Assembly: GCA_022800755.1 (NCBI GenBank) | Contig: JAAWQX010000030.1 | Span: 28,372-92,371 of the forward strand | DNA: 64,000 bases | Direction of reading: 5' to 3' | From: Oscillospiraceae bacterium | GTDB taxonomy: Bacteria > Bacillota > Clostridia > Oscillospirales > Oscillospiraceae | In this document: positions 1 through 64,000 of the stretch, one piece after another | Layout of the letters: every line of letters begins with the position of its first letter | Position numbering within the stretch: position 1 is the first letter of the stretch | Notes under the pieces: model-generated | What the model was told of the DNA's origin: nothing | Databases searched by the model: none | Seen by the model: only the letters and a program-made list of their open reading frames with translations | Translations under genes and position numbers: made by a program

Positions 1-2
1 CA

Positions 3-332
3 TCTTCCATCAATATCCGTTGCGCTTGCCCCAATTCAACCGTCTACGCTGCCAGCAAAGGCGCTATCTATGCACTCACCCGCGGCGCTTCCGTGGAACT
101 GGCAGAATACGGCATCCGCTGCAACTGTGTTGCTCCCGGCTCAACGGACACGCCGATGAATGGGGAAATCGCTCGAGGGCGTTTCCCGAACTACACCGCA
201 CCCAAGCTGTCTATTCCCAGAATGGCAGACCCCATGGAGATTGCCAATGTCGCCTGCTTCCTGGCTTCTGATGACGCTTCCTATGTCACCGGTGAAGTTT
301 ACTTCGCGGTCGGCGGCTGGGGCACGAAATAA
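3..332 (+). CDS. SDR-family oxidoreductase, C-terminal part (truncated by window start)
   Basis: Frame 3 reads SSINIRCACPNSTVYAASKGAIYALTRGASVELAEYGIRCNCVAPGSTDTPMNG...GEVYFAVGGWGTK; YxxxK motif; nearly identical to the next ORF. Confidence 0.9.
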   Translation, partial: SSINIRCACPNSTVYAASKGAIYALTRGASVELAEYGIRCNCVAPGSTDTPMNGEIARGRFPNYTAPKLSIPRMADPMEIANVACFLASDDASYVTGEVYFAVGGWGTK

Positions 333-386
333 GGCGCATATATTTGAAACCAACTTCGTTTGAGCAAGAAAGGACAGGAATCGATC

Positions 387-1142
387 ATGGCTTATTCAGA
401 CAGATTTGAAGGAAAAGTCGCCGTGGTGACTGGCGGTACCACTGGCATTGGCCGCGCTATCGCCAGACAGGTCGTGCGGGACGGCGGCAAAGTCGTTGTC
501 GGTGCGCGTCATGATGATCTGTTCGCGGAGATCGTTGCGGAACTCGGCAGTGACAAGTGCCACTGCCAGAAATGTGACGTCGGCATCCGTGCGGATGTAG
601 ACGCGCTGATCCAAGCCGCTTACGATAAATTCGGCGGTTTTGACATTATGTTTGGCAACGCCGGCGTGAACCTCATGAAGAGCTTCCTGGAGTTTACCGA
701 GGAAGAGACCGACACCATCATGAACACCAACTTCAAGGGCATGTTCAACTGCACCCAGGCGGCAGGTCTGGCCTTCGTGGCCCACGGGACCAAGGGTTCC
801 ATCGTGAACACGACTTCCATCAATATCCGCTGCGCCTGCCCCAACTCCACAGTTTATGCAGCCAGCAAGGGCGCTGTTTACGCCCTCACCCGCGGCGCTT
901 CCGTGGAACTGGCCGAGTATGGCATCCGCTGCAACTGCGTCGCCCCCGGCCCCACGGACACTCCCATGAACGGTGAGATCTCCCGGGCACGTTTCCCGAC
1001 CTACACAGCCCCGAAACTGTCCATTCCCAGGATCTGCGACCCCATGGAGATTGCCAATGTGGCGTGCTTCCTGGCTTCTGACGACGCTTCCTACGTCACC
1101 GGTGAGGTGTACTTTGCTGTAGGCGGCTGGGGTACCAAGTAA
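387..1142 (+). CDS. SDR-family oxidoreductase (BaiA-like 3-alpha/hydroxysteroid dehydrogenase type fold)
   Basis: TGGTTGIG Rossmann motif, NAGVN, YAASK, C-terminal VGGWGTK; ATG at 387. Confidence 0.9.
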   Translation: MAYSDRFEGKVAVVTGGTTGIGRAIARQVVRDGGKVVVGARHDDLFAEIVAELGSDKCHCQKCDVGIRADVDALIQAAYDKFGGFDIMFGNAGVNLMKSFLEFTEEETDTIMNTNFKGMFNCTQAAGLAFVAHGTKGSIVNTTSINIRCACPNSTVYAASKGAVYALTRGASVELAEYGIRCNCVAPGPTDTPMNGEISRARFPTYTAPKLSIPRICDPMEIANVACFLASDDASYVTGEVYFAVGGWGTK

Positions 1143-1153
1143 GGAGGCGCAGT

Positions 1154-1645
1154 ATGGTAACATTGGAAGAACTCGAACGGCGAATTCAGATTCAGGAAGA
1201 TATCCGGGCGATTGAACACCTGCAAGCTGATTACTGGGACTGTCTTGACCAAAAAGATTGGGTGGGTCTACGCGCCTGCTTCACCGACGATTTTGTCTTC
1301 ATGAACAAAACCACCGGCGGCCGCTATGAGGGCGGAGACGGCATGGTAGAGACCATGAAGGGCAAATTCACGGAACAGGTCACTTCCAGCCACCACGGGC
1401 ATCACCATTGGGTGGAGATCACCGGCGAGGCCACCGCCATCGGCCACTGGGCCCTGGAAGATGACCTCTGGGATTCCGTCAACGGCGGCGAGTTCGTGGG
1501 CAGAGCCCATTATGACAACAAGTATGTGAAAATCAACGGACGTTGGTACGTGGCCGAAATGGCGCTGACCTATCTCCGGGGAGAAGGCAGCATCAAAAAA
1601 CGGTACGATGACTGTGCCAACGCGTATAAAGTATTTCTGATGTGA
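1154..1645 (+). CDS. SnoaL/NTF2-like dehydratase-type protein, BaiE-like
   Basis: 163 aa; IRAIEHLQADYWDCLDQKDW...HHGHHHWVEIT...GHWALEDDLWD; NTF2/SnoaL pattern resembling BaiE. Confidence 0.75.
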   Translation: MVTLEELERRIQIQEDIRAIEHLQADYWDCLDQKDWVGLRACFTDDFVFMNKTTGGRYEGGDGMVETMKGKFTEQVTSSHHGHHHWVEITGEATAIGHWALEDDLWDSVNGGEFVGRAHYDNKYVKINGRWYVAEMALTYLRGEGSIKKRYDDCANAYKVFLM

Positions 1646-1655
1646 GGCGAATGCT

Positions 1656-2411
1656 ATGAAGTATACAAACGAACAATGGAAAGCACTGAGCGACCGCATT
1701 ATGCTCACCCTGCGACCCACGCAGCACCCCGTGGTAATGAAGTTTATCTCTACCCAGGAAGAGTTTGACACGGTCCCCAATCTGACCTACTGCCAGAACA
1801 AGGCCTCTACCTGCAAGCTCATCGGCATGGCCGCGCATTTCCAGGCAGCCTTTGCCCTGACCCGGGACCACTTCTCCGGCTACTACTGCGCCATGAACAA
1901 TGGGTGCATGGAAGTCAATCAGGAGTTCAAGGACGGCGCGATTCTTTACAAGGCCCCCACGCCCTGGCACCATGACCAAGAGGACGCGAAAAAGCACATC
2001 GCTTCCAACATGCAGTTCCTGCCCGAAACGCCCTACTTGGGCATCGTGTGCGCGCCGCTGTGCAACTGCGACATTCCGGAAGCCGACGTCATCGCCCTGC
2101 AGCTTCCCACCCAGGCGGCGTTCCATCTGCTGGCCGGTTATGTGGAGAGCAACTGGGAGCGTCTGGAGTTCCCCTTCAGCGGCGAATCCAACTGCGCGGA
2201 TACCTGGATGCGGACTTTGAAAGAGGGCAAGATCGGCGTATCTCTGGGCTGCCGCGGCGACCGCGCCACCGGCGCTCTGGCTTACGGCGAGGTGCGCGTT
2301 ACCATGACCACCGAGCAGCTGCTCAAGGCGCTGGACGGCGTGGATACCGTCACCAAAAACGGCATCCTTTACCCGTACAATCCCACCTGCCTGTATAAGG
2401 ACGCATTTTAA
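1656..2411 (+). CDS. DUF169-family protein
   Basis: 251 aa; LRPTQHPVVMKF...NKASTCKLIGMA...LGCRGDRATGAL motifs recalled from DUF169. Confidence 0.65.
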   Translation: MKYTNEQWKALSDRIMLTLRPTQHPVVMKFISTQEEFDTVPNLTYCQNKASTCKLIGMAAHFQAAFALTRDHFSGYYCAMNNGCMEVNQEFKDGAILYKAPTPWHHDQEDAKKHIASNMQFLPETPYLGIVCAPLCNCDIPEADVIALQLPTQAAFHLLAGYVESNWERLEFPFSGESNCADTWMRTLKEGKIGVSLGCRGDRATGALAYGEVRVTMTTEQLLKALDGVDTVTKNGILYPYNPTCLYKDAF

Positions 2412-2425
2412 TTCTCCTCTTCAAT

Positions 2426-2469
2426 AAACAAACAGCGCCTGTGTCAAATGACACAGGCGCTGTTTGTTT
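2426..2469. terminator. Bidirectional intrinsic terminator between convergent genes
   Basis: 21-bp perfect inverted repeat AAACAAACAGCGCCTGTGTCA / TGACACAGGCGCTGTTTGTTT with 2-nt loop. Confidence 0.85.
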
Positions 2470-2470
2470 T

Positions 2471-2920
2471 TCAATATTTGAAAACGATCTCAACAGATTT
2501 TTCAAGTTCCTCGGACTGATATCCGTACCGCAAAATATCATGATCTTTCACACCATGGGTTCGGTCCAGCAAATCAGTATCCGTAAATCGGTCGCTGGCC
2601 ATAGCGCCCCAATCCCGCATATACAAAATCACAGGCGCCAGGAGCTTTCCCCGTTCCGACAAGCTATATTCTACCCGCAGCGGCTTTTCATCGTACTCCA
2701 TGCGTGTGATGATGCCGTCCCGCTCCAATTCCTGGAGCTGCTGCGTGAACATCTTATGGGAAATATCCCAAGGTACTCTTCGCTTCAGTTCTCCATAACG
2801 GCAGGTGTTGTCGGGTGCGTCATGGAGATACCAGATAATAAATGGCTTCCACTTTCCGCTGATCGCGGTAAAAGCGAAATTTAAACTGCAAGTCGCCAAA
2901 TCATGTCGTTTTTCCGCCAT
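2471..2920 (-). CDS. HxlR-family winged-helix transcriptional regulator
   Basis: AISGKWKPFIIWYLHD...GELKRRVPWDISHKMFTQQLQELERDGIITR...YSLSERGKLL. Confidence 0.9.
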   Translation of the reverse strand: MAEKRHDLATCSLNFAFTAISGKWKPFIIWYLHDAPDNTCRYGELKRRVPWDISHKMFTQQLQELERDGIITRMEYDEKPLRVEYSLSERGKLLAPVILYMRDWGAMASDRFTDTDLLDRTHGVKDHDILRYGYQSEELEKSVEIVFKY

Positions 2921-3074
2921 TACGGTCCCCCAACATCTTATATTTTTATTTTATTATAGCATGTGGTCTTTGTAATTGCAAGGGAACTGTCCCGGCAAAT
3001 CATGTGCCTATGTTTTGCAGGAAACGCAAGAAAACCGCCTGAACAGTCAGTCAAGCGATTTTCATTTTCTGATT

Positions 3075-4466
3075 CTATAAATAAAACACGCCGGTATAAA
3101 TCCAAATCGGCACAGTGAGGACGACCGCGGACAAGCAAAGCGACAGATAAACCGCGCAGTATTTTGCCGCTTCTTTTTGTCCGATCATCTCGCCGTCCAG
3201 CGCGTAATACGCCGCCACATAAACGGGATTTTGATACATGAAAAACCAAGGGCAAATCACCGCATAAACCGTAAAACCGATCACCCAGGGATTGATTCCG
3301 AGACTGAGGGAGAGCGGAATCAGAAACACCATCGTGATATTTGCGGCCGCAAATTCCGAGGCAATGACAAACCGCAGCAGAACCGTAATAAGCCCCACGC
3401 AGATCACCAACAGCCACGGCGCGGAAGATACCCGGTAAAAAACAGGGCTGCAAAGTCCCACGATCCAATCATTGATGCCCAAAGCTTCAAAGGCCGGCGC
3501 AATCCCGAACAGGACCCCCACATAAATCACAGGACCCCAGTTCATCCCGGAATAAAATGTATCAGTACTCACAATTTTAAGCCCCAGCATTACACACATG
3601 GCGGCAATGGCCACAAGATGTGCCGGAAGCCCGTGCAGTTCCTCGGTGGTCCACAGCAGCATGGTGACCAGCACGACGGACAGCATCCGCCGTTCCGCGC
3701 CGGACATCGGGCCAAGCACTTCAAGCTGCCGGTCAATCTCGTCCTTGCCATGCGTTTCCGGGTCTTTTGGTTTGTAAAACAGCATCAACGCCGCAAAATT
3801 GGCAATGCTTACCAGTAAAAACCACGGCAAGGCAGCGACAAACCAACGCCACATTGTAAATCGGCCTGCAATTTCTGCCGGATATAATCCCAAAAATGTG
3901 TATCCCAGCACAGACGCGCTGATAAACAGCGGGCCGGCACTTCGCAGACCGGTAAGCATGGCGAGAAACAGGCCAGCCGCCGCTTTGCCGTTGGGCTCGT
4001 ATCCCATAGAATCGCTGATTCCCTTTGACAGCGGCGCCAAAATCGCAGATTTTGCACTCAGGTTGGGGATGAACGGCCCAATCACGGTGCCCACAGTAAT
4101 CAGCCCAAGGGCCTGGGCGGGGAAATTACCGGGAAAAATCTTCAGGATGTACAGGGATATCCGTTTCAGCAATCCGCTTTTGCTGATTCCCAAGCTTAAA
4201 GCAAAGGAAGACAGCAGTAGCCATACAGAAGATTCCGAAAACGCCGCAAGCATTGTCTTTGACGGGATCCCGCACACCAGAATAAACAGCACGCCCATGA
4301 TGAGGGCCGTGACAAATTCCGGTAAAATCTTAAAGATCCACCAAACAATTGCCCACAAAAGAATACCAAGGGCCATTTTAGCCGGGAGTTCCAAGCCGGG
4401 AATCGGCAAAAATGCCACGGCGATGCCAAGGAGAATTCCAATCATTGCGGCAATCGTTTGCTTCAT
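3075..4466 (-). CDS. DASS/SLC13-type anion:Na+ symporter
   Basis: 463 aa, multiple TM segments; SKTMLAAFSESSVWLLLSSFALSLGISKSGLLKR pattern. Confidence 0.8.
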   Translation of the reverse strand: MKQTIAAMIGILLGIAVAFLPIPGLELPAKMALGILLWAIVWWIFKILPEFVTALIMGVLFILVCGIPSKTMLAAFSESSVWLLLSSFALSLGISKSGLLKRISLYILKIFPGNFPAQALGLITVGTVIGPFIPNLSAKSAILAPLSKGISDSMGYEPNGKAAAGLFLAMLTGLRSAGPLFISASVLGYTFLGLYPAEIAGRFTMWRWFVAALPWFLLVSIANFAALMLFYKPKDPETHGKDEIDRQLEVLGPMSGAERRMLSVVLVTMLLWTTEELHGLPAHLVAIAAMCVMLGLKIVSTDTFYSGMNWGPVIYVGVLFGIAPAFEALGINDWIVGLCSPVFYRVSSAPWLLVICVGLITVLLRFVIASEFAAANITMVFLIPLSLSLGINPWVIGFTVYAVICPWFFMYQNPVYVAAYYALDGEMIGQKEAAKYCAVYLSLCLSAVVLTVPIWIYTGVFYL

Positions 4467-4481
4467 ATGTTTCCCGTTCGT

Positions 4482-5810
4482 TCAGCCAACCAAGTGGTTC
4501 GGCAACCAGGTGACGATCTGCGGAAAGACCGTACACAAAATAAACACCGCAATCTGGATTCCCATAAACGGCCACACGCCTCGGATCGTCTCCGCCGTGG
4601 TGATATCATCTTTGGCAACACCCTGGAAATAGAAGATGGACGCCGCCATCGGCGGTGAGAGGAACGCAGTTTGCATGATGAGCGCCATCATGCTCAGGAA
4701 ATAGCAGGCATCAAATCCCGCCGCCGTGGCGATCGGCACAAAAATGGGAATGGTGATCATACACACCGCGATCCAGTCCATAAGGAAACCCAGCAGGAAG
4801 ATCACTGCCATCATCAGGACAAATACGCCCCACTTGCCCAGGGGCAAAGCGGCAAACAGGTTTGTTACCGCGGAGCTGCAGCCAAGCCGCATAAAGACCG
4901 TGACGAACAGATTGCCAAAGGCCGACACAGCATAGACCATGCCCGTGAGTTTGATGGATTCTATCAGGGTATTTTGTATGACTTCTTTATTGATGGAATG
5001 GGTAAACAGCGCAATGCAGAACGACGCCAAAACGCCCAATGCCGCCGCTTCCGTCGCAGGGCACCAGCCCAGCCAAATCGCGCCCAGAACCGAGAAAATG
5101 ACCAATGCTACCGGCAGAACATTTACAATGCAGCCTTTCAAAATCTCGCCTTTGGTGTGCTGCGCCAGTACCTCTTCCGGCAGCGGCGGCGCGTAGTCCT
5201 TTTTCACAATGGAAATGACTTTAATATAAACGATATAAGCAATACTCAGCAAAACACCGGGAACCATTGCGCCGTAAAACAGTTTGCCCACGGAAACATT
5301 CGCGGCGCTGCCCATAAACACCAGCATAATGCTGGGCGGAATCAAAATGCCGAGGGTGCCACCGGAAATGATGACGCCGGCCGTGAGGGATTTATTGTAT
5401 TTTGCCTCCAGCATCGGCTTGGTGAACAGCAGTCCCATCGATACGACGGACGCGCCCACGATGCCTGTAGTGGCCGCAAACAGGATGGCGATCATCGTCG
5501 CCGCCACCGCCATGCCGCCCCGCTGTTTTCCCAGAGCCAGAGACAGGTTGTCAAATAAGCGTCCCGCTACGCCGGATTGGTTGAGCAATTGCCCCATCAA
5601 CACAAACAGCGGCACCGCCAAAAGACCGTAATCCTTGCAGTATTTAAAAAGGCTGAAATAAATCAGCTGGAACACCCCGGGGCCCCAGAATGCTAAGCCG
5701 GAAATCAGTGCAACGCCGCCCAGCGCGGCAAACAGATAATATCCGGAAAAAATGAAAAATAAGAGCATCACGCCCATAATAACAGCAACTGTTAATCCGC
5801 TGACGGTCAT
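4482..5810 (-). CDS. dctM: TRAP transporter large permease (DctM-like)
   Basis: 442 aa; VPLFVLMGQLLNQSGVAGRLFD...ISGGTLGILIPPSIMLVFMG; hydrophobic. Confidence 0.9.
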   Translation of the reverse strand: MTVSGLTVAVIMGVMLLFFIFSGYYLFAALGGVALISGLAFWGPGVFQLIYFSLFKYCKDYGLLAVPLFVLMGQLLNQSGVAGRLFDNLSLALGKQRGGMAVAATMIAILFAATTGIVGASVVSMGLLFTKPMLEAKYNKSLTAGVIISGGTLGILIPPSIMLVFMGSAANVSVGKLFYGAMVPGVLLSIAYIVYIKVISIVKKDYAPPLPEEVLAQHTKGEILKGCIVNVLPVALVIFSVLGAIWLGWCPATEAAALGVLASFCIALFTHSINKEVIQNTLIESIKLTGMVYAVSAFGNLFVTVFMRLGCSSAVTNLFAALPLGKWGVFVLMMAVIFLLGFLMDWIAVCMITIPIFVPIATAAGFDACYFLSMMALIMQTAFLSPPMAASIFYFQGVAKDDITTAETIRGVWPFMGIQIAVFILCTVFPQIVTWLPNHLVG

Positions 5811-6397
5811 ACACGCTCCTCCTTTTTCACAGCCTGCAGTCTTTGGACCAGCTTCAGCACTTCAGCCACACCCTGTAAAATCAAAATCATCAGGCTGATT
5901 GCCATCACGATTTTTGTGGGCCAGATAGGTGCCTGCCAGGAGCCGGTGCTGATGAGTTCCATCGCCGCCACTGACGTGATGGCTTCCCGGATGCAAACAA
6001 CAGTACCGCAGAGCGTGAGAGGGAAAAACAGCAGTGCAAACAGGCACAAATCCAAAATACACTTCACCTTTTCCGGCAATTTCGCGTAAAAAGCGTCAAT
6101 TCGCACCATAGCGCCGTTTTTCATGGCATAGCCAAAGCTCAGCACCGCCGCGCAGCCACCGATGATGTAGCAGGTGCCGTATGCCCAGGTCGTCGGACTG
6201 TTGAATACGTTTCTGGCAATGATCTCATATAAAAATACCAGCACCAACGGAACCAGCAAATACGATGCGAAGCGTCCCGCGCCTTCCGAAATCAATTCAA
6301 TGCCACGGATAACTTTGTCCATCCAAGTGGGTGTGCTTTGCATCAAAGCGCCTTGTTCATCCATCGTCAACGCTCCTTCCATGAAAGATTGAAACAC
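5807..6397 (-). CDS. dctQ: TRAP transporter small permease (DctQ-like)
   Basis: Small 4-TM protein overlapping the DctM start; NVFNSPTTWAYGT...KNGAMVRIDAF. Confidence 0.8.
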   Translation of the reverse strand: MFQSFMEGALTMDEQGALMQSTPTWMDKVIRGIELISEGAGRFASYLLVPLVLVFLYEIIARNVFNSPTTWAYGTCYIIGGCAAVLSFGYAMKNGAMVRIDAFYAKLPEKVKCILDLCLFALLFFPLTLCGTVVCIREAITSVAAMELISTGSWQAPIWPTKIVMAISLMILILQGVAEVLKLVQRLQAVKKEERV

Positions 6398-6439
6398 AAG
6401 CAGAGGGGTGTTCTGCTTGTGTTGTTTATGATCAAGGCT

Positions 6440-7519
6440 TTATTTGCCCGCTTCTACCGCTTCGTTCCAGCTCTTCGTTGCCTGGATATAAGCTTGCTGG
6501 GAATTATAAATCTTCGCGAACAGAGGATTGCTCTCACACTTTTCCTGATAATAACGGGCACCAACTTCCTTGATTGTCTGGATGTCTTCCTCCGGCAGCG
6601 TATAAATGGTGAGCTTTCCCTGGTCTGCCAGCTCTTCAAACTTCAGCCAGGCTTCGGCGTTGGCAACACGGTCATCCGCCCAGTTCTTCGCCATCATCGC
6701 CAAACAGGAAGTTCTAATGATGTTTTGAATTTGCTCGTCCATGTCATTCCACACGTCCTTGTTGATGAGCAGCAGATACGCCGCGCTGGACTGGTGGATG
6801 CCGGGGACCGTCATATAAGGCGCCACTTCCTGGAAGCCGGCAGCCCAGTTGGTGGCGGGGCTGGAATACTCACAGCCGTCGATGGTGCCGCGAGACAGCG
6901 CCTCATAGCATTCGCCGCCGTCCATGGATACGACCGACACGCCCAAGATGGTCTCAATATTCGCCCAGTCGGAAACGCCGCGAATCTTCAGACCCTTCAT
7001 ATCGTTCAGGCAGGCAACGGGTTTGGTGGAGTGCAGGAAAATCTCGGAATCCACAACGCCGCAGGGGAAGGCAACCACATTGTCCGCCACTTCACTGATA
7101 ACCTCATTCAAAATCTGTTCGCCTTCACCGGCGATGTACCAGCCCATGTACTCATCAAACGTCATGCCCAGGGGCAGCGCGCTCAGGATTCCCAAGCTGT
7201 CGTCGGAAAAGTTCGTAGCCGTCATCTGTGCGCAGTCCAGCGTGCCGTTGGACACCGCCTGAAGCATGTCCACCGTCGGCACCACAGAGTTCGTCGCCAG
7301 GCAATCCATGGTCACCCGGCCGCCGGAACAATCCACAATCGTCTTAGATAAGTCAGACGCATACTGGTAAGGGCCGCCGCCGGCACTAAAACCGCATTGA
7401 TATACCAAGTTATACGCTTTTCCGCTGCTTGCGGTGCCTTCCGTCTGTACTGTGCAACCTGCAAAGCAAGTCATCATCAGGCACAAGGCCAGAGCCGCAG
7501 CTAAATATCTCTTTTTCAT
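6440..7519 (-). CDS. dctP: TRAP transporter substrate-binding lipoprotein (DctP-like)
   Basis: Lipobox CFAGC after MKKRYLAAALALCLMMT; GLKIRGVSD, DGCEYSSPATNW; start reset to 7519. Confidence 0.85.
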   Translation of the reverse strand: MKKRYLAAALALCLMMTCFAGCTVQTEGTASSGKAYNLVYQCGFSAGGGPYQYASDLSKTIVDCSGGRVTMDCLATNSVVPTVDMLQAVSNGTLDCAQMTATNFSDDSLGILSALPLGMTFDEYMGWYIAGEGEQILNEVISEVADNVVAFPCGVVDSEIFLHSTKPVACLNDMKGLKIRGVSDWANIETILGVSVVSMDGGECYEALSRGTIDGCEYSSPATNWAAGFQEVAPYMTVPGIHQSSAAYLLLINKDVWNDMDEQIQNIIRTSCLAMMAKNWADDRVANAEAWLKFEELADQGKLTIYTLPEEDIQTIKEVGARYYQEKCESNPLFAKIYNSQQAYIQATKSWNEAVEAGK

Positions 7520-7747
7520 AATAACAACTCCTTTACAACTTCCGCAAAATTGAACAAAAAAAGCACCTTTTTGTCCAATTTCCTCCCTTTTGCTCATATT
7601 ATAGGGGCTTGTCAGAAAAATGGCAATTACGCACTTTTTGGTTAGTACGAACAAAAAAGTGGGTAATTGACATTCTTCAATTGTGTAAGTGATAATAGTC
7701 ATACCATTAACATTTCTCACCAGCATACCAAAATTCAGGAGGCAATC

Positions 7748-9676
7748 ATGGAACTAAAAAAAGTATTCGAGCCCGGTAAAATCGGTACACTTAATATTAA
7801 AAACCGGCTTGTGGTCAGTGCGATGTCTTCCCATATGGGCAACGATGACGGTACCCCCAATGAGACCGTGAACGCATACCTTGTGGCAAAGGTCAAAGGC
7901 GGCTGGGGTCTGATCTTTACCGAAGACTTGGGTGTGACAAAAGATGCCGGAAGCGACCCCGTGGTCGGTTCCCTGTGGAATGACGACCAGATCTCCGCAT
8001 GGACGGAGACCGTGCGTCAGGTCCATGAGGCCGGCGGTCTTATGGGCGCGCAGCTCTACCACGCTGGGCGCCAGCGTTCCCTTAAGGCTTACGATACGCA
8101 TCCCGTTGCCCCCTCCGCCATCAAGGAACCCACAGAACCCTATGTGCCCCGCGCCCTGACCGTGGACGAAATCCACGATTTGGTCAAGGCCTTCGGGGAG
8201 GCTGCCGCGCGCGCTAAAAAATGTGGCTTTGACTGCGTGGAAATCCATGGCGCACATGGCTATCTTATCAATCAGTTTATGTCCACCTTCTCCAATAAGC
8301 GGACCGACGAATACGGCGGCACACTGAACAATCGGATGCGCTTTGCCCTGGAGGTCATCGCCGCGGTACGGGAGGCCGTCGGCCCGGATTTCCCCATTTT
8401 GTTCCGCTTCAACACCTGTGACTATGTGGAAGGCGGCATTGAAATTCCCGAAGCCATCGTCATGGCGAAAATGCTGGAAGAAGCCGGCGTGGATGCCCTG
8501 CACTGCACTCAGGGCATGTTCACCTCCAAGCAGAGCATCATTGCCCCGGGCTTCATTCCCGTGATGCACTACGCGGAAAACGCTGCCGCCATCAAGGCCG
8601 CGGTGAAGATCCCTGTGCTGGCGGTGGGCCGTTATAATGATATCTTCATGTCCGAAGCCATGCTGCGGGACAACAAGGCCGACTTCGTCGTCATGGCCCG
8701 TGCGTCTCTGGCCGACCCCGAACTGCCCAACAAAGCCAAGGAAGGCCGCATCGACGACATCATCCACTGCATCGGCTGCGACCAGGGCTGCACCGGCGAG
8801 ACCGCCGTGGGTAACGCGGTCAATTGCATCGCCAACCCCCATACCTGCCGGGAGACTGTCTACGACCTCTCCCCCGTGGCGAATCCCAAAAAAGTGTTCA
8901 TTGCCGGTGCCGGTGTGTCCGGCCTGTCCGCCGCCTACGGTGCCGCGGAGCGCGGCCACAAGGTCACCATTTTTGAGGCCAGCGATGAGATCGGCGGCCA
9001 GTGGTTGGCGGCGATGGCGCCTCCGGGAAAATCCGAGTACGCCTCTTTGATCGTCAACTACCGCAACGTCATCCGCAGATACGGCGTTGAGGTACGGATG
9101 AACATCCCCCTCACCAAGGCCATCGTGGAAGCGGAAAAGCCTGACGCGGTGATCTTGGCCACCGGCAGCAATCCCATGTTCCTGCCTATCCCGGGTCTGG
9201 ACAACCGGGAGTATGTCAAAACCGCGATTGAAGTCCTCCGAGGCCGCACCCTATACGGCAAGAATGTGGTGGTGGTGGGCGGCGGCATGACCGGCGCGGA
9301 GACCGCCGTGTTCCTGGCGGTCCAGGGCTGCAACGTGACCATGATCGAAATGGCGCCGGACATCATCACTGACGCGGTGGCCCAGCCCAGAGCCTGCCTG
9401 CTGGAGCACCTGAAAAAGTACAATGTCAAGGTCCACACCCACACCAAACTCACCAAGGTGGGCACGGATTCTGTGTTCGCCGAGGAATACGGCGAGCCTG
9501 TGGAATTCAAGCATATCGACATGGTCGTCAATGCCATGGGCGTGCGCAGCAACAACCCGCTCCAGGCGGAACTGGAAGGCTGCGGCTGCAAAGTCGTAGT
9601 GGTGGGCGACGCCAGCAGCACTAAGAACGGATACAAAAACATCCGGGAAGGCTTCGACGCAGGCAACGCTATCTGA
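7748..9676 (+). CDS. Old-yellow-enzyme NADH:flavin oxidoreductase with 4Fe-4S and FAD/NAD domains (BaiCD/BaiH-like)
   Basis: N-terminal FEPGKIGTLNIKNRLVVSAMSSHM; CIGCDQGCx11C cluster motif; IAGAGVSGLSAAYGAAERGH FAD-binding. Confidence 0.9.
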   Translation: MELKKVFEPGKIGTLNIKNRLVVSAMSSHMGNDDGTPNETVNAYLVAKVKGGWGLIFTEDLGVTKDAGSDPVVGSLWNDDQISAWTETVRQVHEAGGLMGAQLYHAGRQRSLKAYDTHPVAPSAIKEPTEPYVPRALTVDEIHDLVKAFGEAAARAKKCGFDCVEIHGAHGYLINQFMSTFSNKRTDEYGGTLNNRMRFALEVIAAVREAVGPDFPILFRFNTCDYVEGGIEIPEAIVMAKMLEEAGVDALHCTQGMFTSKQSIIAPGFIPVMHYAENAAAIKAAVKIPVLAVGRYNDIFMSEAMLRDNKADFVVMARASLADPELPNKAKEGRIDDIIHCIGCDQGCTGETAVGNAVNCIANPHTCRETVYDLSPVANPKKVFIAGAGVSGLSAAYGAAERGHKVTIFEASDEIGGQWLAAMAPPGKSEYASLIVNYRNVIRRYGVEVRMNIPLTKAIVEAEKPDAVILATGSNPMFLPIPGLDNREYVKTAIEVLRGRTLYGKNVVVVGGGMTGAETAVFLAVQGCNVTMIEMAPDIITDAVAQPRACLLEHLKKYNVKVHTHTKLTKVGTDSVFAEEYGEPVEFKHIDMVVNAMGVRSNNPLQAELEGCGCKVVVVGDASSTKNGYKNIREGFDAGNAI

Positions 9677-9743
9677 TATTGTGTGATATTCCGCGTTTTT
9701 GATTCGCTTATGTATTATTTCAACAGTAAAGGAGACTTGACTT

Positions 9744-10445
9744 ATGATCAGCAGATGTGGTCTTTTAAAGAAAAAAGCCGGCATGTCCACGGAAGAGTTC
9801 CGGGATTTCTGGTTCAACGTTCACGGTCCGATCGCCTGCCATATGAAAAACATGCGGCATTACCAGCAGCACCTGGTCATCGACAGAGAGCAGCGCCATA
9901 AACTCGCCCGCGGGCCTTTTGAGATCGACGCTTACTCCGAGCTTATCTTTGATGATATTCACGATATGGAAGAAGGTGTGGCTTCCCTGAACGGTGCCGG
10001 CGCCGACGACCTGCCCAACTTCGTTGACGACTGCAAACTCGTCATATTCGTTAAGAAAATAGATACCCGCGTTCCCGAAGAATTCAAGGGCCAAAAGCTC
10101 ATCAAGCGGATGTCTCTGCTCAGCCGCGCCGATGGGATGTCCGCCGAGCAGTTCCAGCAGGAATGGTGGGAAACCTATTCCGCGCTGCTGAAGAAGGTCC
10201 CCGGATACTTGGGCTACGCCCAAAACCTGGTCATCGACCGGATCATAGACGGCAAACATGTACCTTATGGGCAACTCCCCATCGACGGTATGGTTGAGTT
10301 CTGGTTCAAGGACATGGACAGTTTCAACCAGTTCTACGCTTCCGAGGAATTTGCGAAAACCTCAGAGCATGGAAAGACCTTCCTCGGCAACGTGACCACC
10401 TATCTGATGGAAACCGCCGACTACCCCATGCCTGCCGATCAATAA
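9744..10445 (+). CDS. EthD-domain-like (dimeric alpha/beta barrel) protein, two repeats
   Basis: GLLKKKAGMSTEEFRDFWFNVHGPI...HYQQHLVIDR repeated as LLSRADGMSAEQFQQEWWETYS...GYAQNLVIDR. Confidence 0.75.
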   Translation: MISRCGLLKKKAGMSTEEFRDFWFNVHGPIACHMKNMRHYQQHLVIDREQRHKLARGPFEIDAYSELIFDDIHDMEEGVASLNGAGADDLPNFVDDCKLVIFVKKIDTRVPEEFKGQKLIKRMSLLSRADGMSAEQFQQEWWETYSALLKKVPGYLGYAQNLVIDRIIDGKHVPYGQLPIDGMVEFWFKDMDSFNQFYASEEFAKTSEHGKTFLGNVTTYLMETADYPMPADQ

Positions 10446-10454
10446 TCTATATAA

Positions 10455-10500
10455 AAAGCCGAAACTGAAATCGTCAAAAGACTCCAGTTTCGGCTTTTTC
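10455..10500 (+). terminator. Intrinsic terminator
   Basis: AAAGCCGAAACTG ... CAGTTTCGGCTTTTT hairpin plus T tract. Confidence 0.75.
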
Positions 10501-10697
10501 GTACTGATTTAAGACGGTGGCCTTTCCTTATAAATAGTCGCAAGTATATCGGCACAAGAACCCTAAAAACAGCTGCCGTCCTGTCCACTTGTTGCAGGGA
10601 AGAGGATGCTCTTCTTTTCATTTTTGCATCATTTTGAATATTTGTATAAAAAAGTGGTATGTGTTGTTGCTACCAAAAACGAAGGAGGACAACCACA

Positions 10698-11632
10698 ATG
10701 AAGAACGCACTCATATCAACCGCAATCCTCTGCACAGCGGTCTACATCGGAATGCATTCGCGGATGAACAAAGCAGAGGAACCTATACCTACACCGGAAC
10801 TCCCGCAAGTAGAAATCATGGCAAAACGCAGAGCAAATGGCGAAGGCTTAGATATCAGTCGAGCGGACCAATTCACGCTTTCAGAATGGCTCCACCATTG
10901 GCTGAACAATTATGGAAAAGTTTACCTCCGCCCGTCTTCCTTCACGAACTACACGAGATTCCTTAATAACCAAATCAAAAATGATCCTATCGCTACAATC
11001 AAGCTAAACAAACTTACTACCAATGGCCTCCAGCAGTTTTACAATCGCATGAGCGAGGGTGGCAGAGTGCAAAGAAAAGAATCGCAGAAAATCCGGCAAG
11101 CCGGTGCATCCTCCCTAAGAAAGAGCAGAAACAGATTGAAATTTTACCCTTAACAGATTTACAAAAATTCTTTGAAGAAGCTAAAAACAGTGGTGTCTTT
11201 GAACTCTACTTCACCGAACTGGCAACAGGCCTACGCCGAGGAGAACTCCTCGATCTCAAGTGGACAGACATAGATTTCAATTTCAAAAGCATTTACATCC
11301 AAAGGCAAATCACACGCACAGGCGGAGAGGCAAAAGAATTTCCACTAAAAACCAAGAACGCCCATCGGCAAATTATCGTTCTACCAGAGGTAAGCGAAAT
11401 CTTGAAACAGAAGAAAGACCGGGAAAACAGATTCTCCTCCCCAACCGGCAGCCCCATCTCTCCGGACAGCGTCTTGAAAATGCTGAACTAATGGTGTGGA
11501 CCTAAAGACCCTATCCGGTCTACTTGGCCACCACTCCGCAGGATCTACCCTGGACACCTACGGCCACATCACCCCGACCATGAAGCAGGATGCCGCCGAA
11601 AAAGTCGGCAATTTTCTATCTATCGCAATATA
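10698..11632 (+). pseudogene. Decayed DUF6550-like/tyrosine-integrase cassette
   Basis: MKNALISTAILCTAVYIGMHSR joined by deletions to MAKRRANGEG-LDISRADQFTLSEW, then frameshifts and internal deletions; homologous to the integrases at 28.4, 44.6 and 62.7 kb. Confidence 0.85.
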
Positions 11633-12041
11633 ATTTTCAAAAAGGAAAAAGTACATTTGACAGCAGATACTCGTGAAAATCATATTTTATTTCGTCATTG
11701 AGAGTGAAGAAAGTTGAGCTAATAGATGCGCATCTTTAGTATAGTTTTGATCTGAAAATAATAGAGAAGTCATCTGGATAAATTCGCCGCCCACGCCATA
11801 AACATGTTTAGAATTGGAGAGATTTTAAGAGGTATTGTAAAGAAAACTTTTGGAAAAACACCTCAACACATACTTCCACACAGTTTATTGGCCTTATGGT
11901 AGATCAGTAGCAGATTCATCCATACAATCCAAGGGGACAGAGTTTTAGGTAAGGTATTGTAAAGGAAGTTTAAGGAGAGTATTTTTATGGAGTTTAGGAA
12001 AGATTTCCCCATCCCCTTGGAATGCAGCAAAAGAATATAAA

Positions 12042-12224
12042 TCACTCGCTCATTTTTACGAGGACCTTCATTGCTTTTCCGCTTGCCTGTTGGTCAAACG
12101 CATATTTTATACGCTCAAGCGGGACGAGCTCATCAATTAATGGTGCCACATTTAATTCACCGCTCAAAAGGCCGTCAAATGCCTTGGGAATATCGCAGGT
12201 ATCGCTGTTTAGGATCCGCAATGC
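12042..12224 (-). pseudogene. C-terminal remnant of a Zn-binding/medium-chain dehydrogenase
   Basis: Minus strand reads ALRILNSDTCDIPKAFDGLLSGELNVAPLIDELVPLERIKYAFDQQASGKAMKVLVKMSE*; no N-terminal half. Confidence 0.65.
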
Positions 12225-12239
12225 TTTACTTCATCCAAA

Positions 12240-13004
12240 TCAGATGCAGGTCCAGCCGCCATCCACACCGATAATCTGGCCAGTGATATAGCTGCTCTCT
12301 TCTGCCGCGAGGAACACAATGGCAGAATCCAGCTCGCCAGGATATCCGTGACGCTTCATAGGACACTTGCTTTTCAAGAAGTTATCGAACTTCTCGTTAC
12401 CAACAGGAGATACTTCAGAGGCGAAGAAGCCTGGAGCGATGGCGTTGCATGTGATGTTGTATCTGGCCCATTCTGCACCCAGTTGGCGAGTCAGGTTGCA
12501 CACAGCACCCTTGGATGCGGCATATTCGGGGATACCCATACCGTATTCGATGTCCATGCCTACGGAACCCAGCATAGAGGAGATATTGATCATGCGGCCA
12601 TAGCCGTTTTTGATCATTGCCTTGCCAAACTCACGGCAACAGTAGAACACACCGTTGATATTGACATTCATAGTCTTGTGCCACTTCTCGTCGGGCAGAT
12701 CTTCGGTATTGCCGCAATTGCCGCCGCCAGCACAATTCACCGCGATATCGATCTTGCCGAAGTCTGCCACGATCTTCTCGGCCACTTCTGCCACCAGTGC
12801 GCTGTCGGTAACGTCGCAGTAGTAATAACCGGTTTTTACGCCGCTTTCTCTGGTGATGGACTCCGACACTTCCTTCAGCATTTCCACACGCCGGGCAATC
12901 ACAACCACCGTAGCGCCCTGACGCCCTAGTGCGTGTGCAAATTGGACACCCAGACCAGAAGAGCCACCGGTCACCACTGCTACTCTGCCTGTCAAATCAA
13001 ACAT
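12240..13004 (-). CDS. SDR-family oxidoreductase
   Basis: MFDLTGRVAVVTGGSSGLGVQFA; YAASKGAV; GVDGGWTCI. Confidence 0.92.
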   Translation of the reverse strand: MFDLTGRVAVVTGGSSGLGVQFAHALGRQGATVVVIARRVEMLKEVSESITRESGVKTGYYYCDVTDSALVAEVAEKIVADFGKIDIAVNCAGGGNCGNTEDLPDEKWHKTMNVNINGVFYCCREFGKAMIKNGYGRMINISSMLGSVGMDIEYGMGIPEYAASKGAVCNLTRQLGAEWARYNITCNAIAPGFFASEVSPVGNEKFDNFLKSKCPMKRHGYPGELDSAIVFLAAEESSYITGQIIGVDGGWTCI

Positions 13005-13056
13005 TTAAAGTTCCTCCTTAATATTTTTTCAAGTCTGTTTAAAACAAAGAATCAAA

Positions 13057-14991
13057 TCAGTTGATGCTCAGCGCTGCGCAAAGACCGTCACGAATGGCGT
13101 CACCGGACTTGGCAGCTTTCACGCAGTCACCAACGAAGATGGTCTTTTTGAAGTACTTCTCACGCAGCTTGTCTGCCAGTTCCCGGTTGGGAGTCTGTCC
13201 AAGCGCGGAAATGATTTGATCCCCTTCAATCAGTTCTTCTCCAGTGTCTTGGTTGATTACCACAACACCTTGGGCGGTGATTTCCTTCACCCGACACCCA
13301 CAGCGCAAGGTCACACCAGCCTCTGCCATGGACTCTTTCAGGGATACTTGGTTCATCATAATTACGTCCGTTGCCACATCGTTCTTCATTTCAATCACGG
13401 TAGCTTTCCGCCCCAGTGCGGTCACCGCTTCCAGCGCAAAGTCGCAGCCGGACATACCTCCGCCGCAGACGATGATGTTCTGACCGGTGACCAGTTCGGG
13501 TTTCAAGTGAGCATCGATCACACCCAGAACGTTGTCACCCTTGATACCAGGGATAGACATCTCCAGGGGCTTGGAACCGGTAGCGCAGACAATGCGGTAG
13601 CACTGGGACAGAACGGGATCGTCAATACTGAGATCGGCTTTCACCACTTCCACGTCCAGCTTCTGCAGTTGCGCCTTATAATACTCGATCAGCTTGCGGA
13701 TCTGGATTTTGAAGTCGGCGGTGGCTGGAGCGTTCAGTGTGCCGCCCAGCTCGTTTCTTTCGTACAGCTTCACATGGTGTCCACGGATGGCACAGGCCCT
13801 TGCGGCTTCCAGACCGCCAGGACCACCGCCGATCACTACCACATTCTTGGGCTGGTCAACCTTGGTCAGGCGCATAGCATGTTCGTCGCCGGCGGCGGGA
13901 TTCACAGCGCAACTAAGCTTGGAACGATAGCGCAGGATGCGGCCGATACATTCCTCATTGCAGCGCATACACGGCCGGACGTCTTCCGGACGTTCCTCCA
14001 ATAGCTTGTTACCGATCTCTGGATCGGCAATCAGCTGACGACCAAAAATCACAAAGTCGGCATCGCCGCCCTCGATCATTTTCACGGCGCTTTCCGGGGT
14101 GTGGGAACCGGCGTTCAGCAAGGGTTTGTCCGTAGCTTCTCTGGCCGCCCGGCAGACATACTCCATGCAGGCCTCGCCCATATACATGGGGGGATACACA
14201 TATTTAATGGTCTCATAGCAGCCGGCGTCGACGTCAAATGCATCCACACCGTGTTCGTCCAGTACTTTCAGCAAGACCTTGCTGTCCTCCAAGGTCCGAC
14301 CTCCAGGAATGCGATGATCCATAGACAGACGGAAGATCACCGGGAAATCATCACCGGCCCCACGATGGATGGCATCCACAATGTCTAGCGCAAACCGGGC
14401 GTTCTTCTTGGGAGTTCCACCGTAGTCGTCGGTTCTGTGGTTCCAGATGGGAGAGATAAACTGGTCGATGAGGTAACCCACATGGGCATGAACTTCAATG
14501 CCGTCGAATCCGGCGTCACGCACCAGACCAGCACTATATTCCCACTGTTTCATGATCTCCTCAATCTCTTCCACTGTCAGGGGATGGCATTTCACGTTGG
14601 AGTCCCAGACCCAAGTGTTTTCGGAAGAAGAATAGGGCGGTTTGCCGTGAATCTCGTTGGCATTCCTGCCGGTACCGCAACTAAGCTGGGTAAAGACCTT
14701 GCAGCCGTGGGCGTGACAGCGGTTGGTCAGCGCTCGGGCAGAGGGGACGATGTGGTGGTGATCCCAGTAGTGACCCAGAACGCCCTGGCCCAAATCAGCA
14801 GTCAGATAGCCCTGGCCCACGATGATCATGCCGGTACCGCCTTTCGCGCGCTCTTCAAAATAGGCGATCTCGTCTTCGGAGAAACTCCCGTCCCGGTTGG
14901 ACATCAGCGTGCCCATAGCGGACATAACGATGCGGTTCTTAATCTCACAGTTGCCGATCTTAAACGGTGTAAACAGCGTATCGTAGTTCAT
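13057..14991 (-). CDS. Old-yellow-enzyme flavin oxidoreductase with 4Fe-4S cluster (BaiCD/BaiH-like)
   Basis: MNYDTLFTPFKIGNCEIKNRIVMSAMGT; CMRCNEECx12C; GGGPGGLEAARACAIRGH. Confidence 0.9.
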   Translation of the reverse strand: MNYDTLFTPFKIGNCEIKNRIVMSAMGTLMSNRDGSFSEDEIAYFEERAKGGTGMIIVGQGYLTADLGQGVLGHYWDHHHIVPSARALTNRCHAHGCKVFTQLSCGTGRNANEIHGKPPYSSSENTWVWDSNVKCHPLTVEEIEEIMKQWEYSAGLVRDAGFDGIEVHAHVGYLIDQFISPIWNHRTDDYGGTPKKNARFALDIVDAIHRGAGDDFPVIFRLSMDHRIPGGRTLEDSKVLLKVLDEHGVDAFDVDAGCYETIKYVYPPMYMGEACMEYVCRAAREATDKPLLNAGSHTPESAVKMIEGGDADFVIFGRQLIADPEIGNKLLEERPEDVRPCMRCNEECIGRILRYRSKLSCAVNPAAGDEHAMRLTKVDQPKNVVVIGGGPGGLEAARACAIRGHHVKLYERNELGGTLNAPATADFKIQIRKLIEYYKAQLQKLDVEVVKADLSIDDPVLSQCYRIVCATGSKPLEMSIPGIKGDNVLGVIDAHLKPELVTGQNIIVCGGGMSGCDFALEAVTALGRKATVIEMKNDVATDVIMMNQVSLKESMAEAGVTLRCGCRVKEITAQGVVVINQDTGEELIEGDQIISALGQTPNRELADKLREKYFKKTIFVGDCVKAAKSGDAIRDGLCAALSIN

Positions 14992-15320
14992 TCTTTTATC
15001 TCCTTATTTTTATTTTTTAATGTATCCGGTTTTTCTACACATGTCTCCAAAATGGTCTCGTCTGGTTTCTATTGACAGCGGTTTGCATCTATGTTATGCT
15101 TACATCTTGTATGGTCCTTTAAAGCATACACACGAATTAATAGAGCACGGGTTATTACATTTAATACACGTGTATTGTTTTTCGTGATTCAAGCATAAAT
15201 CTTTGATGAATGATTGTCAATAGCGGAGTTTGTTTTTGTCGAGAAAATCCAAACCCAGCCTGATGACTTTGTGCTTTTTTCACCGAAAAATCATACACTG
15301 AAAAGGTCGGTGTATCAAAA

Positions 15321-15908
15321 ATGGAGAAGAGAAAGGGCACACGGGAAAAAATCGTGGATGCTGCCATTGAGCTGTTCAAAAACAATCCTTACGACCAGGT
15401 GACAGTCAAGGAAATCTGCACATTGGCTGGCGTCACACGCAATAGTTTTTATTACTATTTTGACGGCAAGGATACCATTTTTGACGCCATTGGCGATTGG
15501 TGCAGCCGCACAGCCAAACAGCGTCTGCCGGAGGTGTTCAGCGCCAGAAGCACTTATCAACAGGTGTGGGAGATTTATCGTCTGTATTTGGAGACCCAGA
15601 TCGACCTGGGTCCAGAGATTATGAACCATGTTTGCATTTCTCGGACAACAAAAGGCAACTCGGATTATTACAGTTACATCGACAATACTCTGGAAGGTTC
15701 TATCACACGACTGATTCGGGCATCTCAGGAGTCTGGAATCATCCGCAATGATCAGGATCCTCTCCGCTTGTTGTGGACGTCCTATGCCATCGTGCGGGGC
15801 ATTAACATCAAATGGTGTTTCTTGTGGGGCGAATGTGATCTCATCGAGGAGACCAGGGCAGCCTTGGACACCCTGTTCATGCCGAAAGAGGGATACGAAC
15901 TGTATTAA
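15321..15908 (+). CDS. TetR-family regulator
   Basis: GTREKIVDAAIELFKNNPYDQVTVKEICTLAGVTRNSFYYYFDGKDTIFD HTH. Confidence 0.92.
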   Translation: MEKRKGTREKIVDAAIELFKNNPYDQVTVKEICTLAGVTRNSFYYYFDGKDTIFDAIGDWCSRTAKQRLPEVFSARSTYQQVWEIYRLYLETQIDLGPEIMNHVCISRTTKGNSDYYSYIDNTLEGSITRLIRASQESGIIRNDQDPLRLLWTSYAIVRGINIKWCFLWGECDLIEETRAALDTLFMPKEGYELY

Positions 15909-15928
15909 ATTGCTGAAATCATGGATAT

Positions 15929-15976
15929 AAGCAAGTTGGACCAGCGAACCGAAAGGCACGCTGGTCCAACTTGCTT
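15929..15976. terminator. Long perfect hairpin terminator
   Basis: 18-bp perfect arms AAGCAAGTTGGACCAGCG / CGCTGGTCCAACTTGCTT. Confidence 0.75.
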
Positions 15977-16113
15977 GAGAGGAAGAATTGGGAGAGTAAA
16001 GGAGGTTGTAGAAGGTGAAAAATATAGATTATAAAGGAGTGAATTTTTGTCCTATTCAAATAAGACGGTACCGTCTGCCTTATTGACTGAGGCCAGATGA
16101 GAGAAATTATTAT

Positions 16114-16878
16114 TTAGGTGCACGTCCATCCACCATCGATGACGACGTTGTTGCCGGTCATGTAGGAGTTTTCTTCGCAGGTCATAAAAATGATTGCAGC
16201 GTCCAGCTCATGGTCATAGCCGTTACGCTTCATGGGGCACCAGTCGTTGATGAAGTCAACGAACCACTCCTGACCCACAGGAGATTGCTCGGATGCGAAG
16301 AATCCGGGACTGAGGGTGTTGACGGTGATGCCGTACTGTGCCCATTCGTTGGCCAGCTGTCGGGTAAAATTGATCACGGCACCCTTGGATGCGGAGTATT
16401 CGGAGATACCTTTCCCGAAGCTGCTGTCCAGAGCAATCATACCCAGCATAGAAGCCACATTGACGATACGGCCATAGTGGTTCTCCCGCATCAGCTTGCC
16501 GAACTCTCTGCACATCAAAAACAGACCGGTGACACACACATCCAGTGTGGCTTGCCATCTTTCCAGCGCCAGATCCATGGCCCAGTCATTGTGACCCTCG
16601 CCAGCGCAATTAATCAGAATGTCGCAGCGGCCAAATTCTTTTTCCACAGTCTCACGGGCAGCAATGACCTGATCCTCTTTGGTCACATCGCAACGGACGG
16701 CAATAGCCTTCACACCGTACTTTTCGGTGAGCATCTTAGCGTTTTCCACCAAAATCTCATAGCGGCGGGCCATCAGGACAATCTCGCAGCCCCGGGCGGC
16801 CAGTGCGTTGGCGCACAAAACACCAAGGCCGGAAGAACCGCCGGTAATGACAGCAACTCTACCATGATAATCAAACAT
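16114..16878 (-). CDS. SDR-family oxidoreductase
   Basis: MFDYHGRVAVITGGSSGLGVLCA; YSASKGAV; VIDGGWTCT. Confidence 0.92.
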   Translation of the reverse strand: MFDYHGRVAVITGGSSGLGVLCANALAARGCEIVLMARRYEILVENAKMLTEKYGVKAIAVRCDVTKEDQVIAARETVEKEFGRCDILINCAGEGHNDWAMDLALERWQATLDVCVTGLFLMCREFGKLMRENHYGRIVNVASMLGMIALDSSFGKGISEYSASKGAVINFTRQLANEWAQYGITVNTLSPGFFASEQSPVGQEWFVDFINDWCPMKRNGYDHELDAAIIFMTCEENSYMTGNNVVIDGGWTCT

Positions 16879-16950
16879 ACTATTGTCCTCCTTAGTATGA
16901 CAGTTTGTTCTTATCGCTTATCTGTAAACGTCCTTTTCCTGATGGCCCGT

Positions 16951-18015
16951 TTACATGATGACGATAGGCTTGATAACGCTTTCGTCCTTGGGCTCTTCCA
17001 TCATGTTGAAGCCTTCTTCGATCTTCTCGAAGCCATGGAGTTCTTGAGTGATAAGCAAGGTGGGGTCCAAACGACCGGTTTTGATGAGAGCCATCAGATT
17101 TTCCAGACGGTATCTGCCGCCGGCACACAGGCGACCGGTGAGCGTCACATGGTTCACCAAGGTGCCTGCATCGGCAACAGCAATGTTGAAGCTCTTGCTG
17201 AAATCATAGCCGGCAATGTTGGAAATCACACCACCGCACTTCACCATGCGATAAGCGTCGTTGACGGTATCCTCAGTGCCGCCAGCGATGATGACCTTGT
17301 CCACTTTCTGATGATTGGTCAACTCCATGATTTGCTCAACAATGTCGCCTTCAGTGTAGTCCACCACGTCAGTGGCGCCATACTGTTTTGCCAATTCCTT
17401 GGTCAGTTTTCTGTGACCCACACCGATCAAACGTCCAGCGCCACGCAGGGCGGTACCCGCTACACTCATCAGACCCACAGGACCAATGCCGATAACCACA
17501 ACGGTGTCACCAAACTGAATGTTGGCGCCTTCTACACCGGAGAATCCGGTGGTGATCATGTCACCCACCAGCCCAGCGGCCTTGATGGACACACCATCGG
17601 GAACCACGGCCAGGTTCATGTCGGCGTCAGGGATGATGAAGTATTCACCAAAGGTACCGTCCAGCTGGGAAGACAGATACCTCCCGCCCAGAAAACCGCC
17701 GGCATGCTCATGCAGCCCCTCTGCGATCTCCTTGCCGCGCCAAATGGGTGTGACTGCAGGAATCGCTACAATATCACCGACCTTGATATCAGTGACCATG
17801 GAGCCGACTTTCTCCACACGGCCCACACCCTCGTGACCGAGGATACGGTTGGGCCATGCCTGTCTGCGATGTGCGTTGTGAACATCGGACGTGCAGGGCA
17901 GCACTGCCACTGGAGAGCAAAGTGCCTCAAACGGACCAGGCTCGGGGATCTCTTTCTCCATCCAGCCCCAGCTGACAGTGGGTTCGATTACGCCGTAGCC
18001 TTTCATCGTTGCCAT
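16951..18015 (-). CDS. Zn-dependent medium-chain alcohol dehydrogenase
   Basis: CTSDVHN, GHEGVGRVEKVGS, VVVIGIGPVGLMSVAGTALRGAG. Confidence 0.88.
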   Translation of the reverse strand: MATMKGYGVIEPTVSWGWMEKEIPEPGPFEALCSPVAVLPCTSDVHNAHRRQAWPNRILGHEGVGRVEKVGSMVTDIKVGDIVAIPAVTPIWRGKEIAEGLHEHAGGFLGGRYLSSQLDGTFGEYFIIPDADMNLAVVPDGVSIKAAGLVGDMITTGFSGVEGANIQFGDTVVVIGIGPVGLMSVAGTALRGAGRLIGVGHRKLTKELAKQYGATDVVDYTEGDIVEQIMELTNHQKVDKVIIAGGTEDTVNDAYRMVKCGGVISNIAGYDFSKSFNIAVADAGTLVNHVTLTGRLCAGGRYRLENLMALIKTGRLDPTLLITQELHGFEKIEEGFNMMEEPKDESVIKPIVIM

Positions 18016-18074
18016 AGTGATTTCTCCTTTTCAAAAAATTTTGTTTATTATTTTTGGACATATGAGATGAAATA

Positions 18075-20024
18075 TTACTCGACCTGCATACCTGCATAGA
18101 AGCCGCTGCGGATCGCCTTACCGCTCTTGCCGACCTCAACGCAGTCGCCTACACAGATGAGTTTTTTGTTGTACCGCTTCTTCAATTCGTCGGTGAGCTC
18201 ACGGTTGGGGGCCATGCCGAAGGCTGCCACGATGGTGTCCGCCTCGATCAGCTCGGACTCACCATTCTCGTTCACGATCATAACGCCTTCGTCCTTGATC
18301 TCAGCTACGCGGCAATTGGTGCGGGTTACCACACCGGCGTCGGCCAGATAGATCTTCAGCGAATGCGCATTGATAAAGACCATGTCGGAAGCTATTTCGG
18401 GCTTCATTTCGATGATGGTGCAGTCTTTTCCGTACTCTGTAGCCATCTCCAAAGCAAAGTCGGAACCGGACAGGCCGCCTCCACAAACTGCGATTCGCTT
18501 GCCTTCGATAGCAGCGGGGTTTCGATGAGCATCCTTGATGTCGATAACCTTCTTGTTATCTATGCCGGGGATGGAAGGCAGGACGGAATGTGCGCCGGTG
18601 GCAGCAATGATGGCGTCGGCATCGACCAGTACGGAGTTGTCAATAGAGATTTCTTCCTTGACCACATTCACATTCAGCTTTCTCATCTGGGTCTTGTAAT
18701 AATTGATTAATGCCTTCAGCCGAGTCTTGAACTGAGCCTGTGCGGGAAGGTTGAGCGTGCCGCCGAGTTCATTGGGTTCGTACAGGGTGACCTTGTGACC
18801 CTTCAGCGCCGCAACGCGTGCTGCCTCCATCCCGCCGGGGCCACCGCCGATGACAACCACATTTTTGGGCTGCTCGGTTTTAACGATACGGAAGGCGTGT
18901 TCTTCGTTGGCTGCTGGATTGACAGAACAGGAAAGCTTAGTGTAGCGACCCCAGATGCGGCCGATGCACTCCTCGTTGCAGCGGATGCAGGGACGGACGT
19001 CCTCTTCCCGATTCTCCATTAGTTTTCTGGGCAAATAGGGATCCGCAATCAGGGGGCGGCCCAGCATAGCAAAGTCTGCTCTGCCGGACTCAATCAGACG
19101 CTTTGCCGTCTTGGGTGTGTGGTTGCCGGCATTCATAATAGGCTTGTCCGTTGCTTCCCGGGCGGTGTCACAGACATATTCCATGCAAGCGTCGCCACGG
19201 TAAAAGGTGGGATACACGAAGTCGGGATGTTCGTAGCAACCGCAGTCTACATCGAAAGCATCCACGCCGTGGTCTCCCAAGATCTTCAGCAGACGCTTGC
19301 TGTCTTCCAGTGTTCTTCCACCGGGAATACGGTGATCCATGGAGATACGGTAGATGACGGGCATATCCCTGCCGGCGCCACGCTTGATGGCATCCAGGAT
19401 TTCCAGAGCGAACCTGGCACGGTTCTCATCGCTACCACCGTACTCGTCTTCACGCTTGTTCCACAAAGGGGTGAGGAACTGGTCAATGATGTACCCCACA
19501 TGGCCGTGAACCTCGATGGCGTCAAATCCGGCAGAGGCAGCAATTTCGGCGGCCAACTCCCAAGACTTCATGATGTCCTTAATCTCTTCGATTGTGAGGG
19601 GACGGCACAGGATGTCGGGATTAAACACGGCAGGGACAGCGGATGCGGAAAAGGGCACACCGCCACACTGACTGGGATGGGCATTCCGCCCTGTGCCGCT
19701 GGACAACTGGGCAATGGCCTTGCAGCCGTAGCAATGCATCCGCTCAGTCATGCCGGTAAGGTGGGGGATAATGCGCTTACTGTCGAAGTAGGTGCCGTAA
19801 ATACCCTGGGCTAGTTTGGGGGTCAGGTATTGGGAAGAAGTGATGATCGCACCAACACCGCCTTTTGCACGTTCCTCAAAGTAGGTGGCAAGGGTATCGG
19901 ACACGGAACCATCCATCTGAGCAGCGTAGGTTCCCATAGGCGCCATAATCAGGCGGTTCTTGATCTCCATCTTGCCAATGGAAAACGGTGTGAACAAGGA
20001 ATCAAAATTCATTTCGTCGTACAT
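18075..20024 (-). CDS. Old-yellow-enzyme flavin oxidoreductase with 4Fe-4S cluster (BaiCD/BaiH-like)
   Basis: MNFDSLFTPFSIGKMEIKNRLIMAPMGT; CIRCNEECx12C; GGGPGGMEAARVAALKGH; start reset to 20024 behind GGAGG. Confidence 0.9.
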   Translation of the reverse strand: MYDEMNFDSLFTPFSIGKMEIKNRLIMAPMGTYAAQMDGSVSDTLATYFEERAKGGVGAIITSSQYLTPKLAQGIYGTYFDSKRIIPHLTGMTERMHCYGCKAIAQLSSGTGRNAHPSQCGGVPFSASAVPAVFNPDILCRPLTIEEIKDIMKSWELAAEIAASAGFDAIEVHGHVGYIIDQFLTPLWNKREDEYGGSDENRARFALEILDAIKRGAGRDMPVIYRISMDHRIPGGRTLEDSKRLLKILGDHGVDAFDVDCGCYEHPDFVYPTFYRGDACMEYVCDTAREATDKPIMNAGNHTPKTAKRLIESGRADFAMLGRPLIADPYLPRKLMENREEDVRPCIRCNEECIGRIWGRYTKLSCSVNPAANEEHAFRIVKTEQPKNVVVIGGGPGGMEAARVAALKGHKVTLYEPNELGGTLNLPAQAQFKTRLKALINYYKTQMRKLNVNVVKEEISIDNSVLVDADAIIAATGAHSVLPSIPGIDNKKVIDIKDAHRNPAAIEGKRIAVCGGGLSGSDFALEMATEYGKDCTIIEMKPEIASDMVFINAHSLKIYLADAGVVTRTNCRVAEIKDEGVMIVNENGESELIEADTIVAAFGMAPNRELTDELKKRYNKKLICVGDCVEVGKSGKAIRSGFYAGMQVE

Positions 20025-20138
20025 GTTGACCTCCAAACAATTTATTTTATATTTAGCGTTTGACATTTTTACTTATATTGCTTATATTAAAAGATATATT
20101 TCAAAAGAACACTTTTTAATTAAAAGGATGAATCAGAA

Positions 20139-20741
20139 ATGATAGAACACAAACCATTAAAAGAGAATCAAAAGGATACTCGCATGAAAATCCTCAATTC
20201 TGCCCTCGAGCTTTTCAACGAGTATGGCTACGACGAAACCACCATCCCAATGATCTGTCAGAAAGCCGGTGTTTCAAAAACCACGCTACACTACTATTTC
20301 CCCAAGAAGCAGGATCTGTTCGTGGATATGTACAACGATTTTGAAGAGTTGTATTCCGATAATTTTTATCGCATTGTGGAACAAGAAACCTTCAGCAAGC
20401 AAATCTGGGAAGTGTTCCACATCATGTGTGAAGGGGATCTGTTCTACGGTGCCAGCGTATCTCAACAGTATTTCATCAACCGGCTGAAAGAACACTCCCA
20501 ACAGGATTTCATTAAGAACATCTATCACAAGAAAATGCTCACCGCCGTGATTCGCTCGGCCCAGAATTCCAATCAGATCCGTAATCAGACGGACCCGGAG
20601 GTTCTGGCCGAAGTACTGTCGTTTGCTCTGCGAGGTGTGATCGTGACATGGGCCATTGAGAACGGCACGATCGATCTTTTGGAAGAGGGCAAGCGTGTGG
20701 TGTCTTCCATCATCGATCCCATGCCTGGGTTTGAGATTTAG
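20139..20741 (+). CDS. TetR-family regulator
   Basis: DTRMKILNSALELFNEYGYDETTIPMICQKAGVSKTTLHYYFPKKQDLF. Confidence 0.92.
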   Translation: MIEHKPLKENQKDTRMKILNSALELFNEYGYDETTIPMICQKAGVSKTTLHYYFPKKQDLFVDMYNDFEELYSDNFYRIVEQETFSKQIWEVFHIMCEGDLFYGASVSQQYFINRLKEHSQQDFIKNIYHKKMLTAVIRSAQNSNQIRNQTDPEVLAEVLSFALRGVIVTWAIENGTIDLLEEGKRVVSSIIDPMPGFEI

Positions 20742-20879
20742 TACTAGGGTTCTAATATTTTAGATCTTTAGTCCGCGTTTTATAGTATTATATCATTACC
20801 CGAAAAATTGTCAAGGGGGGATTCCGCATTTTTTCGAGAATGTTTCAGTTCCCCGAAAACTCTTTTACTGATGATTTTA

Positions 20880-20916
20880 AAAAAAGGGCGGCCTTGAGAA
20901 AGGCAGCCCTTTTTGT
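20880..20916 (-). terminator. Intrinsic terminator of permease operon
   Basis: AAAAAGGGCGGCCTTGAGAAAGGCAGCCCTTTTT hairpin. Confidence 0.65.
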
Positions 20917-20924
20917 ATGGGATG

Positions 20925-22256
20925 TTACGGTAGCATGGGGAACAATCCCATAACAATGGCGACGGCCGCGGTACCGGCAGCTGTGGCAATGATGGTAGTT
21001 ACAACCATGCCAGGGTAGGCTTCCTTCATATCCTGATCTGCAATGCCAAGGTTGATGATGATTGCTGCGCTGTGGGGCAGAGTGTCCAGAATGGAGGTTG
21101 CAAAGCAGCCCAGACGTTGGACAAAGGCCAGGGACATACCGGAATCCACACAGTGTTGCAGAGCCATGGGCATTCCGATGCGAATTGCAGAGCTGGAAGA
21201 ACCGGTGAATGCGCCAACGATGTTGATGGAGAGAATCAAAACCAGGAACGGAGCCATGTTCAGACTGAAGATGAAGTTTAGAATATTTTGGAACTCAGGC
21301 AGACTCTGCACCACAGTGACAAAGCCGAACAATGAACCAACCATGCCGCAGGGCCCGAATGCCGCTGCTCCAGCAGTAGTGCAGACATCCATGACTTCAG
21401 GCAGGATCTTTTCCTCCCGTTTGGGCAGATACTTGTGCAACAGGACGAGGGACATCAGCCAAGCGATCATGGTGGCGGTGAAGATGTCCAACTTCACCAC
21501 GTTGAACAGCACCACAATGGACAGCAGAGGAATCAAAGAAACGATCCAGTTGGGCAGTTCCTTGTCATCCGCAACTTGTACGTCCTTGGGACCGTAGGCA
21601 AAGGTCAGGCCGTTGGCAACGTCTTTCTTGATGAGGATGACTAACAGCAGTGTGCCTACCACCAGTTCGGTGATAATGCCCACAATGCCCCCCACCAGAC
21701 CGGAAGCTGCGGTCTCCCCAGTGACCTGCATAGCTAGCACGTTCACCAGTTGTGCAGTGCCGGGAGCGGTCATTGCAAAGGAGTAAACACCGAAGGACAG
21801 GATACCCATGATCCAGCGCTTGGGGATGCCGGCACGCTCCAGCAGACGCAGGGCAATGGGATAAAAAGCAATCAGAGTAACAAGAGAATTCATACCGCAG
21901 TAGGCCAACAGCGCAGTGGGGATGACAATAGCTAGAATGCAGGACACGTAAGTACGAGCGGGGGAAGCGCCTTCTTTGAACAAAGCGTTTGCCATGGCAT
22001 CGCCAATGGATCTCACAGCGCCGGTACGGCTGTAAACCTGTGCCACCAAATTACCGGCAAACAGCGGCGGAAACAGGGATTTCACCATAACGGTGAAGGC
22101 ATCAAAGTAGATGGTGTTGATGACTTCGTTCCAGTTCATCCAGTTCATCAGTGCAATGACCGCCGTTGCCACAATACCGACAATCACTGCAGGCCACTTC
22201 TTGACAATCAGGAACACCACAAGGAAGAAGCCAACGATAATGCTTAAATAACCCAT
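20925..22256 (-). CDS. GntP/CitMHS-like carboxylate permease
   Basis: 443 aa hydrophobic; FAGNLVAQVYSRTGAVRSIGDAMANAL; GSSSSAIRIGMPMAL. Confidence 0.75.
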   Translation of the reverse strand: MGYLSIIVGFFLVVFLIVKKWPAVIVGIVATAVIALMNWMNWNEVINTIYFDAFTVMVKSLFPPLFAGNLVAQVYSRTGAVRSIGDAMANALFKEGASPARTYVSCILAIVIPTALLAYCGMNSLVTLIAFYPIALRLLERAGIPKRWIMGILSFGVYSFAMTAPGTAQLVNVLAMQVTGETAASGLVGGIVGIITELVVGTLLLVILIKKDVANGLTFAYGPKDVQVADDKELPNWIVSLIPLLSIVVLFNVVKLDIFTATMIAWLMSLVLLHKYLPKREEKILPEVMDVCTTAGAAAFGPCGMVGSLFGFVTVVQSLPEFQNILNFIFSLNMAPFLVLILSINIVGAFTGSSSSAIRIGMPMALQHCVDSGMSLAFVQRLGCFATSILDTLPHSAAIIINLGIADQDMKEAYPGMVVTTIIATAAGTAAVAIVMGLFPMLP

Positions 22257-22498
22257 TAGAATTCCTCACTTTCTTTTATTGTTTGGGTTTTACCATCACC
22301 GCCCGACAACCACTGCAGTCTGCGGTTGCCGGGCATTCCAGCACAACAGAATAATACTATAGTTCTAATTTTATTGCGCTAGAATACTATGACTTGCTTA
22401 CAACGATACCATAAATTAAAAAATTGTCAAGCGGCAGAACGTATTCGTTTCTTAACTATGTTACAAGTGCACAAATTCTGCCGTCATTTTTTGTCGAC

Positions 22499-23833
22499 TT
22501 ATGGCAAAAACGGGAAGGCCCACATGAACAGTGCGCACACCAGCGTACCGCAGGCAGTAGCCACAGTGGTAGCGACGAACATGGGCGGATAACCGTCTTT
22601 CATATCCAAATCAGCAAGGCCCAGGTTAATGATCACAGCGGTGCCATAAGGCAGGGTATCCACGATGGAACAGGCGAAACAGGACACACGATGAATGAAA
22701 GCCAACGATAGACCGGCAGCGGTACACTGTTCAGTCACCATGGGCACGGCTACACGGATGGCCGCGGTGGAGGAACTGGTCAGAGCGGCAATCAGGCATA
22801 CAGCCACCACCAGGATTATTGCTGCAGGCAGATTCAGATTGAACACACCATCCAGCATATTCTGGAACTCGGGCAAATTCTGGACAATGGTAGTGAAGCC
22901 CACGATGGAACCCACGGCGCTACAGGGGCCGAAGGCCATAGTGCCGGCGGCAGTGAACACATCCAGCATCTCGTTGGTGCGCTTCCCTTCCCGCTTGGGT
23001 AAATACTTCCAGAACAGGGCCACAGACAGCAACCATGCGATCATAGTCGCCGTGAAGATATTCAGGGAGAGAACATTGAACAACAGGATCAGTGCCAGCA
23101 GGGGCAGAATGGCAAGCAACGCACTGGGGCGTTCCTGGTCGTCCGGCGCCACCACGTCCTTGGGGCCATAGGCAAACGTTTTACCCTTGGCCACATCTTT
23201 TTTGATCATGATGGTGGTAAGAAAGGTGGTCACGGCAATCTCCGTGACACAGGCTACAATGCCTCCGCAGAGACCGGCGTAAGACGGGGTGCCCAGAGTC
23301 TGCATGGCCAGGATGTTCACCAGCTCCGCAGAACCGGGACCGGACATGGCAAAGGTGTAGACACCGCAGCTGAGGATTCCCATGACAAAACGCTTGGGGA
23401 CGCCGGCACGCTCCATCAGGCGCAGCGCGATGGGGTACATGGCGATGAGGGTGACCAGAGCGTTCAGACCACAATAGGCTAGCAACGCCGAGGCAAAAGC
23501 CATGGCCAGAATGCAGGACACATACTTCCGGGTAGCAGAAGCGCTGTCCTTGAACAGTGCATCGGCGATGGTGTCACCCACAGCGTTCACGGCACCGGAA
23601 CGGTTATACACCTGCGCCAGCAGGCTTCCAGAGAAAATCGGCGGAAACAAGGACTTGAACATAGAGCAGAATCCTTCAAAATAGGGACCTACCATGGTCT
23701 CGCCAAAGGGCAGGCCATTCAGAAAGATGACCACCGTCGCCGCAGTGATACCGACCATAATGGGGCTCCATCGGCGGATCATCAGTGTGATGACTACGGC
23801 TAAGCCCAGAAAAATGCTCAGATAGCCTAACAT
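22499..23833 (-). CDS. GntP/CitMHS-like carboxylate permease (paralog)
   Basis: 444 aa, clear paralog of preceding gene; SGSLLAQVYNRSGAVNAVGDTIADAL; SSSTAAIRVAVPM. Confidence 0.75.
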   Translation of the reverse strand: MLGYLSIFLGLAVVITLMIRRWSPIMVGITAATVVIFLNGLPFGETMVGPYFEGFCSMFKSLFPPIFSGSLLAQVYNRSGAVNAVGDTIADALFKDSASATRKYVSCILAMAFASALLAYCGLNALVTLIAMYPIALRLMERAGVPKRFVMGILSCGVYTFAMSGPGSAELVNILAMQTLGTPSYAGLCGGIVACVTEIAVTTFLTTIMIKKDVAKGKTFAYGPKDVVAPDDQERPSALLAILPLLALILLFNVLSLNIFTATMIAWLLSVALFWKYLPKREGKRTNEMLDVFTAAGTMAFGPCSAVGSIVGFTTIVQNLPEFQNMLDGVFNLNLPAAIILVVAVCLIAALTSSSTAAIRVAVPMVTEQCTAAGLSLAFIHRVSCFACSIVDTLPYGTAVIINLGLADLDMKDGYPPMFVATTVATACGTLVCALFMWAFPFLP

Positions 23834-23876
23834 CTCTTTATCTCCTTTACTTTTCTTTGTGCATTGTGAAAAGAAG

Positions 23877-24623
23877 TTATACCATGGTGGTTCCGCCGTT
23901 CATGGATACTACCTGGCCGGTGATAAAATCGGAAGCCAGGAAATAATGCACGATGTGGTGCATTTCGGTAAGTTCCCCGGCACGCTGTAGCGGGCAGCCC
24001 TTGGTTCGGGTCTCCATGAGTTCAGGGTCGATGCGCACAGCATCCCAGTACATATCGGTCTTATGGGCACCGGGGGCAATGGCGTTGACCTGGATGTTGT
24101 ACTGCCCCAGGTCGATAGCCATGGCCTGGGTCATGCCACGCACCGCGAATTTGGAGGCGGAATAGGCAAGGGACCCTTTGGCTGCCCGCAGTCCGGCGGC
24201 AGAGCAGAGGTGAATAATCTTACCAAAGTGGTTGGCGATCATCAGATCCACAAAATAGCGGGTCATAAAAAACGTTCCCTTGACATTGACATCCACCACA
24301 TCGCAGAAATCCTTAGTGTTCATGGTCTCGGTGGGCTGATTGGTGTAGATGCCAGCGTTGTTGACGAGGACAGCTAGGCCGGTACCCATCTCCTGTTCGG
24401 CCCAGGCACGGAAAGCGATGACTTCCTCCTCGTTGCGGATGTTGATCTGATAAGTCTTGACGGTCACACCGTACTTGTTTTCTAGGTCCGCTTTCACGGC
24501 AGCGGCCTTGTCGGCGTTCTCCCGGTAAGTGATGATTAGGTCATAGCCGTCCATGGCCAGACCTTCTGCGCAAGCTGCACCCAACCCACGGGATGCACCA
24601 GTGACGATAGCGTATTTTGACAT
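23877..24623 (-). CDS. SDR-family oxidoreductase (FabG-like)
   Basis: AIVTGASRGLGAACAEGLA; NNAGIYTNQP; YSASKFAVRG. Confidence 0.92.
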   Translation of the reverse strand: MSKYAIVTGASRGLGAACAEGLAMDGYDLIITYRENADKAAAVKADLENKYGVTVKTYQINIRNEEEVIAFRAWAEQEMGTGLAVLVNNAGIYTNQPTETMNTKDFCDVVDVNVKGTFFMTRYFVDLMIANHFGKIIHLCSAAGLRAAKGSLAYSASKFAVRGMTQAMAIDLGQYNIQVNAIAPGAHKTDMYWDAVRIDPELMETRTKGCPLQRAGELTEMHHIVHYFLASDFITGQVVSMNGGTTMV

Positions 24624-24751
24624 ATTGTCGCTTCCTTTCAGCAGGTTTCTTTTAATTTCGTCGTTTTTTTGACAATATCCCCTCTGAAATCAGGAAGTGC
24701 AAAATAGCACTTCCTGATTTCGGTGGAGAGAAAGGAGCACAAATGGAAGTC

Positions 24752-26689
24752 TTATTCATCTTCCAGTACACGGATGTAATGATAGCCTTGGTGAATAGCG
24801 TTGATAATCTTGCCGGGCTTTATATTGTCACCCACCTGCACACACTCGTAACCCGCGTTCAGAATATCGGTGTAGAGGGTGTGGTCTGCCTTGAAGCCCG
24901 CGGCGAATACCACGTTGTCGCAGGAAATTTTCTCTGTTTCGCCATCCTTGTTGATAACCATAACACCATCATCCAGGATCTCAGTCAGCTTGGTACTGCA
25001 ACGAATATCAGTGCCGGAGTTTTCCACCAAATAGCGGATATTCTGGTCATTAGCCACGAAATGATCAGCGGTACGCAGAATGTCATCCAGCAGTTCGATC
25101 ATCACAACTTCCTTGCCCTGCATCCGCAGCTCGGTGGACAGTTCACAGCCCACTTCGCCGGCACCAATTACCACCACTTTCCCGCCCACTGCCTTTTGCT
25201 TCAGCAGGACAGGCACGGCGGTACTCACATGGGGTTTGTCTGCACCGGGGACGGGGATAACCACAGGATTTGCCCCGGTGGCAACCACCACGAAATCCGG
25301 GTCAATCCTTCTCACGTCGTCCATGGTGATCTCGGTGTTCAAATGGAGATCTACACCGAATTTCACAATTTGGCGCTTCAGGTATTCCACCTGCGCCTTT
25401 ACGTCTGCCTTAAACCGAGGCGCACCCGCTGCTGCCATGATGCCGCCCATGTAGGAATTCTTTTCGTAAAGTGACACCCGATAACCGCGCTCGGCAGCAG
25501 TAGCAGCGGCCTTCATACCGCCGGGGCCAGCACCGATGACGAGGATCTTCAGATCGCTCTTGGCGGGTTCCAGTCTGAACTCTCCTTCCCGCATTCCGTG
25601 TACGTTCACAGCGCATGGACGGGAGTGACCCTTCATGGCATTAAAATGGCATTCACCGCAACCGATGCAGGGGTTAATGTCATCCAACTTGCCTTTTTTA
25701 ACTTTGTTTGCCCAGTGGGGATCGGCAATCAGGCCGTGACCTATGGCCACCAGATCAATCACACCATCGGAAACGGCTTTCTCGGCCACGTCAGCGTGGT
25801 TCAGTTTGCCGTGGGCCATAAGGGGAATCTTATCGCCGATGGCGGCTCTCACCAGCGGCGCGGCATCCAGATCGAAGCCTTCCGGCTGGTAAACGGAACT
25901 GACCATTCTCCAACGGCAGGAGTAGGCGCCACGGCCGAAGTGAATCATATCCACCAGACCGGAATCAGCCAGATATTTCGCAATGGCCAGGCCCTCCTCA
26001 ATGGGCCGTTCATCATCGTCCACGCTGTCCAGGGTCATCTTGATGGCGATGGGATAGTCCGGGCCACAGGCGCTGCGGACTTCCTCCACAATCTCCCGCA
26101 GGAACCGCTGACGGTTTTCAAAGCTACCGCCGTACTCGTCGGTGCGGTGGTTCCACTTGGCAGAAGTGAACTGATCGATGAGGTAGCCGCCATATGCGTG
26201 GATCTCGATGATATCCACCCCAGCGTTCTTGGCCAGTTTTGCGGATTCGCCCATGGCCTTCACAAGGCTCTTCACACCCTCGGTGGGAAGTTCCCGGCAG
26301 ATCAATTCCGGCACATAGTAGTTAGGCACGGGGCTTGCGGAATACGGAGGGGTATGGGGATCGATCCAATTCATCCTACCAATTCCGGGAGACAACTGAA
26401 TGCCAAACTTAGCGCCGTAGAAATGCACTCGTTCTGCCACCAGATGCAGCATATAAACGTCTTTGGTGTTGGTGAGCTTCTGGCAGGGTGCCGGTTCAAA
26501 TTCCGTGGAGGCCACCACCGCACCGGTCATCACTAGGCCGCAACCACCCTTTGCACGCTCGCCATAATAATTCACATCTCGCATATTAAAGGCGTTGGTG
26601 GTATCGGTGGTGGTGCCCATGGGAGCCATAACGATTCGGTTTTTCAGCGTTATGTTCCCAATCTTGATAGGCTCGAACAGCTTGTTCAT
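24752..26689 (-). CDS. Old-yellow-enzyme flavin oxidoreductase with Fe-S cluster
   Basis: MNKLFEPIKIGNITLKNRIVMAPMGT; CIGCGECHFNAMKGHSRPC; GAGPGGMKAAATAAERGY. Confidence 0.9.
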   Translation of the reverse strand: MNKLFEPIKIGNITLKNRIVMAPMGTTTDTTNAFNMRDVNYYGERAKGGCGLVMTGAVVASTEFEPAPCQKLTNTKDVYMLHLVAERVHFYGAKFGIQLSPGIGRMNWIDPHTPPYSASPVPNYYVPELICRELPTEGVKSLVKAMGESAKLAKNAGVDIIEIHAYGGYLIDQFTSAKWNHRTDEYGGSFENRQRFLREIVEEVRSACGPDYPIAIKMTLDSVDDDERPIEEGLAIAKYLADSGLVDMIHFGRGAYSCRWRMVSSVYQPEGFDLDAAPLVRAAIGDKIPLMAHGKLNHADVAEKAVSDGVIDLVAIGHGLIADPHWANKVKKGKLDDINPCIGCGECHFNAMKGHSRPCAVNVHGMREGEFRLEPAKSDLKILVIGAGPGGMKAAATAAERGYRVSLYEKNSYMGGIMAAAGAPRFKADVKAQVEYLKRQIVKFGVDLHLNTEITMDDVRRIDPDFVVVATGANPVVIPVPGADKPHVSTAVPVLLKQKAVGGKVVVIGAGEVGCELSTELRMQGKEVVMIELLDDILRTADHFVANDQNIRYLVENSGTDIRCSTKLTEILDDGVMVINKDGETEKISCDNVVFAAGFKADHTLYTDILNAGYECVQVGDNIKPGKIINAIHQGYHYIRVLEDE

Positions 26690-26993
26690 TATGATCTCTC
26701 CTTGTTCTATAATATAGTTTTCTAATAATTCGTCTTATTGGATATTTATTGAAATTTTGTGCAAATGGGTATATAATGTACAAATATATGGTTGACTGGT
26801 GCGCATCGCAAAATACCGAGCGCTCATATAATATAATATCAAAGGCCTTTCCATATAGTTTTCTGTATTCATTTTAATTACACCCTAGTCACATTTAAAA
26901 TATTACACCCTTGTGATTTAGATGTTAATCCGGCATTTGTTATAATGTTGTCAATTTATTTTTGTGCATTTTGTGTCGAATAGGAGCATTATT

Positions 26994-27605
26994 GTGAAGA
27001 CTTTATCCAAAAAGCCAGGCGGAGCCAAGGAAAAAATTCGAAATGAAGCCATCAAATTGTTCAAAGAGTATGGCTACGAAAATGTTACCGTAGTGCAAAT
27101 TTGTGAAGCCGCCGGCATCACAAAGCGCACCTTTTATTACCACTTTTCCGCAAAAGACGAGATCGTGGATGGAATTGTGGGTCATGTGGGCCATAATACG
27201 GAGCAAATGGCTGATGCATTGCTCCATCAAGAAACCAATGTGGGCGTTCTGTGGGCCATGATGCGCAATTATGCTGTGGACGCGGAAGAAAACGGTCCTG
27301 TCATCACGGCGCAGGTTTATATCAACATCCTGCAGCGCGGCGCTACTGAAGTTTTTCCAGATGACATGGTGCTGTTCAACGCTTCAGTGCGCACTATTAC
27401 CAACGCCCAGATGACCGGCGAGATTGGAAACCAACAGCCGCCGAAAGATATCGCCTTTGCCCTGTTCCACGCTTTGCGCAGTGCGGCGTACTCCTGGTGT
27501 GCTGCCGGCGGCAGTTATCCGCTTCTGGAAGAATACAAGCGTATATTCATATCTGTTCTAGATTTTAGAATCCCTCCGGAAAAAGCCTTCGGCGAAGACA
27601 GCTAA
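26994..27605 (+). CDS. TetR-family regulator
   Basis: GAKEKIRNEAIKLFKEYGYENVTVVQICEAAGITKRTFYYHFSAKDEI; GTG start behind AGGAG. Confidence 0.9.
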   Translation: MKTLSKKPGGAKEKIRNEAIKLFKEYGYENVTVVQICEAAGITKRTFYYHFSAKDEIVDGIVGHVGHNTEQMADALLHQETNVGVLWAMMRNYAVDAEENGPVITAQVYINILQRGATEVFPDDMVLFNASVRTITNAQMTGEIGNQQPPKDIAFALFHALRSAAYSWCAAGGSYPLLEEYKRIFISVLDFRIPPEKAFGEDS

Positions 27606-27694
27606 ACACAGAACGACCCGTTGTGACAAGAACAACATGATGTGACCCAGCACCGTGATGATCCCACTAATCCACCCAGCCTTAATAAACACAA

Positions 27695-27732
27695 AACCCT
27701 CACGACATCCATCTCAGGATATCGTGAGGGTT
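27695..27732. terminator. Intrinsic terminator
   Basis: AACCCTCACGA ... TCGTGAGGGTT hairpin. Confidence 0.6.
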
Positions 27733-27992
27733 GTTATATCATGCGGGTCCTTGTGTTTCGAAGTTTTTACAAAAAATAGAAAATATTTTTTGACAGTAAG
27801 GGACATACCAACGCCCTCAGCATACTGTCACACTAAGACGACTACTGGCAGGCTTCATTTGGTCATAGTATGACAAACTCCCGTTCGTGGATCAGGAATC
27901 AAATTGCTGGAAATTCCGAAAAGTTTCAGTAGCTATTCCGTCCGAAGTGTGGTATGTGTTGTGGTTACCAAAAACAAAGGAGTGGTACCACA

Positions 27993-28377
27993 ATGAGGAA
28001 AGCACTCATATCCACAACCATTCTCTGCACAGCGATTTGTATCGGGGTACATTCGCAGACAAACAAAGTGGAGGAACCAATCATCACACCAGAACCAATG
28101 CAAGTAGAAGTCACAACAACGTCGACACCCATGCCAGATCCAGACAAAGAAATCACTGTGCCAGAAAGCGAAGAACCCGTCAGCAAAGTCATAGAACCCA
28201 CGCCAGCTCCTGAACCTGCGATTCAGCAACCAGCAACCAGCAACCAATGAATCTGTACAAGCCGGAGATATGGTCTACGTTCCCGGCTTCGGTTTGATTG
28301 AGAGCCAGGGTGAAGGGACAGTCACCTACAATGAAGGAATGCGCGAGAATGGCAACAAGGTTGGCATCATGGGATAA
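27993..28377 (+). pseudogene. DUF6550-like proline-rich small protein, frameshifted at a 7-bp repeat
   Basis: N-terminal frame ends at 28250; conserved C-terminal VQAGDMVYVPGFG...NGNKVGIMG continues in another frame after (CAGCAAC)x3. Confidence 0.75.
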
Positions 28378-28389
28378 GGAGGGACAGGC

Positions 28390-29547
28390 ATGGCAAAACG
28401 CAGAGCAAATGGTGAAGGCAGTATCCGCAAACGGGCAGATGGACGCTGGGAAGGCCGGTAAACCGTTGGATATGATGCGAAAACGGGAAAGCAGAAATTC
28501 AAGAACGTCCTTGGCAGGACACAGTCTGAGGTAAAAGAAAAACTCAAAACTGCCATTGAGGAAACTCGTGACTTAGACATCAGCCGAGTAGACCAGTTCA
28601 CCCTATCAGAATGGCTCCGCTACTGGCTGGACAATTACGGAAAGGTTTACCTCCGTCCATCTTCATTAACCAACTACACTGGATTCCTCGACAGCCAAAT
28701 CTCCAACGACAAAATCGGAAACATCAAGCTAAACAAGCTAACTACTAACGACCTACAACAATTCTACAACCGTATGAGCGAATCAGGTCGGGTACAGAGA
28801 AAAGAATCGCAGGCCAAGCCGAAAGGCTTGTCTGCAAAATCAGTACGCAATATTCACTGCTTCATCTCCCACGTCATGAACCGTGCAATCGACGAAAGAC
28901 TCATTTCTGAGTATCCAGCAAGCCGCTGCATTCTTCCCAAGAAAGAGCAAAAGGAAATTGAGATTCTCCCTCTGACCGACCTGCAAAAATTCTTTGAGGA
29001 AGCCAAGAACAGCGGTGTCTTTGAACTTTACTACACCGAACTGGCAACAGGCCTACGCCGGGGTGAGTTACTGGGATTGAAGTGGACAGACATAGACTTC
29101 AACGCCAACAGTATCTATATTCAAAGGCAAATCACCAGAACAGACGGAGAAGTAAAGGAATCCCCTCTCAAGACCAAGAACGCATATCGGCAGATTATCG
29201 TACCGCCAGAAGTGGCAGAAATCCTAAAACAGAAGCAAGAGCAAGAAAACGGTTTCAGCGAATATGTATTCTCCTCCCCTACCGGCGGCCCCATCTCGCC
29301 GGACAGTGTTCTGAAAATGCTGCACCGAGTTCTGAAACGGGCGGGATTAGAAAAGGTCCGCTTCCACGCATTGCGCCATACTTTCGCAACCATGGCACTG
29401 CAAAACGGCGTGGATGTAAAGACCCTCTCCGGCCTCCTCGGACACTACTCCGCGGGCTTCACCCTGGACACCTACGGCCACATCACTCCAGCGATGAAGC
29501 AAGATGCCGCCGAAAAAGTAGGTTCCTTCCTCTCCGCTGCTCTTTAA
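28390..29547 (+). pseudogene. Tyrosine recombinase/integrase with nonsense codon 24
   Basis: MAKRRANGEGSIRKRADGRWEGR*TVGYD...; TAA at 28459-28461 where paralogs have TAC; rest of frame open, with HALRHTFAT and LGHYSAGFTLDTYGH. Confidence 0.85.
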
Positions 29548-29570
29548 GCCTTTCCGCTACCAACTCCCGT

Positions 29571-29590
29571 ATGGGTCACGGTATGGGTCA
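29571..29590 (+). repeat. ATGGGTCA-N4-ATGGGTCA direct repeat, left arm of att site
   Basis: Recurs at 45830-45849 and 63863-63882. Confidence 0.7.
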
Positions 29591-29665
29591 GCGCAAATTC
29601 ACACCCTCCAAAAAGTTCCCAAAAACAGCAAAACAGGCCTGAAACTCACGTTTCAGGCCTGTTTT

Positions 29666-29710
29666 TGGCACGCCGTAAGGGATTCGAACCCCTGACCTTC
29701 TGGTCCGTAG
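29666..29710 (-). repeat. tRNA-Arg-like 3'-end fragment (attachment-site core)
   Basis: Minus strand CTACGGACCAGAAGGTCAGGGGTTCGAATCCCTTACGGCGTGCCA: ACG anticodon loop, T-arm, CCA; no matching 5' half. Confidence 0.85.
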
Positions 29711-29824
29711 CTGCGGTCAGGACCTGAATTGGGTACTTTGGGGGCATTTCCAGCGCTTTTCGCTCGGATAAATTTGCTTTTTGAGCTCCTTTGCTCCGTT
29801 GTCTCCGCTCGCTGATTTCCTGTT

Positions 29825-29844
29825 ATGGGTCAAAACATGGGTCA
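29825..29844 (+). repeat. ATGGGTCA-N4-ATGGGTCA direct repeat, right arm of att site
   Basis: Recurs at 46084-46103. Confidence 0.7.
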
Positions 29845-29983
29845 GGCAGAAAGCGCTGCTCAAAATCTGCACCGCAATAAACAAAGAAAAGACTGCTTTC
29901 TGAAAAAGGAAAATTCTTATATATTTTTGACGGGAAGCACAAAAAATGGTATACTTTTTAGAAATTAGCTTAGGAGTATCCAT

Positions 29984-31012
29984 ATGGCGAAAAGGCAATT
30001 AAATCTAATATCCGCCATCAAAGATGGTGTGATCACCCAAATTTCAGAAGTACCAAGCGGGCTAAAATGTGGATGTATATGTCCAGCCTGCGGAGCACAA
30101 CTTGTAGCAAAAAAAGGCTCAAAAATGGTGCACCATTTTGCCCATCACGCCGGGCAAAACTGTGAGTATGGGTACGAATCTTCACTACATCTAGCTGCAA
30201 AAGCGATTCTATCGAAAGCAAAAAAGATGATGATTCCAGCTGTATACGTGTCTTTTCCAAACTCCAATAAAAATGACGAGCTAATCAGCGATGCAAAAGA
30301 AATTGCTATTGACTCTGTTGAATTAGAGAAACGGTTTGGAGATGTAATTCCCGATATTGTCATCCACTCTGGAGGGAAGCAATTCTTTGTAGAAATATTC
30401 GTTACACATCGAATTGATGAATCAAAGCTCAAGAAACTCCAATCAGCTAATATTTCAACTATAGAGATTGATTTAAGCAGAAAGGACACAACAATCACTG
30501 CCGAAGAACTAACCGGCATTCTCTTAAACGACAGCGAGGAGAAAACTTGGAAGTATAACGTCATTGCCAATAAGTATCTCCAACGCTTTTATCAAATCAG
30601 CGATCAAAAAGAACTGACATCAAGAGGCTTTGCATTACAGATTGATGATTGTCCTATCAAATCGCGGACATGGAAGGGAAAGCATTACGCTAATTTTATA
30701 GATGACTGCCTATATTGCAAATATTGTATTTCTACAGCTTATAACGGCTTCATTCTTTGCTCCGGCAGAGCAAGAGTCTCAACAATTGGTGACTTTGGAA
30801 TTCCAGAATGTGAACGTGTAAAAAACAGTGATATTGAAATCGATACAGGAAAAACAGACCGCCTTTTGAACAGCATCTGTCCAAATTGTGGCAACAGGCT
30901 GGTTGAAAGAAGGAGTAAATATGGAACATTTTGGGGATGCCGTAGCTATCCGCATTGCAGATTTACGGCATCCGTTGATTCAGAAACAGGGGAGATCCTG
31001 ACAAAATCATAA
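29984..31012 (+). CDS. CoiA-like protein: Zn ribbon, PD-(D/E)XK-like nuclease region, C-terminal topoisomerase-type Zn finger
   Basis: CICPACGAQLVAKKGSKMVHHFAHH; PDIVIHSGGKQFFVEI; CPNCGNRLVERRSKYGTFWGCRSYPHCRFT. Confidence 0.75.
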   Translation: MAKRQLNLISAIKDGVITQISEVPSGLKCGCICPACGAQLVAKKGSKMVHHFAHHAGQNCEYGYESSLHLAAKAILSKAKKMMIPAVYVSFPNSNKNDELISDAKEIAIDSVELEKRFGDVIPDIVIHSGGKQFFVEIFVTHRIDESKLKKLQSANISTIEIDLSRKDTTITAEELTGILLNDSEEKTWKYNVIANKYLQRFYQISDQKELTSRGFALQIDDCPIKSRTWKGKHYANFIDDCLYCKYCISTAYNGFILCSGRARVSTIGDFGIPECERVKNSDIEIDTGKTDRLLNSICPNCGNRLVERRSKYGTFWGCRSYPHCRFTASVDSETGEILTKS

Positions 31013-31040
31013 ACTATCCAAGCCTATTGGAGGTGTCAGC

Positions 31041-32867
31041 ATGAAAGATCGAAACAAATACCGCGGCTGTCTCATCGGCGGTGCTACCGGTGACGCTCTA
31101 GGCTATGCCGTAGAGTTTCTGCAATATGACACCATCTTGAAACACTACGGAAAAAACGGCATTACGGAATACGACCGCAAAAAAGGCGTTGCACTAATCT
31201 CCGATGACACGCAGATGGCCCTGTTTACTGCTGATGCGTTGCTTATGGATGCTCCAAACGGAATGTCCTCTTATGTTGAGAACATCTACCATTGCTACTT
31301 AGATTGGTACCGCACACAAACGGAGACATATCCCGTCCAAGACAACACATCCCGTTCCAGACTACTGAAGACACCGGAATTATTCTCCCGCCGAGCGCCG
31401 GGAAACACCTGTCTAGCCGCACTGGGAAGTAAAAAATTCGGCACCATCGAACAGCCCATCAATCAAAGCAAAGGCTGCGGCGGCGTCATGCGGGTAGCCC
31501 CCATCGGATTGCGCTTTAACAATGAAACTTTCTCAATTAAAGAAATCGACCAACTTGGCGCAGCGGCCGCCGCTCTGACCCACGGTCACGACTTGGGGTA
31601 TTTGCCGGCGGCAGCGCTGGTCCATATCATCCATTTGGTATCCCACAGCGATATCCCGCTCCGAGACGCTGTGACAGATATGCGTGAAACGCTCCCCCAT
31701 CAGTTCCCTGCCTCAGCTCATTTACAGATTCTGCTTAATCTAATCGACCGCGCAATTGCATTGGCAAATTCCGATCTGCCGGATGTGGGTGCTATTGAGC
31801 AGTTAGGAGAAGGCTGGGTTGCCGAGGAAACGCTGGCCATTGCGCTATACTGTGCGTTAAAATACGAGAGTAATTTTGACCGGGCGCTCATTGCCGCAGT
31901 AAACCACAACGGCGACAGTGATTCCACCGGCGCCGTCACCGGGAATATCCTCGGCGCATATCTCGGACTGGACTCTATCCCGGAAAAATACTTGGACGGA
32001 CTGGAATTGAAAGATCTTATCCTCGAAACAGCCGATGCGCTGTATGACAGTCAGCCGTCTAATCATCAGGAAACGACTGTCATCCTTTTCCCCGGACTGG
32101 AGCAGTTGAAAAATACCATGGAAAAACTGAAAACAGAACTTTCCATGTTGGTACTGGAACGGGATGAACTGCGGTTTGTGATTTGCAAAAACATAGAAAC
32201 CGCTTATATGCTAAAGCTGGGGGCCTTGGAACATCGGGCTTACGAAGCTCAATGCAAAGCCCTGCGCCTGAAGCGAAAGATCGAGCTAATCCAAGCTAAG
32301 AAAAACCGTCAAGAGCCTGTAAAACTGAAAGAAATCGAGGTAGTGTTGGATCAGGAGTTCGCAGAATACCAGACAAAATTAGACGAGCAAATCAGGCAAA
32401 TGAACGAAGCAATTGAGCGCAGTCAGGGGGATCTCCTCACACCAGACGAAATCAAAGAACTCAAAAAGCTGTACCGGAGCATCGTTAAGGCGTTGCATCC
32501 CGATTTGAACCCCGAAGTTACGGATAGCCAGTTTCGACTGTTTGAAAATGCCGTAACCGCATATGAAAACGGTGACTTGTCTACTATGAGAATCATTAGT
32601 GAAATGATGAGTCCCCCTGCTGTTTTCATACAGCCAGAGGATGCGCTTCGCCAGCTGAATGAGGAAAAACGGCGGTTGGAAGAGCGTCTTTCTGAGCTCC
32701 AAACGCAAATCGAGCAGATTAAACGTACATATCCTTATACCCTGGCAGAATATGTGGATGACCCAAAGAAGGCAGAGGAACGGCAGAAAGAATTAAACGA
32801 AATTTTAGAATATTACCAGCAGTGTATTTCCCTTTACGAGGAACGCATCAAAAACTTATTGAGGTGA
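31041..32867 (+). CDS. ADP-ribosylglycohydrolase with coiled-coil/J-domain-like C-terminal region
   Basis: YRGCLIGGATGDALGYAVEF...SDDTQMALFTADALL; C-terminal ELKKLYRSIVKALHPDLNPEVTD (HPD). Confidence 0.8.
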   Translation: MKDRNKYRGCLIGGATGDALGYAVEFLQYDTILKHYGKNGITEYDRKKGVALISDDTQMALFTADALLMDAPNGMSSYVENIYHCYLDWYRTQTETYPVQDNTSRSRLLKTPELFSRRAPGNTCLAALGSKKFGTIEQPINQSKGCGGVMRVAPIGLRFNNETFSIKEIDQLGAAAAALTHGHDLGYLPAAALVHIIHLVSHSDIPLRDAVTDMRETLPHQFPASAHLQILLNLIDRAIALANSDLPDVGAIEQLGEGWVAEETLAIALYCALKYESNFDRALIAAVNHNGDSDSTGAVTGNILGAYLGLDSIPEKYLDGLELKDLILETADALYDSQPSNHQETTVILFPGLEQLKNTMEKLKTELSMLVLERDELRFVICKNIETAYMLKLGALEHRAYEAQCKALRLKRKIELIQAKKNRQEPVKLKEIEVVLDQEFAEYQTKLDEQIRQMNEAIERSQGDLLTPDEIKELKKLYRSIVKALHPDLNPEVTDSQFRLFENAVTAYENGDLSTMRIISEMMSPPAVFIQPEDALRQLNEEKRRLEERLSELQTQIEQIKRTYPYTLAEYVDDPKKAEERQKELNEILEYYQQCISLYEERIKNLLR

Positions 32868-32871
32868 TATA

Positions 32872-33270
32872 ATGAGTGATCTGATCACCACGGGTAGCGG
32901 CGGATTGATGGGGCTGCTCCACGGTCAAGGTGGGGAACTGGCAATCCCCACGCCATTTGAAAAGGACATTTTTCTGTTCGATACTTATGTGGTCGGAACG
33001 ACATACGTGGAAGGCATGGAAGAACTGGAACCCCATTTGAACATTGATGACCGTCTGAACTTTTTCCGGGAACCGGACAATCACTACGACCCACAAGCCA
33101 TTGTCATCAAGACCCAAGAGGGTGTCAAAATCGGTTACGTCCCTCGGCAGGACAATGTGATTTTTGCCCGGCTGATGGACGCAGGGAAGCTCCTATTCGG
33201 AAAAATCACCGGGAAAGAGAAAAAGGGTAAATGGGTAAAAATCGCTATCAAAGTTTATTTGCATGAATGA
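32872..33270 (+). CDS. HIRAN-domain protein
   Basis: GTTYVEGMEELEPHLNIDDRLNFFREPDNHYDPQAIVIKTQEGVKIGYVPRQDNVIFARLMDAG. Confidence 0.85.
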   Translation: MSDLITTGSGGLMGLLHGQGGELAIPTPFEKDIFLFDTYVVGTTYVEGMEELEPHLNIDDRLNFFREPDNHYDPQAIVIKTQEGVKIGYVPRQDNVIFARLMDAGKLLFGKITGKEKKGKWVKIAIKVYLHE

Positions 33271-33310
33271 TACAGAGTGCGTCGTGTTTCCACGACGCAC
33301 TCTGTATCAT
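33267..33310. terminator. 20-bp perfect inverted repeat, bidirectional terminator
   Basis: ATGATACAGAGTGCGTCGTG-TTTC-CACGACGCACTCTGTATCAT between convergent genes. Confidence 0.75.
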
Positions 33311-33321
33311 TAGTGAAACGA

Positions 33322-35874
33322 TCACATTCTCCGCAGGAACGGAATCATCACATCATAAAAACGCTTGCTCCACTCCGCATGAAACTCTGCCATTGCCGGC
33401 CAATCTGTTTCATTTTCTATGCTCACACCGCTCATATGGCAGGCAATAAACGACCCTTTTGTAGCGTCCTTACGCTGCCAGTCAAGGGGAATACCGAGTT
33501 CTTGTTCAATAACCTTTCGGTTCTGCATTAAATAATCAAATGCCGTTTTATTCTTCACCTGATCGGAATTCCCTAAAAAGATTTCAACCCTGGCCTCATT
33601 GTAATTCGCCACACAGTTGATACTAAATCCATTCATGCCGAAAAATCCGCTGATCCAATTGAATTTTGTCGGATTCACATTTGAGAATGCCTGTCCACCG
33701 TGCCTCTCCTTAATGATTGGGAGTGCATAGGCCCAATACCGCCGCCTTAACGAATAGCGAGTATCTGCAAACGCTTCATCCGAAAAATCACCATCTTCAA
33801 GATAAAATACAAGATCCGCAGGTTCAGCGTCGTAAAGCTTAAATAAGCGTCTAAGCAGTGATAATTTGAGATCTGTGCTGGTGTTCTTCTCTACATAAAT
33901 CCCGTGTTCAATTTCGATTGCGCTTCTAAGCGCTTCTTTCCTGTCACTTACATAAACAGAAAGTCCCGTATCGTCATTGCCATGCAACAGTCTCGTGAGT
34001 ACCAGAGGATTATCTTCATGAAGAATCCGCACAACTTGCTCAAACATATCAATCCAACTACTCACCGGCTGTTCTGTATTTTTATAACTGAACCGTGCGA
34101 TTTCTCTTCCGCTCAAGGAAATGTCATCATCCAATGAATAGGCGTCTTGCGGCTTCTCCGCGGGTTTGTAGTCTGTTACCGGCATTGGCCAAATCTTCAG
34201 TGCTTGATTCATCAAATGGCTAGTCCGCGCTTCCAATTCCGCCAAGCCCCACTTTTCTTGTGCCGCAATATATGTATTCATGCGAATTCCGCTCTCTTGA
34301 AAGCCATGAGGCATAGCTTTCTTCTCAGTGAAGGTACTGTTACTGTATTTTGAGTTGTATTCTGATGCAACAAGTGTAAGATTTGCAATACAGTGCAACC
34401 ATCGTTCATGAATCTGCTCATAATCTTCACCCAAAGCGTTTACCCATGCAGGTGATAAGTGCTGGGGCATGATATGCTCGATTGAGTAGGACCGGTCATC
34501 GATATGCCGATAGATATCTTTATCTTCCAGTGTATCGTAATTCTCAAAACGCTCTAAGATGTAAATTTTGTTCTTACTGTTCATGAGATAGACTTGGCGT
34601 ACCTCAAAAGCAGAAATAAACTCACTGTCATCCGGAAAACGTGTCCGCTCCTTTTTGGATGTCAACGCATATTTGAATTTCTCAACATATCGATCCGCAT
34701 TACCGTCGTAACGCATGATTTCTCTATGCAGAGCCACAAATGTCTTATTCAAAGTGTTCGTAGGCACATCACAAATCATTCTGCGGAACAAATAGCTCTC
34801 AGTGGTAAGAAAAATATCTGTTAATTCGGGCATGGTCAACGCTTTATCCTCATAAAGGCGCCATACCTCTAAGAAGAACGGCCTTGTGACGGTAGTTTCC
34901 AAGCGATTCAAGCGTTCAATACAAGCATCAAGGATTTTGCTCTCCTTACTCCCTTTGAGCAGATACGCATAGCGTCTGGCGTAATCCCGCAGTTCTTTGA
35001 GTAGTTCTTCTGTCCGGATTTTCTCGCCTTCAGCAAACGCAGTTTCAGCATAATCCTTAAACGCAAAATAAATCTTATTGAAAGGCGGCGTTTCTTGCCG
35101 TTTTACGCTCAAATAGTCTCGAATAAACGCGCTGACATCATAATGAACGTATTCCTCTATTGGGTTCCAGTATTTTTCGTAGAAATCATTTTGCTCGTTC
35201 GCAGGTAAGCCCATCAAGATATAATTTCGAATCTTGTCTCCTTCTGAAAGTGCTAACCCCGTCGAGTTTAGACTCTCAAAAATCAACTGTGGGTTATCAT
35301 CATTATTGAGCTTGATTTCTATGATCTCCAGCCGGCAGATTGCAGTGTACAATTCATCTATACTGATTTCCTGCTTTTGAATACGTTTATAAAAATAATC
35401 ATAGTTTGCTGTTAAGTTTGAATCTTTAATCCGCTCGGTTTCTCGATCAAAAAGACGTGTAAATGCGACTCGATCGTTCTTAACGGGCTTTAATTTTATT
35501 CTTGTTTCTTTCGGCTGCCATTTGTCAACAAGGTATGTCTCATAAATCAACTGTCCCAAAGATTGAGTTTCGGCAGAAAGTGCACCTTGTTCCAACAAGT
35601 TATACATTGCCAAGAACAATAGCGAAACGGTAGTCAAACGCTGCTGCCCATCAATCACAAGGAATTCTGTGTTTTGTCCATCAGGGTTGTATACAGAAAC
35701 AATACTGCCGAAAAAATGCGTCTTCCGCTGTTGGTGAATGATTTTGACCAAATCGTCATAGAGCTGCTTGCAGTTTTCTATATCCCAGTCATAGTTGCGC
35801 TGATATACGGGAATCACAAAACGCTTCTTTGCGCCCTCCATATATTCAATCAGTCTGCATTCCGACCCCTTCAT
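33322..35874 (-). CDS. DUF262/DUF1524 protein (GmrSD-like type IV restriction)
   Basis: FVIPVYQRNYDWD...VIDGQQRLTTVSLLFLAMYN; SIEHIMPQHLSPAW...NLTLVASEYNSKYSN HNH-like. Confidence 0.85.
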   Translation of the reverse strand: MKGSECRLIEYMEGAKKRFVIPVYQRNYDWDIENCKQLYDDLVKIIHQQRKTHFFGSIVSVYNPDGQNTEFLVIDGQQRLTTVSLLFLAMYNLLEQGALSAETQSLGQLIYETYLVDKWQPKETRIKLKPVKNDRVAFTRLFDRETERIKDSNLTANYDYFYKRIQKQEISIDELYTAICRLEIIEIKLNNDDNPQLIFESLNSTGLALSEGDKIRNYILMGLPANEQNDFYEKYWNPIEEYVHYDVSAFIRDYLSVKRQETPPFNKIYFAFKDYAETAFAEGEKIRTEELLKELRDYARRYAYLLKGSKESKILDACIERLNRLETTVTRPFFLEVWRLYEDKALTMPELTDIFLTTESYLFRRMICDVPTNTLNKTFVALHREIMRYDGNADRYVEKFKYALTSKKERTRFPDDSEFISAFEVRQVYLMNSKNKIYILERFENYDTLEDKDIYRHIDDRSYSIEHIMPQHLSPAWVNALGEDYEQIHERWLHCIANLTLVASEYNSKYSNSTFTEKKAMPHGFQESGIRMNTYIAAQEKWGLAELEARTSHLMNQALKIWPMPVTDYKPAEKPQDAYSLDDDISLSGREIARFSYKNTEQPVSSWIDMFEQVVRILHEDNPLVLTRLLHGNDDTGLSVYVSDRKEALRSAIEIEHGIYVEKNTSTDLKLSLLRRLFKLYDAEPADLVFYLEDGDFSDEAFADTRYSLRRRYWAYALPIIKERHGGQAFSNVNPTKFNWISGFFGMNGFSINCVANYNEARVEIFLGNSDQVKNKTAFDYLMQNRKVIEQELGIPLDWQRKDATKGSFIACHMSGVSIENETDWPAMAEFHAEWSKRFYDVMIPFLRRM

Positions 35875-36116
35875 ATCTTTTTCTCCTCACAATCGATTTG
35901 CAATGATCTATCAGTGACGTTCTAATTCTCTCTATGGGGTAATTATAGCACAATAGGCTCAGACTGTAAATCATTGTCATACGCCATGCGAACCCATTAC
36001 CAGAGCAATCAATCTATATGCAGGTCTAAAATACGGTTCTTGAAGTCGGTCGAAATTTGCGGTATACTTAAAATAGGAAGGTATACCGAGTTTTGACAGT
36101 AAGGGGGAACCCGTTA

Positions 36117-38864
36117 ATGACGCCTGAAGAAAAAGCCCGCTTGGTGATTGACCAAAAGCTGGAACAGTCCGGCTGGGTCATACAAGACATGAACCAGTTG
36201 AACCTGTCCGCTTCACTGGGCGTCGCTGTGCGGGAATTTCCAACCAGCACGGGTCCGGTTGACTATGCCCTCTTTATTGACGGAATCCCTGTCGGCATTG
36301 TGGAGGCGAAGCGGACAGAAAAGGGCGAAGATATTACCTCGGTGGAAGAGCAGTCCGCACGCTACGCACATAGCAAATTCAAGTGGATAAAAGCGGAGTA
36401 TGAGATTCGTTTTGCCTACGAAGCGACAGATAAACTGACCCGTTTCACGGATTATCAAGATATCAAATATCGTTCCCGGACAGTGTTTTCTTTCCACCGC
36501 CCAGAAACCTTACAGGCATTGCTGAACCAACCCGATACTATCCGCAATAACATGAAACGCTTCCCTCCTTTTGACACAACGGGGTTTCGTGACTGTCAGA
36601 TTCGCGCCATCTCTAATTTGGACCGCTCTTTCTCTGAAAACAGGCCAAAAGCGTTGGTGCAGATGGCTACGGGTGCTGGAAAAACCTTTACCGCTATTAC
36701 CGCCGCTTACCGTCTGCTGAAATACGGCAGAATGAACCGAATCCTTTTCCTCGTAGATACCCGAAATCTGGGAGAACAGGCAGAAAGGGAGTTTCTCGCC
36801 TATATCCCCAACGATGACCACAGACCGTTTTCTGATATTTACGGTGTGTATCGTTTGAAATCTTCCCGAATGCCCGCAAATACACAGGTCTATATCAGCA
36901 CCATACAACGGATGTACTCCATCCTAAAAGGCGAAGAACTGGATGACGCCACTGAAGAAGCGCCCTTAGACGAATATGTTACTGATGACAAAGCACCCAA
37001 AGAAGTGGTTTATAACGAAAAATATCCTCCGGAATTCTTCGACTGCATTATCGTGGACGAGTGTCACCGGTCGATCTACAATATCTGGAGTCAAGTACTG
37101 GAATACTTCGACGCATTCATCGTCGGTCTTACCGCCACGCCGGACAAGCGTACATTTGCTTTTTTCAATGAAAATGTTGTCAGCGAGTATTCCCGGGAAC
37201 AGGCAATCATTGACGGCGTCAATGTCGGAGAAGATATCTTTCTCATCGAGACAGACGTGGGACAGCACGGCGGATACATCGTAAAACAGCAGATCGAATA
37301 CCGGAACCGCCTGTCCCGCAAAAAGCGTTGGAAGCAGATGGACGAGGATGTTAATTATGTCCCGTCCCGACTGGACCGGGATATCGTCAACCTCAGCCAG
37401 ATACGGACTGTGATCCGGGCATTCAAAGAGAATTTGTATACCGCCCTGTTTCCCCGCAGGAGCGAAGTTCCCAAAACACTGATTTTCGCTAAGACTGACA
37501 GCCATGCGGATGACATTATCCAAATCGTTCGGGAGGAATTCGGCGAGGGAAATGACTTCTGTAAAAAAATCACATATTCCGCCGACAAGCCCGAAGCGCT
37601 GCTCTCCTCATTTCGGAACGACTACTATCCCCGTATTGCCGTGACTGTGGACATGATCGCCACTGGAGTAGATGTCAAGCCCCTTGAATGCTTGATTTTC
37701 ATGCGGGATGTACGGAGCAAAAACTATTTCGAGCAGATGAAAGGACGGGGTACCCGGGCGCTGAGCAAAGACGACCTGCAAAAGGTCACTCCTTCAGCGA
37801 CAGAGAACAAAGACCACTTTGTCATTGTGGACGCGGTGGGTGTGACAAAATCCAAGAAATCCGATACCCGTGCTTTGGAGCGCAATCCCTCTGTTTCTCT
37901 AAAAGAACTGATGCTCAACGTGGTCCTGGGCGCACGGGACGAGAATACTCTCACTTCTTTAGCCAATCGCATTGTACGTCTGAATGCAAAGATGAATTCT
38001 GCGGAGAAAAAAGAATTTCAGGAAATTGCCGGAATTTCTCCCGGACAAATAGCGCAGTCTTTGCTGGATGCCTTCGACCAGGATGTAATCGCGGCTCGTG
38101 CGGGCGTGACGCTGCCGGAAGACGGCGAACCCACTCCAGAGCAGAAAGTTCTGCTGGATGCCGCGCAAAAAGATTTGATTACCGCCGCTGTCGCGCCGTT
38201 TCATAAGCCTGAAGTGCGGGATCATATCGAGAATGTCCACCGGAACCACGAGCAGCTCATTGACAATGTGAATCTCGATACCGTTCTATTCGCGGGGTAC
38301 GATACCAACCAAGAAGAGACGGCGGATCGTATCATCAATACATTCCGTGCGTTCATTGAGGAGAACAAAGATGAGATTCTCGCGCTCCGAATCATTTACG
38401 GTCAGAAATACAAAGACCGCCCCATGGCGATTGCCCAGTTAAAGGCACTATATGAAAAGCTGACCGCCAAACATATCACCGTAGACCGGTTGTGGGATTG
38501 CTACGCCATTAAGCAGCCGGACAAGGTAAAGCGGAGTACGATGCTTCAGTTGACCGACCTCATTTCCATCATACGGTTTGAGATGGGCGCTGCGGAAAGC
38601 CTTACCCCCTTTTCCGAACGGGTCAATTATAATTTTCAGCAATGGGCGTTCCGACGCAATGCTGGCGCTGTCCACTTCACGGACGAGCAGATGGACTGGT
38701 TGCGGCTCATTAAAGACCACATCGCCGCGTCCTTGAGTGTAGAACCGACAGATTTGGACTTAAACCCCTTCGACCGCATGGGCGGACTGGGACGCTTCTA
38801 CGAGGTGTTCGGAGCGGATTATGAGAAAATTTTGCTGGAATTGAATGTGGAATTGGTGGCGTGA
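36117..38864 (+). CDS. hsdR: Type I restriction endonuclease subunit R
   Basis: VGIVEAKRT; QMATGAGKTFTA; DECHRSIYNIWSQVLEYFDAFIVGLTATP; MIATGVDVKPLECLIFMRDVRS. Confidence 0.95.
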   Translation: MTPEEKARLVIDQKLEQSGWVIQDMNQLNLSASLGVAVREFPTSTGPVDYALFIDGIPVGIVEAKRTEKGEDITSVEEQSARYAHSKFKWIKAEYEIRFAYEATDKLTRFTDYQDIKYRSRTVFSFHRPETLQALLNQPDTIRNNMKRFPPFDTTGFRDCQIRAISNLDRSFSENRPKALVQMATGAGKTFTAITAAYRLLKYGRMNRILFLVDTRNLGEQAEREFLAYIPNDDHRPFSDIYGVYRLKSSRMPANTQVYISTIQRMYSILKGEELDDATEEAPLDEYVTDDKAPKEVVYNEKYPPEFFDCIIVDECHRSIYNIWSQVLEYFDAFIVGLTATPDKRTFAFFNENVVSEYSREQAIIDGVNVGEDIFLIETDVGQHGGYIVKQQIEYRNRLSRKKRWKQMDEDVNYVPSRLDRDIVNLSQIRTVIRAFKENLYTALFPRRSEVPKTLIFAKTDSHADDIIQIVREEFGEGNDFCKKITYSADKPEALLSSFRNDYYPRIAVTVDMIATGVDVKPLECLIFMRDVRSKNYFEQMKGRGTRALSKDDLQKVTPSATENKDHFVIVDAVGVTKSKKSDTRALERNPSVSLKELMLNVVLGARDENTLTSLANRIVRLNAKMNSAEKKEFQEIAGISPGQIAQSLLDAFDQDVIAARAGVTLPEDGEPTPEQKVLLDAAQKDLITAAVAPFHKPEVRDHIENVHRNHEQLIDNVNLDTVLFAGYDTNQEETADRIINTFRAFIEENKDEILALRIIYGQKYKDRPMAIAQLKALYEKLTAKHITVDRLWDCYAIKQPDKVKRSTMLQLTDLISIIRFEMGAAESLTPFSERVNYNFQQWAFRRNAGAVHFTDEQMDWLRLIKDHIAASLSVEPTDLDLNPFDRMGGLGRFYEVFGADYEKILLELNVELVA

Positions 38865-38873
38865 GATAGCTTT

Positions 38874-40190
38874 ATGAATTTTACTGAATTAGTTGCCCCG
38901 AATGGATTGTTTTGTGATGGCGATTGGATTGAGAAAAAAGACCAAGACATACATGGCAATGTCAGGTTAATACAGCTTGCCGACATAGGCGTTGGCATTT
39001 TCAAGGATAAATCGTCAAAATACTTAACTGAGTGTAAGGCACAGGAACTCAACTGCACATACCTTCAAAAAGGTGACATTCTAATTGCCCGCCTGCCAGA
39101 ACCATTGGGACGAGCTTGTATTTTCCCACTTGATGGAAAATATATCACAGCGGTGGATATTGCAATCGTTAGAATCGACCGACATGATATTAGCCCAAAA
39201 TATGTGATGTATATGGTAAATTCGCCAGGTTTTCGTTCAGCAATAAAAGAGCACGAAAGCGGAACGACAAGAAAGCGAATCTCCCGAAAGAACCTAGATA
39301 AAATTCAATTTGATATTCCGCCCCTCCCAGAACAAGAGCGCATCGTTGCACGTATTGAGGAACTGTTCTCCCAGCTGGATGCTGGTGTGAACGAGCTGAA
39401 AACCGCAAAGGAGCGGCTGAAGGTGTACCGACAGGCGGTGCTGAAAGCGGCGTTTGAGGGGAGATATACCCATGAGTGGAGACATACTCATCCCCAGCAA
39501 TCACCAAAAAGTGATTTTAACAGCATTAAACTGCCTCACCCTGTTTTTAAAGATACTTCTGGTGATGAAAACGAAATTCCTTTATTCAAACCAAAATCGT
39601 GGAAAAAAGTAAGATTTGGCGAAATATTTGAAGTAGAAGTAGGAGCTACCCCCAGCAGGCGGGTAGTAGAATATTGGAATGGCGATATTCCTTGGGTAAG
39701 TAGTGGTGAAATTCATTTTGATGCCATTTCCAATACAAGAGAATGTATCACGCAAGACGGATTAAATCACGCCTCTACAAATGTCCAGCCCATTGGCACA
39801 GTTATGCTTGCTATGATTGGCGAGGGAAAAACGAGAGGGCAGGTTGCCTTACTGAATATTGAGGCTGCACATAACCAAAATACCGCCGCAATTTTAGTTT
39901 CAAAAACTCCATGCGTTCCAAAATATATTTATTATTTTTTGGTACTAAATTACGAAAATACGAGATGTGTCGGGTCTGGAAACAATCAGAAAGCGCTTAA
40001 TAAAGAACGAGTCCGGGCCTTGCGTTTTCCATTTGCCTCGTTTGCAGAGCAAGCCTTAATTGTACAAGAAATTGAATCTCGTTTATCTGTCTGCGACAGT
40101 ATTGAAAAAACGGTAGGCAGTGCTTTGCAGCAGGCAGAAGCCCTGCGACAGAGTATTTTGAAAAAAGCATTTGAATGGGGATTGATATAG
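38874..40190 (+). CDS. hsdS: Type I restriction specificity subunit S
   Basis: Two TRD-like halves; IPPLPEQERIVARIEELFSQLDAGVNELKTAKERLKVYRQAVLKAAFEG; ALRQSILKKAFEWGLI. Confidence 0.93.
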   Translation: MNFTELVAPNGLFCDGDWIEKKDQDIHGNVRLIQLADIGVGIFKDKSSKYLTECKAQELNCTYLQKGDILIARLPEPLGRACIFPLDGKYITAVDIAIVRIDRHDISPKYVMYMVNSPGFRSAIKEHESGTTRKRISRKNLDKIQFDIPPLPEQERIVARIEELFSQLDAGVNELKTAKERLKVYRQAVLKAAFEGRYTHEWRHTHPQQSPKSDFNSIKLPHPVFKDTSGDENEIPLFKPKSWKKVRFGEIFEVEVGATPSRRVVEYWNGDIPWVSSGEIHFDAISNTRECITQDGLNHASTNVQPIGTVMLAMIGEGKTRGQVALLNIEAAHNQNTAAILVSKTPCVPKYIYYFLVLNYENTRCVGSGNNQKALNKERVRALRFPFASFAEQALIVQEIESRLSVCDSIEKTVGSALQQAEALRQSILKKAFEWGLI

Positions 40191-40838
40191 TTGGAAATTT
40201 TGATTCAAGTTATAAACTTTCTGGATAAGCATAGTGGCTCATTAACATTTTTGATAACAGCGGTTTACGTAATTGCCACAATCCTAATATGTCGGGCAAA
40301 TATTAGAGCTGCTAACGCCACCCGAGAACAGGTTGAAGAATCAAAGCGGCAGTTTGAAGAAACTCAGCGGCTACAGATTATGCCTTTTTTACAAATTGAA
40401 ATTCGAAATACTAGCAGTTTTGATCTAACTTTAGATTTAAATGTGGATAGTTTTGGTAGCGTGGTTGTGTATGACACCTGTACGGTGCTAAAAAATGTTG
40501 GCCTTGGGACTGCTACAAACATCATTTATTCATGGGAGATTTGGGAAAACTCGTTTTCTGACTCCGGTGAATTTCCGATAAATGCTGTGCAACAGGGAGA
40601 TTCCTATTCTTTGCTGATTTTGATGAATGGTGAAGAGAATTGTAATATTCCACGGAACGCAGCCCTTACTTTGGAGTATATGGATATGTTGGGAAAGTCC
40701 TATAAACAGAGATTTTTATTTGACTTTGGGGATAGTTGTGAAAGTGGATCGGGCTCAACTTTAACCATTGCGACGGATCCTCCAAACTACGCCGGAGCAG
40801 TGACTTATAAATTGAAAGGAAATAGCGACAATGCCTGA
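40191..40838 (+). CDS. Membrane-anchored protein of unknown function embedded in the hsd operon
   Basis: 215 aa from TTG directly after hsdS stop; SLTFLITAVYVIATILICRANI TM then soluble domain; overlaps hsdM start by 8 nt. Confidence 0.75.
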   Translation: MEILIQVINFLDKHSGSLTFLITAVYVIATILICRANIRAANATREQVEESKRQFEETQRLQIMPFLQIEIRNTSSFDLTLDLNVDSFGSVVVYDTCTVLKNVGLGTATNIIYSWEIWENSFSDSGEFPINAVQQGDSYSLLILMNGEENCNIPRNAALTLEYMDMLGKSYKQRFLFDFGDSCESGSGSTLTIATDPPNYAGAVTYKLKGNSDNA

Positions 40839-42315
40839 CCAAACCTCAACCATCATTTCCAAAGTCTGGGGGATGTGCAACCCCTTACGGGACAACGGCG
40901 TGTCCTACGGCGACTATCTGGAACAGCTTACATATCTAATTTTTCTGAAAATGTCCGATGAATACTCCAAACCGCCTTACAACCGGGAGACCGGTATTCC
41001 CGCCGGGCACACCTGGGCGGACATGAACACGCTCAAAGGCGCTGAACTGGAGGAGCAATACAAAGCCACCCTGGAAGCGCTGGGAGAACAGGGCGGTATC
41101 CTGGGAAAGATTTTCAAAGGCGCGGTGAACAAAATCAGCAGCGCCGCCATTTTGTACCGGGTCGTGCAAATGATCGACCAGGAAAAATGGGTATCCATGT
41201 CCTCGGATGTCAAGGGCGAAATTTATGAAGGCCTGCTTCAAAAAAACGCGGAGGACGTAAAAAGCGGCGCCGGGCAGTATTTCACGCCCCGTCCTCTGAT
41301 TCGGGCTATGGTACGCTGTATCCGCCCGGAACCGATGAAAACCATCGCCGACCCCTGCTGCGGCAGCGGCGGCTTTTTCCTCTCAGCACAAGAGTACATT
41401 GCCAATCCGGATCATTATACCCTCGACCGTGAGCAGAAGGAGTTTCTCAAGGGCCGGACTTTTTATGGCAATGAGATTGTGCCTGCCACATATAAGACCG
41501 CATTGATGAATCTCTATTTACACAACATTGGTGATATCTATGGAGCAGTCCCGGTCACCTTGGGGGACGCCCTGCTCACAGACCCCGGCTACCGGGTAGA
41601 CTATGTGCTGACCAACCCGCCTTTTGGCAAAAAATCCTCCATCACCTTTACCAATGAGGATGGCGAGCAGGAAGACGAAGATCTGGTCTATAACCGGCAG
41701 GACTTCTGGACCACCAGCTCCAACAAGCAGCTAAACTTTGTGCAGCACATCAACACCATCCTGAACGCTAATGGTAAAGCGGCAGTTGTCGTACCGGATA
41801 ATGTGCTTTTTGAGGGCGGAGCCGGAGAGACTGTGCGTAAAAAACTGTTGGAGACAACCGACCTTCATACCATTCTGCGTTTGCCCACGGGTATCTTTTA
41901 CAAACCGGGGGTCAAGGCGAATGTCATCTTCTTTGACAAGCGTCCTGCCGGTCCGGAGCAGCAAACTAAGGAAGTGTGGATATACGACTTTCGCACCAAT
42001 GTCTACTTCACGTTGAAACAGCATCCCTTGACCGACGCAGATTTAGAAGATTTTGTGACCTGCTATCACCCGGAAAACCGGCACCAGCGGACAGAAACAT
42101 GGTCGGAAGAGAACCCCGACGGCCGTTGGCGCAAGTTTGATATAGACAATATTTTGAACCGGGATAAAATCAGTTTGGATATTTTCTGGATCAAGGACAA
42201 GTCTTTAGCTGATTTGGATAACCTGCCTGCTCCAGAAGAATTGGCGGCAGATATCATAGAAAACTTGCAAAGCGCTTTAGAGAGCTTCCGCGAGCTGACG
42301 CAACAATTGAATTGA
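40831..42315 (+). CDS. hsdM: Type I restriction-modification methyltransferase subunit M
   Basis: GAGQYFTPRPLIRAMV; DPCCGSGGFFLSA; VLTNPPFGKKS. Confidence 0.95.
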   Translation: MPDQTSTIISKVWGMCNPLRDNGVSYGDYLEQLTYLIFLKMSDEYSKPPYNRETGIPAGHTWADMNTLKGAELEEQYKATLEALGEQGGILGKIFKGAVNKISSAAILYRVVQMIDQEKWVSMSSDVKGEIYEGLLQKNAEDVKSGAGQYFTPRPLIRAMVRCIRPEPMKTIADPCCGSGGFFLSAQEYIANPDHYTLDREQKEFLKGRTFYGNEIVPATYKTALMNLYLHNIGDIYGAVPVTLGDALLTDPGYRVDYVLTNPPFGKKSSITFTNEDGEQEDEDLVYNRQDFWTTSSNKQLNFVQHINTILNANGKAAVVVPDNVLFEGGAGETVRKKLLETTDLHTILRLPTGIFYKPGVKANVIFFDKRPAGPEQQTKEVWIYDFRTNVYFTLKQHPLTDADLEDFVTCYHPENRHQRTETWSEENPDGRWRKFDIDNILNRDKISLDIFWIKDKSLADLDNLPAPEELAADIIENLQSALESFRELTQQLN

Positions 42316-42390
42316 TTGATAAACAAGCTCAGACAAATGTCTGAGCTTGTTTTATTTTATGGTCTGTAACACCGGAATCGATAGGAACCT

Positions 42391-42547
42391 ACCCAAATGG
42401 GTAGGGCAAGCATAGCGCCCGGCTATACACCGGGCACAATCGCGGGGACAACGCCCCCGCACCCCCAGCCCCTAAAGGGGAGAAATGGCAGAGAAGAAAA
42501 AGGTTGGACAATATGTCCAGCCTTTTCCTTTTGATAGGATTCGACAC
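42391..42547 (+). repeat. Partial copy (left part plus core) of the mobilization-region repeat
   Basis: Matches 60416-60572: GGGTAGGGCAAGCATAGCGCCCGGCTATACACCGGGC...CCTTTTCCTTTTGATAGGATTCGACAC. Confidence 0.8.
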
Positions 42548-42615
42548 CCGGTAGAAGTTCAGCATTCCAATTCGAGAACAGATATGCTATACTATAATAG
42601 GTAAGAGGTGAACAT

Positions 42616-43680
42616 ATGATACCGGAAAACAAACTCCTGATTCGCAACAGTACAGTCGATTTTCTTGTCTTCACAAAGGACGCTCATGAAGAGGGGATCG
42701 AAGTACGCGTACAGGACAACAATGTCTGGCTGACGCAAAAGGCCATCAGCGAGCTTTTTGATGTGGAGCGCAGTGTTGTCACGAAGCACCTGAAGAAGAT
42801 ATTTGAAAGCGGCGAGTTGGACGAAAATTCAACTTGTGCATTTTTTGCACAAGTTGCGGACAACGGAAAGACCTATCAATATAAGTTTTATGCACTGCCT
42901 GCTATCATTGCGGTGGGCTATCGGGTCAATTCTCAGCGGGCCACGCAATTTCGCCAGTGGGCAACGAAGGTGCTGGACACCTTTGCCAAACAGGGTTATG
43001 TGCTGGATAAAGACCGCCTTATCAATGGGCAGGCCTTTGGTGAGGATTATTTCGACCACCTGATTTCTGAGATTCAGGAGATTCGCGCCAGCGAGCGCCG
43101 GTTTTACCAGAAGATCACGGATATTTACGCCACAGCGGTTGACTACTCCTTGGATAGCCAAATCACGAAGGACTTTTTTGCGACTGTGCAAAACAAGATG
43201 CACTACGCCGTTCACGGCAGTACCGCGGCCGAAGTGATCGTGGCACGAGCGGATCATACGAAGGAACATATGGGGCTGACATCATGGCACAACGCCCCGG
43301 ATGGGAAAATCGTGAAAGCCGATGTCTCCATAGCCAAGAATTATTTGTCCGTGGATGAGATGCAGGAACTGAATGAGATCGTGACGATGTATCTTGACTA
43401 CGCAACACGGCAGGCACGGCGTCATATCCCAATGACGATGGCGGATTGGGCATCAAAGCTGGATGCTTTCTTACAGTTCAATGACGCTGAGATTTTGCAG
43501 GACAAAGGGAAAGTAACTGCAGCCATCGCAAAGGCATTTGCGGAAAGCGAGTTTGAGCAGTACAGGATCATTCAAGATCGCTTATACCAAAGTGATTTTG
43601 ATAAGCTGATTGCTGCAGCTCAAGAGGATGAAGATATCGTGAATGTATCCAATGAACAGCAGATTGGACCAACAATGTAA
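42616..43680 (+). CDS. RhuM-family protein
   Basis: VRVQDNNVWLTQKAISELFDVERSVVTKHLKKIFESGEL...YALPAIIAVGYRVNSQRATQFRQWA...DFFATVQNKMHYAVHG. Confidence 0.9.
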   Translation: MIPENKLLIRNSTVDFLVFTKDAHEEGIEVRVQDNNVWLTQKAISELFDVERSVVTKHLKKIFESGELDENSTCAFFAQVADNGKTYQYKFYALPAIIAVGYRVNSQRATQFRQWATKVLDTFAKQGYVLDKDRLINGQAFGEDYFDHLISEIQEIRASERRFYQKITDIYATAVDYSLDSQITKDFFATVQNKMHYAVHGSTAAEVIVARADHTKEHMGLTSWHNAPDGKIVKADVSIAKNYLSVDEMQELNEIVTMYLDYATRQARRHIPMTMADWASKLDAFLQFNDAEILQDKGKVTAAIAKAFAESEFEQYRIIQDRLYQSDFDKLIAAAQEDEDIVNVSNEQQIGPTM

Positions 43681-43743
43681 TACAACGCGAGCAAGAACGC
43701 CGGGGGTATGACCTCGGCGCTCTTGCGCTTGAAGTGAAAAAGA

Positions 43744-43837
43744 AAAGGCTGGACATGTTTGTCCAGCTTTTTCCTTTTGATAGGATTCGACACATCACAT
43801 CTGTTACACTGAAATCGACAGAAACCAACGAAAAGGG
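43744..43837 (+). repeat. Partial copy (core plus right part) of the mobilization-region repeat
   Basis: AAAGGCTGGACATGTTTGTCCAGC...CCTTTTGATAGGATTCGACAC...CATCTGTTACACTGAAATCGACAG; matches 60532-60603. Confidence 0.8.
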
Positions 43838-44280
43838 GTACCGAATGTCCACGAACTTTTTCCAAATGAGCAATAGAGCCAAAAGCAACCGTGACCGCCT
43901 GAGTGCCGCCGTGTGCGGTTTTTGAAACAAGGGAAACACCGTACACCCATCCGCAACAATTCGGACAAACCCGAGGCAGTTTTACGAGAATAAACGGAGC
44001 AGGATAAAAGGCTGACGCTTTTATGCGCCAGCCCGGTCGCTTCTGCCCGCAGTGCGGACAGTTAGTATCTATGGCGGTACTACTCAAAATTTGCGTCGCA
44101 ATAAACAAAGAATAACTGAACCTACCCCTCTTCACCAAATGCGGAAGAATATATTAACAAGACGAACTGAAAAGATTAAACACCCTTCCAGTCTGGGGAA
44201 AACCGAAAACTTTCAGTAGCTATTTCGCCGAGAGTGTGGTATGTGTTGTGGTTACCAAAATCAAAGGAGCTGAACAACAC

Positions 44281-44637
44281 ATGAAAAAAGCAATCATACC
44301 AACGGCGATCCTCTGCACAGTTGTCTGCCTCGGGCTACATACTCAGTTGGGCAAAATAGGAGAGCCTATGCCGACTCCAGAACCACCGCAGGTGGAAGTA
44401 ACGGCGACACCTATCCCAACACCGAAAGTGGAAATCGAAGAACCCATCGTTGAAGTCATCATGCCTGAGCCGACACCAGAACCTGCAATTCAGCAGACAG
44501 TTACCAACCAAACTGTACAAGCCGGAGATATGGTGTACGTTCCCGGTTTCGGCTGGTTCGAGAGCCAGGGTGAGGGTACGGTGACCTACGACGAAAACAT
44601 CTACGAGAACGGCAACAAGGTTGGCATCATGGGATAA
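44281..44637 (+). CDS. DUF6550-like proline-rich small exported/membrane protein
   Basis: MKKAIIPTAILCTVVCLGLHTQ; Pro-rich linker; VQAGDMVYVPGFGWFESQGEGTVTYDENIYENGNKVGIMG. Confidence 0.7.
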   Translation: MKKAIIPTAILCTVVCLGLHTQLGKIGEPMPTPEPPQVEVTATPIPTPKVEIEEPIVEVIMPEPTPEPAIQQTVTNQTVQAGDMVYVPGFGWFESQGEGTVTYDENIYENGNKVGIMG

Positions 44638-44648
44638 GGAGGACAAAC

Positions 44649-45806
44649 ATGGCAAAAAGACGAGCAAACGGCGAGGGCAGCATCCGCAAAAGGTCTGACG
44701 GTCGCTGGGAGGGTCGATACACTGTCGGACATGACCCGAAAACCGGAAAACAGCAGTTCAAAAATGTACTTGGTAAGACCCAGACCGAAGTGAAGGAAAA
44801 ACTCAAAGCCGCTATTGAGAAAAGTAAAGGTTTAGACATCAGTCGAGCAGACCAGTTCACGCTCTCTGAATGGTTACGATACTGGCTTGATAACTATGGA
44901 AGAGTGTATCTCAGGCCTTCATCATTGACGAACTATACCGGATTTCTGGATAACCAAATCTCCAATGATAAAATTAGAGACATCAAGTTGACCAAACTCA
45001 CCACCAACGACCTGCAGCAGTTCTATAACCGCATGAGTGAGAGCGGCAGAGTACAGAGAAAAGAATCACAGAACAAGCCCAAAGGCTTGTCTGCGAAAAC
45101 CGTACGCAATATTCAATGCTTCATCTCCCATGCCATGAACCGGGCAGTGGATGAGAAACTCATCTCAGAGAACCCGGCAAGTCGATGTATCCTCCCCAAG
45201 AAAGAGCAAAAGGAAATTGAAATCCTACCTCTGACCGATTTGCAGAGGTTCTTTGAAGAAGCCAAAAAATCTGGGGTTTTTGAACTTTACTATACTGAGC
45301 TCGCCACAGGTCTACGACGAGGAGAATTACTTGGTCTCAAATGGACAGACATCGACTTCAACGCCAATAGCATCTACATCCAACGCCAAATCACCCGAGC
45401 GGACGGCGAAGTAAAGGAATCACCACTTAAAACGAAAAATGCCTATCGGCAAATCATCGTACCACCAGAGGTGACAGAGATACTAAAACAGAAAAAGGAG
45501 CGAGAAAACGGCTTCTCCGAATATGTATTCTCCTCACCCACTGGTGGCCCAATCTCACCGGACAGTGTCTTGAAAATGCTCCACCGTGTTCTCAAACGGG
45601 CAGGCCTCGAAAAAGTCCGCTTCCATGCCCTGCGGCACACCTTCGCAACCATGGCATTGCAAAACGGCGTGGACGTAAAGACCCTCTCCGGTCTCCTCGG
45701 CCACTACTCCGCTGGATTCACCCTCGACACATACGGCCATATCACCCCGGCAATGAAACAGGACGCAGCCGAAAAAGTTGGCACCTTTCTCTCCGCTTCT
45801 CTTTAA
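44649..45806 (+). CDS. int: Tyrosine recombinase/integrase
   Basis: 385 aa; N-terminal RRANGEGSIRKRSDGRWEGRYTVG; TGLRRGELLGLKW; HALRHTFATMALQNGVDVKTLSGLLGHYSAGFTLDTYGH. Confidence 0.95.
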   Translation: MAKRRANGEGSIRKRSDGRWEGRYTVGHDPKTGKQQFKNVLGKTQTEVKEKLKAAIEKSKGLDISRADQFTLSEWLRYWLDNYGRVYLRPSSLTNYTGFLDNQISNDKIRDIKLTKLTTNDLQQFYNRMSESGRVQRKESQNKPKGLSAKTVRNIQCFISHAMNRAVDEKLISENPASRCILPKKEQKEIEILPLTDLQRFFEEAKKSGVFELYYTELATGLRRGELLGLKWTDIDFNANSIYIQRQITRADGEVKESPLKTKNAYRQIIVPPEVTEILKQKKERENGFSEYVFSSPTGGPISPDSVLKMLHRVLKRAGLEKVRFHALRHTFATMALQNGVDVKTLSGLLGHYSAGFTLDTYGHITPAMKQDAAEKVGTFLSASL

Positions 45807-45829
45807 CCCTTTCCCCTCCCAACTCCCGT

Positions 45830-45849
45830 ATGGGTCACGGTATGGGTCA
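45830..45849 (+). repeat. ATGGGTCA-N4-ATGGGTCA direct repeat, left arm
   Basis: Same motif and spacing as 29571-29590. Confidence 0.7.
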
Positions 45850-45924
45850 ACACAAATCAACACCCCGTGAAAAGTTCCGAAAAACACAAAAACAGCCCCG
45901 AAATCCGCAGATTTCGGGGCTGTT

Positions 45925-45969
45925 TGGCACGCCGTAAGAGATTCGAACTCCTGACCTTCTGGTCCGTAG
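45925..45969 (-). repeat. tRNA-Arg-like 3'-end fragment (attachment-site core)
   Basis: Minus strand CTACGGACCAGAAGGTCAGGAGTTCGAATCTCTTACGGCGTGCCA; no matching 5' half. Confidence 0.85.
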
Positions 45970-46083
45970 CTGCGGTCAGAGCATGAATTGGACACTGTTG
46001 GGAAATTTATAGGCCTTTTCACTCGGAGAAATTTGCTTTTTGAGTTCCTTTGCTCCGTTGTTTCCGTCCGCTGATTTTCGCTT

Positions 46084-46103
46084 ATGGGTCAAAACATGGG
46101 TCA
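46084..46103 (+). repeat. ATGGGTCA-N4-ATGGGTCA direct repeat, right arm
   Basis: Same motif and spacing as 29825-29844. Confidence 0.7.
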
Positions 46104-46304
46104 ACAAAAAAGTACCGCCCCAAAATTTGCCCCGCAATAAACAAAGAAAAGGCCGTCTGGCAAAGGGCAGATCATTAGCGATGTCCTTTTGTGTTGTTTC
46201 GGAAACAAGTCCACCGTAGTGCGCCATAAGGGATTGGCCCATTCAGCCATCTTTACTCCATCATTTCCGCCCGCTGATTTCCTATGATGGGTCAATATTG
46301 TCGT

Positions 46305-46757
46305 CTAATCATGGATTGACAGATTCTTCGGTCTTTCATCATAGCCAAATGCTGAACGTTCGGCCTCTTCATCATAACCATAATTCATTGGCTGAACATC
46401 AGTTGCCGCATCAAAAAATGTATCCCATAAATATGAAATCTGAATCCAAACATGTTTCTCTTGATCTCGTCTAAACCAAAATATGCCATCTTCTAACTTC
46501 GCGCAAAAGCGATGATCGAACCAATAATACTTTATGGATTTAGGGGGCACATTCCACTTACATCCGCAGCTATTGCAGTAGGTCCACTCCGGCTGTGCTT
46601 CTACTCCGCAGTGCTTGTACACGCACAGCGCATCCGGCGAGGCCTTTTCCAAATGTCCCCATATTACTTTCATCGGATACTGAGCAATATACCGCCCGCA
46701 AAAGCCGCACCTCTCTGAAAACTCTGGATTGTCCTGTTTGCACCGTTCACATTTCAT
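46305..46757 (-). CDS. Zinc-ribbon hypothetical protein
   Basis: CERCKQDNPEFSERCGFCGRY; CVYKHCGVEAQPEWTYCNSCGCKW. Confidence 0.7.
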   Translation of the reverse strand: MKCERCKQDNPEFSERCGFCGRYIAQYPMKVIWGHLEKASPDALCVYKHCGVEAQPEWTYCNSCGCKWNVPPKSIKYYWFDHRFCAKLEDGIFWFRRDQEKHVWIQISYLWDTFFDAATDVQPMNYGYDEEAERSAFGYDERPKNLSIHD

Positions 46758-46800
46758 TGGTAAGTCCCCCCATATCGTTCCTTATTCAAAGACTTGTGCT

Positions 46801-47775
46801 CTACCTAACCGCATGTCCTATGATTGTCTCGGCAAACCGCCCAAACCCAATCATATTTTTTGATTTCATCATCTGATGTATCGTCTTTTGATTTCCCGCA
46901 TAAGTCAGCTGTATTTGTTGAACCGCTGACCAACTCAGTTGGAATGAGACAAACCCATTTACAATCAAAGCCGCCAGTATAATAGCCGTATATCCTTTCA
47001 AAAATTTCCCTGATTTTTGCACTGGTGCAATCGCGTAAACAGACGCAATACCCCAGATATACCAAACAATGCGGGAAATCAACACAAAAAACAACCCCAA
47101 GCGCAAAGAAAGAGGAAACATCACAACAGATAGCAACAAAATTGCTGTTACGGGAACAGTGCCGTTTACGCATATCATTATCACATTAGGAAATCGGCAC
47201 GGTTTCCCAAGGTATTTTGACAAAAGATAATATGCTGTGGCATAAATCATAACCGATGCGGCAGCGAGTAAGATTCCGACCAGAATGCAAATAAAAACCG
47301 GCAAATTCAAAGAAAAAGAATATCCTGAATATCCAAATGCTGTGCGAAGTGCGTCCTTGAAAAAACTGCTTCCGCAAGCTATGGCCACATATAAGGCAAG
47401 GGAGGTTGTCATGGCATATATCCCTGCAATTATCAGAACTACCCATTTACTAAACTTCTTTGTTGTAGTCATCATCGCTTCGACAGGATTGGAGAAATAT
47501 GATTTTACAAATTCAAAAAAATCATGGAGTACCAAAAGCGCACCTGCCTGCTTTCCAGATTTCGATACAAGTTTCGTTCCGCATTTCGGACAATATACTG
47601 TACCGCTGGGACAATGGGTTTGATATCTATTACAAATGAACTCTGGCTGATCCTCTTTCCTCTCCGAACCTTCTATAATCGTCTCGTTTTCTTCTGTTAC
47701 GCTTATCGCCGTTCCGCAGTCTGAGCAAAATAACGACTGTTCCGGAATGCTTGCTCCGCAATGTATGCACCACAT
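46801..47775 (-). CDS. Zinc-ribbon multi-TM membrane protein
   Basis: MWCIHCGASIPEQSLFCSDCGTAIS; CPSGTVYCPKCGTKLV; several TM segments. Confidence 0.75.
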   Translation of the reverse strand: MWCIHCGASIPEQSLFCSDCGTAISVTEENETIIEGSERKEDQPEFICNRYQTHCPSGTVYCPKCGTKLVSKSGKQAGALLVLHDFFEFVKSYFSNPVEAMMTTTKKFSKWVVLIIAGIYAMTTSLALYVAIACGSSFFKDALRTAFGYSGYSFSLNLPVFICILVGILLAAASVMIYATAYYLLSKYLGKPCRFPNVIMICVNGTVPVTAILLLSVVMFPLSLRLGLFFVLISRIVWYIWGIASVYAIAPVQKSGKFLKGYTAIILAALIVNGFVSFQLSWSAVQQIQLTYAGNQKTIHQMMKSKNMIGFGRFAETIIGHAVR

Positions 47776-47828
47776 ACTCTGATGCTCCTTTCTCTGTTTA
47801 TCTCTTAGCCACAGTAATGCCTTTGTAA

Positions 47829-50192
47829 TTAGCGGTAATCGTACCTATATAAATCCCCAAGAGACCCATTGGATAAATATTCCATCGTGAAAGACAAATG
47901 ACCTTTGCCTTCAGATACATTATGAGTTGGGTTATAAGTAATCAGGTTATAAACAAATACTTTAACACAGGCCAAATCCCCGGAACTGTCATATTCTTTT
48001 TCAAGAATCAAATTTCCATATTTATTGTACATATATGTTTTGCGGCTTGTTAACGATTCACCGGTCGATTTGATGTACTCCGCTTTTTTCTGGCCATAAG
48101 AATTGTATTCGTATTCCGCCGAATAGACGCAGCGGTTATCCGCATACATAATATCGCTGGTAAGATTCCCATTCTCATCATATAAGTAAACTCTTTGTGA
48201 CAATAGTCCGGTCTCATCAAAACGGTTCTCTTCAACGATTTGATTGCGGTCATTGTAGGTATAACTTGTCCAATCGGTCCTGACACGGTCTTCATAGTCA
48301 TATTGATGCGTATGGGATTCTTTGATTCGATTTCCATTCGTGTCATATTCGTATGTATAATATCCGCCTTCCTGCTCCATGTATCCTAAATAATCCATAC
48401 GAATACACTGGCCGGCTTCATTGTAGGTATACCGCTCTCCCCCGCCTTCCATGTGATCAGCGAATTCAATTAAGTTCTCATTGTCGTCATAAGTATATGT
48501 CTGGTCTCCGACAAAATCCCCGGTGTCATTATCATACGCAATCATCTTCGTCAAATTCCTGTTTTCCGTATCATCATATTCGTAGACATACCGGTACGCC
48601 CAATAACAGCAATTCGCAGAGGTTCGTTTGCCTTCCGTATATCCGTCAGAAGTATACCAGTTCCCATTTTTGTAACATTCTATTTCACGAATCGCTTCCA
48701 TACTGCGGGACACAGTTTCCTCGCTTTTATGCTCATCACCCAGCTGCAAATAAAGCTCAGATAAGCGGTCGTATGCGGTTGCGTTTTGCGGGTCTAATTG
48801 AATAACGCTCTCAAAGCCTGCAATTGCCGCGTCAAAATCATGCCGCTTCCAGTTTTCCATCGCAGAGTTAAATTCGTTCAGCCACGTTTCCGAACCAAAA
48901 TCAGGAACAAGATTGAGCCATTCAAGTTCGGAGAATGTCCATTCCATCCATTCTTCCATAGCGTCTGTATAGTGCTCGTAAGAATAGAGTATCGTTCCAA
49001 GTGCGCTTCCGCCAGGGCCGATAATGCCCGCACTCATACGGTTTCCCGATGCGTCATATTCATAGCTTCGCTGTTCCGTAACCATATTGGCCATATCATA
49101 ATGCGTTTCTGTTTTTAATCGCCCATATTCGTCATACGTATAGCCAATAGACCGATCTACCATATTATCTTCAATATATCGGACTTCCTTTGCCAAATCT
49201 TCATATTCGTTGTACTCATATATCTCGCGCATGGAAAGAACTCTTTCCGTTTCATTGTAGTACCCGTAAGTCAATTTTTGCGCCAAAAGGCCGTTATCGC
49301 CGTACTGATACTCGGTGATATAGTATTTTGCTGTTTCGTAGCTTCTGCCCTTATCATAGCATGTCTCGCTAACTCTGCGGCCGTCTTCACCAATTTCATA
49401 ATCATATGCGGCGTAAACACCGTCTTCGTCATACCATATCATACTGACGCAGTTTCCGTTTTCATCGTAATAGTATTCTCTGTCATTGGAATCCGTCTCA
49501 ATGCTATCCAACTGCCCCCCCAAATTGTACCGATAAGTCACCGCTTGGGAAATAGACTGGTCGTCTACGGTTTTATTCTCCAAATCATTCTGATCCACAT
49601 CAAACGTTGCAAGCAGATATCCGTTTTTACTATATGCCTCCACAGAGATGTCGTCTTCTCGGCTGTCGCTTTCAAATACCATTCTCAATTGGCTCGCCTC
49701 GCGAGATTCGCGCAGAACCTCCGCACTGTCCGACTCTCTGCCAAGGGCTTCATAAACCGTTGACAGCCGTTGATAAGCGGTAACATTCATCGGGTCAAGT
49801 TCAATCGCTTTTTGAAAGCACCTGATGGCCTTATCCGTATCGTGTGTTGCCCATGCTTCCATACCCGCTAAAAAGGTTTTCTCCCATGTTGGTCTTGTAA
49901 TGCTGAAAATACCAACAGCAACACAGATAACAGCTGCCAACACCGCAATCACTAATGGCACTTTTTTCGACCTTTTCTTTTTCTCTGGCTTATAGCTTGA
50001 CCCCTCCGATGGAATATTACTATTCGGCATCGTCATTTCGGCGCCGCATTGTGCGCAAAAGCGTTGATTTTCTTCCGCTTGCGCTCCACACTTTGGACAA
50101 ATTTGTGCCAGATCAATCTCCACCTGTTTCCCACAAAAATTGCAGAACTTGGCGCTGTCCGATAATTCCTGCCCACATGATTTACAATTCAT
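47829..50192 (-). CDS. Zinc-ribbon, TM, TPR and YD/RHS-like repeat protein
   Basis: CKSCGQELSDSAKFCNFCGK; VPLVIAVLAAVICVAVGIF; two TPR-like blocks each followed by YxYDxxGN repeats. Confidence 0.8.
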   Translation of the reverse strand: MNCKSCGQELSDSAKFCNFCGKQVEIDLAQICPKCGAQAEENQRFCAQCGAEMTMPNSNIPSEGSSYKPEKKKRSKKVPLVIAVLAAVICVAVGIFSITRPTWEKTFLAGMEAWATHDTDKAIRCFQKAIELDPMNVTAYQRLSTVYEALGRESDSAEVLRESREASQLRMVFESDSREDDISVEAYSKNGYLLATFDVDQNDLENKTVDDQSISQAVTYRYNLGGQLDSIETDSNDREYYYDENGNCVSMIWYDEDGVYAAYDYEIGEDGRRVSETCYDKGRSYETAKYYITEYQYGDNGLLAQKLTYGYYNETERVLSMREIYEYNEYEDLAKEVRYIEDNMVDRSIGYTYDEYGRLKTETHYDMANMVTEQRSYEYDASGNRMSAGIIGPGGSALGTILYSYEHYTDAMEEWMEWTFSELEWLNLVPDFGSETWLNEFNSAMENWKRHDFDAAIAGFESVIQLDPQNATAYDRLSELYLQLGDEHKSEETVSRSMEAIREIECYKNGNWYTSDGYTEGKRTSANCCYWAYRYVYEYDDTENRNLTKMIAYDNDTGDFVGDQTYTYDDNENLIEFADHMEGGGERYTYNEAGQCIRMDYLGYMEQEGGYYTYEYDTNGNRIKESHTHQYDYEDRVRTDWTSYTYNDRNQIVEENRFDETGLLSQRVYLYDENGNLTSDIMYADNRCVYSAEYEYNSYGQKKAEYIKSTGESLTSRKTYMYNKYGNLILEKEYDSSGDLACVKVFVYNLITYNPTHNVSEGKGHLSFTMEYLSNGSLGDLYRYDYR

Positions 50193-50320
50193 CTCTCTGT
50201 CCTTTCCCTATCGTCCTTTTGAGACTCTCATATCAACAGCCTCCGAAGGCAAAAATTGCCTTCGGAGGCTCCGTTTTGAACTACGCAGTCTGATTTCTTT
50301 TAGTCCTGGCGCACACACGT

Positions 50321-51004
50321 TCAAGTCCACAAGCCAAAATCGGCAATACCAACTCTCCCGTGTACATCAGATAACTTTACTTCCAAATTGAGTACACCAG
50401 TAATATCCACGTTAAAGGAAATTGGTTGTACTCCCGCTGTTAAAGTAGCAATATATAGCAATTCGCCGTCTCCATATAACTCTAATGTCATATCGTAGGA
50501 TGTATTTTTAGCGTTTTCACGTAAATAGTATGTACCACTGATTTTTGAATACTGTCCGTTGAGTAAATACGTATTTCCGGAAGGATATTTAGGCGTAACA
50601 GAGTTGTAGTAAACATTTCCCGCATTATCTTCATCAGAAGTCTTTACATTATATCCATTACCGGTAAGACTCTTCAAGTCCTTCAACAGCACAGCCGGCT
50701 TTTCGCCGGTATGCTTGCCCAAGTATACTGTCCCGGTCGCACCGTCCCATTGTACAGTTTTTCCAACCGCCTCACTCACAGCCCGGACAGGCAGATAGGT
50801 TGTTCCGTTGTAAATAAACGCTTCCACTGGATTCCCGTTTCCATCCTTAGGATTCAACTTGACATCGTCAATATAAATGTTCACATCGGTATAAACTGTG
50901 ATATTCTTTCCTGCCGCGGCCATCGCCGGAACGATCAGGGTGCTCAGCATAACAGCCGCTAAAATCCCCGAAATAAAGTAAGTTGCTTTTTGTCTACGAT
51001 TCAT
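50321..51004 (-). CDS. Secreted protein with copper-amine-oxidase-N/stalk-like domain and NPCBM-like region
   Basis: Signal peptide; AFIYNGTTYLPVRAVSEAVGKTVQWDGATGTVYLG. Confidence 0.7.
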   Translation of the reverse strand: MNRRQKATYFISGILAAVMLSTLIVPAMAAAGKNITVYTDVNIYIDDVKLNPKDGNGNPVEAFIYNGTTYLPVRAVSEAVGKTVQWDGATGTVYLGKHTGEKPAVLLKDLKSLTGNGYNVKTSDEDNAGNVYYNSVTPKYPSGNTYLLNGQYSKISGTYYLRENAKNTSYDMTLELYGDGELLYIATLTAGVQPISFNVDITGVLNLEVKLSDVHGRVGIADFGLWT

Positions 51005-51043
51005 AATGTACATCCTTTCTGTCTGCGTCTTTTTGAAATTTGA

Positions 51044-51229
51044 TTATTTACCGGAGAATGCTTCCCGCATATAGTGGTCATAGTTGCAATAAATCCTTCC
51101 TCCTGCCGATACTGGGTCGCCTTGAATTTTGTTGCCGCAGTAATGGCATGTCTTATTCATGCAGGCTGTCAGCGACAGCAAGATACACAACAGCAAAATT
51201 CCAATCAGTGTTCGTTTCGCCTGACGCAT
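51044..51229 (-). CDS. Small lipoprotein
   Basis: 61 aa; IGILLLCILLSLTAC lipobox; CHYCGNKIQG. Confidence 0.6.
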   Translation of the reverse strand: MRQAKRTLIGILLLCILLSLTACMNKTCHYCGNKIQGDPVSAGGRIYCNYDHYMREAFSGK

Positions 51230-51260
51230 AAAATTCCTCGCTTTCTTTTTATTTATTGGT

Positions 51261-52445
51261 TTATTTATTCTGCATTACTTGCCGTGTAGACGCATACTGT
51301 ATTAATCGCTCTGTCATGTTGTTAAGGGAGAGACCGTCTTTACATACATCCGCCAGTGGCAACCCCATGTACGAACCGCCGGAAAATCTTGCTTGATAGG
51401 AATCAAGCCAATTCTCATATTCCTTCCAACTATAATCGTATGTCGTCCCGTTTTCAGTAACAATCATCCGCTGTTCTCCATCCCGGTACTGTCCGTCGTA
51501 ATCCATCGAATAACCTAATATCTTTGTTCCGTTGGAAAATACATACACACGAGAATCTCCCATCAGCATATGGCTGGACCCGGATTTTTCTATGACCAAG
51601 CCCGGAAACTTTGTGTTTTCTATTAGCAAATCGTCAATCATATAACCCACAAGCTCTGTATTTTCTACCTGCTCCACCGCGCCGTCATGCCAGCCATAAA
51701 TGGTATAGGATCTGTTCTGGTATTCCGGGTTAAACAAAAAGAGATAAGGATTCCCATCATTGGCAAAATCCGCTAAAATCACAGCAGAACGAGAGGTCTC
51801 ATAGCCATACGGCCCCGGAACAGTAAACGGCTGACCCCAAGGAGCCGTGATGTCACCATCAAATGTTTTCAACGTGATTTTTCCGTCCAATCCGTCTTGC
51901 AGCAATCCTGCATACGCAGCCGCCTGCTCCGCCGTCATAATACACCTATCCCGATAACCATAATAAGGGATGCCTGACAGGATTTTCGACAGCTGGATTT
52001 TCGCTTCGATCCGCTCCAATGCGTTTTGAACCGCAGGATCGCCGGTAACTTCTGCGCCTTGCCGCAATATAGAATGTGCTTCCTCCAAATCTAAGAAATA
52101 TTCGCTAATCTCTGCGGCTGACAGATAAACACCCGCGTCACAGTCTCCCATGGACAACACCGTACGATAATCAGTAGCCGCGCTACGATATGACGTATCC
52201 TTATCAATTGCATCATCTGTGGTCTTTGCCATTCCCATAGCGGCTGCAGCCCGGCCTCGATAGGCTTCAGGTCGTGTATTATCCAATTCAATCGCCTGAG
52301 AATAGGCATTTACAGCATCTTGCCATTCCTGTGCATCCACAGCCGCCGCGCCTATCTCACAGCATTGTTTGTATTTACCGCCGGTACAAGCAGTCAATAC
52401 CAAAAGAAGACACATAGATATTAAAACCAAAATTCTTTGTTTCAT
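51261..52445 (-). CDS. TPR-containing lipoprotein
   Basis: LVLISMCLLLVLTAC lipobox; WQDAVNAYSQAIELDNTRPEAYRGRAAA. Confidence 0.8.
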   Translation of the reverse strand: MKQRILVLISMCLLLVLTACTGGKYKQCCEIGAAAVDAQEWQDAVNAYSQAIELDNTRPEAYRGRAAAAMGMAKTTDDAIDKDTSYRSAATDYRTVLSMGDCDAGVYLSAAEISEYFLDLEEAHSILRQGAEVTGDPAVQNALERIEAKIQLSKILSGIPYYGYRDRCIMTAEQAAAYAGLLQDGLDGKITLKTFDGDITAPWGQPFTVPGPYGYETSRSAVILADFANDGNPYLFLFNPEYQNRSYTIYGWHDGAVEQVENTELVGYMIDDLLIENTKFPGLVIEKSGSSHMLMGDSRVYVFSNGTKILGYSMDYDGQYRDGEQRMIVTENGTTYDYSWKEYENWLDSYQARFSGGSYMGLPLADVCKDGLSLNNMTERLIQYASTRQVMQNK

Positions 52446-52468
52446 GCTCGCCTTTTTTCCCTCCGGCC

Positions 52469-54349
52469 TTACTTGTTGTTCTCAAAATAATTCATTAGAA
52501 TCTGTGCCACTTGTGCGCGGTTCGCCGTGGCTCTGGGCATCAATCTTCCATCACTTCCGCTAATCAAATCTGTCGCAACTGCCCACATCATCGCAGTATC
52601 CGCATAGTCGCTGATTTCATTGGTATCAGTATATTTATCTCCGCGCCAATCTCCTCCATAGAGGGGAGAGCCATTGTACCGCCACAGTATAACAACTAAT
52701 TGCTCCCGTGTAATGCTGTCATTCGGGCCGAATCTTCTATCGCCATAGCCGCTGACAATCCCTTTACCGGCCGCCCAGGATACCGCATTCGCATACCATG
52801 CACCGGATCCCACATCGTCAAATTCCGAACTGGATACGTCGGGACACCCTTCCTTGTTATACAGAATTTGCGCCAGCATCGCACGGGTAAGATAACTGCC
52901 CGGGTCAAAAATCGTACCGCTCATACCAGCCATCAACCCATGCTCCGTCGCATACTTCACAGCCGGGGTAAACCAGGCATTATCCGGTACATCTAAAAAC
53001 TTCATCTCCTGCTGAGCGCCTGGCTGTGTCCCCGTCTGGCTGCCTGTGGTCTCTTTATTTGCCTCATCGCCGCTCGGAATAGAGGTACCCTTGGCAATCA
53101 TTTTACCGCATCCCTTGCAGTAGACGTCTCCCGTATAACCGTCTTCCGTATCCGTCCCCTCTTTTGCGTTCCGCACCTCGGTATCCCCATCGTGATTGTT
53201 GGGATTTTTCGGCAAATCGAAAATCTGTGCGGAAGTCTGCTCTATGGTACACGCTTTATCCCGGAAAAATTTCTTGCACCCGGTGCAGTAATAATAAGAC
53301 GCCGTCCGGCCGAGTTGATGGCAGTTTCCCTCCATGGCTTCATGGAAAACCAGCGTGTGCTTATGGGACGTACCGGAAAGAATCGCCTCGCCTTTCGCAA
53401 TCAGCTTGCCGCAGCCTTTGCAGTAGGTATCTCCCGTATAGCCGGCTTCCGTGTCCGTCGCCGCTTTTGCATTTCGGATCTCTGTGCCGCTGTCATGATG
53501 ATTGGGGTCAATCGGAAGATCATAGGCTTGGTCAAATGTAATTTCCCGCGTCCCCGCCTGATCCAAATAAATTTTCTGACAGGACATGCACTGATAGAAC
53601 ACTCTGGTCATGCCGGGCCAGTTGCAGCAAGCAGGATGAGGTAAAAAGGTCTGCATATCATGGACATGTGTTTCAACAGGACTATGAATATATGAAAAGC
53701 CGTGCCGTCCGCTGCCACTGCCGTTAATATAATCGGTCATCCATTGATAGCTTTTTTCTTCGACTCTTACCTGGCAATGATAATTGTTGTACCGGTTGCA
53801 GTCATAGATTGTCACACTGGAATCCGATGCAGAAAGCAAGATCATGGAATGATTGTAACTTCCCCTGTAAATTCTGAGATGGGAACCTGCGGGAAGATTG
53901 ATAAGGATATCTTTAATTTCCGCTTCGGAAAAGCTCCGCATATCATCCGTATGTGTTTCCACAATGCCGTCACAAGAAGAAATCTGTTTGTATACCAATT
54001 TGTGCTGCTGCTCGGCAGACACACCGGTATACCGATACATGCAGTAATATGCAAATGACAAACACTGTGTCGCGCCGTATAGATCTATGTAGGTTGAACC
54101 GCCTGAATAAGTTAGATTCACAGCAGTCGCACATGTAGATTCATTTGAATGTCCGGTACACTTTCCACCTGTGGTTGTAAAATATGTTCCTGCGGGCAGT
54201 TCCGGAAGCACGGTTCCCAGTGCAGCTCTTAACTCGCCGGTAGTAGAAAGGCTGCAAGTCCCGGCAGCCTTTGCCGAAGCGGTCAGCAGTGGGAATATAC
54301 CTATCAACAGAGCCATTACCAACAGCATGGAAACTACTCTCTTTTTCAT
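52469..54349 (-). CDS. S-layer-homology surface protein with N-terminal papain/CHAP-like region
   Basis: Signal peptide; QCLSFAYYCMY / HSMILL; SLH repeats FLDVPDNAWFTPAVKYATEHGLMAG. Confidence 0.75.
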   Translation of the reverse strand: MKKRVVSMLLVMALLIGIFPLLTASAKAAGTCSLSTTGELRAALGTVLPELPAGTYFTTTGGKCTGHSNESTCATAVNLTYSGGSTYIDLYGATQCLSFAYYCMYRYTGVSAEQQHKLVYKQISSCDGIVETHTDDMRSFSEAEIKDILINLPAGSHLRIYRGSYNHSMILLSASDSSVTIYDCNRYNNYHCQVRVEEKSYQWMTDYINGSGSGRHGFSYIHSPVETHVHDMQTFLPHPACCNWPGMTRVFYQCMSCQKIYLDQAGTREITFDQAYDLPIDPNHHDSGTEIRNAKAATDTEAGYTGDTYCKGCGKLIAKGEAILSGTSHKHTLVFHEAMEGNCHQLGRTASYYYCTGCKKFFRDKACTIEQTSAQIFDLPKNPNNHDGDTEVRNAKEGTDTEDGYTGDVYCKGCGKMIAKGTSIPSGDEANKETTGSQTGTQPGAQQEMKFLDVPDNAWFTPAVKYATEHGLMAGMSGTIFDPGSYLTRAMLAQILYNKEGCPDVSSSEFDDVGSGAWYANAVSWAAGKGIVSGYGDRRFGPNDSITREQLVVILWRYNGSPLYGGDWRGDKYTDTNEISDYADTAMMWAVATDLISGSDGRLMPRATANRAQVAQILMNYFENNK

Positions 54350-54430
54350 TCTGTTTCCTCCTAAACATTTTTATTATAAATTGACACATTGGCCCCCGGT
54401 AACAGACTGGGGGCCAATGTGTTTGTTTGA

Positions 54431-57400
54431 TTATTTTGCGGTAACCGTGTATGTGCTATCGCCATTGTGAGTGACGGTGTGGGTGGAGGTATTAACGTAT
54501 TGCGTGGGATCAAATTTGAATGTACCACCGGTAATAGAAACTACCCCTCCACTATAACAACTGGCAATTCCGTGATTCGCCGTATAAGTACCGCTAACTA
54601 CAAGAATTTTAGTGCCCTCATCGACAGAATGAAACATTGGACGATTTCCTCCACTGCTGGGAATTGTACAATTTTCAAGCTTTACATTCGCTCCGCTATT
54701 CGCATGGACTGCGTTGCCTACCGTACTCGAAATGTAACTGTTATGAATAGTGACAGATGCTCCATTGCCCGGGAAAATGGTATTTCCAGTATCACTGCTC
54801 GCTGTAATGTTGCTCAAGCTGCACTCACGGCTTTCCCAAAAATGAAATGCACAATAAGAGCCACCATTAATTGTCAGTTTTCCTGCTTTATTCACATAAA
54901 TAATAGAGCCGTTCCCATAAGGATCAGCACTGCCGGTGACGCGAATGGCACTATTCGCCGTAGTTCCGTCAATTGTCAATTCTTTCCCCTGTCCGACTAT
55001 AAAAACCGAGATTTCCAATGTGTGCCCATTCAGGTTTAACTGTGCCGGGGGACCGGTAAAAATCTGAATATGAGCGTCACCGGCAATGATATCCTGCCCT
55101 AAGGTCACTGAACCGCCACGAAGCAGCGCCGATTTTAATGAAGCAATGTCATTTACTGTGACAGGCTCATAGGATGGCCAAGCGGGGAATGTGCTTATTT
55201 CAGCAATTTTCGATTTGGTAATGGACAAAGATTGACGGTCTTCACTCACAGTTCCGTTCATCGTTTGTACCCGGAGCACACAGCCCGCATACGGCGCACC
55301 GCTAATTATTTCTCCGCTATCAATACAACCACTGATGATGTCAGTGCCATCCGGCGTATTTAACGTATAAATAATTCCCATTCCGGCATTATCCGCCTGA
55401 AGACGATAAACGCTGCCGTCAAGGCTTATCGTTGGGTTTATGACTGTCTCTGTTACAGTTAGGGGAATCTCTACTGTATAAAGTTTCGTTAATCCAAGGT
55501 CATCTGATGTAGGTGTACTCTTGTATACAGTCAAATGAAGCACTTCGCTAAGATTTGCCGCCAGCGTATTACGCAAATCATAATATGCCTGCGTGGTAGG
55601 AAGATAGCTTTCAGTGCCATAATTAATCATGTAGCGTTCATTTTCTGTAAGCGGAACGGCCTTCCAGTGCATAATTGGAGAACCGTCAACAATTTCGAAC
55701 CAGATTTCTTTGACAGGTACCTTCGGTATACTTTCCGTCTTCTTCGCATTGCAAACCGTACAAGTGTAAGTCTTCACGCCCTCAGCGGTTTCCGTAGGCT
55801 CTTTGGTTACAACGCCTGCGTTCCAGCTATGCCCAGTGGCGGAAATTTCCGTTTGAGCCACCGTGACAGTACCGCATACGGAACATTTCTTGCCGGCAGT
55901 AAGACCTGTTTCCGTGCAGGTGGGCGCCTTGGCGGGAATCGTTACTTCTTTATGTCCGGTGGCTGTGATCGGTTCTGTTCGGGTACTCTGGCAGGAAGTG
56001 CAAGTGTAAGTTTTCTCCCCCGCTTCAGTGCAAGTCGCAGGTTTCGTCACTGTACCTCTGTTCCAAACATGTGTTCCGGCAGCTTTTTCATATGCACAAA
56101 CCGTGCAAGTGCCAGCAACAGAACAATCTGCGTTGTTATACGCATGAGGCGCAACCGTATCGGTCCCATCACAGCGGGAGCACTTATGCCAATGCCCGGT
56201 CTCGTTTTTCTGATAACTTCCGGAAAAATCATGGCCAAGCGCAGCAATCGTTTCCTGCGCAACGATGACCGCCTCGCATACGGAACATTTTTTGCCAGCG
56301 GTAAGACCTGTTTCCGTGCAGGTGGGGTCTACCGCAGCGACATCAACTTCCGTATGACCTGTGGCATCAATGCTTTCGGTTTTCGTGTTGCCGCATACGG
56401 AACAAGTATAGGTCCGCACACCTGCTTTGGTGCAGGTAGGCGCAGTAGTCACTTCGCCCTCGTTCCAAGTATGCTCTCCGGTCCCTTTGACCGTTACCTT
56501 CTCCAGCGTAGTCTCCGTTTTTCCTCCCGCATCAGCAAAAAGCTTACCGCAAGAACATTTCCAATATTCCGTGTTTCCGTCTCCGCAAGTAGCTTCTTTC
56601 GCCTCCACTTTGGTCAAGCTGTGGCTGTGGGATGGGATATAAATTCCGCCACCGCCGCCGGTGACAGGCGTTTTATTTTGCTCTATCGTGCTGTTTTCCC
56701 CGGTAAGATCAATATCCGGCAAAGTGGAATTTTGATTTTTTACCTTGGCGCCGTCTGCCTGAACGGTGACAGACCCCGTAACTGTGGCCTTGTCGAAAGT
56801 AACACTCTTGCTTTCTGCCGCCGGTGTTACAAGAACGTCCGCAGATGTTTTTCCCGTAAGTGTTACATCGCCGGAAGCAACGAGAACAATTCCCTCCTTG
56901 TCTGTGAGTGTATAGGTGCCAGGCTCATTGATATACTGTACAACTGACCGGTCAAGGATCGTCATCAGCGATGCACGGTTGATATGTACATTTGGGGCCA
57001 ATTGCCCATTTCCAACACCGCCCACAATGCCGGATTCAACCATTGCGGCGACATAAGGCGCCGCCCAGTCAGAGACTTGCCCGCCGTCCGAGAATGTCGC
57101 GAAATCGGTATTTTGTGCCGGCGCGATGTTCAACGCACGGCACAGCATTGTCATGGCTTCCTCCCGGGTGATTGGATCGTTGGGTTTCGCATTTTGCCCG
57201 TCGCCGGCCAGAATACCCGCCTCATAGCAACGTAATACATAGGGGGCGTACCAAGCATCTGCCGGGACGTCAGAAAAAGGGTTATCCCGCTCTTTTTCCA
57301 ACCCTAACACTTCTGCCAATACCTTTGCCATTTGCCCGCGCGTTAAAACGCCCTCCGGTTCAAAAACGCCGTCATGGCCCTCCACTACGCCATAGCCACT

Positions 57401-57532
57401 CCACCGCTCAATGGCAGCTTCGGCCCAATGTCCTTTGGTATCGCTGTACTGTCCGCTTGCGGCAGCAGAAACAGCGAGTGTGCCCATCAGCATCGACACT
57501 GCTAAAAGCACAGCAAGTATTCGTTTTTTCAT
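54431..57532 (-). CDS. SLH-domain surface protein with tandem CSVCG repeats and C-terminal beta-helix-like region
   Basis: Signal peptide MKKRILAVLLAVSMLMGTLAVSAAA; three SLH repeats; repeated C-T-x-A-G-x-K-x-Y-T-C-x-x-C units; start reset to 57532. Confidence 0.8.
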   Translation of the reverse strand: MKKRILAVLLAVSMLMGTLAVSAAASGQYSDTKGHWAEAAIERWSGYGVVEGHDGVFEPEGVLTRGQMAKVLAEVLGLEKERDNPFSDVPADAWYAPYVLRCYEAGILAGDGQNAKPNDPITREEAMTMLCRALNIAPAQNTDFATFSDGGQVSDWAAPYVAAMVESGIVGGVGNGQLAPNVHINRASLMTILDRSVVQYINEPGTYTLTDKEGIVLVASGDVTLTGKTSADVLVTPAAESKSVTFDKATVTGSVTVQADGAKVKNQNSTLPDIDLTGENSTIEQNKTPVTGGGGGIYIPSHSHSLTKVEAKEATCGDGNTEYWKCSCGKLFADAGGKTETTLEKVTVKGTGEHTWNEGEVTTAPTCTKAGVRTYTCSVCGNTKTESIDATGHTEVDVAAVDPTCTETGLTAGKKCSVCEAVIVAQETIAALGHDFSGSYQKNETGHWHKCSRCDGTDTVAPHAYNNADCSVAGTCTVCAYEKAAGTHVWNRGTVTKPATCTEAGEKTYTCTSCQSTRTEPITATGHKEVTIPAKAPTCTETGLTAGKKCSVCGTVTVAQTEISATGHSWNAGVVTKEPTETAEGVKTYTCTVCNAKKTESIPKVPVKEIWFEIVDGSPIMHWKAVPLTENERYMINYGTESYLPTTQAYYDLRNTLAANLSEVLHLTVYKSTPTSDDLGLTKLYTVEIPLTVTETVINPTISLDGSVYRLQADNAGMGIIYTLNTPDGTDIISGCIDSGEIISGAPYAGCVLRVQTMNGTVSEDRQSLSITKSKIAEISTFPAWPSYEPVTVNDIASLKSALLRGGSVTLGQDIIAGDAHIQIFTGPPAQLNLNGHTLEISVFIVGQGKELTIDGTTANSAIRVTGSADPYGNGSIIYVNKAGKLTINGGSYCAFHFWESRECSLSNITASSDTGNTIFPGNGASVTIHNSYISSTVGNAVHANSGANVKLENCTIPSSGGNRPMFHSVDEGTKILVVSGTYTANHGIASCYSGGVVSITGGTFKFDPTQYVNTSTHTVTHNGDSTYTVTAK

Positions 57533-57803
57533 TCTGTTTCCTCCTAAATATTTTTTATCATATCGATCCACACAAGTGGACAGATATTTACGTATGTGAG
57601 TTTCTGTGCTGACAGAAAAACAGTCATAGCTCTCTTCCTTTCTTTTCAGCGCCTCTAACACTTTCTTTATAATCTTTTTCCCCCGCCAAAGCAACGCAGA
57701 TGTAACAAACGATGTGTTTTATGTAAAAAACAATATATCTGTATCTTGCATTGCGGCTGGAAACAGAATAAAATATAAATAAAAAGAGAATTGAGGACGA
57801 ACG

Positions 57804-58517
57804 ATGCTGAACGCAGTCATATGCGACGATATCCCCGCCCATGCGCTTGAAATACAGTCGCTTTTGTCGCAGCTCGGGACATATGAATGCACGGTATGTG
57901 AAAGCCTGCCGCAATTGACCCAAGTGATCGCGGCGCAGGGGGAGCCTGACATTCTGTTTTTGGATATCCGCTTGAAAAACGCGGACGGCGTATCCGAGAT
58001 TCCGAAGCTGCTGAATGAGCGGACCCGAACGCAGATCATTTTTGTGACGGGGTATCCGTTGGAAAACTGTGAACGGGTCTATGATGTCGCCCATGCCTAC
58101 TTCCTGACCAAGCCCGTCACTCTGGAGCGATTGGAAAAGGCTGTACGCGCAGCAGAAAAGCATTTGAACGAGCTCAGTCAAACCATCACGATCAAGTGCG
58201 GCGCCACGCTCCATTCCTTATTTACCGCCGATATCCTATACATGGAAAGCAACCGGAGAAAGGTTCTGATCCATACCGTTGAGCGGGTTTATGAGGTCTA
58301 CGAGCAGCTTCAACCCCTCACGCAATTGGCCGGTCCGAAGTTCATTCAATGTCACAAAAGCTACAGCGTAAACCTGCAATACGCCCGGACAATCGACGGG
58401 CGGTTCTTTTATCTTTCCACCGGAGAACAAATTCCCATCAGCCAGAGGGCTTATACCAAGGTTAAGCGGGCATTCGTCCAATATCTCGGCGTAGAGCACG
58501 CACAGAAATTGAATTGA
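57804..58517 (+). CDS. LytTR-family response regulator (AgrA-like)
   Basis: NAVICDDIPAHALEIQSLL...DILFLDIRL; LytTR region ILYMESNRRKVLIHT...FIQCHKSYSVNL. Confidence 0.9.
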   Translation: MLNAVICDDIPAHALEIQSLLSQLGTYECTVCESLPQLTQVIAAQGEPDILFLDIRLKNADGVSEIPKLLNERTRTQIIFVTGYPLENCERVYDVAHAYFLTKPVTLERLEKAVRAAEKHLNELSQTITIKCGATLHSLFTADILYMESNRRKVLIHTVERVYEVYEQLQPLTQLAGPKFIQCHKSYSVNLQYARTIDGRFFYLSTGEQIPISQRAYTKVKRAFVQYLGVEHAQKLN

Positions 58518-58530
58518 AGGGAGTACAATA

Positions 58531-59805
58531 TTGTCTTCTTGGATGCAAATTATTGATGTGTTGATCACAGTTCCGCAAATGGTTGTCACCGTCATCTGCT
58601 TCAACGTGTGCATGAAGTTTAAAAAACCAGTATTATTTGGTTTTTGCTATTGTGCATATTGTACTCTGCTATATCTGCTCCCCAAATTCATCGCTTTTTC
58701 TCTATTACCAAAGATGGTAATATTAGTCGTAGGGAGTGCTCTGGTCGCTTATCCATTTTGCGAAAAACCGTTTACGAATTATTTGATTTTTCATATCTAT
58801 AATTGCACGGTACAAGTGCTTGTGGATATTATTGTAAGCACACTCATGATCTTTTCCATCGGAATCAATTCCCTGGAAAGCTTTAACAACATGAACACCA
58901 TGTTGTTCGCAAAAAGTTTCTGTTTTGTTCTTTATACCTTTTTTCTCTGGCTTTTTACCGTTTTCTGGAGAAAGAAAACAAACATTCGCGGTACTGTTCC
59001 GGCCACTTTTATTACGCTTTTCGGAAGTCAGATCTTGATTTGTGTGTCCATGTTTGATATGGGGCTCCGGGTGAAAATCACAGCCGCCCTGACTGTGATG
59101 GAACTGCTTGCGGTCGTTGCCTGCTTTTTGTGCGACTTCCTTTTGCTGCGGTATATCCGTCAATTGGAAAACCACCATCAAGTCGTAATGGAAAAGCAAA
59201 TCGCGGAGTTGCAGCTCCGCTCGCAAATTGAGCACTACGACCAGCTGGTCAATACCATTGAGGACGTCGGAAAGCTGCGGCACGACGTGAACAATCAACT
59301 GCAAACAATTTACGCGCTCCTGAGCTCCGGCGAAACGCAGATCGCCAGAACGGAAACTGACGCGCTTCAAGAACGATGGAACGCCATCCATATGGAACGG
59401 CACTGCGCCAACAAATTGTTGGATGCTTTGATCTCCGAAAAAGAAAAAGCCTGCGCCGCAAAGATGGTCACATTAGAGGCAAAATTGGACGTCCCGGAAG
59501 GGATTGCCTTGGAAGGTTTAGATTTATGCAGCCTGTTCAGCAACATTTTGGACAACGCGATCCAAGCAGCTTCCATTGTCAAGGACGGCGACCGAAAAAT
59601 ATCCTTAGAAGCGTATTTAAGCGCCCATCGCCTGTCGATCACCGCTTCGAACACCTATGACCCCAAATCGCCAAAAGAGAATCCCTCGATCGGACATGGT
59701 TACGGTTTGCAGATCATCAAATCCATCGCGGAAAAATATAATGGCGGCATAAATGTCACAACACAGGACGAATCCTTTACCATTTCTGTTTGGTTGATTG
59801 CTTAA
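58531..59805 (+). CDS. GHKL-type sensor histidine kinase (AgrC-like)
   Basis: N-terminal multi-TM; KLRHDVNNQLQTIYALL; LFSNILDNAIQAA; GHGYGLQIIKSIAEKYNGG. Confidence 0.9.
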   Translation: MSSWMQIIDVLITVPQMVVTVICFNVCMKFKKPVLFGFCYCAYCTLLYLLPKFIAFSLLPKMVILVVGSALVAYPFCEKPFTNYLIFHIYNCTVQVLVDIIVSTLMIFSIGINSLESFNNMNTMLFAKSFCFVLYTFFLWLFTVFWRKKTNIRGTVPATFITLFGSQILICVSMFDMGLRVKITAALTVMELLAVVACFLCDFLLLRYIRQLENHHQVVMEKQIAELQLRSQIEHYDQLVNTIEDVGKLRHDVNNQLQTIYALLSSGETQIARTETDALQERWNAIHMERHCANKLLDALISEKEKACAAKMVTLEAKLDVPEGIALEGLDLCSLFSNILDNAIQAASIVKDGDRKISLEAYLSAHRLSITASNTYDPKSPKENPSIGHGYGLQIIKSIAEKYNGGINVTTQDESFTISVWLIA

Positions 59806-59935
59806 TCAGCAGAAAAGGTTGGTTCTTGTCCCCATAATATATGCCTATAAAGTCTATTGCACTTTAAGGGCATTATAGCACAATCAAATTAAACATACAA
59901 TACAAATATCCGAATACAAGGAGGATATTTGTAAA

Positions 59936-60289
59936 ATGATTGATTATAAAGACATCGGCGCACGGATCAGAGCGGTTCGGTTAGCGCGAAAAATGACACA
60001 AGAGCAGCTTGCGGAAGCCGTCGGCGTCGGCACGACCCATATCAGCCATATTGAGACCGGTAACAGCATCCCCAGCTTGCAGGTAATGATCGATATTATC
60101 AATACGCTGGGCTGCTCCGCAGACGAATTACTCTGTATTGAGATCAGGGAAGCGCGCCCGGCTTATAACAACTGGATCAGCGAATTAGTTGCAGACTGCA
60201 ACGGTCAGGAGATCAAGTTGATTACGGACATGGTGGTAGCTTTGAAAGCGTCATTGCGGCGGCTGAAGATATCCGCGAACGAAAGTTGA
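59936..60289 (+). CDS. XRE-family HTH regulator
   Basis: IGARIRAVRLARKMTQEQLAEAVGVGTTHISHIETGNSIPSLQVMIDII. Confidence 0.92.
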   Translation: MIDYKDIGARIRAVRLARKMTQEQLAEAVGVGTTHISHIETGNSIPSLQVMIDIINTLGCSADELLCIEIREARPAYNNWISELVADCNGQEIKLITDMVVALKASLRRLKISANES

Positions 60290-60415
60290 TCATAGTTTCA
60301 CCTCATGGGTGAGAGCAGAAGAGCCTGGACAAGAAGTCCAGGCTCTTCTGTTTGATCGTGTTTAGGGCTATTAGTCCAAGGGATAGAGCGTATCCTCAAG
60401 TAATCACATAATAAT

Positions 60416-60603
60416 CCTACCCGCTCGGGTAGGGCAAGCATAGCGCCCGGCTATACACCGGACGCAATAGCGGGGGCGAAGCCCCCGCACCCCCAGCCCC
60501 TAAAGGGGAGAAATCGATAGTAAAAAGGCTGGACAATACGTCCGGTCTTTTCCTTTTGATAGGATTCGACACTTGTCATCTGTTACACTGAAATCGACAG
60601 GAA
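60416..60603 (+). repeat. Full-length mobilization-region repeat; candidate oriT/leader upstream of mobC
   Basis: Stacked hairpins GCCCGGC..GCCGGAC-like, GCGGGGGCGAAGCCCCCGC, CCCCTAAAGGGG, CTGGACAATACGTCCGG, then TTTTCCTTTTGATAGGATTCGACAC. Confidence 0.6.
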
Positions 60604-60632
60604 CCACCTAAATAATGACAGGGAGCGGAGAA

Positions 60633-60947
60633 ATGGCACAAAAGAAAACCGCGATCATCACCGCACGAATGACGCCAGCGAATAAGCGTGAAATCGAGAA
60701 ACAGGCGAAAAAGGCAAAAATGACCGTGACGGACTATCTCACCACTTGCGGACTGGGAAAAGAGATTGTCGAGATCACTGGGTTAGAAGAAGTCCTATCA
60801 GAACTGAAAGCCCAGGGCAGAAATCTTAACCAACTTACTACTTTGGCGAATATGGGCCGAATCGAAATCATCAACGGCGCTGATATGATAAATGCTTACA
60901 CCTCATTATGCGAGCAGGTCAAACGCATCACAGAGGAGATGATCTGA
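60633..60947 (+). CDS. mobC: MobC-like relaxosome accessory protein
   Basis: ITARMTPANKREIEKQAKKAKMTVTDYLTTCGLGKEI...LKAQGRNLNQLTTLANMGRI; stop overlaps relaxase start (TGATG). Confidence 0.85.
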   Translation: MAQKKTAIITARMTPANKREIEKQAKKAKMTVTDYLTTCGLGKEIVEITGLEEVLSELKAQGRNLNQLTTLANMGRIEIINGADMINAYTSLCEQVKRITEEMI

Positions 60948-62188
60948 TGGCGACCTTCACTGCGATACGAAACGCAAAGCAGACCGCCGGAACGCTTGCC
61001 GGTGTACTCCGATACATAATGCAAGACGAGAAAACAAGCCTTGACGGTATCTCATTGGTCATGGGCAACAACTGCTTGGCGCAATCCGCCTACACAGAGA
61101 TGCAGACCACCAAGCAGCGATTTAAGAAAACAGATGGACAGCAATTCTTCCATTTCGTGCAATCGTTTTCCCCAAGTGAAAAGGTGACGCCTCAAGAGGT
61201 CAACGCTATTGGTTTAGAATTGGCACAGCGGGAGTTCCCCGGTTATGAAGCGGTCGTGGCAACACACATCGACACCGATCATCTTCACAATCACATCGTG
61301 GTGAACAGCGTCAGCTTTGAGACTGGGAAAAAGCTGCACCAAAACACCGCTGATCTCATGAAACACCGGCAGGCAAACGATGAAATCTGTGCCGCACATG
61401 GTCTGTCTGTTCTGCCACCACAACAGGAAAAGAAATCTCAAGGAATGAGCAGCAGGGAATACCGCTCGGCAGTGAAAGGCGAAAGCTGGAAACTGCAGCT
61501 CATGTCCGTCATCGACGAGTGCATGAGATTTGCCAGAAGCAAAGAAGAGTTCATCTCCTTGATGAAGTCCGAAGGCTATGACGTGAAATGGACAGATACC
61601 CGTAAAAGCATCACCTACACCTGCCCAAACGGGATGAAGTGCCGGGACGACCGTTTACATGAATCCAAATACACGAAGGAGAGGATGGAGCATGAGTTCC
61701 GTAACCGAGCAGAGATTATCCATGGAGGAATTGAAACAACGGAACCGTCCGGCTACGGTATGGACTCCATCGCAAGAGAACTGGAACGAACTGACAGCCC
61801 TTCTGTGGGAGATTTTCAAGAAACCGACGAACTACCCGACCTACGCCCAAATAGAGGAACTGACACGATCTGTGCGGGCGTTGCAGCAGACGGTGGAACT
61901 GGCTGGGAAGAAAAAAGAACTTTCATTCTCTCTGCCGAGAATCAGACGACCAGAGTTGCATCTCGACCGGGACAGTCTGATCAAATTCATTGTCGTTCTG
62001 GGATGCTTATTGGGGCTATGTGCGGTGTGTTACAGTTTGGCGCAGATCTGGGACGCATTTCTCCCACTGTTCCAGTGAAAGACGCGACTACGATTCCGCA
62101 CCGCATTGACCGAAAGCGGTGGAAGAAGCTCATGCGAAAGCAACTGGCAATGGGACACAAGATAGGTGATATTACAGCGATGATATGA
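60947..62188 (+). CDS. mobA: Relaxase/mobilization nuclease (MobA/VirD2-like)
   Basis: ATHIDTDHLHNHIVVNSVSF histidine triad; MSSREYRSAVKGESWKLQLMSVIDECM. Confidence 0.9.
   Translation: MATFTAIRNAKQTAGTLAGVLRYIMQDEKTSLDGISLVMGNNCLAQSAYTEMQTTKQRFKKTDGQQFFHFVQSFSPSEKVTPQEVNAIGLELAQREFPGYEAVVATHIDTDHLHNHIVVNSVSFETGKKLHQNTADLMKHRQANDEICAAHGLSVLPPQQEKKSQGMSSREYRSAVKGESWKLQLMSVIDECMRFARSKEEFISLMKSEGYDVKWTDTRKSITYTCPNGMKCRDDRLHESKYTKERMEHEFRNRAEIIHGGIETTEPSGYGMDSIARELERTDSPSVGDFQETDELPDLRPNRGTDTICAGVAADGGTGWEEKRTFILSAENQTTRVASRPGQSDQIHCRSGMLIGAMCGVLQFGADLGRISPTVPVKDATTIPHRIDRKRWKKLMRKQLAMGHKIGDITAMI
61692..62078 (+). CDS. Overlapping-frame small membrane mobilization protein (nested in relaxase gene)
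   Basis: MSSVTEQRLSMEELKQRNRPATVWTPSQENWNELTALLWEIFKKPTNYPTYAQIEELTRSVRALQQTVELAG...LIKFIVVLGCLLGLCAVCYSLAQIW; protein-like with coiled coil and TM. Confidence 0.65.
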   Translation: MSSVTEQRLSMEELKQRNRPATVWTPSQENWNELTALLWEIFKKPTNYPTYAQIEELTRSVRALQQTVELAGKKKELSFSLPRIRRPELHLDRDSLIKFIVVLGCLLGLCAVCYSLAQIWDAFLPLFQ

Positions 62189-62300
62189 CCCTCAAAATCT
62201 GCATCGCAATAAACAAAGAAACGCAAAAATATTTCAGTAGCTATTTCGACCAAGGTGTGGTATGTGTTGTGGTTACCAAAAACAAAGGAGGATAACCACA

Positions 62301-62669
62301 ATGAAAAAAGCGCTTGTACCAACCGCGATTCTTTGCACAGCGGTCTGCATCGGAGTACATACGCAGGCTAACAAAGCAGAAGAACCTGTCCCCACACCAG
62401 AACCAATATCCATTGAGACAGCTGCCACACCAACACCTGCACCCACACCCGAAGCGGAAATAGAAGTCGATAAACCTGTCATCGAAGTCATTACAGCAGA
62501 GCCGACACCAGAACCAGCAATCCAACAGCCAGTCACAAACCAATCCGTGAAAGCGGGAGATATGGTCTATGTCCCCGGCTTCGGATGGCTGGAAAGCCAA
62601 GGCGCAGGTACGGTAATCCACGATGAAATCATGCGCGAGAACGGCAACAAGGTCGGCATCATGGGCTAA
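62301..62669 (+). CDS. DUF6550-like proline-rich small exported/membrane protein
   Basis: MKKALVPTAILCTAVCIGVHTQ; VKAGDMVYVPGFGWLESQGAGTVIHDEIMRENGNKVGIMG. Confidence 0.7.
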   Translation: MKKALVPTAILCTAVCIGVHTQANKAEEPVPTPEPISIETAATPTPAPTPEAEIEVDKPVIEVITAEPTPEPAIQQPVTNQSVKAGDMVYVPGFGWLESQGAGTVIHDEIMRENGNKVGIMG

Positions 62670-62681
62670 GGAGGGGCAAGC

Positions 62682-63839
62682 ATGGCAAAACGCAGAGCGA
62701 ACGGTGAGGGCAGTATACGCAAACGAGCAGATGGACGCTGGGAAGGCCGTTACACCGTTGGATACGACCCGGAAACCGGAAAGCAGAAATTCAAGAACGT
62801 CCTCGGTAAAACACAAACCGAAGTAAAAGAGAAACTGAAAGCAGCTATTGAGGAAAGCAAAGACTTGGACATCAGTCGAGCCGATCAGTTCACCCTCTCG
62901 GAGTGGCTGAGATACTGGTTAGACAATTACGGAAAGGTATACCTACGGCCATCTTCTCTCACAAACTACACCGGATTTCTCGATAACCAGATTGCCAGCG
63001 ACAAAATCGGAAGCATCAAGCTAAACAAGCTAACTACCAACGACCTCCAGCAGTTCTACAACCGCATGAGTGAGTCAGGTAGAGTACAGAGAAAAGAATC
63101 GCAGAACAAACCGAAAGGCTTGTCTGCCAAATCTGTACGCAATATTCACTGCTTCATTTCCCACGCCATGAACCGAGCAGTAGATGAAAAACTTATCTCA
63201 GAAAACCCTGCCAGCAGATGCATTCTCCCCAAGAAAGAGCAAAAGGAAATCGAGATTCTCCCTTTGACTGATCTACAAAAGTTCTTCGAAGAAGCAAAAA
63301 AGTCTGGCGTTTTTGAACTATACTTTACTGAACTCGCCACAGGTCTACGACGAGGAGAACTACTTGGTCTAAAATGGACAGATATCGACTTCAACGCCAA
63401 CAGCATCTACATTCAACGCCAAATCACCCGAACAGACGGAGAAGTGAAAGAATCCCCACTCAAAACCAAAAATGCTTATCGGCAGATCATTGTGCCACCG
63501 GAAGTCACAGAAATTCTAAAGCAAAAGAAAGATCGGGAAAACGGTTTTTCTGAATATGTATTCTCCTCCCCCACTGGCGGCCCAATTTCTCCTGACAGTG
63601 TCCTGAAAATGCTACACCGAGTCCTGAAACGAGCAGGACTGGAGAAAGTTCGCTTCCACGCCCTGCGTCACACGTTCGCAACGATGGCACTGCAAAACGG
63701 TGTGGACGTGAAAACCCTTTCCGGTCTCCTCGGACATTACTCTGCAGGCTTCACCCTGGACACCTACGGGCATATCACCCCGGCAATGAAGCAGGATGCA
63801 GCCGAAAAAGTAGGTTCTTTCCTCTCCGCTACTCTTTGA
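62682..63839 (+). CDS. int: Tyrosine recombinase/integrase
   Basis: 385 aa; same family as 44649-45806; HALRHTFATMALQNGVDVKTLSGLLGHYSAGFTLDTYGH. Confidence 0.95.
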   Translation: MAKRRANGEGSIRKRADGRWEGRYTVGYDPETGKQKFKNVLGKTQTEVKEKLKAAIEESKDLDISRADQFTLSEWLRYWLDNYGKVYLRPSSLTNYTGFLDNQIASDKIGSIKLNKLTTNDLQQFYNRMSESGRVQRKESQNKPKGLSAKSVRNIHCFISHAMNRAVDEKLISENPASRCILPKKEQKEIEILPLTDLQKFFEEAKKSGVFELYFTELATGLRRGELLGLKWTDIDFNANSIYIQRQITRTDGEVKESPLKTKNAYRQIIVPPEVTEILKQKKDRENGFSEYVFSSPTGGPISPDSVLKMLHRVLKRAGLEKVRFHALRHTFATMALQNGVDVKTLSGLLGHYSAGFTLDTYGHITPAMKQDAAEKVGSFLSATL

Positions 63840-63862
63840 CCCTTTCCCCTCCCCACTCCCGT

Positions 63863-63882
63863 ATGGGTCACGGTATGGGTCA
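63863..63882 (+). repeat. ATGGGTCA-N4-ATGGGTCA direct repeat, left arm
   Basis: Third copy of the left-arm repeat. Confidence 0.7.
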
Positions 63883-63957
63883 GCCCAATTTCACACCCAC
63901 CAAAAAGTTCCCAAAAACAGCAAAACAGGCCTGAAACTCACGTTTCAGGCCTGTTTT

Positions 63958-64000
63958 TGGCACGCCGTAAGAGATTCGAACTCCTGACCTTCTGGTCCGT
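63958..64000 (-). repeat. tRNA-Arg-like 3' end (att core or start of the intact tRNA gene); window ends in anticodon loop
   Basis: Minus strand ACGGACCAGAAGGTCAGGAGTTCGAATCTCTTACGGCGTGCCA. Confidence 0.75.

Follow-up and report, generated by a model that had tools for sequence, protein, structure and literature searches.

A BaiE-like SnoaL_4 protein of an Oscillospiraceae bacterium: plausible dehydratase of a conserved SDR and OYE gene cassette

Does a protein that keeps the catalytic residues of BaiE, the bile acid 7alpha-dehydratase, at about 30% identity also share its function? The question is raised by a 64,000-nucleotide stretch from the genome of an Oscillospiraceae gut bacterium (hereafter the window), in which a first-pass annotation recognised a BaiE-like residue pattern in a SnoaL protein and took it to suggest an active dehydratase rather than a binding protein. 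We consider here the gene and its neighbours, the residues shared with BaiE, and the distribution of the gene relative to bile-acid genes.

The SnoaL gene and its neighbours

The open reading frame is intact and encodes a SnoaL_4 product of 163 amino acids, which passes the Pfam cut-off for this family (PF13577; 77.6 bits vs 24, E 1.1e-21). It lies 3' of two tandem SDR genes (Table 1) and is under strong purifying selection when compared with its 91% identical orthologue (dN 0.050, dS 1.19, dN/dS 0.04). The top three PDB matches in phmmer are all BaiE (E 4.5e-17 to 7.6e-16, with ~30–31% identity to the BaiE structures), and the first match to any other protein appears at E 0.065; judged by sequence, homology to BaiE is beyond doubt. 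In a deep tree the orthologues form a clade of their own (support 100/99), the sister group of which is not settled because of long branches.

The first-pass comparison with BaiE carried over to the predicted structure, at the level of the fold at which it was made. AlphaFold2 (five models, 26 locus sequences) gave a model with a mean pLDDT of 89, and the top four Foldseek matches to it in the PDB are BaiE (TM 0.79–0.83, E ~1e-13 to 1e-14). Next in the ranking is a putative scytalone dehydratase (E 3.6e-10), then LinA; LdpA was also returned. These more distant proteins share the NTF2 fold, and a related His-Asp dyad has been described in them, but their substrates and reactions are different.

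Table 1. Features of the window around the SnoaL gene
Feature	Position	Strand	Remark
SDR1, 3' part	1..332	+	Complete gene at L005:15577-16332; proteins of the SDR1/SDR2 tandem 92% identical
SDR2, NAD(P)-dependent short-chain dehydrogenase	387..1142	+	
Ribosome-binding site AAGGAGG	1141..1147	+	Overlaps stop codon of upstream SDR gene; read directly
SnoaL_4 (NTF2-fold) BaiE-like putative dehydratase	1154..1645	+	Y27, D32, H80 triad; D103, N51, R142
DUF169 (COG2043) protein	1656..2411	+	
HxlR-type regulator	2471..2920	-	
DASS-type anion symporter	3075..4466	-	
TRAP transporter large permease DctM	4482..5810	-	
TRAP transporter small permease DctQ	5807..6397	-	
TRAP substrate-binding protein DctP	6440..7726	-	True start probably downstream
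OYE1, BaiCD-like flavin ene-reductase	7748..9676	+	Oxidored_FMN + Pyr_redox_2
EthD + MmlI two-domain protein	9744..10445	+	

The flavoprotein gene OYE1 is 6 kb from the SnoaL gene, past oppositely oriented genes. Its product scores below the curated cut-off for BaiCD (NF041087; 548 vs 825 bits), whereas the BaiCD of a positive control, the bai operon L061 described below, passes at 850.5, and OYE1 is thus ruled out as BaiCD. Neither BaiB, BaiF nor a true BaiCD was found among the neighbours of the SnoaL gene, with L061 as the bai operon control. The EthD/MmlI protein is related to an isomerase. The DUF169 gene also accompanies the SnoaL gene in L008, L009 and L010, which with the window makes four loci; a match of its product to an Fc-receptor-like PDB entry (E 1.4e-4 over 26 residues) was treated as spurious.

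Other features of the window can be recorded alongside. The SDR1/SDR2 pair is a tandem duplication (window 1-1142 with L005:15577-16332; 85% identity in DNA), single in the related locus L010. Three further long OYE flavoproteins are encoded at 12240-26689, each near an SDR gene, together with two open reading frames of 443 and 444 aa (20925-23833) which have no Pfam match at 1e-6. A type I restriction endonuclease subunit is encoded at 36093-38864.

Residues kept and changed relative to BaiE

The comparison uses BaiE residues which we take to be the catalytic triad (Tyr30/Asp35/His83), together with Tyr54, presumably a substrate-contact residue important for substrate binding, and Arg146, to which we likewise ascribe a functional role. 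Residue numbers were verified by taking off the tag of the PDB chains, presumably 19 residues long, in line with a His run printed at 7–12. The sequence used as C. scindens BaiE matches the 4l8p chain over the printed stretch, with one early residue differing; Foldseek labels that chain C. hiranonis, which leaves the residue comparison unaffected.

Alignments by phmmer, MAFFT and profile-profile comparison (hhalign probability 99.8%) concur in pairing Y27 with Y30, D32 with D35, H80 with H83 and D103 with D106, with no gap from Y27 to D103. The spacing of Y27-W-D-C-L-D32 read by the first-pass annotation as that of Tyr30/Asp35 was thereby reproduced by all three methods, as was its placing of HWALEDD on the Asp106 segment. 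Its third pairing, of HHGHHHWVEI with the His83 segment MGHTPEI, was right in equating H80 with H83 but loose in register: H80-H-G-H83 corresponds to H83-M-G-H86 of BaiE, so that MGHTPEI begins one residue past the catalytic His.

How much the triad says about function depends on how widely it occurs. It is intact in every orthologue of the window protein, and a set of 26 rows shows no exception at Y27 and at least 90% conservation at D32 and H80. The MAFFT set held 23 SnoaL_4 rows (six of the window group, four BaiE and 13 others, taken from the genus, the family around it and genomes of distant Bacillota), and the full Y/D/H triad is present in 12 of the 13 others, the exception being a protein of genome G002, although most of these triad-bearing proteins are only ~20% identical. 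The triad is therefore a family-wide feature which argues for an enzyme rather than for bile acids, and is not diagnostic of BaiE; as a sign of BaiE function it was ruled out, since distant SnoaL_4 subgroups keep it. More restricted are W99-x-L-x-D103 and the G-H83 pair, both common to the window group and the BaiE branch.

Of the two further BaiE positions, that of Tyr54 is Asn (N51) in all seven orthologues, in a register that the profile-profile alignment also gives, and the equivalent of Arg146 is uncertain, falling on Y140 by MAFFT and on R142, two residues later, by the profile alignment, via a two-residue gap. The loss of Tyr54 and an uncertain Arg146 might suit a binding or accessory protein, and some NTF2-fold proteins are indeed not catalytic (PMC13101464). 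We consider a non-catalytic role highly improbable, however, given the complete triad in every orthologue and the strong purifying selection on the gene. Changed specificity has a precedent in SteC of Comamonas testosteroni, a C12beta-hydroxyl dehydratase of NTF2 fold ~28% identical to BaiE, and thus a BaiE relative acting at another ring position (PMC13101464), albeit from an aerobic steroid degrader.

The main rival to a dehydration mechanism is that the same His-Asp machinery serves another type of NTF2-fold reaction (e.g. that of an isomerase, decarboxylase or lyase). NTF2-fold enzymes with a related dyad also carry out dehydrochlorination, decarboxylation and lyase chemistry (PMC11476836), structures like LinA, LdpA and scytalone dehydratase appear in the same fold search, and the isomerase-related EthD/MmlI protein lies in the neighbourhood. 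We nonetheless regard this as unlikely: the Foldseek E-value of BaiE is some four orders of magnitude better than that of such relatives, the W-x-L-x-D motif is shared with BaiE, and with SDR and OYE partners a dehydration would fall naturally between an oxidation and a reduction.

Recurrence of the cassette and distribution of bile-acid genes

Six other MAG loci carry SnoaL proteins 71–91% identical to that of the window, and in all six an SDR and an OYE gene lie within ~6 kb of the SnoaL gene. Across these loci the genes are arranged in three ways, and several retain EthD and TRAP genes as well. The cluster of L008 is almost the same as that of the window, and L009 and L010 hold parts of it, rearranged; these four cassettes are closely related and do not count as independent. 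In L011 and L013 the SDR, SnoaL and OYE genes lie next to each other, and upstream of them are genes for an AMP-binding ligase, a CoA-transferase and an MFS protein (identified by Pfam in L011 and by matching gene starts in L013). Three SDRs, an OYE and two EthD genes are found in L012, which belongs to a Coriobacteriia MAG. As 13 OYE genes occur in the 2.0 Mb of the window's own genome (G000), one OYE neighbour alone is weak evidence, and the weight therefore falls on the repeated association across differing arrangements. The cassette is not described in the titles or abstracts of the literature searched.

A parallel count for SnoaL_4 gives six genes in G000; of 16 relatives sampled from outside its genus, 14 have none.

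Bai-like genes are found elsewhere in this genome. Contig C17 of G000 (L064:7239-16001, L067:465-1838) carries a row of genes made up of BaiB, which exceeds its curated cut-off (665.7 vs 650), an AraC-like regulator, judged by eye, three BaiA-like SDRs and two BaiF-like CoA-transferases; neither BaiE nor BaiCD lies beside them, and the row is a partial bai-like operon of the genus. A further pair, a BaiA-like SDR whose top PDB match is a bile acid 3alpha-HSDH (183 bits) and a BaiF-like CoA-transferase 45% identical to its L061 counterpart, shares a contig with the window SnoaL gene and lies ~13 kb upstream of it (L005:1864-3847). The control itself, L061 (genome G041, contig C42), comes from another genus of the same family and has a bai operon of BaiB, BaiCD, BaiE, BaiA, BaiF and a BaiH-like gene; its BaiB (728 vs 650) and BaiCD (850.5 vs 825) both pass the curated cut-offs, and its BaiE shares 70% identity with the reference.

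The bai-like genes of G000, and the fact that BaiE (PDB 4l8o, 4l8p, 4leh, 4n3v) is the closest solved relative of the window protein, would suit a dispersed bai pathway in which that protein acts as the bile-acid 7alpha- or 7beta-dehydratase (the role of BaiE or BaiI). Several observations make such a role quite improbable. A closer BaiE relative is encoded on contig C1 of G000 (L006:4732-5283, hereafter C1:4732): this SnoaL_4 protein has the same triad, is 43–45% identical to BaiE, keeps Arg146, has Phe for Tyr54, and outscores the window protein as a BaiE relative within G000 (E 5.7e-33 vs 4.6e-16). Its gene is flanked by two ApbA/PanE-like genes, judged by eye. All four genomes sampled from the genus have BaiB, and the three most complete of them also have the C1-type protein, whereas the window SnoaL gene is missing from two BaiB-bearing congeners, G148 and G205, but occurs in G117 and G231, in which BaiB was not found. 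MAG incompleteness limits any single absence (G205 is 65% complete); the occurrence of the gene is nevertheless uncoupled from that of BaiB. The replacement of Tyr54 and the score of OYE1 below the BaiCD cut-off, which the L061 operon passes, point the same way. Neighbourhood and co-occurrence rule the gene out as a member of the G000 bai-like set. Distribution, neighbours and the changed residue all make it unlikely that the window SnoaL serves the genus as its bile-acid dehydratase. C1:4732 is the better candidate for that role in G000 and the genus.

A proposed role for the cassette

The window protein thus resembles BaiE in family, fold, triad, the D106 equivalent and its SDR and OYE partners, and differs from it at Tyr54, in the genes alongside and in distribution. 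The first-pass proposal of an active enzyme is favoured, indirectly, by the complete triad, purifying selection, the BaiE-like predicted fold and the conserved SDR and OYE neighbourhood, and dehydration, the more specific part of the proposal, is what the analogy suggests; an active dehydratase is plausible. The tie to BaiE function which that proposal implied is not supported, given a non-discriminating triad, Asn in place of Tyr54, a better candidate on C1 and no co-occurrence with BaiB. We lean, with moderate confidence, towards an NTF2-fold dehydratase capable of catalysis, which would belong to a SnoaL_4 subfamily of its own and carry out the middle step of its cassette.

In NTF2-fold dehydratases, His and Asp act as general base and acid, Tyr contacts the carbonyl and hydroxide is expelled. 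Drawing on the analogy with BaiE and other enzymes of this kind, we infer a reaction, an order of steps and a role for transport as follows. An acidic cyclic hydroxy compound would enter via the TRAP (or DASS) transporter, and the SDRs would oxidise an alcohol of it to a ketone. The window SnoaL would then remove water, the departing hydroxyl being beta or vinylogous to that ketone, with H80 and D32 as the acid-base pair and Y27 as a proton relay or carbonyl contact, and OYE1 would reduce the resulting enone. The net result would be removal of a ring hydroxyl by a bai-like route on a different substrate, with no dedicated CoA ligase beside the window cassette. Our best reading is accordingly that of the dehydratase in an oxidise-dehydrate-reduce cassette, with a substrate that is probably acidic and cyclic.

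More tentatively, the SDR, SnoaL and OYE cassette, often found with EthD and TRAP genes, might represent an undescribed anaerobic pathway of ring dehydroxylation that Oscillospiraceae-type MAGs share with Coriobacteriia; its substrate would be a cyclic acid from host or diet, outside the classical bile acids. We hold this as a possibility rather than an expectation.

BaiE-like sequences serve to mark the formation of secondary bile acids, and a published survey accepted BaiE-like matches from 30% identity, then checked gene context (PMC9426597). As the protein of the window shows, an intact triad does not suffice for a BaiE call at 30% identity. Its gene marks a separate, conserved cassette, and C1:4732 is indicated as the better bile-acid candidate gene of the genus.
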